From: Burkholderiales bacterium
Lineage (GTDB): Bacteria; Pseudomonadota; Gammaproteobacteria; Burkholderiales; Burkholderiaceae_C
DNA: 64,000 nt
NCBI GenBank assembly: GCA_016213205.1
Contig: JACRAZ010000102.1
Span: 1 to 64,000, forward strand
Direction: 5' to 3'
Part shown: in pieces, positions 1 to 64,000 of the stretch
Layout of the letters: each line of letters begins with the position of its first letter
Position numbering within the stretch: the stretch's first letter is position 1
Translations under genes and position numbers: made by a program
The notes under the pieces: generated by a model
What the model saw: only the letters and a program-made list of their open reading frames with translations
What the model was told of the DNA's origin: nothing
The model's database searches: none

Positions 1-43
1 GGCGCGGGTCGGCGACCGAAGGGAGCTGGGGACACTTGTCTGA

Positions 44-61
44 GGCCCTGTACCCAGGGCC
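44..61. terminator. stem-loop downstream of hoxZ
   Basis: GGCCCTG (44-50), loop TACC, CAGGGCC (55-61): a perfect 7-bp stem. There is no T tract. It could end transcription of the hydrogenase operon, but it is about 270 bases past the hoxZ stop, so the role is uncertain. Confidence 0.3.
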
Positions 62-102
62 GAGTTGTGGCCCCATCCCGCGTCCGCGAGCAGCGCAGGG
101 CA

Positions 103-121
103 CTCGACGCGCAGCGTCGAG
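103..121. terminator. second stem-loop downstream of hoxZ
   Basis: CTCGACG (103-109), loop CGCAG, CGTCGAG (115-121): a perfect 7-bp stem about 210 bases beyond the hoxZ stop codon. No T-rich tail is seen, so it may be a weak or Rho-assisted terminator, or only an inverted repeat. Confidence 0.3.
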
Positions 122-330
122 CGCGGTCTCCGCCCGGCCAGCGCACCGGCCACCGGCTTTGTCGCGCCAACCCTTGCATGTCGGCAGCCGTCGAATGGCT
201 GCAACGGGCCGAGCGCATCCAACCACCGCGAACGCCAGTGGCCCGCACGCATCGCGGCGCGCGCGGTCGTATTGACGGTTCTGAGTGCAGGCATCGAACG
301 GCGACCGAGCGAAGCGTGTCGACGCACCAG

Positions 331-1071
331 TCAGTCCTTGAAGGTGCGGGTGCCGGAGACCATCGTGCTGATCATGCTTTGCCGGCCCATGATGTCCTCG
401 CGGACTGCGGCGTACACGTGCAGCAGCACGAAGATCACCATGCCCCACAGGCCCAGGTGGTGCCAGGTGTGCACGTCCTGGCTCTGGCCGAAGAGGGGGA
501 TCACCCAGCCGAACAGCATGTCGGCCCAGGAGCCGGCCTGCAGGCCTTCGCCGTACAGCGCAAAGCCGGTGACGATCATGAACACGCTCAGCAGCAGGTA
601 GCCCATGAACATGCCCAGCCGCGCCAGCGGGTTGTGGCCCACGTAACGGCTGGGCTGGGGGATCAGGAACAGGTACCACTTCAGCATGACCAGCACCTCG
701 CGCCAGTAGGCCGCGCGGTGCACCGGCAGCGTGAACAGCTCGCGTGCATGGTGGTTGCCCACGAAGGCCCAGTAGGCGCGCCCCAGCAGCCCCACGGTGA
801 GCAACTGGCCGGCGGCGAAGTGGGCGAAGCGGATGTAGCCCATCAGGTAGTTCGCGCTGGCCTCGCCGGGCTGGGTGGGCAGTGGCGAGCCGATGAAGTA
901 GCCGGTGACCGCCAGCACCGTGATCGCGAGCGCGTTGACCCAGTGCCACAACCGCACCGGTGCCTCGTAAACGTAGACCGACTTGAAGGCCCGGGCCTGG
1001 GCCAGCGCGCCTTCGTCGGTGCCGGTGGCATCGGCCAGCACCGCGGCGGTGTCGTGGGCGGGGCTCATCAC
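331..1071 (-). CDS. hoxZ: [NiFe]-hydrogenase b-type cytochrome subunit
   Basis: Membrane cytochrome b (246 aa) that anchors the periplasmic hydrogenase dimer and passes electrons from H2 oxidation to the quinone pool. The sequence has the family look: an N-terminal VYVYEAPVRLWHWVNAL stretch opening the first helix, four hydrophobic segments, and histidines in or next to the helices (RLWHW, RFAHFAAG, HTWHHLG, LLHVYAA) suited to bind two b hemes. Length is normal for HoxZ/HupC. Its ATG overlaps the hupE stop by 4 bp (ATGA), so it is probably translationally coupled. It is the last gene of the hydrogenase operon here, and no maturation genes follow before the window edge. Confidence 0.93.
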   Translation of the reverse strand: MMSPAHDTAAVLADATGTDEGALAQARAFKSVYVYEAPVRLWHWVNALAITVLAVTGYFIGSPLPTQPGEASANYLMGYIRFAHFAAGQLLTVGLLGRAYWAFVGNHHARELFTLPVHRAAYWREVLVMLKWYLFLIPQPSRYVGHNPLARLGMFMGYLLLSVFMIVTGFALYGEGLQAGSWADMLFGWVIPLFGQSQDVHTWHHLGLWGMVIFVLLHVYAAVREDIMGRQSMISTMVSGTRTFKD

Positions 1072-1670
1072 AGCCGCCCCGCCAGCAACAGCATGCCGGT
1101 GGCGCCCAGCAGCGCGGCCGCGGTGCGGGTGGCCCAGGCGGGCACCTTGGCGAGTGCCGCGCCGAGGCCCAGCCCGGCGCCGTGCAGCAGTGCCGAAGCG
1201 GTGACGAAGCCCGACGCATAGGCCACGAACGAGGCGCCCCCGGCGAGTTCACTGCCGTGCGCCTGGCCGTGCAGCAGGCCGGCACCGGCCACCAGCGCCA
1301 GGCCGGCCGCGGCGGGCAGGCGCCGGGCGCCCAGCAGCATCAGCGCCAGCATCAGCAGGGTGGCGGCCACGCTGGCTTCGAGTGCGGGCAGTGCCCATCC
1401 ACCCACCGCCAGCGCGGCACCGGCCACCAGCGCGCCGATGAACGCGCCGGGTGCGGCCAGCCGGGCGGCGCCGCGCAGCGCAGCGGCCGACCACAGGCCC
1501 ACCGCCAGCATCGCGAGCAGGTGGTCCAGGCCCGCGAACGGGTGGGCCAGCCCGGCCAGCAGGTCGCCGGCGCCGTGGCCGGGGTGGGCCATGGCGCTGC
1601 CGCTGCACAGCAAGGCCAGCGCGGCCAGTGCCGCGGTGCGCGGCGCGCGGGTCGAACGGATGCTTGTCAT
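1068..1670 (-). CDS. hupE: HupE/UreJ-family membrane protein
   Basis: Small polytopic membrane protein (200 aa) of the HupE/UreJ family, thought to take up nickel for hydrogenase or urease. It has an N-terminal signal-like segment ending AMAHPGHG, then the family hallmark HPFAGLDHLLAMLAVG near residue 43, about six hydrophobic segments, and a second conserved block LLHGQAHG. The His/Asp residues of these blocks are the presumed metal ligands. The start is the ATG at 1670. The same frame stays open upstream, but only as a shadow of hoxG. The gene sits between the large subunit and the cytochrome b gene; in rhizobial hup clusters hupE lies after hupC and hupD. Confidence 0.9.
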   Translation of the reverse strand: MTSIRSTRAPRTAALAALALLCSGSAMAHPGHGAGDLLAGLAHPFAGLDHLLAMLAVGLWSAAALRGAARLAAPGAFIGALVAGAALAVGGWALPALEASVAATLLMLALMLLGARRLPAAAGLALVAGAGLLHGQAHGSELAGGASFVAYASGFVTASALLHGAGLGLGAALAKVPAWATRTAAALLGATGMLLLAGRL

Positions 1671-1717
1671 GGGTGTCTCCTCGTCGGTCTTGTCGCAGGG
1701 GTCGACGGCGCGCGGCC

Positions 1718-3574
1718 TCAGCGCACCTTCACCGTGGTGAGCTCGCGCCCGTCCTCGCTCATCACGTGGGTGGAGCAGGCCAGGCAGGGGTCGAAGGAAT
1801 GCAGCGTGCGCAGGATCTCCAGTGGCTGCTCGGGGTTGACCATCGGCGTGTTCATCAGGCTGGCCTCGAAGGCGCCGATCTGGCCCTTGTGGTCGCGCGG
1901 GCTGCCGTTCCAGGTGGTGGGCACCACGCACTGGTAGTTCTCGATCTTGCCGTCGCGGATCCTGATCCAGTGGCCCAGCTGGCCGCGCGGCGCGGCCACG
2001 GTGCCCACGCCCTTGGCCTCCTTGGGCCAGGTGCTCGGGTCCCATTTCTCCACGTTGGCGGTGGCGCGGTCGCCGGCCTTGATGTTGGCCACCAGCTCGG
2101 CGAAGTCGTCCACCATCATCTCGCCGCAGTACTGGCCTTCGAGGCAGCGCGCCAGCGTGCGGCCGATGGTGGTGGGCAGCAGCTGCTTCAGCGTGTACTG
2201 GGTCTCGGGCAGGCCCAGTGCCTTGGGGATGCCGCTGTTGATCATCTGCGCGGCGTACTCCAGCTGCTCCTTCGGCCGCCGGCTGTAGGTGTTGCCCTTG
2301 CTCGCATGGGCGTGGGCCAGGATGTAGCGCGCCAGCGGCCCCACCTCCATCGCATGGCCGCGCCAGCGCGGGGCCTTGATCCACGAGTACTTGGCGCTCT
2401 CGTCGATCTGCTCGATGTTGGTCTTGCTGCCCTTGCTCTTGGCGCCGAGCGCGAAGTTGGGTTCGGTCACGCCGTCCCAGGGGTGCAGGCCCTTGGTCTC
2501 GTCGGCGTACTGGTACCAGCTGTGGGTGACGAACTCCTGCACCTGCTCGGGGTCGCGCGGGTCCACCGGCAGCACCTCGTCCCAGTTGCCGTTGAGGATG
2601 GCGCCACCGGGCAGCTGGTCGGTCTTCTTGTCGTAGTTGACCTTGGGGTACTCGCCGTAGTCGATCACGTTGGTGGCCGAAAGCCCGCCGCCGTACAGCC
2701 AGCCCGCCTGCTTGTACAGCGTGCCGATGGCCAGCACGTCGGGCAGGTAGACGTTCTTGTTGAACTCCACCATCTCGTCGATGCGGGCCTTGACGAAGTT
2801 CAGCCGCTCCATGTTGATCGGCGCGCCGGCGGCGCCGTCGCCGTCGAGGTTGATCGCGCAGGGCACGCCGCCCACCAGGAAGTTCGGGTGCGGGTTCTTG
2901 CCGCCGAAGATGGCGTGCACCTTCACCCATTCCTTCTGCAGGTCCAGTGCCTCGAGGTAGTGGGTCACGGCCATCAGGTTGGCCTCGGGCGGCAGCACAT
3001 AGGCCTTGCTGCCCCAGTAGCCGTTCATGAAAGGACCGAGCTGCCCGGACTCCACGAACTTCTTCAGCCGGTTCTGAATGTCGCGGAAATAGCCGGCCGA
3101 GGACATCGGATGCGCCGGCGAGACCAGTTGCTGCAGCTCGGAAGTCTTGCGCGGGTCGGCCTTCAGCGCCGACACCACGTCCACCCAGTCCAGCGCATGC
3201 AGGTGGTAGAAGTGCACCGCGTGGTCGTGCACCTGCAGCGTCTTGGCCATCATCTCGCGGATGAGGTGGGCATTCTTGGGGATGCGGATGCCCAGGGCAT
3301 CCTCCACCGCGCGCACCGAGGTCAGCGCGTGGCAGCCGGTGCACACGCCGCAGATGCGTTCGACGAAGGCCCAGGCGTCGCGGGGGTCGCGGCCCTTGAG
3401 GATGACCTCCAGGCCGCGCCACATGGTGCCGGTGGACACGGCGTTGCGGATCACGTTGTTGCTGTCGAGGTTCACCTCGCAGCGCATGTGGCCCTCGATG
3501 CGGGTGACGGGGTCGACGACGATGCGCTTGCCGCTGTCGTCGAGCTTGAAGCCTTGGGTTTCGAAAGCGCCCAT
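1718..3574 (-). CDS. hoxG: [NiFe]-hydrogenase large subunit
   Basis: Catalytic subunit (618 aa) carrying the Ni-Fe(CN)2CO centre that splits H2 in the periplasm. The four nickel/iron cysteines are present as [10 protein letters not shown] (Cys75, Cys78) and DPCLACSTH (Cys597, Cys600), the numbering known for Cupriavidus necator HoxG. A 15-residue tail after His603 ([15 protein letters not shown]) is the extension that the HoxM/HupD-type protease removes after metal insertion, so a dedicated protease must be encoded elsewhere. Group 1d membrane-bound hydrogenase is the best class. The start at 3574 gives the expected N-terminus, with [10 protein letters not shown] near residue 20. It lies 31 bases after hoxK in the same operon. 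Confidence 0.97.
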
Positions 3575-3605
3575 GTGAATAGCGTCCTTTGTCAGCGGCC
3601 AGGGG

Positions 3606-4685
3606 TCAGCGGGCAGGCGGGGTGGTGGGTTTGTCCACCGCCACGCGCTTGATGGCGGAAACGGCCGCATGCGCGGCCACCGCGGCACCCACCACGCCGG
3701 CAGCGGTGGCGCCCACGCGGTCGGCATTGGCTTCGATGCCGAACTGGTGGATGTTGGTGAGGCGGTCGTAGAACGAGCCCTTGTCCCAGAAACCATCCTC
3801 GCTGCAGCCGATGCAGCCGTGGCCGGCCTTGATCGGGAAGCTCGTGCCCTCGTTCCACTGCACGGTGGAGCAGGCGTTGTAGGTGGTGGGGCCCTTGCAG
3901 CCCACCTTGTAGAGGCAGTAGCCGCGGCGCGCCGATTCGTCGTCGAAGTGCTCGACGAACTGGCCCGCATCGAAGTGCGGCCGGCGGTAGCACTTGTCGT
4001 GGATGCGCTGGCTGTAGAACATCTTCGGCCGGCCCTGGCGGTCCAGCTCGGGCATGCGGTCGAAGGTGAGCATGTAGGTGATGACGCCGGTCATCACCTC
4101 GGCGATCGGCGGGCAGCCGGGCACCTTGATGATGGGCTTGTCGGTGATCACCTGGTGCACCGGCGTGGCCCGCGTGGGGTTGGGCCGTGCGGCCTGCACG
4201 CAGCCCCAACTGGCGCAGGAGCCCCAGCTGATCACGGCCTTGCAGTCCTTGGCCACGTGCCTGAGCTGCTCCAGGAAGGGCCTGCCGCCGATGATGCAGC
4301 TCATGCCATCCTGGTTCAGCGGCGGGTTGCCTTCCACCGCCAGGATGTAGTTGCCCTTGTACTTCTTGATGATCTCCTCGAGGATGGCCTCGGCCTGGTG
4401 GCCGGCGCTGGCCATCAGCGTGTCGTCGTAATCCAGCGAGATCATCGACAGCACCACGTCCTTGGCCAGCGGGTGCGCCGAGCGGATGAAGCTCTCGGAG
4501 CAGCAGGTGCATTCCAGGCCGTGCAGCCACAGCACCGGGGTGCGGGGCTTGGTCTCCATCGCATGCACGATCTGCGGCACGAAGCTCGGCGCCAGGCCCA
4601 GCGAGGTGGCCGTCAGCGAACAGTACTTCAGGAAGCTGCGGCGAGAGATGCCCTGGCGGCGCATCACCTCGTAGAAGGTCTCCAT
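3606..4685 (-). CDS. hoxK: [NiFe]-hydrogenase small subunit, oxygen-tolerant type
   Basis: Electron-transfer subunit (359 aa) with three iron-sulfur clusters. A Tat signal peptide (RRSFLK at residues 15-20) ends near residue 42, and the mature protein should begin METKPRTP. With mature numbering, the proximal cluster has Cys17, Cys19 and Cys20 (ECTCC), Cys115 and Cys120 (SCASWGC) and Cys149 (VPGCPP). These are the six cysteines that hold the [4Fe-3S] cluster of oxygen-tolerant hydrogenases; ordinary enzymes have Gly at 19 and 120. A C-terminal hydrophobic helix ([18 protein letters not shown]) anchors it to the membrane and HoxZ. The start at 4685 fits the Tat peptide and is preceded by GGAGAC. 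Confidence 0.97.
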
Positions 4686-4757
4686 GCGATGTGTCTCCTC
4701 GTGGTGGGTGTGCACGGTGACCGCAGGGGCTGCGGGTCCGCGACGACGAGACACTTC

Positions 4758-4773
4758 TGCACGGGGCGTGCCA
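4758..4773 (-). promoter_or_regulatory. sigma-54-type promoter for hoxK
   Basis: Read on the minus strand: TGGCACGCCCCGTGCA. It fits the -24/-12 consensus TGGCACG-N4-TTGCA with one mismatch (G for the first T of TTGC) and correct GG-to-GC spacing. It lies 73 bases upstream of the hoxK start. Hydrogenase operons of this type are known to use RpoN with a HoxA/HupR response regulator. The assignment is by motif only. Confidence 0.65.
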
Positions 4774-4796
4774 CTTGGGGGGTGGGCGCGCGTAAT

Positions 4797-4804
4797 CCCT
4801 AGGG
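4797..4804. promoter_or_regulatory. CCCTAGGG motif upstream of hoxK
   Basis: An 8-bp palindrome about 24 bases upstream of the -24 element, inside a longer conserved block (ATCCCTAGGGCGC, then ATGAGCGC). The same block occurs once more at 30610-30634. The position suits an activator site for the sigma-54 promoter. The regulator is unknown. Confidence 0.35.
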
Positions 4805-5015
4805 CGCTGCTATGAGCGCGAAGCCCGTGCATTGCGGGCGCGGGGCCGGGCCCGGCGCGGGGGTGTGCAGTGCCTGCGCAATCTGCACAGGCGGGTGATC
4901 AGGCAGGCAGCAGGCACAGCCTCGGGCCGCGGCGCTCAGGCCACGAAAGCCGGCCGGACGGGCCAGTGTTCCAGCGGCGCAACCCCGTTTCGACGCAACG
5001 ACGCGAGGCGGCCCG

Positions 5016-5170
5016 TCAGGCCCGCTCTGCCGGCCCCGGCGTGGAGCCGCGCTGCACCAGTCGCCAGGGCCGGTTGATCACCAGGCCGGCCTCCATGTCG
5101 AGCGGGCCCTTGATCAGCGGGTCGGCCGCCGCGGCGCCCAGTTCGTGCAGCGGGGCGTGCACGCCGGTTC
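5016..5170 (-). pseudogene. C-terminal remnant of a LacI-family regulator
   Basis: The minus strand encodes only the last ~50 residues of a LacI-family repressor (VHAPLHELGAAAADPLIKG, then INRPWRLVQRGST), ending at a TGA at 5016. The DNA closely matches the end of the intact lacI gene at 16181-17224, including a stretch of about 50 identical bases around LVINRPWRLVQRGS. No start codon, DNA-binding domain or effector domain is left. The match stops near 5170, where a truncated acyl-CoA synthetase begins on the other strand, so a rearrangement joined two broken genes here. Confidence 0.8.
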
Positions 5171-5176
5171 TGGCCA

Positions 5177-5989
5177 TTGTCCTTGAAGCACCGCTGCACC
5201 TGGGCTTCGATGATCCCGTTCTGCCTGCGCGCGCTGTGCCAGCACGAGGTGCCCGCGCAGCACCACTACCGGCTGTGGTGCGCGGCGGTCACCGCCCCGC
5301 CCACCGACGCGCGCTTTGGGGTGCGCACCCTGGGCTGGTGGGGCATGACCGAGACCATCACGCACGGCATCGTCTGCGACCTGCACCTGCCCAGCCCGCC
5401 GATGAGCATTGGCCGCCCGGCGCCCGAGTACGAGATCGCCATCGTCGAGGACGACAGCCTGCCGGTGCGCGAAGCCCGCGCGGTGGCGCCCGGCGGTGCG
5501 GGCCAGTTGCTGATCCGCGGCGTGCGCGGGCTGTCGCTGTTCCAGGAATACCTGGGCAACGCGCAGGCCACCGCCGACAGCTTCGACCCCGACGGCTGGT
5601 TCCGCACCGGCGACCGGGTGAACCTGCTGAAGGACGGCTCGATCCGCTTCGGCGACCGCTGCAAGGACATGCTGAAAGTGGGCGGCGAGAACGTGGCCGC
5701 CTCGGAGGTGGAGCGCGTGATCCTCACGGTGCCCGGCGTGGCCGAGTGCGCGATGGTGGCGCGCAAGCACCGCGTGCTCGACGAAGTGCCGGTGGCCTTC
5801 GTGTTGGCCACGCCGCATGCACCGCCGGGCCTGGTCGAGCACATCACCGCCACCTGCGCCCGCCAGCTGGCCGATTTCAAGCGCCCGCACGAGGTTCGGC
5901 GGGTGGACACGCTGCCACGCTCCACGCTGGAGCAGGTGGCCAAGGCCGAGCTGCGGCGCCAGCTGGCGGACGAGCCCCTGGCGGGCTAG
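5177..5989 (+). pseudogene. 5'-truncated AMP-dependent acyl-CoA synthetase
   Basis: Encodes the C-terminal ~270 residues of an ANL-superfamily acyl-CoA synthetase, perhaps a crotonobetaine/carnitine-CoA ligase type. It has the core motif GWWGMTETITHG (A5), then DGWFRTGDRVNLLKDGSIRFGDR (A7/A8 region), GGENVAASEVE, and the C-terminal subdomain with the catalytic lysine block near LEQVAKAEL. About 250-300 N-terminal residues, including the ATP-binding P-loop, are missing. The frame begins abruptly at the junction with the lacI remnant, so the protein cannot be active alone. The coding quality is still good, which suggests recent truncation. Confidence 0.8.
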
Positions 5990-5993
5990 CACC

Positions 5994-6275
5994 ATGGCCG
6001 AAACGGTGTTGCGGCTGGAGATCCGCGGCTGGGTGCAGGGCGTGGGCTACCGCTGGTCGCTGGTGGAGCAGGCGCGCGGGCTGGGCCTGTGTGGCTGGGT
6101 GTGCGACCGGCGCGACGGCTCGGTCGAGGCCATGGTGGCGGGGCCGCCCGCGGCCGTGGAGCGGCTGCTGGCCTGGGCCCGGCGCGGGCCGCCCGGCGCG
6201 GCGGTGCTCACGCTCGACACCTTCCCCGGCGAAGGCCAGTTCGACGGCTTCGAGCAGCGGCCCACGGCCGAGTGA
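5994..6275 (+). CDS. acyP: acylphosphatase
   Basis: Small enzyme (93 aa) that hydrolyses acyl phosphates. It has the family signature near the N-terminus: RGWVQGVGYRWSLVEQA, with the phosphate-binding Arg (GYR, about residue 20), then GLCGWVCDRRDGSVEAMVAG containing the catalytic-Asn region, where this copy has CDRRDGS in place of the usual N-x-x-DG-x-V. The Asn-to-Asp change at that position is worth noting because the Asn orients the catalytic water. It starts 4 bases after the acyl-CoA synthetase remnant and is followed at once by the ferredoxin gene. HypF carries a related domain, but a role here in hydrogenase maturation is only speculation. Confidence 0.82.
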   Translation: MAETVLRLEIRGWVQGVGYRWSLVEQARGLGLCGWVCDRRDGSVEAMVAGPPAAVERLLAWARRGPPGAAVLTLDTFPGEGQFDGFEQRPTAE

Positions 6276-6276
6276 C

Positions 6277-6912
6277 ATGACATCGCGCCGGCCCTTCGTC
6301 GATCCCGTGGCCCGCGCCGAAGCGGCGCGCCGGCTGGCCAATGCGCCGGCGCCGCGCGCTGCGCTGCGGCTGCCCCACATCGACCCGCAGCGCTGCACCG
6401 GCTGCGGCCGCTGCGTGGCGGTGTGCGAACCCCGCGTGCTGAGCCTGGAAGTGTTCCAGTGGGACAAGCGCTCGGTGCTGCACGACCCGGCGCACAGCAC
6501 CGGCTGCAGCGCCTGCGCGGCGATCTGCCCGTTCCACGCGATCACGATGCGCAGGCCGGCCGGGCCGCTAGGTCAGGTGGACACTGTTGGCACCGCCGCG
6601 ATCCCCGGCCCGCAATCGCGGCCGGCCCAGGCGGGGCGCTGCGCCGATTCGGAATCGTCGATCACGCGGTCGTGGCGGTCGAACACCAGCGTGGCACGGC
6701 GCTCGGCGTCGAATCGCGGCCAGCTTTCGCCCGGCCGGCCTTCGCGCACGAACGAGAGCCAGTGCGCACGCATGCGTTGTGCCAGCGCGGCGCGCCGGCC
6801 CCAGAGCGGGCCACCGCGCATCACCATCGCCATCAGGCCGGGCATCTCCCACAGGAACAGCAGGTCGACGCCGTGCGCCGCACCCAGCAGGCCGCCGAGG
6901 TCGAGGCGGTAG
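6277..6912 (+). CDS. 4Fe-4S ferredoxin-type protein with aberrant C-terminus
   Basis: The first ~98 residues are a two-cluster ferredoxin. Cluster one is complete (CTGCGRCVAVCEP; Cys40, 43, 46, 50). Cluster two reads STGCSACAAICP, with Ser74 where the first Cys is expected, leaving Cys77, Cys80 and Cys84. After about residue 98 (position 6570) the frame runs on for some 110 codons antisense to the adjacent esterase, and that part is Arg/Ser/Pro-rich with no family resemblance. A TAG one frame away (6569-6571) suggests the natural end was lost by a frameshift or a join. Electron carrier by family; the partner is unknown, and it may be a decaying gene. Confidence 0.5.
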   Translation: MTSRRPFVDPVARAEAARRLANAPAPRAALRLPHIDPQRCTGCGRCVAVCEPRVLSLEVFQWDKRSVLHDPAHSTGCSACAAICPFHAITMRRPAGPLGQVDTVGTAAIPGPQSRPAQAGRCADSESSITRSWRSNTSVARRSASNRGQLSPGRPSRTNESQCARMRCASAARRPQSGPPRITIAIRPGISHRNSRSTPCAAPSRPPRSRR

Positions 6913-8054
6913 AACCAGGTGGGATGACCTAGTAATGCGTGGCGCTCGGCAAAGTGCAGCGTGGGCAGGCCGAAGCTCATGTGCGTGCCCAGCTGCCGGT
7001 TGCCGACCTTGGTGTCAGGGTAGGCGGCCAGCACCCGCCGGGCGGCCTCGCCGCCGAGCTGGCTGCGCAGCAACCGGGCCATCGATTCGCGCGCCAGGAA
7101 CACATCGGCCACGCCGCGGATGAGCTCGAACATGCGGATCTCGTCGCGGTTGAAGCCCGCGAGCAGCGGGATCGCCGGCGTGGGCGCCGCACACGCCGCC
7201 GCCATCGATTCGGGCAGCAATGCGCCGTCGAACCAGGGCGCTGCCGGCAAGGTGTCGGGCACCTGCTTGGCGATGGCTTCGCGGGCGTCCTGCAGCGCCT
7301 GCACCGGCTGAGCCTGCAAATCCGCCAGCGAGCGCACGCCCAGCCGGTCGAGGTAGAGCCGGGCCACGTGCAGGCTCATCGCGCGGTCGTGGATCAGGCT
7401 CAGCGCGCCGCTTTGCGCGATGGCCGCGCGGAACAGCGGCCGCGCCTCGGGCGCATGCATCAGCAACGAGACCGACATGGCGCCGGCCGATTCACCGGCG
7501 ATGGTCACCCGGTCCGGGTCGCCGCCGAATGCGGCGATGTTCCGGCGCACCCAGCGCAAGGCCTCGATCTGGTCGCGCAGGCCCAGGTTGGAGGCGATGC
7601 GGTCATCGCCCAGCGCCTCGCCGAAGTTGACGAAGCCCAGCGCCCCCAGGCGGTAGTTGATGGAGACGACGACCATGTCGCCCTGCAGCGCCAGGTGCGT
7701 GCCGGTGAAGGCGCGCGCGCTGCCCACCATGAAGCCGCCGCCGTGGATCCACACCATCACCGGCCGCCGCGCCGCATCGGGCGCCGGGCTCCAGATGTTG
7801 AGCACCAGGCAGTCTTCGTCGAAGCGCGGTCCCATCATCTTCGGGTCGCCCACCTGCTTCTGGGGGCAGGCCGCGCCAAAGGTGGTGGCCGTGCGCACGC
7901 CGCTCCAGCCCTCGGCCGGCTGCGGCGGCCGGTAGCGCAGCGCACCCACCGGCGGCTCGGCATAGGGCACGCCCAGCCAGGCGCAGACACCGCGCTCGCG
8001 CAGGCCCTGCAGTGCGCCCAAGGGGGTGTGGGCGATCGGTTCAGCGGATGCCAT
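6573..8054 (-). CDS. type-B carboxylesterase
   Basis: Alpha/beta-hydrolase of the carboxylesterase type B family (493 aa). Motifs in order: GVPYAEPPVGALR, EDCLVLNIW, the oxyanion-hole block VMVWIHGGGF, the nucleophile elbow GESAGAMS (about residue 196), a catalytic acid in GFNRDE, and a His in GAAHGVDL. There is no clear signal peptide, so it is probably cytoplasmic. It lies directly after a second esterase (stop 8055) and ends the operon-like run TonB receptor, symporter, GH1-amidohydrolase, esterase, esterase. It should cleave a carboxylic ester of the imported substrate or of its product; the ester is unknown. Its 3' end abuts the aberrant ferredoxin frame. Confidence 0.9.
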   Translation of the reverse strand: MASAEPIAHTPLGALQGLRERGVCAWLGVPYAEPPVGALRYRPPQPAEGWSGVRTATTFGAACPQKQVGDPKMMGPRFDEDCLVLNIWSPAPDAARRPVMVWIHGGGFMVGSARAFTGTHLALQGDMVVVSINYRLGALGFVNFGEALGDDRIASNLGLRDQIEALRWVRRNIAAFGGDPDRVTIAGESAGAMSVSLLMHAPEARPLFRAAIAQSGALSLIHDRAMSLHVARLYLDRLGVRSLADLQAQPVQALQDAREAIAKQVPDTLPAAPWFDGALLPESMAAACAAPTPAIPLLAGFNRDEIRMFELIRGVADVFLARESMARLLRSQLGGEAARRVLAAYPDTKVGNRQLGTHMSFGLPTLHFAERHALLGHPTWFYRLDLGGLLGAAHGVDLLFLWEMPGLMAMVMRGGPLWGRRAALAQRMRAHWLSFVREGRPGESWPRFDAERRATLVFDRHDRVIDDSESAQRPAWAGRDCGPGIAAVPTVST

Positions 8055-9584
8055 TCAATGACCTGTGGGGTGTGAAGCCTGGGTGGCGGCCACGGCATCC
8101 AGCCGGGCCTGCGAAGGGTCGGCGCGGGGCACGCTGCCCTGTGCATCGAGCCACAGCAGCGGCTCGGCGCCGCCGTGCCAGCGCGGCCAGTCATCCGGCG
8201 TGCCCGTCAGCGCGAAGGTGGCCCAGGTGCGGGACAGGCGTGCGGCCAGCGCGCTGTCGGTCGCGCCGGCGCCCTCCAGGGTGTGCAGCGTGTCGAAGAC
8301 ATAGGGCAGTTCGCTCGCATGCAAGGCGCCCGCCGCCTGCGCCCCGCCATGGGCAAAGCGATAGACGTACACCGGCTGCCGCGGCGCCAGCGCGCGGGCG
8401 AAGCAGCGCGCGGGTTCGACGAAGACCTGGTCGCCGCGCAGTCTGGCCACGAAGCCGGCTTCGCCCTGTTGCAGCTCGCCCGCGTAGGCTGCCTTGAGCG
8501 CCGCGGCATCGGCCGCGGCGAAGTCCGCCAGCACGCGTTCGGCCGACTGCTGTGGCGCCAGGTGCGGTGCGGCCAGGAAGCCCAGTTCGTCGCTGTTGGC
8601 GCCGATGAGCACCGGCAGGCGCGCCAGGTCGCCGCGCAAGGCCGCCTGCTCGGGCGACTGCGGCCACCACGCACCGCCGCGCACTGGGCCGGTGAAGTCC
8701 GGCGCCGTGCCCATCAGGCCCAGCCCCTGGGTCAGCACATCCACCGGCAGGCGGCGCAGCGCGCTCAACACGGTGGCGTCGTCCGCATCGGGCACGCCCA
8801 CGCTGCGCGCCCACGCAAGCGCCAGCGCCGGCGCGTCGTCGGGGCCATCGCCCAGGCTGCGGGTGCGGCGGCCCATCGCGTCGGCATCGCGCAGCGGCGC
8901 CGATTGCAGGATGGCCTGCGCGAACAGGCCGCGCGCCGCGGGGCTGGCCATCAGCCAGGCCACCGAATGGGCGCCGGCCGATTCGCCGAACAGCGTGACA
9001 CGCGCCGGGTCGCCGCCGAACGCGGCAATGTGGCGCTGCACCCAGCGCAGCGCGGCCAGCTGGTCCATCAGGCCGAAATTGCCCACCGCATCGTCGCCCT
9101 GCGTGCGGCGCAGCGCCGGGTGGGCAAAGAAGCCGAGGCGGCCCAGCCGATAGTTCAGGCTCACTACCACCACGCCGTGCGAGGCGAGGCCGGCGCCGTC
9201 GTAGCGCGCAGGCGAACTGCCGCCGCTGACGAAGCCGCCGCCGTGGATCCACACCATCACCGCACGCGGCGCGGCGGCCGGCGCGGCCGGGGCCCACACG
9301 TTCAGGCTGAGGCAGTCTTCCGAACAAGTGCCCCGCGGCGGCGCCGCATCGAAGGGCTCGACATGCTGCGGCGCGTTGTCGCCGTAGCGGTCGGCCACGC
9401 GCACCCCGTGCCAGGGCAGCGCGGGTTGCGGGGGTCGCCAGCGCAGCTCGCCCACCGGGGGCGCGGCATAGGGCACGCCCAGGTAGCGATGCAGCGCCGC
9501 CCCCTGCGGGCCGCTGCATCGCTGGCCCTGCAGGCGGCCAGGGTCGATCTGGACCACCGGCCCCAGGTCTGCCATGCTGCTCAC
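8055..9584 (-). CDS. type-B carboxylesterase, second copy
   Basis: A second type-B carboxylesterase (509 aa) with GVPYAAPPVGELR, EDCLSLNVW, VMVWIHGGGF and nucleophile elbow GESAGAHS. The acid is in IGANSDE. The usual downstream catalytic His is likely the one in GALHASELPYVF. It differs considerably from its neighbour, so the pair is an old duplication or two separate acquisitions, not a recent tandem copy. I chose the GTG at 9584: it overlaps the upstream TGA (GTGA) and has GGAGG seven bases before it. An ATG nine bases further on (9575) is the alternative. The 1-base gap to the next esterase supports co-translation. Confidence 0.9.
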   Translation of the reverse strand: MSSMADLGPVVQIDPGRLQGQRCSGPQGAALHRYLGVPYAAPPVGELRWRPPQPALPWHGVRVADRYGDNAPQHVEPFDAAPPRGTCSEDCLSLNVWAPAAPAAAPRAVMVWIHGGGFVSGGSSPARYDGAGLASHGVVVVSLNYRLGRLGFFAHPALRRTQGDDAVGNFGLMDQLAALRWVQRHIAAFGGDPARVTLFGESAGAHSVAWLMASPAARGLFAQAILQSAPLRDADAMGRRTRSLGDGPDDAPALALAWARSVGVPDADDATVLSALRRLPVDVLTQGLGLMGTAPDFTGPVRGGAWWPQSPEQAALRGDLARLPVLIGANSDELGFLAAPHLAPQQSAERVLADFAAADAAALKAAYAGELQQGEAGFVARLRGDQVFVEPARCFARALAPRQPVYVYRFAHGGAQAAGALHASELPYVFDTLHTLEGAGATDSALAARLSRTWATFALTGTPDDWPRWHGGAEPLLWLDAQGSVPRADPSQARLDAVAATQASHPTGH

Positions 9585-12157
9585 GCGACGGCCTCCGGCG
9601 CCTTGTGGAAGCGCCCGTCCTTCATGATGGCCCTGAGCCGCTGCTTGTCCTGCAGCAGGCTCACGTCGACCGTGGGGTCGCCATCGACCAGCAGCAGGTC
9701 GGCCAGCCAGCCGGGGCGCACCTGGCCGAGCTCGTCGCCACGCCCCATCAGCTGCCCGCCCAGGGCGGTGGCGGCGTGCAGTGTCTCGGCCGGCGTGTAG
9801 CCGAAATGCTCGACCCACAGGGCCAGGTCGCGTGCGTTCCGGCCATTGGGGTTGAACGGAAAGCCATAGTCGCCGCCCGGCACCAGGCGCAGGCCGCGCC
9901 GCTTGAGTTCGGGCACCAGGGCCTTCTGGCGCGCCAGCACGATGGCGGCGTCCTGCTTCATGTGCGTCATGTCGATGTGCGGTGGGGGGTCGGCGTCGAG
10001 CGTGGCCTGGATGATGCCGATGGAGGGGCCGACGAAGATGCGGTCTTTCGCGGCCTCGAGCAGGTCCAGTGTGCCTTCGTCGGCATAGGTGCAGTGGTAC
10101 AGCACGCGAAAGCCGTGCCGCAGGCCCATGCGGATGGCCTCGTTGGCGTGCGCATGGCCCGTCAGCCACACGCCGCTGGCGCGCGCCGCGTCGCCGGCTG
10201 CGCGGATCTCGTCGTCGCTGTACAGCACCTCCAGCGAGGCGCCGGGCTTGAGCGCACTTTCGCCCGACAGCAGGAACTTCACCGATTGGGCGCCCAGTTC
10301 GGCACAGGCCTTCACGAAGGCACGCACGCTGTCGGGGCCGGCGCCGTGCTCGTCGACCCGGCCGCCTTCGAGGAAGCCGCCGTCCGAGGGGGGCTCGCGC
10401 TCCACCGACGAGGGAATCAGCCGCGGCCCCGGCAGGCCACCCGATTCGATCTGGTCGCGCAGCACCACCTCGAGCCGCTTGCTCAACGCACCAGCAGAGT
10501 ACGCACTGGTGAAGCCGTGGTCGAGCAGGATGCGTGCGTTGCGCGCGGCCGTGAGCGCCAGTTCCTCCGGCGGCAACACCATGCCCGGCACAAACTTCTC
10601 CACCGAGCTGGGCCAGGTGAGATGTGCATGCGCTTCGACCAGCCCCGGCATCAGGGTGCCGCCGCGCCCGTCGATGACGCGGGCGTTCGCGTGCGACACC
10701 GTGGCCCCGTCGCGCGCCACGGCCACGATGCGGTTTCCCTCCACCCGCACCTCGCCCGGGAACGGTGGCGCGCCGCTGCCATCGAACACCTGCACGCGGG
10801 TGAACACCACCGCCGGGGGGGGCGCCGGCGGTGTGTGGCGCAGACCGGCCGGCATGTCGCGTGCGGGCCCCGGTTGGGCCTGCACCTGCGCCCCTTCGGG
10901 CAAGGCATTGGCGCGGATGATGGCCGCGTAGTGGTGCGCGCTGGGCTTGGGGCTGCGCTGTTGCGTGGCGCGATCCACCGCGATCAGGCCGAAGCGCTTG
11001 CCATAACCGAACACCCACTCGAAGTTGTCGAACGCGCTCCAGTGCAGGTAGCCGATCACCGGCACGCCATCGGCGATGCAGCGGTGCACGCTGGCCAACG
11101 CGCGGTCGATGAAGGCGATGCGGCGCGCATCGTCACCGGTGGCAATGCCGTTTTCGCTGACGAGGATCGGGAGCTTGAGCTCGCGCGACACATCGCGCAG
11201 CACCGCGCCCAGTGCCTCAGGGGCGAACTCGTAGCCCATGTCGGTGCGCTCGCTGTCCGCGGGCGGGGGCACCTGGCCTGCGGGGCCGTGGACCTCGCGG
11301 GTGTAGTTCTGCAGGCCGAAGAAGTCGTCGCCTTCGATCACCGGCAGCCACTGCCGGAAGTTGCCGTGCCAGGCCTTTGCAGCGCCGGCCTCGCCGCCGG
11401 GCACGAACTGCACCTGAGAGACCGCCAGCGACAGGCCCACCTGCACGCCGGGCGCCACGCGGCGCAGCACCTCGCGTGCTGCCCGGTGCGCAGCAGCGAT
11501 GACGGCCACCCCCTGCTCGTCGCCAGCCATCTGGAAGTTGCAGTAGCGCTCGGCCGGCACGCCGCAGGCCGCGGCCGCGGCGGCGCGCCAGGCCGGCGCC
11601 TTCCACGCCGCGATGTCCACGCCCACCGGCGGCACGAATTCGAGCTGCTGGAACAGGCTGCGCAGCAGCACGCCGATGTTGCACTCGTTGAGCGTGATCA
11701 CGCGGCGCACGCGGCCGTCGAACGCCCGCATCACGGCCTCGACGTAACGCGCAAACAGCGCGGGTGTGTCGGCACCGTGCCATCCGCCCTGGGCCATCAG
11801 CCATTGCGGCGAGCTGAAGTGGTGCAGCGCCACCACCGGCTCCACGCCGTGCGCCACGCAGGTGTCGGCCATGTCGCGGTAATGGGCCAGCGCCTCGACC
11901 GAGAACGCGCCGCACTGCGGCTCGACGCGGGCCCATTCCACCGAGAAGCGGTAGCACGGCAGGCCCAGCGAGGCCAGCAGCGCGATGTCATCGCGGTAGC
12001 GGCGGTAGTGGTCGATGGCCTCGCCCGAGGCCTCGGGGTAAGGCGACTGCGCGACATGCTCTTCGAGCCAGTTGTCGGAGTCGAGGTTGTGGCCTTCGGT
12101 CTGGTGGGCCGAGGTGGCCGCACCCCACAGGAAGCCAGGGGGGAATCTGCGTGTCAT
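9581..12157 (-). CDS. GH1 beta-glucosidase fused to amidohydrolase
   Basis: Bifunctional protein of 858 aa. Residues 1-415 are a glycoside hydrolase family 1 domain: start FPPGFLWGAATSAHQTEG, acid/base Glu158 in TLNECN (usual TLNEP, so Pro is replaced by Cys) and nucleophile Glu336 in SENG. A Pro/Ala linker (about 420-448) leads to a metal-dependent amidohydrolase (450-858) of the imidazolonepropionase/Xaa-Pro dipeptidase type. Its ligand set is complete: His510-x-His512, Lys627 (SVKFLL, carboxylated in relatives), His668, His688 and Asp763. No signal peptide is seen. The same amidohydrolase occurs alone at 25352-26587. The ATG at 12157 matches the usual GH1 start. The frame is continuous through the linker with no internal stop. 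Inferred role: removes a sugar, then cuts an amide in the aglycone. Confidence 0.9.
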   Translation of the reverse strand: MTRRFPPGFLWGAATSAHQTEGHNLDSDNWLEEHVAQSPYPEASGEAIDHYRRYRDDIALLASLGLPCYRFSVEWARVEPQCGAFSVEALAHYRDMADTCVAHGVEPVVALHHFSSPQWLMAQGGWHGADTPALFARYVEAVMRAFDGRVRRVITLNECNIGVLLRSLFQQLEFVPPVGVDIAAWKAPAWRAAAAAACGVPAERYCNFQMAGDEQGVAVIAAAHRAAREVLRRVAPGVQVGLSLAVSQVQFVPGGEAGAAKAWHGNFRQWLPVIEGDDFFGLQNYTREVHGPAGQVPPPADSERTDMGYEFAPEALGAVLRDVSRELKLPILVSENGIATGDDARRIAFIDRALASVHRCIADGVPVIGYLHWSAFDNFEWVFGYGKRFGLIAVDRATQQRSPKPSAHHYAAIIRANALPEGAQVQAQPGPARDMPAGLRHTPPAPPPAVVFTRVQVFDGSGAPPFPGEVRVEGNRIVAVARDGATVSHANARVIDGRGGTLMPGLVEAHAHLTWPSSVEKFVPGMVLPPEELALTAARNARILLDHGFTSAYSAGALSKRLEVVLRDQIESGGLPGPRLIPSSVEREPPSDGGFLEGGRVDEHGAGPDSVRAFVKACAELGAQSVKFLLSGESALKPGASLEVLYSDDEIRAAGDAARASGVWLTGHAHANEAIRMGLRHGFRVLYHCTYADEGTLDLLEAAKDRIFVGPSIGIIQATLDADPPPHIDMTHMKQDAAIVLARQKALVPELKRRGLRLVPGGDYGFPFNPNGRNARDLALWVEHFGYTPAETLHAATALGGQLMGRGDELGQVRPGWLADLLLVDGDPTVDVSLLQDKQRLRAIMKDGRFHKAPEAVA

Positions 12158-12253
12158 GGTTGGATTCGGGAGAGAAGGAAGCGCCGCGGGGCTCACTGGA
12201 GTACCTTCGTGCTGTCGCACACCGGTATTCGCCCTTGGGGCGGCCCGGCGGGC

Positions 12254-13600
12254 TCATGCCCCCGCGGCGACGCGCAGGCGCGCGAGGTCGTCGCGCAACT
12301 GCGTCAGTTCGGCACGGCCGAGCGGGTAGCCCCAGCCGATGAGTGCGGCATAGAGCAGCGCGAACAGCGCCGGCACCACACCCATCAGCGCGGAGATGCC
12401 CTGCAGCGCCGGCTCGGCCTGCTGCGCGCTGCCGGTGACGTAGTGCGTCCACGCCAGCACGGCGCCCACGATGCCGGAACACAGGCCAGCCCCCACCTTG
12501 CCCGCGAAGTTGGAGGTGGCGAAGAGCGTGCCCACCACGCGGCGCCCGCTGTCGCGTTCCACCTCGTCGGCCGTGTCGGCCACCATAGAGACGGTGATGG
12601 GCGCACCCACCCCCAGCAGCACGTTGGCCAGCACCGCCAGCAGCATCACCAGCGGCACCCGCCCTGGCCCGGCGGCCAGGTAGCCCAGCAGCACCACGGC
12701 GTTGGCCACCGCGCTGGCCACCAGCACGCGCTTCTTGCAGTAGCGCCGGGTGAGCAGGCCGCTGAGCACCACGCCGAGCACCAGGCCGATGCCGCTCAGG
12801 CCCATGAAGGGCCCGATCAGCCCGGGTTCCTTCATCACTGCGGCGAAGTAGTAAACGCCGCTGGCCAGCGGCAGCCCGATCAGCGTGGCCTGCACGCCGG
12901 TGGCCGAGATGATGGTGCGCCAGCCTCGGTTGCGCCACAGCGCGGCGATGTCGCCCCGCAGGTCCTGGGGCGCCGAGGCCATCGGAGGCGTGCGTTCGCG
13001 CACGCCGGCAAAGCACAGCCAGGTGAACAGCAGGCCCAGCACGGCCATCAGCATGGCGGCGCGCTGGAAGCCCACGGCCTGGTTGCCCTGGGCCAACGCG
13101 TCCTTCAGGATCGGAAAGCCCGCGCCGCAGGCGATCACGCACAGGAACAGCAGCAACGCGCCCACCCCGGTGAGCCGCAGGCGCTCCACCGGGTCGGTTG
13201 CCATCAGGGCCGACAGCGACTGCAGCGGGATCTGCACCAGGCTGTAGCACCACCACAGCGCCACATAGGCGGCGATGACGAAGGCGGTGCCCGCCGCACC
13301 CGGCCACGGCGGCAGCGTGAAACTGGCCACCATTGCCACGGCCAGCAGCGGCGGTGTCCACAGCAGGAAGGGGCGGCACTGGCCCCAGCGGGTGCGCGTG
13401 CGGTCGACCAGGCGACCGACCATCAGGTCCCACACCGCATCGCCCACCCGCACCAGCAGCAGCATGGTGCCGATGAAGGCCGCGCTGAAGCCGGCCACAT
13501 CGGTGTAGAAGTACATCGCCATGCCGCTGGTGGCGGTGACCGCCGTGGGGAAGAAGTTGCCCATCCCGAAGGCGATCTTCTCGAGCGTTGGAATGCGCAT
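12254..13600 (-). CDS. GPH-family sugar/glycoside:cation symporter
   Basis: Inner-membrane transporter (448 aa) of the glycoside-pentoside-hexuronide:cation symporter family (MFS_2). About 12 hydrophobic segments are visible. Family marks are KIAFGMGNFF at the N-terminus, the LLLVRVGDAVWDLMVGRLVDRTRTRWGQCRPFLLW block (about residues 47-80) with the conserved Asp pair and Arg/Lys loop, and SMVADTADEVERDSGRR in the second half. It should take a glycoside from periplasm to cytoplasm, between the TonB receptor 22 bases upstream and the glycosidase fusion downstream. This position is the main reason to treat the locus as a glycoside uptake and degradation unit. Confidence 0.9.
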   Translation of the reverse strand: MRIPTLEKIAFGMGNFFPTAVTATSGMAMYFYTDVAGFSAAFIGTMLLLVRVGDAVWDLMVGRLVDRTRTRWGQCRPFLLWTPPLLAVAMVASFTLPPWPGAAGTAFVIAAYVALWWCYSLVQIPLQSLSALMATDPVERLRLTGVGALLLFLCVIACGAGFPILKDALAQGNQAVGFQRAAMLMAVLGLLFTWLCFAGVRERTPPMASAPQDLRGDIAALWRNRGWRTIISATGVQATLIGLPLASGVYYFAAVMKEPGLIGPFMGLSGIGLVLGVVLSGLLTRRYCKKRVLVASAVANAVVLLGYLAAGPGRVPLVMLLAVLANVLLGVGAPITVSMVADTADEVERDSGRRVVGTLFATSNFAGKVGAGLCSGIVGAVLAWTHYVTGSAQQAEPALQGISALMGVVPALFALLYAALIGWGYPLGRAELTQLRDDLARLRVAAGA

Positions 13601-13622
13601 GGCTCGTGGGCTCCCGGTCGGA

Positions 13623-15983
13623 TCAGAACTTGAGGTCGAGTGTCACGCCGTAGGACCGGAACGATGCGGACGACAGCGAGTAGGCGTAACCCGACCCGGC
13701 GCCCTTGCCCGGCAGCGGGTAGAGGATGGCCGAGGGCACGCGCTCATCGGTGGCGTTGCGCACGAAGACGTTCAGCCCCCAGGTGTCCGCCGGGTTGCGC
13801 AGGCCGGTGTGCAGGCCCGCGATCGTGTGCGCCTTGAAGCTGCACTCGACGGCCAGCGTGTTGCAGTAGCGCACGCGGGTCTTGTAGGTGAGGTCGGCAC
13901 CCAGGGTCCACTCGTATTCGCCGAACACCGGGGTGGCGTATTCGACGCCCAGCGTGAGCTTGCCCTTGGGCGAATACAGCAGGCGCTGGCCGGTCACGTC
14001 GTTGCCGTCGAAGCTGAATCCCTGGGGGTACTCGGTGCCCAGGATCAGCGCGCCGGAAGCGCTCAGCGTCAGCGCGGGCGTGAGCCGGGCCCGCAGGTCG
14101 AGCTCCATCCCGCTGGTCGTGACCGACGGAACATTCAGCGGCGTGCACACCAGCGCACCCACCGGGCTGAGCGTGCAGTTCTGCTCCTGGAAGTTGCGGA
14201 TGCGGGTGCGGAAGACGGCCAGGTCGAGGTTCAGGCGACGGTCGAGCAGCGTGGTCTTCACGCCCGCTTCGAGGCTGGTCGGTACCTCGGGCTGAATGGC
14301 CGAGCTGGGCGAGCTGAGGTGGCCGGATTGAGGCGGCGTGCAGTCGTCGACGATCTGCGGCCCCTTGTAGCCCCGGGTGATCGTGGCGTAGAAGTTGGTG
14401 CTCTTGTCCACCGTGTACAGCAGGCCCAGCTTGCCGGACAGGTTGTGTTCCTTGGCGGTGCCGCCACGCTTGCAAGTGGAAGTGGGCGCGGCAAAGGGCT
14501 GGAAGGCGACGTTCTGCGTGCCGAAGTAGGTGTCATGCACCTTGTCCTGCGTGTAGCGCAGGCCGGTCACCAGGCTGGCCTGCTCACTGAGCTGGGTGAT
14601 GGCCTGGCCGAACAGTGCGGCGGACTGGATCTGCGTGGCGCGGTCGATCCGGGTGGAGATGCTGCGCGGCACCGGTGGCGAGGGCGCGAATGGCGACGGG
14701 TAGATGTTCGTGGTGTTGCTGTTCCAGGCGTCGTAGTCGGAGAAGAACGCACCGACCACCCATTCAACCGGCTGGCGCGGCGCGCTGGCCAGGCGTACTT
14801 CCTGCGACAGCTGGCGCGCATAGCTGCTGCCGGCGGTGTTGGTGATCTTGTCGGGCGCCAGGTTCATGCTGATCGAGCGTGAATCGTCCGGCCCGCCGCT
14901 GCGCTCGCGCATGGCGGTGATCGAGGTGAGCGTCATGCCGCCGCCCAGCGTGTAGTCGACCTGCCCGGAGACGCCGCCGACGACGGTGCGCAGATGCTCC
15001 GGCACGTCGGAGCAGACCTGGTTGTTGGTGCTGCTGACGTTCACGCCGCAGGCCGCGAACTCGGCGCGGGGCTGGTGGTTGCCCGCGGTGTTGACCGCAT
15101 TGGCCACGAAGGGCGCGAAGAAGGTGGCGCCGGTGGTGCGGGTGACGTCGTGGTCGGCGATCAGGTTGACCACGAGGTCGGCGCTGGGCTTGAGCAGGTA
15201 GCGCAGGCGCACACCGTTGGCGCCGGTCTGGCTGTCTTCGCCCGTGTAGCGGTTTTCGTAGACACCCTGCAGCCGATCGGCATGGGCCGTGACGCGCAGC
15301 GCCGACATGCCATTGATCGGCACGTTGACCGCGCCGCGCAGCACGGCGTTGCGCGTCTGGCCGCCCGAGAACTCGGCCGAGGCCGTGCCCTCGAAACGCC
15401 CGATGCGCGGCGCTGTGGTCACCAGGTTGAGCACACCGGCCGAAGCGTTCTTGCCGAACAGCGTGCCCTGCGGACCGCGCAGCACCTCGACCCGGTCCAG
15501 ATCGAACAGCGAGCCGCCGGCGGTGTTGCCCTGAGGCACGCCATCGACCACCACGCCCACCGAACTCTCGGCCGAGCTCGTGAACACGGCCGTGCCGATG
15601 CCCCGAATGGAGGCGCTGCCGCCCGCGCCACCCGCCTGCTGGTCACCGAACTCGAGGCTGGCCGCAGTCTTGGACAGGTCGCCGATGCTGCGGATGCCTT
15701 GCTTGTCCAGCTGCTCGCCGTTGACGACGCTCACCGCGATCGGCACTTCCTTGACGTTCTGGACGCGCTTTTGCGCCGTCACGACGATGACCGGCAACTC
15801 GAGGCTCTTGCCAGCCGCTGCCGGCGGCGCCGTGGGCGCGGCCTCGGGCTGCGAGGCCGCGGACGCGGGGGGCCGGGCGGCGGCGGGCGCGGCGGTCTGC
15901 GCCGCCGCGGGCAGGCAGGCCGCCAGCAGGCCGCAGCCGAGCAGCGCGTGCCCGATGGGCGTGAGGAGGGGATGGCGAATCAT
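13623..15983 (-). CDS. TonB-dependent outer-membrane receptor
   Basis: Outer-membrane active-transport receptor (786 aa). A signal peptide (hydrophobic core HALLGCGLLAACL, cleavage near AAAQTAA) is followed by an Ala/Pro-rich spacer, a TonB-box-like VIVVTAQKR near residue 65, a plug domain (VVNGEQLDKQGIRSIGDL, GVVVDGVPQG, DLDRVEVLRGPQGTLFGKNASAGVLN), and a beta-barrel ending in an aromatic residue (VTLDLKF). This is the catecholate/oar-like class common in sphingomonads and Burkholderiales for plant-derived or aromatic substrates. GGAGAC precedes the ATG. First gene of the catabolic operon, 33 bases downstream of a cre-like operator, so it is likely LacI-controlled. Confidence 0.93.
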   Translation of the reverse strand: MIRHPLLTPIGHALLGCGLLAACLPAAAQTAAPAAARPPASAASQPEAAPTAPPAAAGKSLELPVIVVTAQKRVQNVKEVPIAVSVVNGEQLDKQGIRSIGDLSKTAASLEFGDQQAGGAGGSASIRGIGTAVFTSSAESSVGVVVDGVPQGNTAGGSLFDLDRVEVLRGPQGTLFGKNASAGVLNLVTTAPRIGRFEGTASAEFSGGQTRNAVLRGAVNVPINGMSALRVTAHADRLQGVYENRYTGEDSQTGANGVRLRYLLKPSADLVVNLIADHDVTRTTGATFFAPFVANAVNTAGNHQPRAEFAACGVNVSSTNNQVCSDVPEHLRTVVGGVSGQVDYTLGGGMTLTSITAMRERSGGPDDSRSISMNLAPDKITNTAGSSYARQLSQEVRLASAPRQPVEWVVGAFFSDYDAWNSNTTNIYPSPFAPSPPVPRSISTRIDRATQIQSAALFGQAITQLSEQASLVTGLRYTQDKVHDTYFGTQNVAFQPFAAPTSTCKRGGTAKEHNLSGKLGLLYTVDKSTNFYATITRGYKGPQIVDDCTPPQSGHLSSPSSAIQPEVPTSLEAGVKTTLLDRRLNLDLAVFRTRIRNFQEQNCTLSPVGALVCTPLNVPSVTTSGMELDLRARLTPALTLSASGALILGTEYPQGFSFDGNDVTGQRLLYSPKGKLTLGVEYATPVFGEYEWTLGADLTYKTRVRYCNTLAVECSFKAHTIAGLHTGLRNPADTWGLNVFVRNATDERVPSAILYPLPGKGAGSGYAYSLSSASFRSYGVTLDLKF

Positions 15984-16016
15984 GGGTGTCTCCGTGCGGG
16001 CTGATGCTGTAATTAC

Positions 16017-16030
16017 TGAAAGCGCTTACA
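16017..16030. promoter_or_regulatory. cre-like LacI-family operator upstream of the TonB receptor
   Basis: TGAAAGCGCTTACA fits the LacI/CcpA-type consensus TGWNANCGNTNWCA at every position. It lies 34 bases upstream of the TonB receptor start, where a bound repressor would block transcription of the whole minus-strand operon. Confidence 0.7.
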
Positions 16031-16129
16031 GTCTATGAATCAATGCCGCGCCGCTGAATCCGTGGGAACCCGATGACCCCCTGCGTGGGGGCCGCGGGAC
16101 GCGACGCCGAAGCGTGAGCCCCGCACTTT

Positions 16130-16144
16130 CTGAAAACGCTACAG
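16130..16144. promoter_or_regulatory. second cre-like site upstream of lacI
   Basis: CTGAAAACGCTACAG resembles the operator at 16017-16030 but is one base shorter around the central CG. It lies 36 bases before the lacI ATG, so it suggests autoregulation. The two sites are centred about 113 bases apart, which would allow looping. Confidence 0.55.
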
Positions 16145-16180
16145 TTCAATCCTCTGCAGACCGTGAGCGCCCCGCACGCA

Positions 16181-17224
16181 ATGGCCCGAAACGCCCAAGA
16201 CAAGACCACGAAGCGCGCGACGATCCAGGACGTGGCCGACGCCGCCGGCGTGTCGATCGCCACGGTGTCGCGCGTGGTCAACGGCGAAGGCCAGGTGCGT
16301 TCGGCCACGCGCGAGCTGGTGCTGGCCGTCATCGATTCGCTGCGCTACCGGCCCACGCTGTCGGCGCGGCAGCTCGGCGGCGCGCGGTCCAAATGGATCG
16401 CGCTGGTCTACCAGAACCCGGGCATCGGCTTCATGCACCTGGTGCAAAGCGGCGCCGTGGACCGGTGCCGCAACGACGGCTACATGCTGTCGGTGCACGC
16501 CTGCCAGTTCACCGGCTCGGGCCTCGACCGGGAGCTGCTCGACATCGTCGACCAGCTGCAGCCCAGCGGCCTGATCCTGCCGCCGCCGATGAGCGTCTCG
16601 CCCCAGGTGATCGAAACCCTGGGCAAGTGCGGCATCCCGTTCGTGCGGCTGTGCCCGCAGGAGGACGACCATCGCTCGCCCCGCGTGTGGTTCGACGACC
16701 GCAGCGCCATGCAGGCCATGACGCGGCACGTGCTGGACCTGGGCCACCGCGACATCGCGCTGATCACGGGCCTGCCGGCCACCTCGCCCGACCCGCGGCG
16801 GCTGGGCTACCTCGACGCCGTGCGCGAGGCACGCCTGCCGGCCGCCGAGCGCAACATCTCCTACGGCGCCTACACCTTCGAGGGCGGCCTGGCGGCGGCG
16901 CAAGCGCTGCTGCAGCGCAAGCGCCGCCCCAGCGCGATCCTGGCGGCCAGCGACGACATGGCCGCGGCCGTGTTGCACACCGCGCATGCGATGGGCCTGC
17001 ACCTGCCCGACGAGTTGTCGGTGACGGGCTTCGACGATTCCTACGTCTCGACGATCGTCTCGCCCGGCCTCACCACCGTGCATGCGCCGCTGCACGAGCT
17101 GGGCTCTGCCGCGGCCGACCTGCTGATCAAGGGCCCGCCCGACATGCAGGCCGGCCTGGTGATCAACCGGCCCTGGCGACTGGTGCAGCGCGGCTCCACC
17201 GCGGCGCCGGCCAGCCGGACGTGA
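16181..17224 (+). CDS. LacI-family transcriptional repressor
   Basis: Regulator (347 aa from the ATG; a GTG 18 bases upstream is an alternative). The N-terminal helix-turn-helix is RATIQDVADAAGVSIATVSRVVNG (about residues 12-36), followed by the hinge YRPTLSARQLGG and a periplasmic-binding-protein-like effector domain (WIALVYQNPGIGF through GFDDSYVSTIVSPGLTTV). It is divergent from the TonB receptor, with two operator-like sites between them. It probably represses the TonB receptor/symporter/GH1-amidohydrolase/esterase operon until a sugar-type inducer binds. A C-terminal piece of a nearly identical gene lies at 5016-5170. Confidence 0.93.
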   Translation: MARNAQDKTTKRATIQDVADAAGVSIATVSRVVNGEGQVRSATRELVLAVIDSLRYRPTLSARQLGGARSKWIALVYQNPGIGFMHLVQSGAVDRCRNDGYMLSVHACQFTGSGLDRELLDIVDQLQPSGLILPPPMSVSPQVIETLGKCGIPFVRLCPQEDDHRSPRVWFDDRSAMQAMTRHVLDLGHRDIALITGLPATSPDPRRLGYLDAVREARLPAAERNISYGAYTFEGGLAAAQALLQRKRRPSAILAASDDMAAAVLHTAHAMGLHLPDELSVTGFDDSYVSTIVSPGLTTVHAPLHELGSAAADLLIKGPPDMQAGLVINRPWRLVQRGSTAAPASRT

Positions 17225-17267
17225 TCGTCCACGAACCGCCCGGCGAAACGACAACGGCCCGCTGCCG

Positions 17268-18095
17268 TCAGGCCACGGCGGCAAAACGCCGGCGCACATC
17301 GGCCGCGGAGGCCAGCGGGCGGCCGATCAGGCGGCAGGCCGCGGCGGCCTGGGCGACCAGCGCCGCGTTGTCCGGTGCACGCGCACCGTCGGCCAGCTGC
17401 AGGTTGTTCTCGAAGCCCACGCGCACATGGCCCCCCAGGGCCGCGGCCGCCGTCACGCAGGCCAGCTCGGGCTGGCCGAAGGCGCACACGGCCCAGGGTT
17501 CGGGCCCCTGGTGGGCGGCCAGGAAGGGCAGCAGATCCCGCGGTTCGGCGAGCTGGCTTTCGCGGTAGCGCCCCAGCACGAACAGCAGGAACCAGGGCGC
17601 CGCCGGTACGGCCCCGCAAGCCCGCAGCGCGTGCCAACGCTGCAGATCGGCCGCGTCGTAGAGGATCACCTGCGTCATCACGCCCTGCTGCGCCAGCCAG
17701 GCGAAGAAGGCCGCCATTGCACCGGGCTCGAGGCCGGGACGCTCCAGTTCGCGCAGCGCCACCGACACGGCCTCGGGCCGCAGTGCGCGGATCGCAGCCA
17801 CCTGCTCGGCCGGGCCGTACACGCCCGCGGCCTCGCTGGTGACCTGCAGCACCAGGTCATCGCCCACCGCCTGCCGCACCGCGGCCAGGGCCTCGCGGTA
17901 GCGCTCGACGTCCAGGCTGTGGCGGCCGGCGGCGTCGCGCACGTGCAGGTGCATCATCGCGGCGCCGGCGTCCAGGCAGGCCTTGGCATCGCGCGCCAGC
18001 GCCGCGGCCGTCAAGGGCACGCCGGGATGGTGCTGGTGCAGCTTGTAGGCGCCATTGGGCGCCACGGTGATCACCACCGGGCCGGCGGCCGTCAC
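17268..18095 (-). CDS. beta-keto acid cleavage enzyme (BKACE, DUF849)
   Basis: TIM-barrel Zn enzyme (275 aa) of the BKACE family, which cleaves a 3-keto acid with acetyl-CoA to give acetoacetate and a CoA thioester. It has VVITVAPNGA at the N-terminus, the metal motif MMHLHVRD (about residue 46), TSEAAGVYG carrying the catalytic Glu region, a strand with VSVALRELERP, and GFENNLQ near the end. I chose the GTG at 18095 because it overlaps the dehydrogenase stop (GTGA) and gives the standard family N-terminus; the longer open frame upstream is a shadow. With the coupled dehydrogenase, a route 3-hydroxy acid to 3-keto acid to acetoacetate is likely, as in carnitine-type catabolism. The natural substrate is uncertain. 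Confidence 0.88.
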   Translation of the reverse strand: MTAAGPVVITVAPNGAYKLHQHHPGVPLTAAALARDAKACLDAGAAMMHLHVRDAAGRHSLDVERYREALAAVRQAVGDDLVLQVTSEAAGVYGPAEQVAAIRALRPEAVSVALRELERPGLEPGAMAAFFAWLAQQGVMTQVILYDAADLQRWHALRACGAVPAAPWFLLFVLGRYRESQLAEPRDLLPFLAAHQGPEPWAVCAFGQPELACVTAAAALGGHVRVGFENNLQLADGARAPDNAALVAQAAAACRLIGRPLASAADVRRRFAAVA

Positions 18096-19072
18096 CAGCG
18101 CGGCCCCGGTGCCGGTGCAGCCGGCTGCGGCGTGGGCGGTAGCTCGTCGGCCAGCAGGGCGAGCCCGCGGCGCAGCAGGCCGGCATAGCGCTCGGCGTCT
18201 GCCTGGCGGCGCGCGTCGGGCCACTCGAAGAAGCCGCGCCCCACCTTCACCCCGTGGTGGCCGGCCGCCGCATGCTCGCGCAGCGTGCGCGCGGGCTCGG
18301 TGGCATTGCTCAGCGACGGGTAGATCGTGGCCGCCGCTGCGCAGTGCACGTCCACCCCACCGTGATCACGCTGCAGCACCGGGCCGGCGGCCAGGAAGCG
18401 GAAGCCGAAGCCGAAACGCACCGCGGCATCCACGTCTTCGGGGCTCGCAACACCGTCGTCGATCAACGCGAAGGCCTCGCGCGCCAACGCATGCTGCAGT
18501 CGGTTGGCCAGGAAGCCCGGCAGGTCCTTGCGCACCAGCACCGGCACGCTGCCGCAGGCGCGCATCCAGCCTGCCAGGCGCTGCGCGGCCCCGAGGCTGC
18601 TGTGCGCACCCATCACCACCTCCACCAGCGGCACCAGGTGGGCGGGCATGAAGAAGTGCAGGCCGAACATGCGCTGCGCGCCGGCCAGGCCAGCGCCGAT
18701 CTGGCTGATCGGCAGCCCCGAGCTGTTGCTGGTGATCAGCGTGTGCGGCGGTGCCAGCGCATCGAGGGCGGCGAACAGGCGCTGCTTCAAGGCCAGCTGT
18801 TCAGGGATGTTCTCGACCACCAGGTCCACGCCGGGCCAGTCCACCGCCTCCAGTGGTTCGACACAGCGCAGCCGCGCCGCCACGTCGGGCAGGGCCGGCA
18901 GCTGCGCGGCCACGCGCGCGGCGGCGGCGGCGCTGCGGGTGGTGTCGCTGTCGACCAGCGTGACGCGGCTGCCGCCGCGGGCCAGCACGATGGCCACGTC
19001 ACTGCCCATGGTGCCGCAGCCCACCACCACGGCATGGGCCGGCGCGGCCGGAGGCGGGGAAGAAGGGCGCAT
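18092..19072 (-). CDS. 3-hydroxyacyl-CoA dehydrogenase family protein
   Basis: NAD-dependent dehydrogenase (326 aa). The Rossmann motif is AVVVGCGTMGSDVAIVLARGG (about residue 14), then LVVENIPEQLALKQRLF, SNSSGLPISQI, the family block GLHFFMPAHLVPLVEVV with the catalytic His, and KDLPGFLANRLQHALAREA leading into the all-helical C-terminal domain. Single-domain members of this size include 3-hydroxybutyryl-CoA and L-carnitine dehydrogenases. Overlap with the BKACE gene makes oxidation of a 3-hydroxy acid, perhaps free rather than CoA-bound, the most likely role. It is divergent from a LysR regulator, with 88 bases between. Confidence 0.9.
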   Translation of the reverse strand: MRPSSPPPAAPAHAVVVGCGTMGSDVAIVLARGGSRVTLVDSDTTRSAAAAARVAAQLPALPDVAARLRCVEPLEAVDWPGVDLVVENIPEQLALKQRLFAALDALAPPHTLITSNSSGLPISQIGAGLAGAQRMFGLHFFMPAHLVPLVEVVMGAHSSLGAAQRLAGWMRACGSVPVLVRKDLPGFLANRLQHALAREAFALIDDGVASPEDVDAAVRFGFGFRFLAAGPVLQRDHGGVDVHCAAAATIYPSLSNATEPARTLREHAAAGHHGVKVGRGFFEWPDARRQADAERYAGLLRRGLALLADELPPTPQPAAPAPGPRW

Positions 19073-19149
19073 GGCAGGACAGGCTGAAGCTGCGATGCGC
19101 GACAGTCTAGGCAGCGGCCCCCGGTGCGTCCATTCGACTTTCGGGATAG

Positions 19150-19172
19150 ATTGATCACCCATGGCGATCAAT
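19150..19172. promoter_or_regulatory. inverted repeat across the lysR start codon
   Basis: ATTGATC (19150-19156), nine bases, GATCAAT (19166-19172): a perfect 7-bp inverted repeat spanning the ATG at 19161. The size and T-N11-A style suit a LysR dimer site, which would give autorepression and control of the divergent dehydrogenase/BKACE pair. Confidence 0.5.
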
Positions 19173-20159
19173 TGGTCCGTCAAGGAACTCGATGTCTTCA
19201 TCGCGCTGGCCGACACGCTGAACTACCGGCGCGCCGCGGAGCGCACGCACATGACGCAGCCCGGCGTCTCGGGCGTGATCGCACGGCTGGAGCAGAGCCT
19301 GGAAGCGCGCCTGTTCGACCGCACCACGCGCTCGGTACAGCTCACCGCGGCCGGCCAGGCGCTGCTGGCGCAGGTGCGCGTGCTGCGGGCGCAGGTGGAC
19401 GTGGCGGCGGCCTCGGTGCGTGAACTGCGTGCGCTGCGCCACGGCCGCGTGCGGCTGGCCGCGCTGCCTTCGCTGGCCTGCGCGGTGGTGCCGGCGGCCT
19501 TTGCGCGCTTCGCGGCCGACCACCCGCAGGTGCGGCTGGAACTGCGCGACGTGCTCTCGGGCCCGGCGCTGGATCTGGTGCGCACCGGCGAGGTGGACTT
19601 TGCCCTCACCGCCGCGCACCCGGACTATGCCGACCTGGACAGCACGCCGCTGGCGGCCGACCGTTTCGTGCTGCTGCTGCCGCCGGCGCACCCGCTGGCC
19701 GCCAGCACGCGGCCGCTCGGCTGGGCCGAGGTGGCGGCGCTGGACCATGTCTCGATGCCGGCGCCGGCCAGCGTGCGCCAGTACGCCGAGGCGGCGCTGC
19801 TGGAATGCGGCATCCGCTTCGCGCCGAAATACGAGGTGGAGCACCTGGCCAGCATCGGCGCGATGGTGGCCGCGGGCCTGGGCGTGGCCGCGCTGCCCGA
19901 GCTGGCCGCGCGGGTGTGCCGCAGCGCGCCCCTGGTGCAGCGCCCGCTGGTGGCGCCGGACATGCGCCGCCCACTCTCGCTGATCACGCAGCGCGGGCGC
20001 TCGCTGTCACCGGCCGCGAGCCGGATGGTCGAGCTGCTGCAGCAGGCACTGCGTCAGCTCACCGCGCCGGCAGCGAGAGGGGCCGGGCCTGTGAAGCCAG
20101 CCACGCCTACGAAGGCGGCCCGGCCGGCGCGCCGGCCACCTCGCGCAGCAGGCGCATGA
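19161..20159 (+). CDS. LysR-family regulator
   Basis: LysR-type regulator (332 aa). The winged HTH is near residues 7-65 (FIALADTLNYRRAAERTHMTQPGVS, then LEQSLEARLFDRTTRSVQLT), followed by an effector domain with RVRLAALPSLACAVVPAAF and a hydrophobic VAAGLGVAALPEL block. A basic Pro/Ala tail extends about 35 residues beyond the usual end and overlaps the 3' end of the next gene on the opposite strand by 53 bases. It is divergent from the dehydrogenase/BKACE pair, so it is the likely regulator of that pair, with the co-inducer unknown. Confidence 0.92.
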   Translation: MAINWSVKELDVFIALADTLNYRRAAERTHMTQPGVSGVIARLEQSLEARLFDRTTRSVQLTAAGQALLAQVRVLRAQVDVAAASVRELRALRHGRVRLAALPSLACAVVPAAFARFAADHPQVRLELRDVLSGPALDLVRTGEVDFALTAAHPDYADLDSTPLAADRFVLLLPPAHPLAASTRPLGWAEVAALDHVSMPAPASVRQYAEAALLECGIRFAPKYEVEHLASIGAMVAAGLGVAALPELAARVCRSAPLVQRPLVAPDMRRPLSLITQRGRSLSPAASRMVELLQQALRQLTAPAARGAGPVKPATPTKAARPARRPPRAAGA

Positions 20160-21024
20160 ATCGCGTGGCGATCGGCGAGGGCTCGTCGTCGCCGCGCCAG
20201 ACCATGCCCACCGGCTGCAGCGGCGCGGCCTCCACCAGCGGCACCGCGCACAGGCGGCCGGCCTCGCACTCCACGCTGGCCAGCGCCGGCGACATCAGCG
20301 CCACGCTGCCGGTGGCCATCACGATGGACTTGATCGCCGGGATCGAGTTGGTGCTGATGCCGGCATCGGGCCAGGGCAGGCCGGCGGCCTCGAACACCAT
20401 TTCCATCTGACGCCGGAAGGCGCTGCCGCTGGCCGGCAGCACCCAGCGTTCGCCGACCAGCTCGTTCAGCGCCACCTTGCCGCGCGCGGCCAGCCGGTGC
20501 GTCGGCGCGACGATCAGCGACCAGCCGGCGCTGGTGAGCAGCGCGCTGGCCAGGCCCTCGAGCGCGCCGCGCAGCCGGCACACCACGATGTCGAGCTCGC
20601 GGGCGCGAAGCATGCCCAGCAGTTCGTCGTCCAGGCCTTCGACCACCGACACCGCCACCTGCGGCGTGGCCTGCAGCAGCGCGGCCAGCGCCTGCGGCAC
20701 CAGCGAGGCCGCGGTGACCGGCGTGACGCCGATCGCCAACGGGCCCTGGATGCCTGCGGCGCCAAGGCGCACCTGTTCCTTCGCCCGGCCCAGCAGCGCT
20801 TCCAGTGCGCGTGCATGAAAGGCCAGCGCCTCGCCCTGGCCGGTGAGCCGCGCGCCGTGGCGGTCGCGTTCGAGCAGGCGCACCCCGCCCAGGCCATGCT
20901 CGAGCTGGGCAATGCTTTGCGAGAGGCCCGGCTGCGACACGTTCAGCGCCTCGGCGGCGGCGCTGAACGAACCGTGGCGGGCCACGGCCAGCAGGTCGAG
21001 CAGGCGGCGGGGGTCGATGCGCAT
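20107..21024 (-). CDS. LysR-family regulator
   Basis: LysR-type regulator (305 aa). The HTH is at residues 5-65 (LLAVARHGSFSAAAEALNVSQPGLSQSIAQLE, then LLERDRHGARLT). The effector domain has GPLAIGVTPVTAASLVP, IVVCRLRG and WVLPASGSAFRRQ. It is divergent from the FAH-hydrolase/SDR operon starting at 21150, with a 125-base region between that should hold its site. Probable activator of that small catabolic operon. Its 3' end overlaps the neighbouring lysR gene tail to tail. Confidence 0.92.
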   Translation of the reverse strand: MRIDPRRLLDLLAVARHGSFSAAAEALNVSQPGLSQSIAQLEHGLGGVRLLERDRHGARLTGQGEALAFHARALEALLGRAKEQVRLGAAGIQGPLAIGVTPVTAASLVPQALAALLQATPQVAVSVVEGLDDELLGMLRARELDIVVCRLRGALEGLASALLTSAGWSLIVAPTHRLAARGKVALNELVGERWVLPASGSAFRRQMEMVFEAAGLPWPDAGISTNSIPAIKSIVMATGSVALMSPALASVECEAGRLCAVPLVEAAPLQPVGMVWRGDDEPSPIATRFMRLLREVAGAPAGPPS

Positions 21025-21149
21025 GGTGAGCTCCGGTGATTCTAGGCATCCATAAGCGAGCGTGATCGCACACCGAAAAACCAGTATTGGACCGCCCGCC
21101 AGCACCTGAACATCATGCGCGACCGAACTGCCACCGGAGCACCGCAGCC

Positions 21150-22046
21150 ATGAAACTGGCCACCTTTTCGAAGAACGGACAACGCCACGTCGGCATCGTC
21201 GAGGACGACAGCGTCGCAGTGGTCGACGTCGCCGACATGCGGGCGCTGTTCGACCTGGGCGGCGTGCTCACCGACCAGGCCAACAGCCGCCGCAGCGGGC
21301 AGCGCCACGCGCTGGCCTCGGTGAAGCTGGAGGCGCCGATCATCCCGAAGAAGATCTTCCATACCGCGGGCAACTACCTCGAGCATGGCGAAGAGGGCAA
21401 GAAGGCCGGCTGGGTGGCCGACATCCGGCCCTGGATCGTGTTCTTCCAGAACCCGGACGCGATCATCGGCCCGGACGACCCGGTGATCTACCCCGAGCAC
21501 CTGACCAAGGAGCTGGACTACGAGCTGGAGTTCTGCGCCGTGATCGGCAAGCCGGGCAAGCACATCCCGGTGGAACAGGCGCAGAGCCACGTGGCCGGCT
21601 ACGTGATCTTCAACGACATCACCGCGCGCGATATCCAGCGCCGCGAGATGGAGTCGAAGAACTTCGTGTTCAGCAAGTCGATTGACACCTTCTGCCCCTT
21701 CGGGCCCTGGATCGTCACGGCCGACGAGATCCCCGACCCCTACAACCTGGACCTGCTGCTCACGGTGAACGGCGAGAAGCGGCAGGTCTCGAACACCAGC
21801 CACCTGTCGGTGACGCTGGCGCAGATCATCAGCAAGTTCTCGCCGGCCGGCTATTCGGCGGGCGACATCGTCACCACCGGCACCGTGGCCGGCGTGGCCG
21901 CCTTCAGCAAGGACCCGCAGGCCTGGTACCTGAAGCCGGGCGACGTGGTGGAGGCGCAGATCGAGAAGATCGGCACGCTGCGCAACCGCATCATCGGTTG
22001 GGAAGAGGCCTACGGCAAACCGGCGCCGGCCTGGCAGGGGTTTTGA
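21150..22046 (+). CDS. fumarylacetoacetate hydrolase-family protein
   Basis: FAH-superfamily enzyme (298 aa). It has the core KKIFHTAGNYLEHGEE with the catalytic His, the metal-binding acidic set (ELDYELEFCAVIGK), GYVIFNDITARDIQRRE, KSIDTFCPFGPWIVTADEI, and the closing block GDIVTTGTVAGV. Family members are acylpyruvate hydrolases, 2-keto-4-pentenoate hydratases or oxaloacetate decarboxylases. The F-type spacing here resembles ring-cleavage pathway hydrolases. The SDR gene starts 1 base after its stop, so the two act in sequence. The divergent LysR likely controls both. Substrate unknown. Confidence 0.9.
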   Translation: MKLATFSKNGQRHVGIVEDDSVAVVDVADMRALFDLGGVLTDQANSRRSGQRHALASVKLEAPIIPKKIFHTAGNYLEHGEEGKKAGWVADIRPWIVFFQNPDAIIGPDDPVIYPEHLTKELDYELEFCAVIGKPGKHIPVEQAQSHVAGYVIFNDITARDIQRREMESKNFVFSKSIDTFCPFGPWIVTADEIPDPYNLDLLLTVNGEKRQVSNTSHLSVTLAQIISKFSPAGYSAGDIVTTGTVAGVAAFSKDPQAWYLKPGDVVEAQIEKIGTLRNRIIGWEEAYGKPAPAWQGF

Positions 22047-22047
22047 C

Positions 22048-22821
22048 GTGAGCGATCCCAAGTTCCAGGACCAGGTGGTGCTGGTCACCGGTGCCGGCCG
22101 CGGCTTCGGTGCGGTGCTGGCCGAGGCCTTTGCACGCGAAGGCTCCGATGTGGTGGTGCACTACAACAGCTCGTCGGCCGGCGCCGAGCAGACTGCCGAG
22201 GCCGTGCGCGCGCTGGGCCGGCGCGCCCTCACCGTGAAGGGCGACATCGCGAGCCTCGACGACGTGCGGCGCCTGACGGCACTGGCCTACGAGGCCTTCG
22301 GCCGCGTGGACGTGCTGGTCAACAACGTGGGCGACATGGCCAGCGACCAAAAATCGTGGCGCGAGCTCGACGAGAAGGTCATCGACCACACGCTGGCGGT
22401 GGACATCAAGGGCACGATGTTCATGATGCACGAGGTGGGCCTGCGCATGATCGAAGGCGAGGGCGGCGCCATCGTCAACATCGGCTCGCAGGTGGTCATT
22501 GCCGGCAGCCCGCGGGCACCGCAGTACGCGGCGGCGAAATACGGCGTGATCGGGCTCACCAAGTCCTACGCCCGCGCGCTGGCACCCAAAGTACGCGTCA
22601 ACACGCTGGGCGCGGCCTTCATGGAGACCGAGGCCCTGCTCAACCGCCACGACTGGAAGAACGGCCGCCGCGAAGAGGTGCTGAAGCAGACGCCGCTGGG
22701 CCGCATTGCCAAGCCGCAGGACATGGTGGGGCCGACGCTGTTCCTCGCCAGCCGCGACGCGAACCACATGACCGGCCAGTTCCTACTGTGCAACGGCGGC
22801 CTGGCGATGGTGGGCGCCTGA
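22048..22821 (+). CDS. short-chain dehydrogenase/reductase
   Basis: NAD(P)-dependent SDR (257 aa). It has the cofactor motif TGAGRGFG (residues 14-21), NNVG after strand 4, a Ser of the active site in NIGSQVV, and YAAAK (YxxxK) as catalytic pair. The C-terminus QFLLCNGGLAMVGA is typical. It starts with GTG one base after the FAH stop codon, indicating coupling. It probably oxidises or reduces an intermediate in the same pathway as the FAH enzyme. Confidence 0.9.
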   Translation: MSDPKFQDQVVLVTGAGRGFGAVLAEAFAREGSDVVVHYNSSSAGAEQTAEAVRALGRRALTVKGDIASLDDVRRLTALAYEAFGRVDVLVNNVGDMASDQKSWRELDEKVIDHTLAVDIKGTMFMMHEVGLRMIEGEGGAIVNIGSQVVIAGSPRAPQYAAAKYGVIGLTKSYARALAPKVRVNTLGAAFMETEALLNRHDWKNGRREEVLKQTPLGRIAKPQDMVGPTLFLASRDANHMTGQFLLCNGGLAMVGA

Positions 22822-22878
22822 CGTCGATACCGGAATGCAGCGGCACGCCGGGCCGTTCCGGGCCGTCCGGCGGCGCCC

Positions 22879-23985
22879 TCAGAACTCCACCACGGTGCGG
22901 ATCGATTCGCCGCGCTCCATCAAGGCAAAGCCTTCGTTGATGCGTTCGAGCGGCAGCTTGTGGGTGATCAACTCGTCGATCTTCAGCTTGCCGTCCATGT
23001 ACCAGTCGACGATCTTCGGCACATCGGTGCGGCCGCGTGCGCCGCCGAAGGCCGAGCCTTCCCAGTGGCGGCCGGTGACCAGCTGGAACGGCCGGGTCGA
23101 AATCTCGGCCCCGGCAGCGGCCACGCCGATGATGATCGAGCGGCCCCAGCCCTTGTGCGTGCATTCCAGCGCCTGCCGCATCACCTGGGTGTTGCCGATG
23201 CACTCGAAGCTGTAGTCGGCGCCGCCGTCGGTCAGCTGCACGATCGCGTCGACGAGGTTGGGCACGTCTTTCGGGTTGATGAAATGCGTCATCCCAAACT
23301 TGCGGGCCATCGCCTCGCGCGCCGGGTTGATGTCGATGCCGATGATCTTGTCCGCGCCCACCATCCTGGCGCCCTGGATCACGTTCAGCCCGATGCCACC
23401 GAGGCCGAACACCGCGACGTTCGCACCGGCCTCGACCTTGGCCGTGAACAACACCGCGCCCACGCCGGTGGTGACGCCGCAGCCGATGTAGCAGACCTTG
23501 TCGAACGGTGCGTCGGGCCGGATCCTGGCCAGCGCGATGCCCGGCACGACGATGTGGTTGGCGAAGGTGGAGGTGCCCATGTAGTGCAGGATGGGCTGGC
23601 CGTTCAGCGAGAAGCGGCTGGAGCCATCGGGCATCAGGCCCTTGCCCTGCGTCGTGCGGATCGCCTGGCACAGGTTGGTCTTGCGGGATAGGCAGAACTT
23701 GCACTGGCGGCATTCCGGCGTGTACAGCGGGATCACGTGATCACCCGGCTTCAGCCAGGGGACGCCAGCGCCGACCTCGAGCACCACGCCTGCGCCTTCG
23801 TGGCCGAGGATGGCCGGGAACAGGCCTTCGGGGTCGGCACCACTGAGCGTGTAGTGGTCGGTGTGGCAGATGCCGGTGGCCTTGATCTCGACCAGCACCT
23901 CGCCGTCACGCGGGCCTTGCAGGTCGACTTCCTCGATCGTCAGCGGCGCACCGGCCTTCCAGGCCACGGCAGCACGGGTCTTCAT
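22879..23985 (-). CDS. frmA: S-(hydroxymethyl)glutathione / class III alcohol dehydrogenase
   Basis: Zn-dependent medium-chain dehydrogenase (368 aa) of the class III type, which oxidises the formaldehyde-glutathione adduct with NAD. Catalytic zinc ligands are in [13 protein letters not shown] (Cys/His) and GHEGAGVV; structural zinc cysteines are in [17 protein letters not shown]; Cys in YIGCGVTTG; nucleotide-binding [18 protein letters not shown] and the usual C-terminus SIRTVVEF. A strong GGAGG lies before the ATG. No esterase partner gene (frmB) is adjacent. A general detoxification gene, not clearly part of the neighbouring catabolic clusters. Confidence 0.92.
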
Positions 23986-24080
23986 CGGCGTTCCTCCAGG
24001 TTCGTTCGGATGGGCGTGTTCGACCGGCGCATTCTGGACGCAAGGCCGCCGCGCAGGGCCCGGGCGCCGACAATGCCCCC

Positions 24081-25310
24081 ATGCCTTTTGCCTCGCTCGG
24101 TCTTTCCACTTCGCTGCAGCACGCGCTCCGTGCCCTGGGCCACACGCAGCCCACGCCGGTGCAGGCGGCCGCGCTCCCGCCGATGCTGGCCGGGCGCGAC
24201 CTGCTGGTGCAGGCGCGCACCGGCTCGGGCAAGACCCTGGCCTTCGCGCTGCCGCTGCTGCAGCAGTGGCAGAACGGAGCGCCGCGCACGCCGCGGCCGG
24301 TCGAAGGCCTGGTGCTGGTGCCGACACGCGAACTGGCCTTGCAGGTGGGTGAAACGCTGCAAGCGCTGGCGCATGAACTGCCGGGCCTGGTCAAGATGGC
24401 GGTGGTGTTCGGCGGCGTGTCCATCAATCCGCAGATGATGGGCTTGCGCGGCGGGGCCGACATCGTCGTCGCCACGCCCGGCCGGCTGCTCGACCTGGTG
24501 CGGCAGAACGCGTTGAAGCTGCACGCCGTGCGCATGCTGGTGCTGGACGAGGCTGACCGCCTGCTTGCGCTGGGCTTTGCCGACGAACTGGCGCAGGTGC
24601 TCGCGCTGCTGCCGGCCCGGCGCCAGACGGTGATGTGCTCGGCCACCCTGCCAGCCCCCGTCAAGACGCTGGCCGCCACGTGGCTGCAGGAGCCGCAGGA
24701 CATCCGCGTCGCCACTGCTCTTGCGGCGCGGGCGGACATCCGCCAGCGGGCCATCGTCGTCGACGAAGCGCGCCGCACCGCGCTGCTGAAGCACCTGGTG
24801 CAGGCTGCGGGCCAGGACCGCGCGCTGGTCTTCGTCGCAACCCGCTATGCCACCGAGCACGTGGCCGGCAAGCTGCGTCGCGGCGGCCTGCAGGCCCAGG
24901 CCTTGCATGGCGAGCTGAGCCAGGGCGCGCGGGTGCGTGTGCTCGACGACTTCAAGGCCCGGCGCGTGCAGGTGCTGGTGGCCACCGACATGGCCGCCCG
25001 CGGCCTGCACATCGAGGCGCTGCCGATGGTCGTCAACTACGACCTGCCGCGCGCCGCCGACGACTACGTCCACCGCATCGGCCGCACCGGCCGCGCCGGT
25101 GGCCAGGGCGATGCGATCAGCTTCGTCACCGCCGCGGCCGAGGCGCATTTCCGCCTGATCGAAAAACGCCAGGGCCAGCGCGTGCCGCGCGAGACGCTGC
25201 CGGGCTTCGAACCCACGGCACCCGCCGTGCCGCCGGAACCAGGCGCCTGCACGGGCGGGCGCCCGAACGGCGGAGTCCGGGGCCACCGCAAGAGCAGGCA
25301 GGAGAAGTAG
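24081..25310 (+). CDS. DEAD-box ATP-dependent RNA helicase
   Basis: RhlE-like RNA helicase (409 aa). Motifs in order: F and Q motif ([14 protein letters not shown]), motif I ARTGSGKT, Ia [10 protein letters not shown], Ib TPGRL, II DEAD (VLDEADRL), [38 protein letters not shown]. It ends in a short basic tail. It probably remodels rRNA or mRNA. Single gene with its own upstream region (about 95 bases), divergent from frmA. Confidence 0.94.
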
Positions 25311-25351
25311 GACCTGCGGCGCCCGTTCACGCAGCCTGGCCCTGGGGGCGC

Positions 25352-26587
25352 TTACAGCGTGCACCGGTGCAGCCGGCCGTCCTTCATGATCACGCGCAGC
25401 TTGTCGCGCTTGCCCAGCAGGCCGATGTCGGCCGTCGGGTCGCCGTCCACCAGCAGCAGGTCGGCCAGGTAGCCGTTGGCCAGGCGGCCCAGGCGCTCGG
25501 GCATGGCCAAGACCTCGCCGCCCAGCGCGGTGGCGGCGTGCAGCACTTCGGCGGGCGTGTGGCCGAACCATTCGACGAACAGCGCCAGGTCGCGTGCATT
25601 GCCGCCCACCGGGTTCCAGGGGAAGCCATAGTCGCCGCCGGGTAGGTTGCGGATGCCGCGCCGCCGCAATTCGCGGCCCACCCAGCGGATGCGCTCGGCG
25701 GCGTCGGCCTGCTCGCGGCGGTCGGCCTCGCTGGCCATCACGCCGAAACTCGGGCCGCGCAGCAGGTCGGCCTCGACGATGCCGGGCGCCAGGCCGACGA
25801 AGAGGCGGTCCTTGTGCTGTTCCATCGCGTCCAGCGCAGCCTCGTCGGCATAGGTGCAGTGGTACAGCACGCGGAAGCCGTGGTGCACGGCCATGCGGAT
25901 GGACTCGGCGGTGTAGCAGTGTGCCGTCAGCCACACGTGCTTGCGGCGCGCCATGTCGGCCGCGGCCGCGATCTCGGCCTCGTGGAACTGCTCGCCCTGG
26001 TTGCTGCCGGCATCGAAGGCGCTGACGCCGTTGAGCAGGAACTTCACCGCATCGACACCGGCCGCCGCCGCCTCGGCGACGAAGGCGGCCACCTCGGCCG
26101 GCTGCGGCTCGCGCACGGCGCGGCCGGGGAAGCGGGTCTGCAGCCCCATCGGGCCGCCGGGCACCCGCTCGAAGGAGGAGGTGCGCAAGCGCGGGCCGGG
26201 CACCCAGCCGGCGTCGAAGGCCTGGCGCGCGGCCACCTCGGCCAGCATCGAGCCCGAGCCGCCGGAATAGGCCGAGGTGAAGCCATGGTCCAGCATCACG
26301 CGGCCGCAGTGCGCGATGAGCAGCGCGGTCTGCGCGTCGTTGCGGTCACCGGGCTTGTTGATCTGCTCGACGGTGGAGCCCAGCGCCAGGTGGGCGTGCA
26401 CGTCGGTCAGGCCCGGCATCAACGTGCCGCCCTGGCCGTCTATCAGCCGCGCGTCGCCGCGGCCGACCTGCTGGCCGCCGCGTGCGAGCTCGACGATGGT
26501 GTTGTCCTGCACCCGCAGTTCGCCGGCAAAGCGCGGTGCACCGCTGCCGTCGAACAGGTGGACATTGGTGAAGACGATGGCGGACAT
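25352..26587 (-). CDS. metal-dependent amidohydrolase, paralogue of the GH1-fused domain
   Basis: Stand-alone amidohydrolase (411 aa) of the imidazolonepropionase/Xaa-Pro dipeptidase type. The metal ligands are complete: HAHL (about residue 64), a Lys in DAVKFLLNG, His in WLTAHCYT, His in VLYHCTYADE and Asp in LPGGDYGFPW. It aligns along its whole length with residues 450-858 of the GH1 fusion at 9581-12157, sharing blocks such as GTLMPGL, HGFTSAYS, FRVLYHCTYADE and YLADLLLVDGDPT. It is last in a minus-strand set with an esterase, a Bug protein and an FAH enzyme. Hydrolysis of an amide or lactam is expected; the substrate is unknown. Confidence 0.9.
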   Translation of the reverse strand: MSAIVFTNVHLFDGSGAPRFAGELRVQDNTIVELARGGQQVGRGDARLIDGQGGTLMPGLTDVHAHLALGSTVEQINKPGDRNDAQTALLIAHCGRVMLDHGFTSAYSGGSGSMLAEVAARQAFDAGWVPGPRLRTSSFERVPGGPMGLQTRFPGRAVREPQPAEVAAFVAEAAAAGVDAVKFLLNGVSAFDAGSNQGEQFHEAEIAAAADMARRKHVWLTAHCYTAESIRMAVHHGFRVLYHCTYADEAALDAMEQHKDRLFVGLAPGIVEADLLRGPSFGVMASEADRREQADAAERIRWVGRELRRRGIRNLPGGDYGFPWNPVGGNARDLALFVEWFGHTPAEVLHAATALGGEVLAMPERLGRLANGYLADLLLVDGDPTADIGLLGKRDKLRVIMKDGRLHRCTL

Positions 26588-26638
26588 GGGGCCTCCTGGT
26601 GGCCTGACGGCGGTTGGCGGGGATGGTGTGCTAGCGCG

Positions 26639-27544
26639 TCAAGGACGTGTCCATTGGTGTAGCGTCTCGGCCAGCGGTGTGCTGACGCTCGTGTCGACAG
26701 TGCCAAGGCTGAAGCCGGCCGAAAAATGGTTGTGCTCGCGCAGCAGGTGCAGTTCGGGCGCGAAGCCGTGCCGCGAGACCAGCCGCGCGAACAGCTCGCC
26801 GGCCTGCACCTGCATTTGCAGCAGGTCGCGTTCGCCCACGCTGAGCCACAGCGGAAACGGGGCTGCATCCACCTGCTCGACGATGCTGGCCGCATCCCAG
26901 TCCGCGCGCTCGGGGCCGAAGTAGGCTTCGTTGCGCGGATCCGGCGTGGGGATGCCGAACTGCGCACGCGCCAGCCCCTCGAGCCGCGCGTTGTAGGGGC
27001 CGGAACACAGCACGGCGCCGGCCACGTGCCAGTGCGCGGGCTGGAAGCGCCGCATCAGGCAGGCGGCGGCCACATGCGCGGCGCCGGCCGATTCGCCGGC
27101 CAGCACGAGGCGCTGTGCATCGCCGCCGAAGCGCGCCGCATGGGTCTGCAGCCACTGCCACACGGCCACCACGTCCTCGGGGCCGCTGGGCCAGCGGCTC
27201 TCGGGCGCCAGCCGGTAGTTCGGCAGCACCGTGACGAAGCCTTCGCGGGCGCCCCACCAGCCCAGGTTGGCGCGCTGCTCCTTGCTGCCGCGGATGAAGC
27301 CGCCACCATGCCACCAGGCCAGCACCGGGTGCGGCCCGGCGCCGGGCGGCGTATAGAGGTCGAGCTGGTGGCGCGGGTGAGGCCCGTAGGCGAGGTCGGC
27401 CGTCAGCGTGACGTCCTCGCGCGGCTGTGCCGCCAGCAGCGGCGCGTACAGCGCCTGCACCTCGGCCAGGCTGGCGCCGCTGCCCAGCGCGCGCAGGCGC
27501 TCGGCCAGGTCTTCGGGCATGGAAGGCATCTGGGGGGCGGTCAT
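26639..27544 (-). CDS. alpha/beta-hydrolase esterase (HSL-like)
   Basis: Esterase/lipase of the hormone-sensitive-lipase type (301 aa). Oxyanion block WWHGGGFIRGS (the HGGG motif), LPNYRLAPE, nucleophile elbow LAGESAGAAH (Ser near residue 158), and a catalytic His in REHNHFSAGF near the end. No signal peptide. Between the Bug gene (23 bases upstream) and the amidohydrolase. This repeats the esterase-plus-amidohydrolase pairing of the 6.6-12.2 kb locus with a different esterase family. Confidence 0.9.
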   Translation of the reverse strand: MTAPQMPSMPEDLAERLRALGSGASLAEVQALYAPLLAAQPREDVTLTADLAYGPHPRHQLDLYTPPGAGPHPVLAWWHGGGFIRGSKEQRANLGWWGAREGFVTVLPNYRLAPESRWPSGPEDVVAVWQWLQTHAARFGGDAQRLVLAGESAGAAHVAAACLMRRFQPAHWHVAGAVLCSGPYNARLEGLARAQFGIPTPDPRNEAYFGPERADWDAASIVEQVDAAPFPLWLSVGERDLLQMQVQAGELFARLVSRHGFAPELHLLREHNHFSAGFSLGTVDTSVSTPLAETLHQWTRP

Positions 27545-27566
27545 CGGGTGGTTTTTCCGCGGCTGC

Positions 27567-28535
27567 TCATTCCGGCAGCAAGCCGATCTCCTGTGCAATG
27601 GCTGTCCAGCGCGTGCGCTCGCTGCGCAGGAAGGCGCCCACCGCTTCGACCCCCATGCTGCCATCGGCCAGCGGCCCGATGCTGGCGATGCGCTCGGCCA
27701 CCTCCTTGTCGGCCAGCAGGGCGCTGACATCGCGGTTCACGTGCTCGGCCACCGCCGCCGGCGTGCCGGCCGGTGCCACCAGGGCGAACCAGCCCACCAT
27801 GTCGAAGCCGGGCAGGGTTTCGGCCAGGGTCGGCACCGTCTCCCAGCCGGCCACGCGCTGGGGCGCGGTGGTGGCCAGCAGCCGCAGCCGGCCCTGCCGC
27901 GCCAGCGCGGCAGTGGAGGCGAGGTCGGCCACCATCGCATCCACGTGGCCACCGATCAGGTCCTGCGTGCCCACGCCCACCGAGGCATAGGCCACGAGGT
28001 TGGCGCCGGCCCGGGCGCGGGCGTTGAACAGGCGCGAGATCATGCCGCTGAAAGTACGCGGCCCTTCGTTGCCGACCGAGAGCTTGCCGGGCTCTGCCCT
28101 GGCACGCGCGATCAGCTCGTCGAGCGACCGGATCGGCGAGCTGGCCGACACCATCAGGGCAAACGGGCTGCGCGCGACAAAGGCCACCGGCGCGAAGTCC
28201 TTCGCCGGGTCGTAGGGCAGCGACTTGAACAGCAGCGGGTTGGTCACCAGCGCCGCGGTGGTGGCGAAGTAGAAGTTGTGGCCATCGGCCGGCGCCCGCG
28301 CGGCAGCCTGCGCGCCGATGATGTTCTGCCCGCCAGGCTTGTTCTCGACCACCACGGCCTGGCCCCAGGCCTTGGCCAGCCGGTCGGCCAGCAGGCGCGC
28401 CACGGTGTCCGGCCCCGAGCCCGGCGGCTGCGACAGCAGCCACTTCACCGGCTTGTCGGGCCAGGCCTGGGCACGCGCCAAGGTGGGCAGGGCCAGCAAC
28501 CCGGCCATCAGGTGGGTGATGCGGCGGCGTTGCAT
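27567..28535 (-). CDS. Bug-family (TctC-like) solute-binding protein
   Basis: Periplasmic binding protein (322 aa) of the Bug family, very abundant in Burkholderiales. A signal peptide (MAGLLALPTLARA) is cleaved near AQAWPDKPV. Family blocks are the N-terminal WPDKPV, PPGSGPDTVARLLA, VVVENKPGGQN with the ligand-binding loop, YDPAKDFAPV, and GTPAAVAEHVNRDV. No TctA/TctB membrane genes are near, so it is an orphan that may deliver its ligand, usually a carboxylate, to a transporter elsewhere or sense it. Confidence 0.92.
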   Translation of the reverse strand: MQRRRITHLMAGLLALPTLARAQAWPDKPVKWLLSQPPGSGPDTVARLLADRLAKAWGQAVVVENKPGGQNIIGAQAAARAPADGHNFYFATTAALVTNPLLFKSLPYDPAKDFAPVAFVARSPFALMVSASSPIRSLDELIARARAEPGKLSVGNEGPRTFSGMISRLFNARARAGANLVAYASVGVGTQDLIGGHVDAMVADLASTAALARQGRLRLLATTAPQRVAGWETVPTLAETLPGFDMVGWFALVAPAGTPAAVAEHVNRDVSALLADKEVAERIASIGPLADGSMGVEAVGAFLRSERTRWTAIAQEIGLLPE

Positions 28536-28548
28536 GGCGTGGCGCCGC

Positions 28549-29412
28549 TCAGGCTTCGGCAACGATGGGGTTGCGCAGCAGGCCGATGCGTTCGATCTCG
28601 ACCTCGATGGTGTCGCCGACCTGCATCCACACCGGCGGCGTGCGCGCCTGGCCGACGCCGGCGGGCGTGCCCATCACCAGCGTGTCCCCGGGTTCCAGTG
28701 TCATGCACTCGGACAGCAGTGCAATGGTCTCGGCCACGCCGAAGATCATGTCGCTGGTGCTGGCGTCCTGCATCACCTGGCCGTTCAGGCGCGATTGGAT
28801 GCGCAGCCCGGTGGCGCCGGGCGGCAGTTCGTCGGCCGTCACCAGCACCGGGCCGAAGCCGCCGGTGCCGTCGAAGTTCTTGCCGATGGTCCATTGCGGC
28901 GTGCGCTTCTGGAAATCGCGCACCGACATGTCGTTGAAGCAGCTGTAGCCGAAGACATAGGCCAGCGCATCGAGCGCGGCCACGTGGCGCGGCACCCGGC
29001 GGCCGATGACCACCGCCAGTTCGGCTTCGTAGTCGAACTTCACCGAGGCCCTGGGGCACAGGCCCGGCTGGCCGTGGCCCACCAGCGAGCTCTTGCCGCG
29101 GTAGAAGAACCAGGGGTAGTCCGGCTTGTCGCGGCCGCCTTCCTTGGCGTGGTCGAAGTAGTTCAGGCCCAGGCAGATGGTCTTGCCGGGTTCGGGCACC
29201 AGCGGTGCGAACTGCAGGCCCGCCAGCGGCAGGCGCGGCGCATGGCCGGTCTGCGCGCGCTGTGCCGCAGCGGCCAGGTCCACGCCGGCGGCCAGCGCGG
29301 CGCGCAGCTCGGGCGGGGTGCCGGGCACGGCGGCGGCGAGGTCGATCACGGCGTCGCCCGTGACGAGCCCCAGGCGCGGCTGGCCGTTGTGCAGGAAGGT
29401 GGTCAGGCGCAT
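28549..29412 (-). CDS. fumarylacetoacetate hydrolase-family protein
   Basis: FAH-superfamily enzyme (287 aa). KTICLGLNYFDHAKEGG carries the catalytic-His region, FDYEAELAVVIGRR the metal-binding acids, then GYSCFNDMSVRDFQKRTPQW, GKNFDGTGGFGPVLVTADEL and the end block GDTLVMGTPAGVG. It is more like the 2-hydroxyhepta-2,4-diene-dioate isomerase/acylpyruvase branch than the copy at 21150. First gene of the minus-strand catabolic set and divergent from a GntR regulator, with an AT-rich palindrome between. Confidence 0.9.
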   Translation of the reverse strand: MRLTTFLHNGQPRLGLVTGDAVIDLAAAVPGTPPELRAALAAGVDLAAAAQRAQTGHAPRLPLAGLQFAPLVPEPGKTICLGLNYFDHAKEGGRDKPDYPWFFYRGKSSLVGHGQPGLCPRASVKFDYEAELAVVIGRRVPRHVAALDALAYVFGYSCFNDMSVRDFQKRTPQWTIGKNFDGTGGFGPVLVTADELPPGATGLRIQSRLNGQVMQDASTSDMIFGVAETIALLSECMTLEPGDTLVMGTPAGVGQARTPPVWMQVGDTIEVEIERIGLLRNPIVAEA

Positions 29413-29461
29413 CGGGAGTCCGTTTCTGGCAATGGCGGCGGCAGTCGGCCAAGGCGGTGTA

Positions 29462-29477
29462 GTTTTATATATAAAAC
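29462..29477. promoter_or_regulatory. AT-rich palindromic operator candidate
   Basis: GTTTTATATATAAAAC is a perfect 16-bp palindrome in a very GC-rich neighbourhood, 50 bases from the FAH gene start and 65 bases from the gntR start. The position between divergent genes suits an operator for the GntR regulator. Confidence 0.55.
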
Positions 29478-29541
29478 GTAGAAAGGCAATCAATAAGACA
29501 CAAAAGAACGGATGCCGAGTCTTGTGTACATTGAGCGAACC

Positions 29542-30249
29542 ATGGCCCGCACCCCAGCCCCCCCCAGCCCGAACGGCAACGCCACGCGCGCGACCAGCCT
29601 CTACGACCAGCTGCGCGGCGACCTGCTGGCCGGCGAACCGGAGCCCGGCACCAAGCTGGCGATCGAGGCACTGGCCGAGCGCTACCAGACCAGCCCGACG
29701 CCGTTGCGCGAGGCGCTGAACCGGCTGGTGTCCGACGGCCTGGTGGAGCGGCGCGAACAGCGTGGCTTCGTCGTGGCTGGCATCAGCGCCGAAGACCTGG
29801 CCGAGATCACCAAGACGCGATGCTGGCTGGAGGAGATTGCGCTGCGCGAGTCGATCGCCGCCCACGCCACGGCCTGGGAGGAAGCGCTGGTGCTGGCGCA
29901 CCACCGGCTTTCGCGCACGCCGCGCTCGCTGTCGGACAGCCGATTCGAGGCCAACCCGGAGTGGGAGCCTCTCCACCGGGCCTTCCACCGCGCGTTGATT
30001 GCCGGCTGCGGCTCACGCTGGTTGCTGGCCTTCTGCGATCAGCTGGCCGACCAGCACCACCGCTACCGCCGCCTGTCGGCACCGCGCGCCTTCGTCAAGC
30101 GCGCGGTCAAGGCCGAGCACCAGCAGATGATGGAAGCCGCAATCGAAGGCCGTGCCGATGATGCCGTGGCCCTGCTGCGAGCGCATTTCGAGCGCACGGC
30201 CCGGCTGATTCGCGACGACCCGAAGCTGTTCACGGCGCACGAGGGCTGA
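29542..30249 (+). CDS. GntR-family (FCD/FadR subgroup) regulator
   Basis: Transcriptional regulator (235 aa). The winged HTH is at residues 18-85 (SLYDQLRGDLLAGEPEPG, LAERYQTSPTPLREALNRLVSDGLVE). The C-terminal FCD ligand domain has the metal-binding pattern (EEIALRESI, LHRAFHRALI, AEHQQMMEAAIEG). Divergent from the FAH, Bug, esterase and amidohydrolase genes, which it most likely represses until a carboxylate ligand binds. The ATG at 29542 is preferred over one 30 bases upstream because the HTH spacing is normal. Confidence 0.92.
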   Translation: MARTPAPPSPNGNATRATSLYDQLRGDLLAGEPEPGTKLAIEALAERYQTSPTPLREALNRLVSDGLVERREQRGFVVAGISAEDLAEITKTRCWLEEIALRESIAAHATAWEEALVLAHHRLSRTPRSLSDSRFEANPEWEPLHRAFHRALIAGCGSRWLLAFCDQLADQHHRYRRLSAPRAFVKRAVKAEHQQMMEAAIEGRADDAVALLRAHFERTARLIRDDPKLFTAHEG

Positions 30250-30332
30250 GCACATCGGTGCCGGTGTGCACCGCTTGCCTTGTGCTGGAGCGAGGGCGTC
30301 TGCGCCGTTCCCAGCGTCAGTGGCCCGGAACC

Positions 30333-30611
30333 TCAGCGCATGAACCGCCGATTCGGCCCCACGATCGTGATCTCGACGAAGTTCGAGCCATGGTGGTTCT
30401 GCGGGCCGTAGTTCAGCGCGTAGCGCTTGGCGCGGTCCAGCGCGCTGCTGAACTCGCGCGTCAGCGGCGTGGTGGCGCGCCAGGGGTAGGGCAGCACCTG
30501 GGTCACGGCCAGGCCGCGTGAATCGTCGCCCAGCGTGTTGATCACGCTGCCGGTGGTGGCCACACCGACACCAGGGAAGTGGGCACGCCGATTCGGGGCG
30601 ACTTCGCGCAT
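30333..30611 (-). pseudogene. internally deleted copy of a branched-chain-type ABC binding protein
   Basis: A 92-codon frame whose sequence matches the intact gene at 34359-35558. The first part matches the stretch TTGNVINTLGDDSRGLAV to TREFTSAVERAK. The match then jumps over about 49 residues and resumes at YALNYGPQNHHGSNF through the identical end GPNRRFMR. All of the N-terminal lobe and the signal peptide are missing. Its first codons come from unrelated DNA joined next to a CCCTAGGG block. It cannot make a working binding protein. It probably arose by duplication and deletion. Confidence 0.85.
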
Positions 30612-30619
30612 CCCTAGGG
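30612..30619. promoter_or_regulatory. second CCCTAGGG motif
   Basis: The same palindrome and flanks (ATCCCTAGGGCGC, then ATGAGCGC 4 bases later) as at 4797-4804 upstream of hoxK. Here it abuts the start of the deleted ABC pseudogene. No sigma-54 element with a GC at -12 is visible beside it, so this copy may be a stranded promoter fragment. Confidence 0.3.
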
Positions 30620-30796
30620 CGCAGCCATGAGCGCACAGCCCTCGCGTTGCCTGCACAGGCCCGGTGCCGCTGCGAAGGTGTCCTGGGCCTGCGCAGCATG
30701 CTTGGGGCCGGCCGGGTTGCGATTCGATGGCGCGCTGAGGCCGCGACGGAGTCGGCGCCGCTCGGCGCCAGGCCGTGCCGCAGCGCTGGCCGCTGT

Positions 30797-31243
30797 TCAC
30801 GTGCCTGCAAGCAGCAACGCAATCGACTTCAGGGCCATGGTCCAGCACACGACCATGCCCGCAAGGTAGAGCACGGCGCGCCAGGGTTGCAGGCCAAGCA
30901 GAAAAACCAGCGTGTGGACATAGCGCAGCACGACATAGGCCCCGAACAGAACCTGCGCTGCTTGTGCCGGCGCGCCCAGCAGCACATAGGCCAGCGCAAG
31001 CGCCAGGAACAGCGGCAGGTTCTCTGTGTCATTGCGCCAGACGTTTGCGCACCGGCGCACGAAGTCGGCCTCGGCGTCGGCTGGTCGCTTGCGCATCAGC
31101 CGCGCGTCTTCAGGGATCGGGAAGACGCCGGCGCGCACACGGCTGACAACCTGCAGGCCACTCGTCAGCGTCGTCTTCATGAACAAGGCCACCAGGGCGA
31201 CGGTGAACGCCGGCAATGCGGGATAGGCGGAGGTGAGCGACAT
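30797..31243 (-). CDS. MAPEG-family membrane protein
   Basis: Small integral membrane protein (148 aa) of the MAPEG family (microsomal glutathione S-transferase-like). It has four hydrophobic segments and the conserved inter-helix block VRRCANVWRNDTENLPLFLALAL, matching the family E-R-x-x-x-A-x-x-N-x-x-E-N pattern. It may conjugate glutathione to lipophilic compounds. The next gene upstream (alpha/beta hydrolase) ends 11 bases before its start, so the two are likely co-transcribed. Confidence 0.88.
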   Translation of the reverse strand: MSLTSAYPALPAFTVALVALFMKTTLTSGLQVVSRVRAGVFPIPEDARLMRKRPADAEADFVRRCANVWRNDTENLPLFLALALAYVLLGAPAQAAQVLFGAYVVLRYVHTLVFLLGLQPWRAVLYLAGMVVCWTMALKSIALLLAGT

Positions 31244-31254
31244 TCAAGCTTCCT

Positions 31255-32175
31255 TCAGGAGGTGGTGGTGATGGATGAGCGCGCAAAGAAGTCGAGCGTC
31301 AGTTGGGCGATCAGCTGAACGTCCTCTTCGAGTGCGAAGTGGCCCGTGTTCAGGTGATGGATGGCGATGTCGCGCAGGTCGCGGCCATAGGCATCGGCCC
31401 CGGCGGGGGTGAACAGCGGGTCGCCGTCGCCCCAGACCACCAGGGTCCTGGGCTGGCGATCGCGCAAGTAGGCCTGCCACTTCGGGTAGCGGGCCACGTT
31501 GCTTTGGTAGTCGCGGAACAGGGCCACCTGGCGCTCGTCGCTGCCGGGCCGGCTCAACAGGGATGAGTCGCGTGTCCAGGTCGCGGGGTCGAGGGCTGCC
31601 GGGTCACGGCTGCCCGCGGTGTACTGGTGCTGGGTCATCTGCGGTGTGAGCAGCCAGCGCACGCCGGTTTCGTCATGGCCTTGCCACAAGGCGGTGAAGG
31701 CCGCACCGGTCAGCGCGCCGATGCCGTCGAGGTAGCTGTTCGCGTTCTGCACCACCAAGCCCAAGATGGCGTGCGGCCTGGCACTGGCCATGCGCAGCCC
31801 GATCGGGCCGCCGTAGTCCTGCATGTAGAGGTAGTGGCGCTCGATGCCCAGCTGCGCCAACAGGCCCGTGACATGGGCCGTCAGCGCGTCGAAGGTGTAC
31901 GCAAATTCAGTGGCCGGTGGCGCTGCCGAGTCGCCGAAACCGATGTAGTCCGGCGCAATGACGTGAAAGCGGGGCGCCAGCAACGGGATCAGGCGTCGAA
32001 ACATGAACGACGAACTCGGGAACCCATGCAGCAGCACGAATGCCGGGTTCCGCGGGTCGCCCGCCTCACGGTAGGCCACGTCCAGGCCATCGACCTGGGC
32101 GTGCAGCAAGCGGGTGGCGGCGGCATCGTCCACAGCGTGGGGATTCGCTCCGGCGTTGGCGTGGGCAGTTGTCAT
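31255..32175 (-). CDS. alpha/beta hydrolase (haloalkane dehalogenase/epoxide hydrolase-like)
   Basis: Hydrolase (306 aa) with LLHGFPSSSFMFRRLIP (oxyanion region), PDYIGFGDSA, and the nucleophile elbow YMQDYGGPIG, in which an Asp takes the nucleophile place as in haloalkane dehalogenases and epoxide hydrolases. A C-terminal Asp (VVWGDGDPLFTP) and His (TGHFALEED) complete the triad. Paired with the MAPEG gene, which suggests detoxification of an electrophile. Divergent from an AraC/GlxA regulator. Substrate cannot be told from sequence. Confidence 0.88.
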   Translation of the reverse strand: MTTAHANAGANPHAVDDAAATRLLHAQVDGLDVAYREAGDPRNPAFVLLHGFPSSSFMFRRLIPLLAPRFHVIAPDYIGFGDSAAPPATEFAYTFDALTAHVTGLLAQLGIERHYLYMQDYGGPIGLRMASARPHAILGLVVQNANSYLDGIGALTGAAFTALWQGHDETGVRWLLTPQMTQHQYTAGSRDPAALDPATWTRDSSLLSRPGSDERQVALFRDYQSNVARYPKWQAYLRDRQPRTLVVWGDGDPLFTPAGADAYGRDLRDIAIHHLNTGHFALEEDVQLIAQLTLDFFARSSITTTS

Positions 32176-32274
32176 CGAAGGGCTCCGGTCTTGAGGGGTG
32201 CCATCAGTTTCGATGGGCCCGCCCCGGCGCGACAGTGGCTAAACTGCCTGTTCCATGTGCATTTTGGCCACTGC

Positions 32275-33270
32275 ATGAGCGCTGCAAAACCCGTCCAGAT
32301 CGGCATCCTGGTCTACCCGGGCTGCCTGCCGAGCAGCGCCGTGGGCCCGGCGGATGTCTTTCGCATCGCCAACACGCTGGCGCAGATTCGTCCGGCCCGG
32401 CGCCGCGTCGTCTTCAACGTGGAGTGGCTGAGTGTTCGCCGCAAGAACTTTGCCGTCGGGGGCATCAGCTTCAACCACCGTCCCCTGCGCGAGGCCAGCC
32501 CCGATGTGCTGCTGCTGCCGAGCGCGTACCACGATGCCACGCAGGATCTGGCCGCTGTGCTGCAGGACACGCGTGATGAACAGCTGGCGCTGCAGAACCT
32601 CGGTGGACGGTTGCAGTTGCTGGGGTCGGCCTGCTCGGGCACCTGCCTCGTCGCCGAGGCGGGCCTGCTCGACGGCCACCGCGCCACGACCAGTTGGTGG
32701 CTCGGTGCGTTCTTCCGCAACCGCTACCCGCTGGTTGCGCTGGATGCCGAGCAGCTGGTGGTTCGCGACCGAAGCTTCCTGTCATCCGGCGGGATCACCT
32801 CGTACTTCGACCTGGCCTTGTGGCTGGTGGGCCACTTCGGCGGCGAGGAACTGCGTCAGCTGACCGCGCGCATCCTGGTGATCGACGCCCAACGCGCCAG
32901 CCAGGCCCCCTACATCGCCAGCGCCATGATCCAGAGCGAGGGTCATGTGCTGATCGAGCGGGCGCGGCGCTGGCTCAATGAGCGGCTCGACAAGCCCTGT
33001 GCGCTGCCGGAGCTGGCGGCGCATTGCCACACCAGCCAGCGCACCTTGGCGCGGCGCTTCCAGCAGGTGCTGGGCTGTACGCCGGTGGCCTACCTGCAGC
33101 AGCTGCGGGTCGAGCGCGCCAGGGCCTTGCTGGAATCGACGCAGTTGTCGTTGCAGGACATCACCGGCCGTTGCGGCTACGAGGATGTCTCCACCTTCAG
33201 CAAGGTCTTCAAGCGCCGCACGCAACTGACGCCGCGCGAATACAGAAGCCGCTATTGCGTTCGCGTGTGA
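32275..33270 (+). CDS. GlxA-type AraC-family regulator with DJ-1/PfpI domain
   Basis: Transcriptional regulator (331 aa). Residues 1-190 form a DJ-1/PfpI-like amidotransferase-fold domain (VQIGILVYPGCLPSSAVGPADVF; GSACSGTCLVAEAGLLDG with the conserved-Cys elbow; SSGGITSYFDLALWLV). Residues about 225-325 are two AraC helix-turn-helix motifs (LPELAAHCHTSQRTLARRF; LQDITGRCGYEDVSTFSKVFKR). It is divergent from the hydrolase/MAPEG pair, with 99 bases between, and is its probable regulator. Confidence 0.92.
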   Translation: MSAAKPVQIGILVYPGCLPSSAVGPADVFRIANTLAQIRPARRRVVFNVEWLSVRRKNFAVGGISFNHRPLREASPDVLLLPSAYHDATQDLAAVLQDTRDEQLALQNLGGRLQLLGSACSGTCLVAEAGLLDGHRATTSWWLGAFFRNRYPLVALDAEQLVVRDRSFLSSGGITSYFDLALWLVGHFGGEELRQLTARILVIDAQRASQAPYIASAMIQSEGHVLIERARRWLNERLDKPCALPELAAHCHTSQRTLARRFQQVLGCTPVAYLQQLRVERARALLESTQLSLQDITGRCGYEDVSTFSKVFKRRTQLTPREYRSRYCVRV

Positions 33271-34106
33271 GCGCGCTGCTGGGCGTCCGGAACCACCGCA
33301 TCACCTGCCGCAAGGCCACCCTGCCGGGCTTTCGGCGCCCGCGCGTTGACCCGCCAGCAGGCAGCTGTGAACCGGAGCTCATCTCCGTGCATGTAGGGCG
33401 CGAAGGCCGTGCGAACCGTGTCGATGACCCTGTGGCGGGTTGGCCCGTCGGCCTTCTGGAGCAGCACGCCGACCGGCCCCAGCCAGCTCAGGTAGCGGTC
33501 CAGCTCGTGCGCGGGCAGCGTACAGACGATGTCGATCGGCTCGATGTCGATGGCCGTCCAGCCGCTGCGCTGCAGGATCGCGACGCTCCGGTCGCGGTCG
33601 GCAAAGGCGAACTGACCGGTTGTCGATTCAGGCCGGCGCGCCGGGAGCTCCGGCAGCAGCGGCGCAGCGGCGCGCTCGGCCGTCGTCATGAACGGGTTTT
33701 CCGTGGCGCTTCGCCAGGCGACGAACGCGAGGCCGGCATCGCTGCGCGCGGCAGCCCGCAGGTTCTGGAACGCGCGCACCGGGTCGGCGAAGAACATCAC
33801 CCCGAAGCGCGAGACGATCATGTCGAAGGACGCCGGCTCGAACGGATGGCCCTGCGCATCGGCGCACACGAAGGTGGCCGGCAAACCTTGGTGGGTGGCG
33901 CGGTCGCGGGCCACGGCGAGCATGGGCGCGGAGATGTCGATGCCCACGCAGCGGGTGGCCGGCGCGGCGATCCGTTTCGCGATGGCCAGCGTCGTGCCGC
34001 CGGTGCCGCAGCCCACATCGAGAACCCGGCCACCACCGGCGGCCGCGACGGCTTCGACCAACTGGTCTTCGAAGGGCATGAACATCTGGTCGAGCAGGTC
34101 CTTCAT
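33252..34106 (-). CDS. SAM-dependent methyltransferase
   Basis: Class I methyltransferase (284 aa from the ATG at 34106). Motif I VLDVGCGTGGTTLAIAKR (about residue 28), GIDISAPMLAVAR, ADAQGHPFEPASFDMIVSRFGVMFF (motifs II-III). Substrate unknown. The start is doubtful: family-like sequence continues in frame for 25 residues upstream (EREINDEQATLWNGPAGRAW), but no ATG, GTG or TTG lies there. AAGGAG (34188-34193) stands 6 bases before an ATC codon at 34179-34181 exactly where an ATG would be expected. Its 3' end overlaps the convergent GlxA-type gene by 19 bases. Confidence 0.82.
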   Translation of the reverse strand: MKDLLDQMFMPFEDQLVEAVAAAGGGRVLDVGCGTGGTTLAIAKRIAAPATRCVGIDISAPMLAVARDRATHQGLPATFVCADAQGHPFEPASFDMIVSRFGVMFFADPVRAFQNLRAAARSDAGLAFVAWRSATENPFMTTAERAAAPLLPELPARRPESTTGQFAFADRDRSVAILQRSGWTAIDIEPIDIVCTLPAHELDRYLSWLGPVGVLLQKADGPTRHRVIDTVRTAFAPYMHGDELRFTAACWRVNARAPKARQGGLAAGDAVVPDAQQRAHTRTQ

Positions 34107-34224
34107 CTCGACCCATGCGCGGCCGGCCGGGCCGTTCCACAGCGTCGCCTGTTCGTCGTTGATCTCGCGTTCCGATTCGATCGTGGGCTCCTTGCCGGCG
34201 GTTGAGTTGCGCGGCAGTCTGCCA

Positions 34225-34242
34225 ACTCAAGTCAACTTGAAG
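34225..34242. promoter_or_regulatory. SoxR/MerR-type box
   Basis: ACTCAAGTCAACTTGAAG differs at only three positions from the classical SoxR box CCTCAAGTTAACTTGAGG. On the minus strand a TTGACT -35 element (34246-34241) overlaps it, as in MerR-family promoters with long spacers. It lies just upstream of the methyltransferase. No MerR-family gene is in the window. Confidence 0.5.
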
Positions 34243-34358
34243 TCAAGCGAAACCGTGAAGGTGCTGGACATCGCCGAAGCCGCGAGTGGGGCGTTCGGGG
34301 TGTAGAGGACGCCTGCACCGCTCGGCCAGCCTGCTTCCAACGTCAACGGCCCGGAACC

Positions 34359-35558
34359 TCAGCGCATGAACCGCCGATTCGGCCCCACGATCGTGATCTC
34401 GACGAAGTTCGAGCCATGGTGGTTCTGCGGGCCGTAGTTCAGCGCGTAGCCGCCGAGGTCGGTCTTGCCCAGGCCTTCCATCGCGGTGACGATGGACTCC
34501 GACGTCACCGCGCCCTTGATGCGGCGCAATCCTTCGAGCAGCACCCGCATGTTCAGGTAGCCGAGCATCAGCTCGTAGTCCGGCGCGAGCTTCGCGCGCT
34601 CGACGGCGCTGGTGAATTCGCGCGTCAGCGGCGTGGCGGCGCGCCAGGGGTAGGGCAGCACCTGGGTCACGGCCAGCCCGCGCGAATCGTCGCCCAGCGT
34701 GTTGATCACGTTGCCGGTGGTGGCCACCGACACCAGGTAGGCCGGCACGCCGATGTGCGCCCGCACCGCCTTCACCACGCCCACCACCGAGACGCCGAAG
34801 GACATGACCAGCACCGCCTGCGGCCGGGCCGGGGCCAGTGCCTGCACGGTGGCCTCGGCGTCGCTGCCGCTGATCTCCACCGAGCGCTTGGCCACCAGCG
34901 TGGCGCCAAGCTCCTTGGCCACCTCTTCCACCACCGGCAGCATCAGCTGGCCGAAGGGGCTGTTCTGGTAGACCAGCGCGAGGTTCGTGCGCTGGATGGC
35001 GACCAGGTTGCGCACCATCTGCACCACCTCGTCGCGGTAGCTCGCGGTGCCGGTGAAGAAGTACGGGTGGTGCTTCGCCCGCACCGTGGGCGAGCCGGTG
35101 TACACGCCCACCAGCGGCACCTTCTTCTCGGCCAGCACCGGCAGCACCGCGGCCACGTTGCCGGTGCTGGCCAGGCCGTAGAGCGCGACGACCTTGCGCT
35201 CGTCGATCAGCGTATGGACGTTGTCGACGCACCTCTTCGGCGTGTAGGCGTCGTCCATCTTGATCAGCCGCACCTTGCGGCCGCCGACGCCGCCCTTGCG
35301 GTTGAACTCGGCGATCGCCAGGTCCACGCCCTGGGCCGGCGCGATCGAGGTGGGGGCCAGCGGGCCGCTGAAATGCGCGCTCTGGCCGATCAGGATGTCG
35401 TTCGGGCTGCCCGGCAGGCTGGCGCCGGCAGCCGAGGCGGCCGCGGCCAGGGCCTCGGCCGACGGGGCCTGCGCCAGGGCGCCCAGGCTGCTGAAGGAGC
35501 CGCCGGCGGCGGCAAGGCCCCGGAGAAGGTGGCGGCGCGTGATCGGACGCTGGGACAT
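34359..35558 (-). CDS. ABC transporter substrate-binding protein (branched-chain amino-acid type)
   Basis: Periplasmic binding protein of the Leu/Ile/Val (HAAT) type (399 aa). A Tat-like leader TRRHLLRGLAAAGG is followed by a hydrophobic stretch and cleavage near ALAQA. Mature features: ILIGQSAHFSGPLA, KDD-type KMDDAYTPKRCVDN, ALYGLASTGNVAAVLPV and a C-terminal NYGPQNHHGSNFVEI. No permease or ATPase gene is adjacent, so it is an orphan here. Ligands of this family range from amino acids to aromatic acids. A deleted copy lies at 30333-30611. Confidence 0.92.
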   Translation of the reverse strand: MSQRPITRRHLLRGLAAAGGSFSSLGALAQAPSAEALAAAASAAGASLPGSPNDILIGQSAHFSGPLAPTSIAPAQGVDLAIAEFNRKGGVGGRKVRLIKMDDAYTPKRCVDNVHTLIDERKVVALYGLASTGNVAAVLPVLAEKKVPLVGVYTGSPTVRAKHHPYFFTGTASYRDEVVQMVRNLVAIQRTNLALVYQNSPFGQLMLPVVEEVAKELGATLVAKRSVEISGSDAEATVQALAPARPQAVLVMSFGVSVVGVVKAVRAHIGVPAYLVSVATTGNVINTLGDDSRGLAVTQVLPYPWRAATPLTREFTSAVERAKLAPDYELMLGYLNMRVLLEGLRRIKGAVTSESIVTAMEGLGKTDLGGYALNYGPQNHHGSNFVEITIVGPNRRFMR

Positions 35559-35663
35559 GCGGACTCCTGCCTTCGGCGACGCGCCAAAGTGGGGCGCATG
35601 CTAGGGGCCGCGATCGGGCCGGACTGTCGTCGCGAAGACAAACGCAGCGGCCGTGCGGCCGGC

Positions 35664-36704
35664 TCACCGGCCCGAGGCGGCCGTGCGGGTGATGCGCATC
35701 AGCGGCAGCACCTCGGAAGGCGGGGTCACCTTGGGGTCGAAGGGGTGCAGCCGCTGGCCGCCGATGGCCGCGAGGATGCGGCGCACGTACAGCCGGGTTT
35801 CGGCATAGGGCGGCACGCCGCGGTAGCGCTCCACCGCGCGTTCACCGGCGTTGTACGCGGCCAGGGCCAGCGACACGTCGCCCTCGAAGTAGGCCAGCAG
35901 CCAGCGTAGGTAGGCCATGCCGCCGCGGATGTTCTGCGCCGGGTCGGTGATGCGGCGCACGTTGAAGCGGGCCGCGGTGTCCGGGATCAGCTGCATCAGG
36001 CCCTGCGCGTTCTTGGGCGAGACGGCCAGCGGGTCGAAGTTCGATTCGGTGGCCATCACCGCCAGCACCAGGTGTGGCGCGAGCTGGTACTCCGGGGCCA
36101 CCAGGTTCACGAAGCGCACGATCTGCGGCGGCGCATTGGCCGGCGGCGGCGGGGGCGGCAGCGCGGCCACCACGCGTGGTGCGGCAGGCTTGGCGGTGGC
36201 CGCAGCGGGTGGCGGCGCTGCGTCGGCCTCCGGTGGGCGCAGGCACACCGGAGGCGCGCCGCGTGGGGTGCCCATCGCGGCGAGCATGTTCTGCGCCTGC
36301 GGCAGGCCTTGCTCGGCAGCGGCGGCAAACAGGTGCGCGGCCTGTGCGTCGTCACGCTCGATGCCGCGCGCATTGGTCAGCATCCAGGCCAGGTTGAACT
36401 GCGCCTCGGCATCGCCGAAGCGGGCCGCCCGGCAGTAGAGCTGGGCCGCGAGCACCGGGTCGCGTTCACGGCCGTCGCCGTGTTCCAGCGCCTTGGCCTC
36501 CTCGCGCCAGCGCAGCACCTGCGAGGGCACCACCGGCCGCGCCTCGGGCGGCGGCGGGGCGGGGCGCGGCAGCGACTCCAGCGTGAGCGTGGGCACCTGG
36601 GCCCCGGCCAGGCCGGCGTACAGCGACAGCCCGAGCAGGGCGGCCCGGATCAGCTGGCGGGATTGGCGGGCAGGCAACAACAGGGGCACGGCGACTCGTG
36701 ACAT
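35664..36704 (-). CDS. lytic transglycosylase with Sel1-like repeats
   Basis: Secreted peptidoglycan-cleaving enzyme (346 aa). A signal peptide (LLGLSLYAGLAGAQ) is followed by two Sel1-like repeats (AAQLYCRAARFGDAEAQFNLAWML; AAHLFAAAAEQGLPQAQNMLA, about residues 85-140), a Pro/Ala linker, and a family 1 SLT domain (about 205-310) with the catalytic Glu in ATESNFDPLAVSPKNAQGLMQL and LALAAYNAGE. It probably opens the cell wall for a large assembly or in turnover. Confidence 0.92.
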   Translation of the reverse strand: MSRVAVPLLLPARQSRQLIRAALLGLSLYAGLAGAQVPTLTLESLPRPAPPPPEARPVVPSQVLRWREEAKALEHGDGRERDPVLAAQLYCRAARFGDAEAQFNLAWMLTNARGIERDDAQAAHLFAAAAEQGLPQAQNMLAAMGTPRGAPPVCLRPPEADAAPPPAAATAKPAAPRVVAALPPPPPPANAPPQIVRFVNLVAPEYQLAPHLVLAVMATESNFDPLAVSPKNAQGLMQLIPDTAARFNVRRITDPAQNIRGGMAYLRWLLAYFEGDVSLALAAYNAGERAVERYRGVPPYAETRLYVRRILAAIGGQRLHPFDPKVTPPSEVLPLMRITRTAASGR

Positions 36705-36865
36705 TCAGGGATAACCCGGGAGTCTAGGCCTGTCCCGCCCTCGGGTCGACAGGGCCGCGGGCCGGGCGGCCGCACAGGCAACGCCGCCTTGTCGAAAATC
36801 ACCGGCCTTGCGCGTCGTGGCAACGCAGACCTTTTCTGTCCTGACCCCCCCCAAGGAGCCCCACG

Positions 36866-37777
36866 ATGCGATTCATGGTCCAGATCCGTGCCGACGAAAA
36901 CACCGAAGCCGGCAAGATGCCCAGCGAACAACTGATGGCCGACATGGGCGCCTACAACCAGGCGCTGATCGACGCGGGCGTGATGCTCGCCGGCGAGGGC
37001 CTGCAGCCCAGCGCCAAGGGCGCCCGGGTACTGTTCTCGGGCCAGCACCGCACCGTGCTCGACGGGCCCTTTGCCGAGACCAAGGAGCTGATCGCCGGCT
37101 TCTGGCTGTGGCAGGTGGGCTCGCTGCAGGAGGCCATTGAATGGGTCAAGCGCTGCCCGAACCCGCTGGACGGTGATTCAGTGGTCGAGATCCGCCAGGT
37201 CTTCGAGGCCGAGGACTTCGGCACCGAGTTCGCACCCGAACTGCGGGCGCAGGAAGACCGGCAGCGTGCGCAGCTCGCGGCCCAGCAGGCCGCGGCGAAG
37301 CCCGCGGTGCCGCCGGTGCCGCCGGCGCGCGGGGCGCTGCCCTACCTCACCATCAAGGGCGCATCGGACGCCATTGCGTTCTACCAGCGCGTGTTCGGTG
37401 CCGAGCAGCTGGTGCGGCTGGATGCGCCGGACGGCAGCGTGCTGCATGCCGAGTTGCGCGTGGGCCCGAGCAGCTTCCTGCTCACCGAGGAGCGGCCGCA
37501 GATGGGCGCGTTGGGCCCGTTGACGCTGGGCGGCTCGGCCTCCAGCGCGGTGCTGTACGTGCCCGATGCGGATGCCGTGGTGGCCCGCGCGCTGGCGGCC
37601 GGCGCCACCGCCACGATGCCGCTGGCCGATCAGTTCTGGGGCGACCGCAGCGGCGCCATCATCGACCCCTTCGGCCACCACTGGTTCATCTCCACCCACC
37701 TCGAAGAGCCGAGCGAGGACGAACTCAAGCGCCGCCTGCAGGCGATGATGCCGCCGACGCAGGCTTGCCAGGGCTGA
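36866..37777 (+). CDS. YCII-domain and VOC (PhnB-like) domain fusion
   Basis: Two-domain protein (303 aa). Residues 1-115 are a YCII/DGPF domain (MRFMVQIRADENTEAG, then DGPFAETKELIAGFWLW, with the family Asp-Gly-Pro-Phe motif). A charged, Ala/Gln-rich linker (about 120-150) leads to a VOC domain of the PhnB type (LPYLTIKGASDAIAFYQRVFGAEQL to DPFGHHWFISTHLEEPS). Both families are often neighbouring genes with ECF sigma factors; here they are one chain. No sigma factor gene is near. Enzymatic role unknown. Confidence 0.9.
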   Translation: MRFMVQIRADENTEAGKMPSEQLMADMGAYNQALIDAGVMLAGEGLQPSAKGARVLFSGQHRTVLDGPFAETKELIAGFWLWQVGSLQEAIEWVKRCPNPLDGDSVVEIRQVFEAEDFGTEFAPELRAQEDRQRAQLAAQQAAAKPAVPPVPPARGALPYLTIKGASDAIAFYQRVFGAEQLVRLDAPDGSVLHAELRVGPSSFLLTEERPQMGALGPLTLGGSASSAVLYVPDADAVVARALAAGATATMPLADQFWGDRSGAIIDPFGHHWFISTHLEEPSEDELKRRLQAMMPPTQACQG

Positions 37778-37813
37778 ACGCCGTGGTGTCGCTGCGACGC
37801 ACCGGCGCCGGCC

Positions 37814-38962
37814 TCAGGCGCAGAGGCTGTGGCCGCGGCCGTTGTGCTTGGCGCGGTACATCGCCGCGTCGGCGCGGGCGACGGCGGCCTCCACCGGCTC
37901 ATCGCCTGCCACCTGGGCCACCCCGCCCGAGAAGGTGACCACCAGGCCCTCGGGCATGCCCGCCAGCCGCCCATCGGCCAGCTTGCGTTGCAGGCGGTCC
38001 AGCGCGCGCAGGCCATCGTCGGCCGCGGTGTTGGGCAGCAGCACCAGGAACTCCTCGCCGCCCCAGCGCGCGAGCTGGTCGATCGAGCGCAGCTCGGCGC
38101 GGGCCAGCGTCGCGAAGCGGCGCAGCACCTCGTCGCCGGTGGCGTGGCCATGGCGGTCGTTGATGCGCTTGAAGTGGTCCAGGTCGATCATGGCCACCGT
38201 CATCGGTGCCTGCATGCGGCGGTGCTGCGCGTGCTGGTTGTCCAGCAGCGCCTGCATGTGGGCGCGGTTGTGCGCGCGGGTGAGCTCGTCGCGCGTGGCC
38301 AGCTCCTGCACCTTGGCCAGTGCCTGCTCCAGCGCGGCATGCTGGGTCTTCAGGCGTTGCGTCAGCGTGGTCAGGCGATCGGACAGCATCGCGATCAACG
38401 GCACCACCAGCGCGGCGTACAGGAAGGCCACGAGCTGGGTGTCGGTGCGAAAACGCTCCGGCCACAGCAGGCCGCAGCCGACCATCGTGAGCGCCAGGCC
38501 CGTGAGCGAGCCGCCCACCAGTGCCCACACCACGCGCGGGGGCAGCGTGAACATGGCGTACACGATGTGGCTGGCCATCACGATCAGCACGCCCGAGGCA
38601 GCGGGCCCGGAGGCGGCATACGCGGCCAGCATGAACAGCACCCCCACCGTGAGCTGCGTGTGCGCCAGCCCCGGATCCAGCCCTTCGCGCGCGATGCCGC
38701 TGCGCACCAGCGCATAACACAGGCCGTTGAACACGAGCCCGCTGGCAACGATGGCCACGCCGACCGCCGGCGCCACGACCCCCAGCCACACCTGGATCGC
38801 GAAGATCAGGCCGTACAGCAGGTAGGTGGTGAACGAGAACAGCACCGCGGCCGCCTGCCGGCGTGTGGACGGATGCTCGCCCAGCAGCATGGGCCAGCGG
38901 CGGCGCGGCGGCGTGGTGGGCCACGCCGCCGACAGCGGGGGTTCCACGCGAGGCGGGCTCAT
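37814..38962 (-). CDS. membrane-bound diguanylate cyclase (GGDEF)
   Basis: Makes c-di-GMP. About six hydrophobic segments at residues 35-190, a short coiled-coil (TLTQRLKTQHAALEQALAKVQELA), then a GGDEF domain: DELTRAHNRAHM, MIDLDHFKRINDRHGHATGDEVLR, GGEEF at 301-305, and an RxxD inhibitory site (RSID, 292-295) five residues before it, so product feedback is expected. Start at 38962 (382 aa); an in-frame ATG at 38995 is an alternative. Divergent from the mla-like operon. Confidence 0.92.
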   Translation of the reverse strand: MSPPRVEPPLSAAWPTTPPRRRWPMLLGEHPSTRRQAAAVLFSFTTYLLYGLIFAIQVWLGVVAPAVGVAIVASGLVFNGLCYALVRSGIAREGLDPGLAHTQLTVGVLFMLAAYAASGPAASGVLIVMASHIVYAMFTLPPRVVWALVGGSLTGLALTMVGCGLLWPERFRTDTQLVAFLYAALVVPLIAMLSDRLTTLTQRLKTQHAALEQALAKVQELATRDELTRAHNRAHMQALLDNQHAQHRRMQAPMTVAMIDLDHFKRINDRHGHATGDEVLRRFATLARAELRSIDQLARWGGEEFLVLLPNTAADDGLRALDRLQRKLADGRLAGMPEGLVVTFSGGVAQVAGDEPVEAAVARADAAMYRAKHNGRGHSLCA

Positions 38963-39142
38963 GCAGGGCGGTTCATGGGTCGGTGATCCGGCCATGCCCC
39001 GCTGTCGGGTGTCAGCGGGTGCCACGGTGTGCCGGCTTGCATCGTTATCGGCGGTGGTGGCGAGAAATTTATCACTTAGAGGCCCGGCGCCGAGCCTGGC
39101 CCGGGTGTTGCTCGTTGCCTGCAGCCCGGGCCGGCCCACGCC

Positions 39143-40318
39143 ATGGCCTGGGCAACAATGCGTGCTGCCATGCCGACACACCAGCAGCCCTCCGCACCAG
39201 ACGCCGACGAGGCCCTGTGCCAGCTGGAACCCGGCCCCGCCGGGGCGACCCTGCACCTGCGGGGCCGCTGGCGCCTGCACCAGCTGGGCCGGCTGGAGCC
39301 GGCCCTGGCCGGCCTGGGGCTCACGCCGGACACCGCAGTGAATGCCACCGAACTGGTGGAGATCGATTCGGCCTCGGCACTGGTGCTGCTGCGTGCGCTG
39401 CAACGCGCCGGCGTGGCCGCAGCACCCGCGTCCTGGTCAGGCCTGGGCCCGGCGAACCGACGCCTGATCGAGCGGGTGCAGGGCCAGTTGGCCACCTTGC
39501 CGCCGTCGGCGCCATCGCATCGCCTGGGCGTCGTGGCGGTGCTGGGCCGCAAGACGCTGGCGCTGCTGCACCTGATGCACGGCCATGTCAGCTTCTTCGG
39601 CGAGGTGCTGGTGGCGCTGGCCACCGCGCTGCGCCACCCGCGCCAGGCCCGGCCGCGCGAGCTGACCGTGCAGCTGGAGCAAACGGGGCTGGACGCGCTG
39701 CCGGTGGTGGCGCTGGTGACCATGCTGATCGGCGTGGTCTTCACCTACCTGCTGGGGCTGCAGGCCGAGAAGTACGGCGCCAACATCTTCGTGGTGGACG
39801 GCGTGGGCATCGGCGCCACGCGCGAGCTGGGGCCGATCATCGTGGCCGTGATCGTGGCCGGCCGCTCCGGCGCGGCCTTCACCGCGCAACTGGGCTCGAT
39901 GCGGCTGACCGAGGAGACCGACGCCATCCGCACGCTGGGCCTGTCGCCCCAGCAGGTGCTGGTGGTGCCGCGCGTGCTGGCGCTGATGCTGGCGCTGCCG
40001 CTGCTGGTGTTCGTGGGCGATGTGATGAGCCTGGTCGGCGCGATGCTCGTGGCCGGCCCCATGCTGGACATCACGCCCAACGCCTTCCTCGCGCGGCTGC
40101 GCGAGGCGCTGGCAGTGCGGCATGTGTTCGTGGGCCTGGTCAAGGCGCCGGTGTTCGCGCTGGCGATTGCGGTGATCGGCACCCGCATGGGCATGTCGGT
40201 CGACCGCGACACGCGCGCGCTGGGCATCGCCACCACCTCCACCGTGGTGCAGAGCATCGTGGCGGTGATCCTGCTCGATGCGGCCTTCGCGGTGCTGCTG
40301 CAGGCGCTGGACTGGTGA
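39143..40318 (+). CDS. mlaE: MlaE-family lipid ABC permease with N-terminal STAS domain
   Basis: Permease (391 aa) of the Mla/MCE lipid-transport class. An N-terminal STAS-like domain of about 115 residues (ATLHLRGRWRLHQLG; AVNATELVEIDSASALVLLRAL) is followed by the MlaE domain with five or so membrane segments and family blocks GANIFVVDGVGIGATRELGPIIVAVIVAGRSGAAFTAQLGSM and LTEETDAIRTLGLSP. It moves phospholipids between inner membrane and MCE ring. First gene of mlaE-mlaF-mlaD-pqiC-like operon. Other ATGs at 39158 and 39170 could be the start. Confidence 0.92.
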   Translation: MAWATMRAAMPTHQQPSAPDADEALCQLEPGPAGATLHLRGRWRLHQLGRLEPALAGLGLTPDTAVNATELVEIDSASALVLLRALQRAGVAAAPASWSGLGPANRRLIERVQGQLATLPPSAPSHRLGVVAVLGRKTLALLHLMHGHVSFFGEVLVALATALRHPRQARPRELTVQLEQTGLDALPVVALVTMLIGVVFTYLLGLQAEKYGANIFVVDGVGIGATRELGPIIVAVIVAGRSGAAFTAQLGSMRLTEETDAIRTLGLSPQQVLVVPRVLALMLALPLLVFVGDVMSLVGAMLVAGPMLDITPNAFLARLREALAVRHVFVGLVKAPVFALAIAVIGTRMGMSVDRDTRALGIATTSTVVQSIVAVILLDAAFAVLLQALDW

Positions 40319-41094
40319 GCATGCAGGCCGAGCCGGTGATCGAGGTGCAGGACATCGTCAGCCGCTTCGGCGCGCAGACGGTGCACGACGGCGTGAGCTT
40401 CGCGGTGCAGCCGGGCACCCTGGTGGGGCTGATCGGCGGCAGCGGCACCGGCAAATCGGTGCTGCTGCGCGAGATCATCGGCCTGCACCGCCCCACCGGC
40501 GGCCGCGTGCGCCTGCTGGGCACCGACATGTGGGCGGCCGAGGCGGGCGAACTCGCGCAGGTGCGCCGCCGCTTCGGCATGATGTTCCAGGACGGCGCGC
40601 TGTTCTCCTCGCTCACCGTGGCGCAGAACGTGGCCGTGCCGCTGCACGAGCACACGACGCTGGCGCCCGACACGATTGAAGCGCTGGTGCGTCTGCGCCT
40701 GCTGCAGGCCGGGCTGCCGCCCGAGGCCGGCGCCAAGCTGCCCAGCGAGCTGTCGGGCGGCATGCGCAAGCGCGCGGCGCTGGCACGCGCGATCGCGCTG
40801 GAGCCCGAGGTGCTGTTCCTCGACGAGCCCACCTCGGGGCTGGACCCGATCACCGCACGCGCCTTCGATGCGCTGGTGCGCTCGCTGGTGGACGAGCTGG
40901 GCATCACGGTGTTCCTGGTCACGCACGACCTGGACACCCTGCTCACCGTGGTGGACCGGGTGATCGTGCTCTCGCGCGGCAAGGTGCTCGCCGACGGCAC
41001 GGTGCACGAGGTGGTGGGGGTGGACGACGATTGGGTGCGGGCCTATTTCTCGGCCCGGCAACGCATAGGGGAAGGGGCCAACCATGGAAGCTGA
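40315..41094 (+). CDS. mlaF: MlaF-type ABC transporter ATPase
   Basis: ATPase (259 aa) of the Mla/MCE transporter. Walker A GGSGTGKS (about residue 42), Q-loop MMFQDGALFSS, signature ELSGGMRKRAALARAI, Walker B EVLFLDEPTSGLDP, H-loop VTHDLD. The GTG at 40315 overlaps the permease stop (GTGA); an ATG follows two codons later. It overlaps mlaD by 11 bases, so the operon is tightly coupled. Confidence 0.93.
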   Translation: MSMQAEPVIEVQDIVSRFGAQTVHDGVSFAVQPGTLVGLIGGSGTGKSVLLREIIGLHRPTGGRVRLLGTDMWAAEAGELAQVRRRFGMMFQDGALFSSLTVAQNVAVPLHEHTTLAPDTIEALVRLRLLQAGLPPEAGAKLPSELSGGMRKRAALARAIALEPEVLFLDEPTSGLDPITARAFDALVRSLVDELGITVFLVTHDLDTLLTVVDRVIVLSRGKVLADGTVHEVVGVDDDWVRAYFSARQRIGEGANHGS

Positions 41095-42073
41095 GGCACG
41101 CTACACCTTCGTGGGCGCGGTGGTGCTGCTGCTGGTGGCGGCACTGGTGGGCAGCGTGGTATGGCTCAAGCACGCCGGCGGCAAGAACGATTTCAACCGC
41201 TATGCCATCTACTTCGAGCGCCAGTCGCTCGATGGCCTGGACGTGGGCGCCGACGTGAACCTGCGCGGCATCAAGGTGGGCCGGGTGGAGGACTACGCGC
41301 TGGCGCGCGAAAAGCTCAACCGCGTGCGGGTGGACATCCGGGTCGACAGGCGCGTGCCGGTGACGACCAACACCGTGGCCGTGGTGACGCGCAACTTCGT
41401 CACCGGCATCGCCGCGATCACGCTGGTCACGCGCGAGCCGGCCGGCCCGCCGCTCACCGAGGTGACGGACAACGAGCGCTACCCGGTCATCCACGAGGGC
41501 CGCTCCGACCTGGACGAGATCGCCGGCCGCGTGAACCAGGTGGGCGAGGCCGCCGCCGGGGCGCTGAACAACATCAACCAGCTGCTCACCGCCGAGAACC
41601 GCGAGGCGACCATGGCCACCATCCGGGCGATGCGCGAGCTGATGCAGGGCCTGAGCAAGCGCCTGGGCGCGCTGGACCAGGCGCTGCGCCAGGTGGGCAG
41701 CGCCGCAACCGAGGTGGGCAGCGCCGCCACCCGCGTGGGCGAGGCAGGCGACCGCATTGCCACCGCCGGCGAGCGCAGCGCCGAGCGGCTGGACAAGACC
41801 CTGGCCGAGGCCGAGCGCACGCTCGCCGACGCCCGGCGCGCACTGGCCCAGGTGGCCAGCGCCACCGACGCGGTGCAGACCCAGGCCCTGGCCACGGCCA
41901 GGCGGCTGGAGCAATCGGCCGCCACGGTGGACGACCAGCTCGACGCCGCGGTGGGTGAACTGCGGCTGAGCGTGGAAGCCGCCACCCGCGTGCTCGACCG
42001 GCTGCGCGACCCGCGCGCCGCCCTGCTCGGGCCTGGCAAACAGCAACTCGGGCCTGGGGAGGGCAAGCCATGA
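41084..42073 (+). CDS. mlaD: MlaD-type MCE-domain protein
   Basis: MCE protein (329 aa): one N-terminal membrane helix (AVVLLLVAALVGSVVWL), the MCE domain at about 35-115 (YFERQSLDGLDVGADVNLRGIKVGRVE, VTTNTVAVV, GIAAITL), then a long Ala/Arg/Glu-rich helical region (about 140-310) likely forming a coiled coil. In this region a VGSAATEVGSAATRVGEAG repeat is visible. It forms the periplasmic lipid channel of the transporter. Longer than E. coli MlaD (about 183 aa), nearer to PqiB/Pst-type MCE proteins. Confidence 0.92.
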   Translation: MEAEARYTFVGAVVLLLVAALVGSVVWLKHAGGKNDFNRYAIYFERQSLDGLDVGADVNLRGIKVGRVEDYALAREKLNRVRVDIRVDRRVPVTTNTVAVVTRNFVTGIAAITLVTREPAGPPLTEVTDNERYPVIHEGRSDLDEIAGRVNQVGEAAAGALNNINQLLTAENREATMATIRAMRELMQGLSKRLGALDQALRQVGSAATEVGSAATRVGEAGDRIATAGERSAERLDKTLAEAERTLADARRALAQVASATDAVQTQALATARRLEQSAATVDDQLDAAVGELRLSVEAATRVLDRLRDPRAALLGPGKQQLGPGEGKP

Positions 42074-42711
42074 AGCGGCGAGGTTTCGGCGCAGCGGCGC
42101 TGGCGGGCGGGGCGGCGGCATTGGCCGGCTGCGTATCGGTGGGCATCGGCAACGAGCCCACGGCCACGGTGAACTACCAGTTGCGTGATGCCGGCGCGGC
42201 ACCGCAGCGCCGGCCGCAGCCACTGGTGCCGGCCTTGCTGATCCAGCCGCTGCCGGGGGATGCGATGGCCGACACGCTCTCGCTGGCCTACTCGCCGCGG
42301 CCACAGGCCTATGCGTACTACCAGTTTGCGAACTGGACCGAGCGGCCGCTGCGCCAGCTGCCACGCCTGTTGCAGCGCCGGCTCGAAGCGCTTGGCGTGG
42401 CGGGGGCCGTGGGCCTGCTGGGCGAGCCGCTGCGCGCCGACTGGCTGCTGGCGGTGAGCGTGGACAGCCTGGTGCACGATGTGAGCGTGCAGCCGAGCCG
42501 GGCCCGGGTGGCGCTGACGCTGGAGCTGTTCGATCGCCGCAGCCGCCAGCGGCTGGCGCGCCGCAGCTTCGAGGCCGTGGTGCAGGCCGCCGAGGCGGAT
42601 GCGGCTTCAGCGGTGCAGGCCGCGTCGGTGGCGACGGGCCAGGTCTTCGATGCGGTGCAGCCGTGGGTCGAGGCCGAGCTGCAGCGCGCGACGAAGGCTC
42701 AGCCGAACTGA
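42070..42711 (+). CDS. PqiC-like ABC transport auxiliary lipoprotein
   Basis: Lipoprotein (213 aa) with a lipobox (ALAGC, Cys near residue 21) and an ABC_trans_aux/PqiC domain (ATVNYQLRDAG, LLIQPLPGDAMADTLSLAYSPRPQAYAYYQFANWTERP, LARRSFE, VQPWVEAEL). It links the MCE ring to the outer membrane. Its ATG overlaps the mlaD stop (ATGA). Its end overlaps the cbbY end by 13 bases, tail to tail. Confidence 0.9.
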   Translation: MKRRGFGAAALAGGAAALAGCVSVGIGNEPTATVNYQLRDAGAAPQRRPQPLVPALLIQPLPGDAMADTLSLAYSPRPQAYAYYQFANWTERPLRQLPRLLQRRLEALGVAGAVGLLGEPLRADWLLAVSVDSLVHDVSVQPSRARVALTLELFDRRSRQRLARRSFEAVVQAAEADAASAVQAASVATGQVFDAVQPWVEAELQRATKAQPN

Positions 42712-43471
42712 GACACGCTGTCCATCTCGCTGCACCAGGCCTGCAGGTCGTCCAGGCCCACCGGGCCATGGGTGCCACGCAGGGCCGGGCGCCAGCCCTC
42801 GCGCTGGTGCAGGCCCGGGCCGATGGCGATGGCGCCCTCGATCGTGGCCTGCGCGAAGTAGTGGCTGCGCGTCACCACCACCGGGATGTCGGCCGCGCGC
42901 GCCGCGGCCACGCCGCCGGGTGAATCCTCGATCGCCACCACCGCCAGCGGCGGCAGGTCCAGTGCCTGCAGTGCCCGCTGGTACACCTCAGGGTCGGGCT
43001 TCTTGCGCTGCACGTCCTCACCGCAGATGACCACGGCAAACCAGTCGGCCCAGCGCGGGCCGAGGGCCGATTGCATCAGCGCCTGCAGGTTGATGCGGCT
43101 GGTGGTGGTGGTGATGCCCATGCGGATGCCGTGCTCGCGGCACTGCTGCATCAGCGGCAGCACGCCCGGGCGCAGCGGCGTGCCGCTGGCGCGCAGCCAC
43201 TGGCCGAACAGCGCGTTCTTGCTCATGTGCAGCTCGCGCGCGAGGCGGGTGCGCTCGTCGGCCAGCGGCGGGGCATCGGGGCGCGAGGCCATGTCGTGCA
43301 GCAGGCGTTCGCGGCCACCGGCCACGCGCAGCAGCTCGCCGTAGTGCGCCTCGTCCCAGCGCCAGGGCAGGCCCTTGGCCTCGAACGCGCGGTTGAAGGC
43401 CACGCGGTGGCCGTCACGCTCGGTTTCGGCGAGCGTGCCGTCCACGTCCCAGAGAATGGCTTGCAGTTGGC

Positions 43472-43475
<4 letters not shown>
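42699..43475 (-). CDS. cbbY: CbbY, HAD-family sugar bisphosphate phosphatase
   Basis: HAD phosphatase (258 aa) that in Rhodobacter removes xylulose-1,5-bisphosphate, a RuBisCO inhibitor. Motif [21 protein letters not shown] matches CbbY; phosphoglycolate phosphatase (CbbZ) has FDLDGTLVDS here. Motif II is GITTTTSR, the Lys motif is KKPDPEVY, and motif [16 protein letters not shown]. Last gene of the Calvin operon; its ATG overlaps the cbbT stop (ATGA). Confidence 0.92.
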
Positions 43476-45480
<2,005 letters not shown>

Positions 45481-45481
<1 letters not shown>

Positions 45482-46365
45482 CACTGGGCCCCCATCGCGC
45501 GCTGGCGCCGTTCCATCATGCGCCAGATGAAGGGCGTGAAGATCAGCTGCATCGCCAGCTCCATCTTGCCGCCCGGCACCACGATGGTGTTGGCGCGCGA
45601 CATGAACGAGTCGTCGATCATGTTCAGCAGGTAGGGGAAGTCGATGCCCTTGGGGTTGGCGAAGCGGATCACGCAGATGCTCTCGTCGGGCGAGGGGATG
45701 TCGCGCGCGATGAAGGGGTTGCTCGTGTCCACGCAGGGCACGCGCTGGAAGTTCACGTGGGTGTGGGTGAACTGCGGGCAGATGTAGTTCACGTAGTCGG
45801 GCATGCGGCGCAGGATGGTGTCGGTCACCGCCTCGGTGGAGTAGCCGCGCTGCTTCTTGTCGCGCCAGAGCTTCTGGATCCATTCGAGGTTGATCACCGG
45901 CACCACGCCGATCAGCAGGTCGGGGTGGCGCGCGATGTTCACCTCGGGCGTGACCACCGCGCCGTGCAGGCCTTCGTAGAACAGCAAGTCGGTCTCGGCC
46001 GGCAGGGCTTCCCAGGGGGTGAAGGTGCCGGGCTCCTGCTGATACGGTGCCGCTTCCTCGGCGTTGTGCAGGTACTTGCGGGTCTGGCCGCTGCCACATT
46101 CGCCGTAGCTGCGGAACAGCTGCTCGAGCTCGTGGAACAGGTTGTTCTCGGGCCCGAAGTGGCTGAAGTGGCCGTCGCCGGCGCGCTCGGCCTCGGCCTG
46201 GCGGCGCTTCATCTCGGCACGGTCGTAGCGGTGGAAGCTGTCGCCCTCGACGACGGCGGCGCTGACGCCTTCACGCCGGAAGATGTTCTCGAAGGTGCGC
46301 GTCACCGAGGTGGTGCCGGCGCCCGAAGACCCGGTGATCGCGATGATGGGGTGGCGGTGGCTCAT
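45481..46365 (-). CDS. cbbP: phosphoribulokinase
   Basis: Phosphorylates ribulose-5-phosphate to give the RuBisCO substrate (294 aa, the octameric proteobacterial form). P-loop [10 protein letters not shown] (residues 12-21), [36 protein letters not shown] with the Walker B-like acid, and [12 protein letters not shown]. Overlaps cbbT by one base and follows cbbF by 15 bases. Bacterial class I enzymes are usually NADH-activated. Confidence 0.97.
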
Positions 46366-46380
46366 GTCGATATCCGTCGA

Positions 46381-47460
46381 TCAATTGCGAAACAGGCTGC
46401 GCTCGGCGAACAACGGGCTGGAGCGCTCGTCGACCACCGGCTCGTGGTGGTAGCGCTCGATGCGTTCCACCTCGGCGCTGGAGCCGAACACGAAGCCGAT
46501 GCGCTGGTGCAGCGTGGTGGGCTTGACGCCCAGCATCGGCTGGCGCCCGGTGCTGGCGCGGCCGCCGGCCTGCTCGATCACGAAGCCGATCGGGTTGGCC
46601 TCATACAGCAGGCGCAGGCGGCCGGGCTTGGCGGGGTCGCGCAGGTCGCGCGGGTAGAGGAACACGCCACCGCGCATCAGGATGCGGTGCGCCTCGGCCA
46701 CCAGCGAGGCGATCCAGCGCATGTTGAAGTCCTTCTCGCGCACGCCACTGCGGCCGGCCAGGCATTCGTCCACGTAGCGCTTGACCGGCGGCTCCCAGAA
46801 GCGGCTGTTGGAGGTGTTGATCGCAAACTCCTGCGTCTGCTGCGGCACGCGGATTTCCGGGTGGGTGAGCTTGAACTCGCCGAGGTTCGGGTCCAGCGTG
46901 AAGCCGACCACGCCATTGCCCACCGTGAGCACCAGCATCGTGGTGGGGCCGTAGATCGCATAGCCCGCGGCCACCTGGGTGGCGCCGGGTTGCAGGAAAT
47001 CGGCCTCGGTGACGTCGCGGCCTGAGGCCACCACCTCGGCGGGTGCACGCAGGATCGAGAAGATGCTGCCCACCGAGACGTTGACGTCGATGTTGGACGA
47101 GCCATCCAGCGGGTCGAACACCAGCAGGTACTTGCCGCGCGGGTAGGGCGCCGGGATCTGGTAGGGCGCTTCGAGTTCTTCCGAACCCATGCCGGCCAGG
47201 TGGCCCGACCATTCGGCGGTGCGCAGGAACATCTCGTTGCTCACCACGTCCAGGGGTTTCTGCACCTCGCCCTGCACATTGGTGCTGCCGCCGGACTCGC
47301 CGTTGCCGGCCAGCAGGCCCAGCGCCACGCTGCGCGCGATGGCCTTGCAGGCGATGGAGACATCCAGGATCAGCGCATTGAGCTCACCACTGGCCTGCGG
47401 GAAGCGGCGGCGCTGCTCGATCAGGTACTGCGTCAGCGTGGGGCGTTTGGACAAGGGCAT
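46381..47460 (-). CDS. cbbF: fructose-1,6-bisphosphatase class I
   Basis: Converts fructose-1,6-bisphosphate to fructose-6-phosphate (and in many autotrophs also sedoheptulose-1,7-bisphosphate); 359 aa. Metal-binding signature [30 protein letters not shown] (MGSEELE), and the C-terminal [37 protein letters not shown]. Lies 13 bases after cbbX in the Calvin operon. Confidence 0.96.
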
Positions 47461-47473
47461 GGCGGCGGTCTCC

Positions 47474-48427
47474 TCAGTTCGTGTTCTGGGGCTGGAACAC
47501 CCGGCTGGCCAGCAGGTCCGGCGGGGTCAGGGTGCAGAGTTCCTCGGCGCTGAAGGCGCGCTCGCGTTCGGCATACAGGCGCGTGGCCTGGCGCAGGCGG
47601 GCGCGGTCCAGCGCGTTGCGCAGGCTGCGCGCGTTGGCGAAGTGCGGCTGCGTCAGGCGGCGCTCGAGGTACTGGCGCAGCACGGCTTCGGTGCCTTCGC
47701 CCAGCGTGTAGTGCTGCTGGGCCAGCATGCGCTGGGCGATCTGCGCGAGTTCGTCCACCGAGTAGTCGGGGAACTCCAGGTGGTGCGCGATGCGCGAGCG
47801 CAGCCCGGGGTTGGACTGGAAGAAGGTGTCCATGCGATCGGCATAACCGGCGAGGATGACCACCAGGTCGTCGCGCTGGTTCTCCATCACCTGCAGCAGG
47901 ATCTCGATCGCTTCCTGGCCGTAGTCGCGCTCGTTCTCGGGGCGGTACAGGTAGTAGGCCTCGTCGATGAAGAGCACGCCGCCCATGGCCTTCTTCAGCA
48001 CCTCGCGCGTCTTGGGCGCCGTGTGGCCGATGTACTGGCCCACCAGGTCGTCGCGCGTCACCGCCACCAGGTGGCCTTTGCGCACATAGCCCAGGCGGTG
48101 CAGGATCTCGGCCATGCGCAGCGCCACCGTGGTCTTGCCGGTGCCGGGGTTGCCGGTGAAGCACATGTGCAGGCTGGGGCTCTGGGCCTGCAGGCCGAGG
48201 TTCAGGCGCAGCTTGTCGATGACCAGCAGCGCGGCGATGTCGCGGATGCGCTGCTTCACCGGCTGCAGGCCGACCAGTTCGCGATCGAGTTCGTCGAGCA
48301 CCGATTCGACCTGGCTCTGGGCGAGCACGTCGCCAACGGTGCGGGCGGCCGTTGCCGGCACCTCGGGCACCGGCTCCGGCGCCCGCGCTGTGGCGCCGGG
48401 AATGGCGTACAGCGGGACGCCGCTCAT
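47474..48427 (-). CDS. cbbX: CbbX, AAA+ red-type RuBisCO activase
   Basis: AAA+ ATPase (317 aa) that pulls on the C-terminus of red-type RuBisCO large subunits to release inhibitory sugar phosphates. Walker [16 protein letters not shown] (about residue 95), Walker [11 protein letters not shown], sensor region LAGYADRMD, arginine finger in GLRSRIAHH, pore-loop area [10 protein letters not shown]. The ATG at 48427 begins within the rpe stop (TGATG). Its presence agrees with the form IC RuBisCO here. Confidence 0.96.
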
Positions 48428-49119
48428 CACGCCGCCTTCTTCAAGCGCACCGGCTCGATCTCGGTGCGCATCGCGTCGATCACCGCCGCGTAGTCCTTCG
48501 CACCGAAGATCGCGCTGCCGGCCACGAAGGTGTCGGCGCCGGCATCGGCCACGCGGCGGATGTTGTCCACCTTGATGCCGCCATCCACCTGCAGCCGGAT
48601 GTCGCGCCCGCTGGCCTCGATGAGGCGGCGCGCGCGCTCGATCTTGCGCAGCGACGATTCGATGAAGCTCTGCCCGCCGAAGCCCGGGTTCACGCTCATG
48701 ATCAGCACCAGGTCGAGCTTGTCGATCACCCACTCCAGCACGTCCAGCGGCTCGGCCGGATTGAAGGCCAGGCCCACCTGGCAGCCGGCGTTGCGGATCA
48801 CCTGCAGCGTGCGGTCCACGTGCCGCGTGGCGTCGGGGTGGAAGCTGATCAGGTCGGCGCCGGCTTCGGCAAAACGCTCGGCGATGAAGTCCACCGGCTC
48901 CACCATCAGGTGCACGTCCAGCGGCACCCAGCTGCCGTCGAAGCGCTGGGTGTGCTTCTTCACCGCCTGCGCCACCGCGGGGCCGATGGTGAGGTTGGGC
49001 ACGTAGTGGTTGTCCATCACGTCGAAGTGGATCCAGTCGGCACCGTCGGTGATGACGCGGCGCACTTCGTCGCCCAGGCGGGCGAAATCGGCACTGAGGA
49101 TGCTGGGGGCGATGATCAT
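48427..49119 (-). CDS. rpe: ribulose-phosphate 3-epimerase
   Basis: TIM-barrel epimerase (230 aa) joining xylulose-5-P and ribulose-5-P in the Calvin cycle (CbbE). Markers: [13 protein letters not shown], the metal motif [36 protein letters not shown] and [11 protein letters not shown], with GSAIFG near the end. Sits between cbbS and cbbX, five bases after cbbS. In the best-known Cupriavidus operon the epimerase gene follows cbbX and cbbY. Confidence 0.96.
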
Positions 49120-49124
49120 GGGGC

Positions 49125-49565
49125 TCACTCCGCGTAGCGCTGGGTTTCGGGGCGGTCGGTGGCGTAGCTGTGCACCGTGTAGCGGATGGTCCGGCCGGCC
49201 ACCTCCTGCCGTGCCAGGCCGAAGCCGGGCTCCTGGGCCGGGCGGTTGACGATGAAGCTCATCGCCACGCTCTCCACGCCGCGGGTGGCGTCGAAGGCCA
49301 TCAGGCGGATGTAGTGGTTCGGGAAGGTCTGGCGGCACTGCTGCAGCTCGGCCAGCACGCCGGCGGCATCGCGCAGGTCGAACATCGGCGCGCCGTACAT
49401 CTCCCAGTAGGTGTTGCGGGGGTGCGGGTCGTCGGTGTATTCCACGCTCCAGGCATAGCCCTTGGCGAGGCCGTAGTCGACCTGCAGCGCGATCTCGGCA
49501 TCGCTCAGGTCGGGCAGGAAGCTGAACTGGCCCTGCGTGAGCCGGCCGGTGGGGTTGGTCATCAT
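49125..49565 (-). CDS. cbbS: RuBisCO small subunit, form IC
   Basis: Small subunit (146 aa) of hexadecameric RuBis[19 protein letters not shown] at the N-terminus, [37 protein letters not shown], and the C-terminal extension [13 protein letters not shown] to [16 protein letters not shown] that marks red-type (form IC/ID) subunits and forms the extra hairpin in the central channel. Two ATGs in a row at the start; the first is used here. 23 bases after cbbL. Confidence 0.96.
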
Positions 49566-49588
49566 GGTGGATGCGCTCCGTATCGGGG

Positions 49589-52097
<2,509 letters not shown>

Positions 52098-52190
52098 GCG
52101 TGGTGTGCCCGCGCAAGGCCTCAGGGATAACACCGGCGCGACACGCCTTGACGGGCCGTGGCCCTGGTTGAACACTCGTGGCACGAATAT

Positions 52191-52206
52191 CAGAACAAAT
52201 GTTCTG
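52191..52206. promoter_or_regulatory. palindrome upstream of the dehydrogenase gene
   Basis: CAGAAC-AAAT-GTTCTG, a perfect 6-bp inverted repeat, with another half site CAGAAC at 52212-52217. The start codon follows at 52238. It looks like a TetR/PsrA-type fatty-acid-degradation operator (GAAC-N4-GTTC), but the regulator is not in the window. Confidence 0.45.
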
Positions 52207-52237
52207 AATAGCAGAACACCAGGCCCGCCTTCGCACC

Positions 52238-53581
52238 ATGCAAGACATCCCTCGCAGCGCGTTCGCCGCACCCGGCCCCGAGCTTGAAGCCCAGGCGCGC
52301 CAGCACCTGCGGGGCGCTGAAGCGGCCGCGGCCGAGATCAGCTTTGCGGGCGGCGTGCCGGCACCGCGGCCCGTGCAGCGCGTGGGCGTGGTGGGCGGCG
52401 GCACCATGGGCACCGGCATCGCGATGACCTTTGCCAACGCCGGGCTGCCGGTCACGTTGGTGGAGGCGAACGCGCCCGCGCTCGAGAAGGCGCTGGCCAC
52501 CATCGGCCGCCAGTACGCGGCCACTGCGGCCAAGGGCAAGCTCAGCTCGGTCCAGGTGGAGCAGCGCCTGGCCCTGATCGACGGCAGCACCGAGATGGCC
52601 GCGCTGGCCGGCTGCGACCTGCTGATCGAGGCGGTGTTCGAGGACATGGCCGTCAAGCGCACGGTGTTCGAGCAGCTCGACCGCATCGCCCGGCCCGGCG
52701 CCATCCTGGCCAGCAACACCTCGCGGCTGGACGTGAACGCCATCGCGCAGATGACTTCGCGCCCGGCAGATGTGCTGGGCCTGCACTTCTTCAGCCCGGC
52801 GCATGTGATGCGCCTGCTGGAGGTGGTGCGCGGCGCGGCCACTGCGCCCGATGTGCTGCTCACCGCCATGCGCCTGGCCCAGCGTGTGGGCAAGGTGCCG
52901 GTGATGGTGGGCGTGTGCGATGGCTTCGTCGGCAACCGCATGGTCAGCCCCTACACGCGCGAGGCGCATTTCCTGCTGGAAGAGGGCGCCTCGCCGCAGC
53001 AGGTGGACCAGGCACTGGAACGCTTCGGCATGGCAATGGGCCCGCTGCGCATGGGCGACATGGCCGGGCTGGACATCAGCTGGGCCGCACGCAAGCGCCA
53101 GGCCGCCACGCGCGACCCCGCCCTGCGCTACTGCCGCGTGGCCGACCGGCTGTGCGAGGCCGGCCGCCTGGGCCAGAAGACGGGCAGCGGCTTCTACCGC
53201 TACGAGGCGGGCAGCCGCACACCGCTGCCGGACCCGGCGGTGGACGCCATCGTCGAGCAGTGCGCCAGCGAGTCCGGCATCCAGCGCCGCGCCATCAGCG
53301 ATGACGAGATCGTCGAACGCTGCATCTACGCGCTGGTGAACGAAGGCGCGCGCATCCTGGCCGAGGGCATCGCGGCGCGGGCCGGCGACATCGACGTCAT
53401 CTACGTCAACGGCTACAGCTTCCCGGCCGCGCGCGGCGGCCCGATGTTCTTTGCCGACACCGTGGGCCTGGCGCCGGTGCTGCTGCGCATCCAGCATTTC
53501 CATCGCCAGCACGGCGCGCTGTGGGCACCGGCCCCGCTGCTGGCCGAGCGGGTGAGCGCAGGCCGGCGCCTGTGCGAATGA
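52238..53581 (+). CDS. 3-hydroxyacyl-CoA dehydrogenase (C-terminal half of a bifunctional type)
   Basis: NAD-dependent beta-oxidation dehydrogenase (447 aa). Rossmann motif VGVVGGGTMGTGIAMTFANAG (about residues 49-69), VFEDMAVKRTVFEQLD, LGLHFFSPAHVMRLLEVV with the catalytic His, and two C-terminal helical domains (CDGFVGNRMVSPY, VDVIYV-like IDVIYVNGYSFPAARGGPM). It aligns with the second half of FadJ-type proteins of about 700 aa, and the first 45 residues resemble the linker of those proteins. The enoyl-CoA hydratase half is missing. A strong hairpin follows. Confidence 0.9.
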   Translation: MQDIPRSAFAAPGPELEAQARQHLRGAEAAAAEISFAGGVPAPRPVQRVGVVGGGTMGTGIAMTFANAGLPVTLVEANAPALEKALATIGRQYAATAAKGKLSSVQVEQRLALIDGSTEMAALAGCDLLIEAVFEDMAVKRTVFEQLDRIARPGAILASNTSRLDVNAIAQMTSRPADVLGLHFFSPAHVMRLLEVVRGAATAPDVLLTAMRLAQRVGKVPVMVGVCDGFVGNRMVSPYTREAHFLLEEGASPQQVDQALERFGMAMGPLRMGDMAGLDISWAARKRQAATRDPALRYCRVADRLCEAGRLGQKTGSGFYRYEAGSRTPLPDPAVDAIVEQCASESGIQRRAISDDEIVERCIYALVNEGARILAEGIAARAGDIDVIYVNGYSFPAARGGPMFFADTVGLAPVLLRIQHFHRQHGALWAPAPLLAERVSAGRRLCE

Positions 53582-53584
53582 CAA

Positions 53585-53604
53585 CGGGCCGTCGAAACGG
53601 CCCG
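53585..53604. terminator. terminator hairpin after the dehydrogenase gene
   Basis: CGGGCCGT, loop CGAA, ACGGCCCG: perfect 8-bp GC stem with a stable tetraloop, 3 bases after the stop codon. No T tract, as is common in very GC-rich genomes. Confidence 0.65.
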
Positions 53605-53619
53605 GGGTGCTGGACTCAG

Positions 53620-53640
53620 GGGCCGTCGGGGTGACGGCCC
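53620..53640. terminator. terminator hairpin after the ETF-QO gene
   Basis: GGGCCGTC, loop GGGGT, GACGGCCC: perfect 8-bp stem, 7 bases beyond the stop of the minus-strand ETF-QO gene. With the hairpin at 53585 it makes a pair of back-to-back terminators between convergent genes. Confidence 0.6.
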
Positions 53641-53647
53641 GTCACGT

Positions 53648-55339
53648 TCACATGCCGGCGTAGTTCGGCCCGCCGCCGCCCTCGGGCGTGACCCAGACGA
53701 TGTTCTGCGACGGGTCCTTGATGTCGCAGGTCTTGCAGTGCACGCAGTTGGCCGCGTTGATCTGCAGCTGGTCCTGGCCGTTGGCGTCCTGGATGAACTC
53801 GTACACCCCGGCCGGGCAGTAGCGGCCTTCGGGGCCGGCGTACTTGGCCAGGTTCAGCTTCACCGGCACGCTGGCATCCTTGAGCGTCAGGTGCGCGGGC
53901 TGGTTTTCCTCGTGGTTGGTGTTGCTCATGAACACCGAGGACAGCCGGTCGAAGGTGAGCACGTTGTCCGGTTTCGGGTACTCGATCGGCTGGCACTCGC
54001 TGGCCGGCTTCAGGTAGGTGTGGTCGGCGGCCTTGGCATGCAGCGTCCAGGGCGGGAACTTCACGCCCAGCTTGGGCAGCACCAGCTGCTCGATGCCGGT
54101 CATCAGGTTGCCGATGAGTTTGCCGTGCAGCTTGTACCAGAGCTTGAAGTTCTTGGTGCGCTGCAGCTCGGGGTAGAGCCAGCTCTGCTCGAAGGCGGCC
54201 GGGTAGGCCGTGAGCTCGTCCTGCGCGCGGCCGGCCACGATGGCTTCGTAGGCCGCCTCGGCGGCCAGCATGCCGGTCTTGATGGCCGAATGGCTGCCCT
54301 TGATGCGTGATGAATTGAGGAAGCCCGCGTCGCAGCCGATCAGCGCGCCGCCCGGGAACACCAGCTTGGGCAAGGAGTAGATGCCGCCGTTGTTGATGGC
54401 GCGTGCGCCGTAGCCGATGCGCTTGCCGCCCTCGATGTGCTGGCGCACGGTGGGGTGCGTCTTCCAGCGCTGCATCTCCTCGAACGGGCTCATGTAGGGG
54501 TTCTTGTAGTCCAGCCCGATCACGAAGCCCAGCGTGACCTTGTTGCCCTCCTGGTGGTAGAGGAAGCCGCCGCCGAAGGTGTCGTCCTCGATCGGCCAGC
54601 CGGCGGTGTGCAGCACGTGGCCCGGCTTGGCCTTGTCGGCCGGCACTTCCCACAGCTCCTTGACGCCGATGGCGAAGCTTTGCGGGTCTTTTCCGGCATC
54701 GAGCTTGTACTTGGCGATCACCTGCTTGCCCAGGTGGCCGCGCGCACCCTCGGCGAAGATGGTGTACTTGCCCAGCAGCTCCATGCCGAGCTGGAAGTTC
54801 TCGGTCGGCTCGCCGTCCTTGCCCAGGCCCATGTGGCCGGTGGCCACGCCCTTGACGCGGCCCTTGTCGTCGTACAGCACCTCGGCGGCGGTGAAGCCGG
54901 GGAACACCTCGACGCCCAGCGCCTCGGCCTGCTCGCCCAGCCACTTGACCAGCGAGCCCAGGCTGATGACGTAGTTGCCATGGTTGTGGAAGCACTCGGG
55001 CACCGCGTAGGGCGGGGTGGTGGCGGCCGCGCCATCACCACGCAGGAACACGACCAGATCGTCGGTGACGGGCTGGTTCAGCGGCGCGCCCTTGTCCTTC
55101 CAGTCGGGGATCAGCTCGTTCAGCGCGATCGGGTCGAACACCGTGCCGGCGAGGATGTGCGCGCCGGGCTCCGAGCCCTTCTCGAGCACCACGACCGAGA
55201 GTTCCTTGCCCGCGGCATTGGCCAGCTGCTTCAGGCGGATGGCCGTGGACATGCCGCCCGGGCCGCCGCCGACGATCACCACGTCGTATTCCATGGCCTC
55301 GCGGGGGCCGAATTGGTCGAGGAGCTCCTGAGGGGTCAT
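53648..55339 (-). CDS. electron transfer flavoprotein-ubiquinone oxidoreductase
   Basis: Membrane-associated flavo-iron-sulfur enzyme (563 aa) that passes electrons from acyl-CoA dehydrogenases through ETF to ubiquinone. FAD motif DVVIVGGGPGGMSTAIRL (about residues 19-36), the long ETF-QO region with GGGFLYHQEGNKVTLGFV, SRIKGSHSAIKTGMLAAEAAYEA, and the C-terminal 4Fe-4S domain with cysteines in GRYCPAGVYEF, NCVHCKTCDIKDPSQNI. The C-terminus GGGGPNYAGM is invariant in the family. Single gene, convergent with the dehydrogenase it may serve. Confidence 0.96.
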   Translation of the reverse strand: MTPQELLDQFGPREAMEYDVVIVGGGPGGMSTAIRLKQLANAAGKELSVVVLEKGSEPGAHILAGTVFDPIALNELIPDWKDKGAPLNQPVTDDLVVFLRGDGAAATTPPYAVPECFHNHGNYVISLGSLVKWLGEQAEALGVEVFPGFTAAEVLYDDKGRVKGVATGHMGLGKDGEPTENFQLGMELLGKYTIFAEGARGHLGKQVIAKYKLDAGKDPQSFAIGVKELWEVPADKAKPGHVLHTAGWPIEDDTFGGGFLYHQEGNKVTLGFVIGLDYKNPYMSPFEEMQRWKTHPTVRQHIEGGKRIGYGARAINNGGIYSLPKLVFPGGALIGCDAGFLNSSRIKGSHSAIKTGMLAAEAAYEAIVAGRAQDELTAYPAAFEQSWLYPELQRTKNFKLWYKLHGKLIGNLMTGIEQLVLPKLGVKFPPWTLHAKAADHTYLKPASECQPIEYPKPDNVLTFDRLSSVFMSNTNHEENQPAHLTLKDASVPVKLNLAKYAGPEGRYCPAGVYEFIQDANGQDQLQINAANCVHCKTCDIKDPSQNIVWVTPEGGGGPNYAGM

Positions 55340-55531
55340 GGCTTGAATGTCCAGGCTGGAATGGGGCGGAATTCTACGCGGCGGCGATCGAAAATCGAAC
55401 GACCGTGCTTTTCGTGAATTGGCCTCCATGGTGCCCATCCCGAAGGCCGCTGACTGTCGCACGCGGGTCAAACGCGGCGCCGGAGCAGCGTGCTATCGTC
55501 TTCGCACGACTGCCAGAACACCGACAACACC

Positions 55532-56314
55532 ATGAGCTACAGCATTGATCTCTCCGGCCGCGTGGCCTTCGTCACCGGTGCCTCCAGCGGCCTGGGCGCG
55601 CAGTTCGCCCGCACCTTGAGCCATGCCGGCGCCGGCGTGGTACTGGCCGCCCGCCGCATCGAGCGGCTCAAGACCTTGCGCGCCGAGCTCGAATCCGAAG
55701 GCGGCGACGCGCACGTGGTCGAGCTCGACGTGACCGACCCCGACAGCATCAAATCCGCCGTCGCCCACGCCGAAACCGAGATGGGCACGATCGACATCCT
55801 GGTCAACAACTCCGGTGTCAGCACCACCCAGAAGCTGGTGGACGTGACACCCGAGGACTACGACTACGTGATGGACACCAACACCCGCGGCGCCTTCTTC
55901 GTGGCGCAGGAAGTGGCCAAGCGCATGATCGCCCGCTCGCGCGGGGCGGCACCGGGCACCTTCACCGGCGGGCGCATCGTCAACGTGGCCTCGATGGCCG
56001 GGCTGAAGGTGCTGAGCCAGATCGGCGTCTACGCCATGAGCAAGGCCGCGGTGATCCACATGACCCGCGCGATGGCGCTCGAATGGGGCAAGTTCGGCAT
56101 CAACGTGAACGCACTGTGCCCGGGCTACATCGACACCGAGATCAACCACCACCACTGGCAGACCGAGGCCGGCCAGAAGCTCATCAGCATGCTGCCACGC
56201 AAGCGCGTGGGCGAGCCCAAGGACCTGGATGTGGCGCTGATGATGCTGTGCGCCAACGAGAGCCGGTTCATCAATGGCGCGGTGCTGTCGGCCGACGACG
56301 GCTTCGGCGCGTAA
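55532..56314 (+). CDS. short-chain dehydrogenase/reductase
   Basis: SDR (260 aa) like 3-oxoacyl reductases. Cofactor motif TGASSGLG (residues 15-22), NNSG, catalytic Ser in NVASMAG, YAMSK, then PGYIDTEINHHHW. Chosen start ATG 55532; a frame start 42 bases earlier lacks support. Downstream yceH begins 8 bases after its stop. Role probably in beta-oxidation or in a 3-hydroxy/3-keto conversion. Confidence 0.92.
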   Translation: MSYSIDLSGRVAFVTGASSGLGAQFARTLSHAGAGVVLAARRIERLKTLRAELESEGGDAHVVELDVTDPDSIKSAVAHAETEMGTIDILVNNSGVSTTQKLVDVTPEDYDYVMDTNTRGAFFVAQEVAKRMIARSRGAAPGTFTGGRIVNVASMAGLKVLSQIGVYAMSKAAVIHMTRAMALEWGKFGINVNALCPGYIDTEINHHHWQTEAGQKLISMLPRKRVGEPKDLDVALMMLCANESRFINGAVLSADDGFGA

Positions 56315-56322
56315 GCCCGGCC

Positions 56323-56985
56323 ATGCGAGCACTGACCCCGGTGGAGGCGCGCGTTCTCGGCGTGCTGGTGGAGAAGCAGGCCACGGTGCCGGACACCTAC
56401 CCGCTGTCGCTCAATGCGCTGGTGGCCGGCTGCAACCAGAAGACCGCGCGCGATCCGGTGATGAACCTGAGCGAATCGGACGTGCTGGCCGCGATCGACG
56501 GGCTCAAGAGCCTGAGCCTGGTGTTCGAGGGCAGCAGCAGCCGTGTCACCCGCTACGAGCACAACCTGGCGCGTGGCTTCACGGTGCCCAGCCAGGCGGC
56601 GGCACTGCTGGCGGTGCTGATGCTGCGCGGCCCGCAGACGGCGGCCGAGCTGCGCGCCAACAGCGAACGCCTGCACCGCTTTGCCGACATCTCCTCGGTC
56701 GAGGGCTTTCTGAACGAGCTGGCCGAGCGCTTCCCGCCGCGGGCGGTGCTGCTGCCGCGTGCCCCCGGCGCGCGCGAGGCCCGCTGGGCCCACATGCTCT
56801 GCGGCGAGGTGCTGATGCCTGCGGGCGGCGCTGCCGTCGCCAGTGGGTCCGACGAGGACCGCATCACCGTGGGCGAGCTGGTGGCGCTGAAGGCCGAGCT
56901 GGCGCGCCAGTCCGACGAGTTGGCGTCGCTGCGCGCCCTGGTGCAGCGCATGGCCACCGAGCTGGGCATCGACCCGGCGGCCTGA
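56323..56985 (+). CDS. yceH: YceH-family protein (DUF480)
   Basis: Conserved protein (220 aa) of unknown biochemical role made of two winged-helix-like units: LTPVEARVLGVLVEKQATVPDTYPLSLNALVAGCNQKTARDPVMNLSE is the family hallmark, followed by LLAVLMLRGPQTAAELRANSERLHRF. A C-terminal coiled-coil-like region (VALKAELARQSDELASLRALVQRM) ends it. Follows the SDR gene by 8 bases and is followed by a terminator hairpin. Confidence 0.93.
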   Translation: MRALTPVEARVLGVLVEKQATVPDTYPLSLNALVAGCNQKTARDPVMNLSESDVLAAIDGLKSLSLVFEGSSSRVTRYEHNLARGFTVPSQAAALLAVLMLRGPQTAAELRANSERLHRFADISSVEGFLNELAERFPPRAVLLPRAPGAREARWAHMLCGEVLMPAGGAAVASGSDEDRITVGELVALKAELARQSDELASLRALVQRMATELGIDPAA

Positions 56986-57001
56986 TGCGTCACGCGCCCC
57001 A

Positions 57002-57026
57002 CGGCCCGGCTTTGCATGCCGGGCCG
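57002..57026 (+). terminator. terminator hairpin after yceH
   Basis: CGGCCCGGC, loop TTTGCAT, GCCGGGCCG: perfect 9-bp stem 16 bases after the yceH stop. Lies between convergent genes (yceH and the PAS-LuxR regulator). Confidence 0.65.
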
Positions 57027-57147
57027 CTTGGCTGCGGCCGGGGCCTGGCGGCCCCTTCACATCGCTGCGCGATGTGAGCCTGCGCCGCAGCGCAGCGCGC
57101 TGTCGCCAGGCGCATGCCGGTCCGCAGGGACTGGCTTGTGTCCGGGC

Positions 57148-57714
57148 TCAGCCCGACAGCAACTTGTTCACCAGCTCCGGCGTTGTGGCCGCACCCACCT
57201 TGCGCATCAGCCGGGCGCGGTAGACATCCACCGTGCGCGGGCTGATGCCCAGCTGCTTGCCGATCTGCTTGCTGGTGAGCCCCTCGATCAGCAAGGCGGC
57301 GATCTCGCGCTCGCGGGCGGTGAACTCCACCTTCAGCTTGCGGCGCGCCGACAGGTCTTCGAAGGCCCAGATGCCCGCCGCGTGCGGCGCCTTCGGGTCC
57401 AGCGCGCGGCCGCTCACGTGGCACCAGAACAGCTCGCCCCGCGCCGGGCCGTCCACCCGCTTCATCACGCGCTCGTCGGCATAGCGGCCTTTTGCGTCCA
57501 GGCTGGCGACGATGCGTTCGCCGGTGCGCTGGAACTCGTCGGCCGTGGGGTACAGCACCTCGAAGGAGCGGCCGATCAACTGCTCGCGATGCGCACCGAA
57601 GATGGCCAGCACCTCGCGGTTGCAGTCGACGATCTGCCGCTCGCGCGAGAGGATCAGCCCGATCGGCGCCTGGTCGAAGGCGATGCGGTAGTCCAGCTCG
57701 ATCGATGCGGCCAT
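57148..57714 (-). CDS. PAS-LuxR transcriptional regulator
   Basis: Regulator (188 aa). PAS domain at about residues 10-115 (YRIAFDQAPIGLILSRERQIVDCNREVLAIFG), then a NarL/LuxR HTH at 130-185 (FTAREREIAALLIEGLTSKQIGKQLGISPRTVDVYRARLMRKVGA). No receiver domain, so it senses a ligand or a redox state through PAS rather than by phosphorylation. Divergent from scoAB with a long palindrome between, so likely the activator of the CoA-transferase operon. Confidence 0.92.
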   Translation of the reverse strand: MAASIELDYRIAFDQAPIGLILSRERQIVDCNREVLAIFGAHREQLIGRSFEVLYPTADEFQRTGERIVASLDAKGRYADERVMKRVDGPARGELFWCHVSGRALDPKAPHAAGIWAFEDLSARRKLKVEFTAREREIAALLIEGLTSKQIGKQLGISPRTVDVYRARLMRKVGAATTPELVNKLLSG

Positions 57715-57759
57715 GTGGAGTTTCGAAAGGGGCTGATGGGGGCAGTGTTTAGGCGATCT

Positions 57760-57788
57760 TACTTAACCCCTACGTACGGGCTTAAGTA
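57760..57788. promoter_or_regulatory. long inverted repeat between the PAS-LuxR gene and scoA
   Basis: TACTTAA (57760-57766) and TTAAGTA (57782-57788) frame a near-symmetric core CCCTACGTACGGG (57768-57780). AT-rich arms in a GC-rich region, 46 bases from the regulator start and 39 bases from scoA. Good candidate for the binding site of the PAS-LuxR regulator. Confidence 0.6.
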
Positions 57789-57826
57789 GTACGCTTCGCG
57801 CTCTGCGAACCCTGCGAGAGCCCCGC

Positions 57827-58540
57827 ATGAACAAGATCTACCCGAGCGCAGCCGCCGCGCTGCAAGGCATCGTGCACGATGGCCAGTTGCTCGCCGTCGG
57901 CGGCTTCGGCCTGTGCGGCATTCCCGAGGCCCTGATCGACGCGCTGCAGGCCAGCGGCGTGAAGGGCCTGACCGTGATCTCGAACAACGCCGGGGTGGAT
58001 GGCTTCGGCCTCGGCAAGCTGCTCGAGACGCGCCAGATCAAGAAGATGATCTCCAGCTACGTGGGCGAGAACAAGGAGTTCGAGCGCCAGTACCTGGCCG
58101 GCGAGCTGGAGCTGGAATTCACGCCCCAGGGCACGCTGGCCGAGAAGCTGCGCGCCGGCGGCGCCGGCATCCCGGCCTTCTTCACCCGCACCGGCGTGGG
58201 CACGCTGGTGGCCGAGGGCAAGGAAACCCGTGAGTTCGACGGCCACACCTACGTGATGGAGCGTGCGCTGGTGCCCGACGTGTCACTGGTCAAGGCCTGG
58301 AAGGCCGACAAGAGCGGCAACCTGCTGTTCCGCCGCACCGCGCGCAACTTCAACCCGGCCGCGGCGATGGCCGGCAAGATCACCGTGGTGGAAGTGGAAG
58401 AGATCGTCGAGACCGGCAGCTTCGACCCCGACAGCGTGCACCTGCCCGGCATCTACGTGCACCGCCTCGTGCTGAACGCCACCCCCGAGAAGCGCATCGA
58501 GAAGCGCACGATCACCGAAAAAGCAAAGGCAGGAGTCTGA
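57827..58540 (+). CDS. scoA: 3-oxoacid CoA-transferase subunit A
   Basis: Alpha subunit (237 aa) of succinyl-CoA:3-ketoacid CoA-transferase. Coenzyme-A-transferase signature [23 protein letters not shown] (about residues 19-41), [12 protein letters not shown], and [17 protein letters not shown]. Gives acetoacetyl-CoA from acetoacetate, which would use acetoacetate released by keto-acid cleavage enzymes. Two bases before scoB. Confidence 0.95.
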
Positions 58541-58542
58541 CC

Positions 58543-59181
58543 ATGGCCTGGACCCACGACGAGATGGCCGCCCGCGCGGCCAAGGAACTGCAGGACGGCT
58601 ACTACGTGAACCTGGGCATCGGCCTGCCGACGCTGGTGGCCAACTTCGTGGCGCCCGACATCGAGGTGTGGCTGCAAAGCGAGAACGGCATGCTGGGCAT
58701 CGGCCCGTTCCCCACCGAGGACGAGGTGGACGCCGACCTCATCAACGCCGGCAAGCAGACGGTGACCACCATCCCCGGCTCGTCGATCTTCGGCAGCCAC
58801 GACAGCTTCGCGATGATCCGCGGCGGCAAGATCAACCTCTCGATCCTGGGCGCGATGCAGGTCAGCGAGAAGGGCGACCTGGCCAACTGGATGATCCCGG
58901 GCAAGATGGTCAAGGGCATGGGCGGCGCGATGGACCTGGTGGGCGGCGTCAAGAGCGTGGTGGTGCTGATGGAGCACGTGGCCCGCAAGAAGGACGGCGG
59001 CTTCGACCTGAAGATCCTGCCGCAGTGCACGCTGCCGCTCACCGGCGTGGGCGTGGTCGACCGCATCATCACCGACCTGGCGGTGCTGGACATCACGCCG
59101 CACGGGCTGAAGGTGGTCGAGATGGCGCCCGGCGTCACGCGGGACGAGCTGCAATCGAAGACCGGCGTGCCGCTGCAGTGA
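58543..59181 (+). CDS. scoB: 3-oxoacid CoA-transferase subunit B
   Basis: Beta subunit (212 aa) with the catalytic Glu47 in [13 protein letters not shown]. Other family blocks: [56 protein letters not shown]. Paired with scoA; both are divergent from the PAS-LuxR gene. Ends in front of a strong hairpin. Confidence 0.95.
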
Positions 59182-59190
59182 GACGGCCGG

Positions 59191-59211
59191 GCGGCGCCCG
59201 CGTGGCGCCGC
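59191..59211. terminator. bidirectional terminator hairpin
   Basis: GCGGCGCC, loop CGCGT, GGCGCCGC: perfect 8-bp stem between the convergent scoB (stop 59181) and HD-GYP gene (stop 59222). Confidence 0.6.
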
Positions 59212-59221
59212 TGTTGCGGCC

Positions 59222-60475
59222 TCAGCGGGGCGCTTGGCCGGCCGAGGCCAGCGTGAGCCACAGCGGCACCAGCCGCGCATCGGCCAGCACGGCCTCGTCG
59301 GTCTCGGGCCAGAGGCTGTCGCGGCCGATCGTGTTGATGCGGTAGCGCAGCTCGCGCATCGCCAGCGCGATCTCGAAGCGCTCGCGCGGCTCGATCTCCG
59401 ATTCGGGCAGCGACCACAGGCCCATCGCGTTCCAGGCCATGCGCAGCCGGTGCAACCGGTGCGCCGCGCGCAGCGCCACCCGCTGCGATGCACCGTCCAC
59501 CTTGTCGGCGATCGACTTCGCCTGCTGCTCCATGCGCTGCAGCGCGGCGTCGAGCGAGCCCAGCTGCGCGAGCATGGCCTCGTCCAGCGGTTCGGGCGGT
59601 TCGGCCGGGGGTTCGGTGTCGGCCCAGCGGGTGATCGGGCCGGCCCAGGGGCCGGCCACCTCGCCGGGCACGAACTTCAGTGCAAAGCTGGCGCGCGCCG
59701 GCGCCGCGGCGCGCTGGTCGGCGATGCCCAGCACCAGTTCGGCCACCGCCATCAGCTGCCCCAGCGGCGAGATGGCCGCACCCAGCTGCTGGAACGGGTA
59801 GCCGGTGCCGTCCAGCCGTTCGTGGTGTTCGCACACGGCGCGGGTGATCTCGGCCGGGTAGTCGGTCAGCTCGGACAGCAGCAAGCTGCCGATGTGCGGG
59901 TGCGCGGCGAGCTGGCGGTATTCACGCAGGTCGAGCTGCCGGCCGGCGCGCAGGTATTCAGGGTTGACATAGATCTCGCCCAAGTCGTGCAGCAGGCCCA
60001 CGAGCATGGCGCGTTGCATGAAGCTGGCCGAGGCCTTGGCGTGCCAGGCCAGCGCGCCGGCCAGCGCCATGGCACGCAGGGCATGGGCGTAGCTGCCGGG
60101 CGTGATGGCCCGGCCGGCCGTGAGCAGCAAGCGAACCACCGGATGCAGCGGCATCGCGGCCGCATGGCCGCGCAACTCAGCGGCGCAGGGCTTGAACAGG
60201 TTGCGCAGCGGGTCCGCCCCTTCCAGCAGCTCGGTCAGGTCGCGCACCAGCGTGTCGGGTGCAATGCCGCCTTCGATGGGCGGCACGCGCCCGGCCGGGT
60301 TGCGCAGCAGGTGCTGGACCAGCCGCTGGTGCAGTGCCGGATCGGCTTGCAGGTCTTCCGCCTGGATGAGCGGGGGCGGCACGGTCCCGGCCGGCACCAC
60401 GCCGCCACAGGCATTGGCCAGCGTGAGCTGCGCGAAGGGATTGACCTGCAGGAACGTGCCGGGGTTGGAGTCCAC
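59222..60475 (-). CDS. HD-GYP-type phosphodiesterase
   Basis: Protein of 417 aa with an HD-GYP domain, the class that hydrolyses c-di-GMP. Metal residues: HDLGE (His163-Asp164), His in AAHPHIG (192/194), and the full signature HHERLDGTGYP (217-227). The N-terminal ~120 residues have no clear sensor domain; the C-terminal ~130 residues are helical and of unknown role. No transmembrane segment is seen. With the GGDEF protein at 37814 it is the only visible c-di-GMP gene pair. Confidence 0.88.
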   Translation of the reverse strand: MDSNPGTFLQVNPFAQLTLANACGGVVPAGTVPPPLIQAEDLQADPALHQRLVQHLLRNPAGRVPPIEGGIAPDTLVRDLTELLEGADPLRNLFKPCAAELRGHAAAMPLHPVVRLLLTAGRAITPGSYAHALRAMALAGALAWHAKASASFMQRAMLVGLLHDLGEIYVNPEYLRAGRQLDLREYRQLAAHPHIGSLLLSELTDYPAEITRAVCEHHERLDGTGYPFQQLGAAISPLGQLMAVAELVLGIADQRAAAPARASFALKFVPGEVAGPWAGPITRWADTEPPAEPPEPLDEAMLAQLGSLDAALQRMEQQAKSIADKVDGASQRVALRAAHRLHRLRMAWNAMGLWSLPESEIEPRERFEIALAMRELRYRINTIGRDSLWPETDEAVLADARLVPLWLTLASAGQAPR

Positions 60476-60602
60476 GTCGGGGCGTTGCGGGCAGTGGCGG
60501 ATCTTAGGGGTGTCGACCGTTTGCGGGGCGATGTGAGGCCCGTGTGGAGAAAGTCTCAGCCCTGACAGCGCAGGACGTCACGCGACGGCACCCTGCGCCG
60601 CG

Positions 60603-61643
60603 TCAAGCCGCCGCGAGGGCGCGCGCGCAGGCGGGCACGATGCCCGGGCCGCGGTAGATCAGGCCTGTGTACACCTGCACCAGGTCCGCGCCTGCGGCGC
60701 GCATGGCCAGCGCGTCCTCGGCACACATCACGCCGCCCACGCCGATGATCGGGAAGCCCGGGCCGAGCGCGGCACGCAGCTGCCGGATCACCTGGTTGCT
60801 GGCCTCGCGCACCGGGGCGCCGGACAGGCCCCCGGCCTCCTCCGCATGGCGCAGGCCGGCCACCGCGTCGCGCGAGAGCGTGGTGTTGGTCGCGATCACG
60901 CCATCGATGCCGTGCCGGTGCAGGCTGGCGGCGATCAGCGTGATCTGCGCTTCGTCGAGATCGGGCGCGATCTTCAGGAACATCGGCACCTGGCGGCCAT
61001 GTTGCGCGGCCAGGGCGCGGCGGCGCGACTGCAGGGCCTCGAGCAAGGCATCGAGGGCCTCGTCGCTTTGCAGGGCGCGCAGGTTCTTCGTGTTGGGGCT
61101 CGAGATGTTGATGGTGACGTAGTCGGCATGCGGGTACACACCTGTCAGGCCCAGCAGGTAGTCGTCGACCGCGCGCTCGATCGGTGTGCTGGCGTTCTTG
61201 CCGATGTTCAGGCCCAGGATGCCGCCGGCGGCCCGGAAGCTGTGCGCCCGCTGCACGTTGGCGAGGAAGGCGTCCAGCCCCTCGTTGTTGAAACCCAGGC
61301 GGTTGATCAGGGCATCGGCGGGGACCAGGCGGAAGATGCGTGGCTTCGGGTTGCCCGGCTGGCCCTTGGGCGTGACCGTGCCCACCTCGATGAAGCCGAA
61401 CCCCATCGCGCCCAGGCCATCGATGCAGCGGCCGTTCTTGTCCAGCCCCGCGGCGAGGCCGATCCGGTTTGGAAAGCGCAGCCCGGCCAGCACCACCGGG
61501 TCGTCGACGCGGGGCTTGGACCACAGGCATTGCAGCGGCGTGTTCTGGAAGCGGGCAAGCGCATCGAGCGTGAGCTCATGGGCGCGCTCGGCATCCAGCC
61601 CGAAGAGAAACGGGCGGGTGAGGGCGTAGGGGACGATGGCCAT
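60603..61643 (-). CDS. pyrD: dihydroorotate dehydrogenase (class 2)
   Basis: Quinone-linked pyrimidine biosynthesis enzyme (346 aa). N-terminal membrane-association helix region ([24 protein letters not shown]), FMN-binding core [42 protein letters not shown], catalytic Ser in [14 protein letters not shown], and the end [12 protein letters not shown]. Divergent from rpiA with 43 bases between the chosen starts. Confidence 0.96.
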
Positions 61644-61686
61644 AATGCCGGATTCTCCCAGACCCCCTTTTGTGCGAGACAAGCTG

Positions 61687-62352
61687 ATGACCCAGGACGA
61701 ACTCAAGGCGCTGGTGGGCCGCGCGGCGCTGGACCACGTGGTGCCAGGCAGCGTGGTCGGTGTCGGCACCGGCTCCACCGTGAACCACTTCATCGATGCG
61801 CTGGCCACGATGAAGGAGCGGATCGCGGGTGCCATCTCCAGCTCGGTGGCCAGCACCGAGCGGCTGCGTGCGCGCGGGATCCCGGTGTTCGAGGCGGCCG
61901 AGGTGGAACGCATGCCGGTGTATATCGACGGGGCCGACGAGATCGATGCGCGTGGCCACATGATCAAGGGCGGTGGCGCGGCGCTGACGCGCGAGAAGAT
62001 CGTGGCCGACCTGTGCGAACGCTTCGTGTGCATTGCCGACGCCTCCAAGCAGGTGGCCGTGCTGGGCCGCTACCCGCTGCCGGTGGAGGTGATCCCGATG
62101 GCCGCGGCCCAGATCGCGCGCCGCTTTGCCGCGGCCTACGGCGGCCAGGCGTTGCCGCGTGAGGGCGTCGTCACCGACAACGGCAACCTGATCCTCGACG
62201 TGCGCGGCCTGGCGATTGCCGATCCGCTGGCCATGGAGACCGAAATCAACCAGTGGCCCGGCGTGGTGACGGTGGGCATCTTCGCGCGCCACCGCGCCCG
62301 CATCTGCCTGCTGGGCACCGAGCAGGGCGTCAGGACGCTGGCTTTCGATTGA
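61687..62352 (+). CDS. rpiA: ribose-5-phosphate isomerase A
   Basis: Interconverts ribose-5-P and ribulose-5-P (221 aa). Signature [44 protein letters not shown], with the catalytic Asp/Glu/Lys set, then [11 protein letters not shown]. Links the pentose phosphate and Calvin cycles, but stands apart from the cbb operon. Start chosen at MTQDELK; an in-frame ATG at 61636 would overlap the divergent pyrD start. Confidence 0.95.
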
Positions 62353-64000
62353 GCCGGGCCGCGAACCGCGCGGGGTCCAGCGCGTCGAGCAGGCTGGCCG
62401 GTGCGGGCATCGGCGCCCCGGTGATCCAGGCGGCGAGCACCTCGCCGGCCAGCGCGGCGTGGGTGATGCCGCGGGCACCATAACCGCAGGCGACAAACAA
62501 CCCGGGCACCCGTGGCGCGAAGCGCGGCTGGTCGGCCCGGTGGGCGGGTGGCGGGCCTGCCGAGGGCACGGGGCCCAGCATCGGCAGGCGGTCGGCGGGT
62601 TGCATGCGCCAACCCACGCGGCCTCGCAGGGCGAGGCCGGCATCGGGCACCGGCCAGCCCGTCAGCCGCCGCAAGGTGGCGAGGTTGTGGGCGTGGTCGT
62701 CCGCACGCACGCCGGCGTCGTCGTCATCGGCCTGCGAGGTGGCGCCACACAGCAGGCGGCCATCCGCCAGCCGCAGCGCGTAGCCCTGGTCGGCCACCGC
62801 CAGGGGCAGGGCGGGCCATGGGTCGTCAAGCATCGTCACCTGGCCCCGCAGCGATTGCCAGGGCCACGCCGGCTGGCCGAGCAGGTGCATGGCATCGGCG
62901 GCGTTCGCCACCACCACGGCCTCGGCCTGCTGCAGCACCTGCCCATCGGCGCCCAGCAGCTGCCACCCGGCCGGGCCGGCCTGCAGCCGCGCCACTGGGC
63001 AACGGGTGTGCAGCCGGATGTTGGGCGCAGCGAGCCACGAGGCCACCAGCGCTGCCGGCGACACCCAGCCACCGCCGGGGTAGTGCCATGCCGGCCCGGT
63101 GGGCGCCAGGCCGGTCAGCGCGGTGGCCTGATCCGCATCGAGGGCCTGAACCCACTCGGCCGGCAACGCCTGAGCGGCCAGCAGCGCCCGCATCGCCTCG
63201 ATGCCAAGCTGTCGTTCACCCCGCAGCAGGCCCGGCGCGCCGGGCAAGCGGCCTTGCGCGACGGCGGGCGCGATCACCCGTTGCGCCTCGAGTGCGGCGG
63301 CGCGCAGCCAGCGCGCGTGCGGCCCGTCGTGTGCATGCACGATGCCGTGGTACAGCCCGCCCGGGTTGCCGGACGTGGCTTGCGCGGCACCCGGGTGCTG
63401 TTCCAGCACGTCCACCTGCACCCCCTGCATGGCCAGTGCCCGGGCCACGCCGGCGCCCGCCAGGCCCGCACCGACCACCGTCACCTGCCCTGCGCCCGGC
63501 GACATCCGCCCCGGTGGCGGGGCGGGGCGGTGGTGGGGTGAAAAGCGGCCCACCGTGATCTCGCGCTTGCCGCCCACGCCCGGCGCCTTGTCCACCCTGA
63601 ACCCGGCGGCGGACAAACCGTCGCGCAACTCACGCGCGACGCTCCAGGTGGCCACGCTGGCACCCGGCGCGGCCAGGCGGGCCAGTGCACGCAGACGGTG
63701 GTGATCCCACATATCGGGGTTGCGGCTCGGCGCAAAGCCATCGAGGTAGAACGCATCGGCCTGCAGCACCAGTTCAGGCAAGGCCCGAGACACGTCGGCC
63801 AGCACCAGGTGCAGGCGCACCTGGCCACCGTCGAAATCCATCAGGTGGATGTCGGGCGTCAAGGGCGGCCAGGCCGCGAGCAGTGCCTCGGCCAGCGCGG
63901 GCATCGGCGAATCGGCATGGGCACGCCGCAGGTCGGCGCGGGTGAGCGGGTGCTTCTCGATCGAGACGAAGACGAGTTGGCGGCAGCGCTGCGGGTCTGC
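62330..64000 (-). CDS. mnmC: bifunctional tRNA modification protein MnmC, cut by the window edge
   Basis: Last steps of mnm5s2U synthesis at the tRNA wobble base. The visible part has the end of the N-terminal methyltransferase domain ([46 protein letters not shown]) and the complete C-terminal FAD-dependent demodification domain ([46 protein letters not shown]). The start codon lies beyond 64000. Its end overlaps the rpiA end by 23 bases, tail to tail. Confidence 0.93.

Follow-up and report, generated by a model that had tools for sequence, protein, structure and literature searches.

A natural fusion of a GH1 β-glycosidase with an amidohydrolase and its probable role in the catabolism of plant-type phenolic glycosides

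The window, a 64,000-nucleotide stretch of DNA from a Burkholderiales bacterium, encodes a single protein in which a GH1 β-glycosidase domain is joined to an amidohydrolase domain (AHD) (Table 1), and single-ORF fusions 69–72% identical to it are present in four other genomes, giving five in total. The fusion is a new domain architecture built from known enzyme families; literature searches, at the level of the results listed, found no description of a protein pairing GH1 with an amidohydrolase, in agreement with the preliminary description of this DNA, which did not recognize the pair as an established architecture. On balance, the fusion is likely to be a cytosolic bifunctional hydrolase that performs two early steps in breaking down plant-type phenolic glycosides, and its two activities probably work one after the other on a glycosylated compound.

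The reading frame is open throughout, and both Pfam profiles, Glyco_hydro_1 (2.9e-67, in two stretches, the best being 2–165) and Amidohydro_1 (7e-20, residues 501–849), match within the one protein, so that the continuous chain described earlier is confirmed, but on the minus strand. A GTG at 12220 is a possible alternative start. Against the Pfam GH1 profile, the GH1 domain scores 227.5 bits and so exceeds the curated cutoff of 22.6, and its residues 5–410 align with positions 1–427 of the 427 in TIGR03356, the NCBIfam GH1 β-glucosidase equivalog, with a score of 257.4 bits that falls below the curated cutoff of 478.5 for that equivalog. The acid/base Glu158 (in TLNECN) and the nucleophile Glu335 (in VSENG) both align with glutamates of the GH1 structure 4r27. 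The AHD scores 72 bits against Amidohydro_1 (cutoff 25), which places it in the superfamily, and its metal ligands (HxH, Lys, His, His, and Asp) align with those of 3mtw; the six ligands, and also a GGDYGFPxNPxGxN motif, do not vary among the 35 aligned AHD sequences. Glu158, Glu335, His510, His512, Lys627, His668, His688, and Asp763 are invariant across the five fusions. The earlier view that both active sites are intact thus holds for the catalytic residues, but the GH1 nucleophile had been misnumbered as Glu336. A structure model of the full-length protein (pLDDT 80.3, pTM 0.58) supports the prediction of two folded domains, but not their relative placement; pLDDT is below 50 in AHD residues 514–526, most of 550–602, and 763–773, which include Asp763. 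Because all 50 Foldseek matches listed for the model are GH1 enzymes, it is uninformative on the AHD.

Table 1. Position of the fusion gene, its domains, and neighboring genes in the window
Feature	Coordinates	Strand	Remarks
GH1::AHD fusion gene	9581..12157	minus	858 aa; ATG start at 12157
GH1 β-glycosidase domain	10898..12157	minus	residues 1–420; alignment to 4r27
Linker	10817..10897	minus	residues 421–447 (~27 residues); length equal in 5/5 fusions
Amidohydrolase domain (AHD)	9584..10816	minus	residues 448–858; alignment to 3mtw
Type-B carboxylesterase CE_B	6573..8054	minus	profile match
Type-B carboxylesterase CE_A	8055..9575	minus	5 bases past fusion stop; start codon inferred
GPH-family glycoside:cation symporter	12254..13600	minus	directly upstream of fusion; TIGR00792, 264.3 bits, cutoff 231.35
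TonB-dependent receptor	13623..15983	minus	upstream of symporter, same strand
LacI-family regulator	16163..17224	plus	divergent from receptor gene
AHD2, stand-alone amidohydrolase	25352..26587	minus	51% identical to fused AHD
α/β-hydrolase (Abhydrolase_3)	26639..27730	minus	cluster-esterase relative; start position uncertain
TctC-type substrate-binding protein	27567..28562	minus	–
FAA-family hydrolase	28549..29412	minus	76% identical to L006-cluster FAA; start inferred from alignment

Close relatives of the fused AHD lie mostly within a conserved cluster of genes for an HbpS-like protein, an Amidohydro_2 protein, an extradiol dioxygenase, an FAA hydrolase, an MhpA-like FAD hydroxylase, and an esterase. 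A separate GH1 gene, TonB receptors, or a GH106 gene that matches the Pfam α-L-rhamnosidase family is often close by. The cluster was observed in loci of Burkholderiales, Alteromonadales, Pseudomonas, Caulobacterales, and Sphingomonadales. Among 35 unfused loci in which the AHD has at least 56% identity, the FAD hydroxylase is present in 31, the dioxygenase in 29, the FAA hydrolase in 30, a GH106 relative in 8, and a GPH gene in none; a separate GH1 is found in only 17, a figure that counts against the phenolic-glycoside assignment and should be read with the knowledge that the loci were collected with peptide patterns of both domains, which may enrich for GH1. Also counting against it are the more distant AHD loci, none of which (0/32) has the hydroxylase, and a Massilia putida plasmid on which the AHD (53%) lies beside a carboxylesterase and an MFS gene, with no annotated hydroxylase or glucosidase. 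Judged by gene content, the cluster has the layout of aromatic-glycoside catabolism; it apparently represents an undescribed pathway and seems to degrade plant phenolics that carry sugars.

In four of the five fusion genomes, the window's own being the exception, core genes of this cluster are near the fusion; genes related to the L006 hydroxylase and dioxygenase are located some 3–16 kb away from it, likewise in four of five. With all 21 candidates scored, no AHD of genomes G013 and G004 apart from the fused one passed E 1e-130, and the other matches were only 28% (near full length) or 29–39% (short) identical; since there is no other close AHD there, the fused AHD occupies the cluster's AHD slot. 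In the window, only FAA, TctC, esterase, and AHD2 genes are present, and a search of it at E 1e-3 gave no remnant of genes for HbpS, Amidohydro_2, the dioxygenase, or the hydroxylase. The separate amidohydrolase copy mentioned in the preliminary description is real, yet it falls on a different branch of the AHD tree from the fused domain. In the window's own genome, which is 94% complete, the L006 dioxygenase has no match and the hydroxylase has only weak matches (27–34%); the pathway there is therefore truncated, rerouted, or unassembled. These missing and weak matches count against a phenolic glycoside as substrate, as does the fact that no GH106 relative was found within the window. A role in defense was considered and rejected, there being no PADLOC match.

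A Tat-like RR motif, identified with a strict script, is present in 24 of 29 unfused GH1s in AHD loci and in 1 of 10 GH1s in loci lacking an AHD; no export signal motif was seen in any of the five fused GH1s. A GPH symporter gene adjoins the fusion in four of the five fusion genomes. Because the fused GH1 shows no signal and a glycoside symporter gene adjoins it in these four, the fusion protein is most likely cytosolic, which would put both steps in one compartment. A glycoside would enter through the TonB receptor and the GPH symporter, and the neighboring carboxylesterases may strip acyl decorations from it. The GH1 domain would then remove a β-linked sugar by a retaining mechanism, with Glu158 as acid/base and Glu335 as nucleophile, and the freed aglycone, or an early breakdown product, would be hydrolyzed at the metal site of the AHD. 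Opening and degradation of the aromatic ring would follow, carried out, in genomes that have them, by the FAD hydroxylase (MhpA-like), the extradiol dioxygenase, and the FAA hydrolase.

In the unfused clusters, the GH1 mostly has an export signal and the AHD is encoded by its own gene, and for 18 of the 35 close unfused AHDs the locus sequence covered contains no GH1, so that the two steps are separable. The domains might then have separate substrates within one pathway, the AHD serving at a later step (on a ring-cleavage product, for example), and be fused only for co-expression and stoichiometry with no transfer between sites; however, the signal-less GH1 and the symporter gene alongside in four of five genomes would put both steps in one compartment, and we regard this alternative as rather unlikely.

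The preliminary description had proposed a glycosylated amide or N-acyl compound as substrate. On this reading, the GH1 would free the sugar and the AHD would cut an amide or lactam, as in a benzoxazinoid-type or phenolamide glucoside. The solved relatives of the AHD are named as L-arginine carboxypeptidase, Xaa-Pro dipeptidase, ochratoxinase, and imidazolonepropionase, all of which cut amide-type bonds, and this counts against a phenolic glycoside. However, the ring hydroxylase, extradiol dioxygenase, FAA hydrolase, and GH106 among the conserved neighbors need no nitrogen, and the score against the Xaa-Pro dipeptidase model NF051886 (177.2 bits) is far under its cutoff of 500, for which reason a dipeptidase identity was rejected. 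Because the conserved neighbors of the AHD are ring-hydroxylating, ring-cleaving, and FAA-type enzymes, a phenolic aglycone fits better, and an amide substrate appears quite improbable. A benzoxazinoid was considered in particular; the results listed by a literature search gave no direct support. A glycosylated substrate acted on in series is thus retained from the earlier proposal as probable, but its amide or N-acyl nature is not supported.

Returning to the phenolic-glycoside assignment, a bolder version can be put forward tentatively: the fusion may both remove the sugar from plant phenolic (rhamno)glycosides and open the aglycone, within a widespread aerobic pathway that is so far undescribed. 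The AHD would then cut a non-amide bond of the aglycone (a lactone, pyrone, or other heterocycle), and the fusion, together with gain of a symporter, would have brought the sugar-removing step from the periplasm into the cytosol. The AHD cluster looks like a bacterial route for consuming plant phenolic glycosides, and the natural fusion ties an amidohydrolase subfamily to glycoside hydrolysis, which narrows the search for the AHD substrate.

The five fusions have no internal stops and no indels in a linker of equal length, and third codon positions change more in all seven stretches tested across them, linker included, which excludes the frame error at the linker that had been a concern. Six Massilia/Telluria loci, rejected as full-length fusions, have GH1 and AHD as adjacent separate genes, but an artefact, whether a frame error in the sequence or two genes taken as one, has a vanishingly small probability, the four other genomes having in practice refuted it; a GTG just inside the AHD is common to the linkers of the four non-window fusions, but no purine-rich stretch resembling a ribosome site was seen before it by eye. 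Nor is the fusion already widespread: it was found in 4 of 399 sampled genomes of the family and, among 399 genomes sampled from the order and 398 from the phylum, only in the window's own genome. In family genomes G358, G385, and G216, where matches extend slightly past the AHD, tblastn detected no GH1 remnant beside it at E values up to 10. The fused GH1s form one clade (100 in a quick tree without bootstrap). Alignment A2, in which lone GH1s were misaligned, was set aside in favor of alignment A4. The fused AHDs fall within a group of cluster AHDs (24 rows, 99, also in a quick tree without bootstrap) and do not form one clade (2 changes), a result that might still be reconciled with a single origin; this tree includes 67 of 94 AHD rows, actinobacterial rows and distant rows from the genome search having been dropped. 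A signal-less GH1 probably joined the resident AHD gene of the cluster, a change that would turn deglycosylation from a periplasmic into a cytosolic step.

The best solved match to the fused GH1, by both sequence and fold, is BGL167 (PDB 4r27; 46–47% identity), but this is a 434-residue GH1 chain without an AHD and has an NEP motif in place of the NEC of all five fusions. The AHD is a COG1228-type amidohydrolase. Its sequence relatives include L-arginine carboxypeptidase Cc2672 (3mtw, to which the ligands were aligned), ochratoxinase (4c5y), and imidazolonepropionase, from which the fused AHD group differs in its GGDYGFPxNPxGxN motif, its aromatic-catabolic context, and its sub-cutoff score as an Xaa-Pro dipeptidase. 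Among catabolic clusters, compared from their published descriptions as far as available, hcdABC of Pseudomonas mandelii 7HK4, for 7-hydroxycoumarin (PMC6222606, PMC7913881), similarly combines an FAD hydroxylase, an extradiol dioxygenase, and a ring-cleavage-product hydrolase in a single cluster, but the word "amidohydrolase" is absent from the text of both papers. The ifc cluster of Variovorax V35 (PMC11069340) and the fde cluster of Herbaspirillum (cited in PMC11069340, PMC11303751, and PMC8552027) resemble the AHD cluster in directing an FAD monooxygenase and a glyoxalase-type dioxygenase at the A ring of plant (iso)flavonoids; in PMC11069340, "amidohydrolase" is likewise absent and IfcD cupin proteins appear instead. 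RHA-P, a GH106 rhamnosidase of Novosphingobium PP1Y that is cited as acting on flavonoid glycosides (PMC10653915), represents a family also found near AHD clusters, and a stretch of a PP1Y plasmid carries an AHD of the fused-AHD group with a GH106-type gene, a candidate for RHA-P itself, close by.

The 858-codon frame of the GH1::AHD fusion, which joins a GH1 β-glycosidase through a linker to a COG1228-type amidohydrolase (AHD), lies on the minus strand, and its coordinates had been assigned correctly in the preliminary description. Both Pfam domains, Glyco_hydro_1 and Amidohydro_1, are located in this frame; the NCBIfam models for a GH1 beta-glucosidase and a Xaa-Pro dipeptidase match residues 5–410 and 470–852, respectively, each with a score below the curated cutoff. 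The closest solved GH1 is BGL167 (4r27), and the closest solved amidohydrolase by sequence is 3mtw. All six metal-site residues of the AHD are conserved in the alignment to 3mtw, as are Glu158 and Glu335 of the GH1 in that to 4r27; the catalytic pair was previously given as Glu158 and Glu336, of which the alignment retains the first and corrects the second to Glu335. The residues that we take to be the GH1 sugar-binding set (Gln19, His112/113, Asn157, Tyr285, Trp373, Glu380, and Trp381) are unchanged in all five fusions. The proposal that the two domains form a single chain is borne out by a continuous frame without internal stops and with a linker of equal length in five genomes, and third codon positions are the most changed in 7/7 stretches compared, including the linker.

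The five genomes come from a species-genome pattern scan, built on six exact peptides and missing divergent forms, in which the best 80 of 89 relatives (79 loci) were kept. After an open-frame check, single-ORF fusions are present in the window genome, L001 (PBB6, G060), L005, L006 (Pelomonas sp. KK5, G061), and L100 (G013), L005 and L082/L101 of G004 being treated as one locus; the other fusions are 69–72% identical to the window protein. Six Massilia/Telluria loci were rejected by this check, as their GH1 and AHD genes adjoin but are separate. In whole-genome searches, the full fusion was found in 3 of 21 genomes of the genus and in 4 of 399 of the family (the fourth, G163, has the L006 protein, and three more have the AHD part alone); among the 399 order and 398 phylum genomes, it was confined to the window genome. 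The family, order, and phylum samples were drawn evenly from larger groups, and in these three no more than two candidates were scored per genome. None of 1,179 plasmid records with a match and none of 80 phage records carries 80% of the fusion protein in one place.

The gene orders of the fused loci are collected in the table with other features. Family searches identify the L006 cluster genes as HbpS-like, Amidohydro_2, Glyoxalase/dioxygenase, FAA_hydrolase, and FAD_binding_3 (hydroxylase). The L006 dioxygenase has no match in the window genome and the L006 hydroxylase has weak matches only; the same searches give strong matches to both in six other genomes. This is the chief result against a complete pathway in the window genome. 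The set of genes that includes AHD2, a stand-alone amidohydrolase, resembles the pathway cluster without its hydroxylase and dioxygenase.

Locations and gene content of the fused loci and of other features (GPH, glycoside:cation symporter gene; TctC, substrate-binding protein gene)
Feature	Coordinates	Strand	Content
GH1::AHD fusion gene	window 9581-12157	minus	858 codons
Window fusion locus		single strand	TonB, GPH, GH1::AHD, two type-B carboxylesterases
Second operon-like set, 13 kb from fusion	window 25352-30249	minus	FAA, TctC, alpha/beta hydrolase (esterase), AHD2
GntR-like gene, next to AHD2 set	window 29512-30249	divergent	Noted by eye
[NiFe]-hydrogenase genes	window 1718-4832	minus	Large and small subunits, near glycoside genes
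BKACE-family beta-keto acid cleavage enzyme gene	window 17268-19216		Adjoins 3-hydroxyacyl-CoA dehydrogenase gene; possibly a further catabolic operon
G013 locus (L100)			HbpS, Amidohydro_2, dioxygenase, FAA, hydroxylase, esterase, TonB, GH106, GPH, GH1::AHD
GH106 alpha-L-rhamnosidase family gene, G013 fusion locus	L100:4354-7206
G004 locus			G013 gene set, with TctC ahead of esterase
G060 locus			G013 gene set with TctC, no GH106 seen; fusion to hydroxylase ~14 kb
L006 locus			Core, esterase, TonB, GH1::AHD; GH106 relative downstream; no GPH in available stretch
GH106 alpha-L-rhamnosidase family gene, Sphingobium TomTYG64 AHD cluster	L104:25442-28771
Streptomyces antibioticus AHD gene	L035:10001-11233

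Among 70 AHD loci of the pattern scan (3 fused, some shortened by contig ends, with nine additional loci having GH1 only), neighbors were counted at thresholds of E 1e-20 and 35% of the query. For the 35 unfused loci whose AHD identity is 56% or higher, the counts are 31 with hydroxylase, 29 with dioxygenase, 30 with FAA, 17 with GH1, 9 with TonB, 8 with GH106, and 0 with GPH; for the 32 with lower identity the corresponding numbers are 0, 15, 14, 8, 6, 7, and 0. The use of peptides from both domains to collect the loci, together with the shortened and GH1-only loci, leaves some bias in the GH1 count. An all-against-all comparison of chosen loci places the hydroxylase family in 25/31 and the dioxygenase family in 24/31. 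Gene context was read for 7 among the 30 plasmid matches listed and, by annotation or similarity, the AHD directly precedes an MhpA-type hydroxylase, followed by HbpS-like, VOC, and FAA genes, in four (Sphingobium TomTYG64, TomTYG65, and RAC03 and Novosphingobium aromaticivorans; AHD identity 53–57%). In TomTYG64 and TomTYG65, a TonB receptor, an esterase, a beta-glucosidase, and a GH106 gene come after the AHD-hydroxylase-FAA set, and the unannotated PP1Y record contains the same gene families as these plasmid clusters. The Massilia putida plasmid AHD (53%) has a carboxylesterase and an MFS gene in place of the cluster neighbors. Pantoea agglomerans (AHD 35%) groups FAA, alpha/beta hydrolase, AHD, heme-binding, and GH1 genes, with no annotated hydroxylase or dioxygenase beside them.

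If the nearest start codons are used, the GH1 core is preceded by ~4–20 residues in the five fused proteins; no RR motif occurs within 50 residues upstream of the core in any of them. With a strict script that reads motifs rather than a trained predictor, an RR-plus-hydrophobic signal is called in 24 of the 29 unfused GH1s that lie in AHD loci and in 1 of 10 from loci without an AHD; in the remaining five of the 29, RR is seen by eye in four (L022, L024, L025, and one of two in L019) and RGR in one. GPH adjoins 4/5 fusions, as opposed to 0/35 close unfused AHDs.

In the GH1 tree, the five fused domains group together (100*) on a long branch and are closest by path to actinobacterial GH1s; the fork uniting the two groups (93, not starred) also contains L084, an RR-bearing GH1 from the genus of the window. 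In the AHD tree, the fused AHDs are nested among cluster AHDs, close to Sphaerotilus, Ideonella, and Hydrogenophaga, and are not resolved as a single clade. The simplest reading would be that a signal-less GH1 was fused once to the resident AHD gene. An AHD of Streptomyces antibioticus that shares 62% identity with the fused AHD is on a long branch among the proteobacterial cluster AHDs and may represent a transfer.

The presence of GH106 relatives and ring-cleavage genes indirectly suggests that the substrates are phenolic glycosides that carry rhamnose, for example flavonoid rutinosides. According to PMC10653915, flavonoid glycosides are substrates of a PP1Y GH106 enzyme, cited there, and steroidal saponins are substrates of GH106 and GH78 enzymes of a tomato-root Sphingobium; as both are cut, a rhamnosidase alone does not settle the substrate class. 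No description of this fusion or cluster was found among the titles and abstract openings listed from an open-licence library. Published analogues are hcdABC, for 7-hydroxycoumarin (PMC6222606), and ifc, for isoflavones (PMC11069340).
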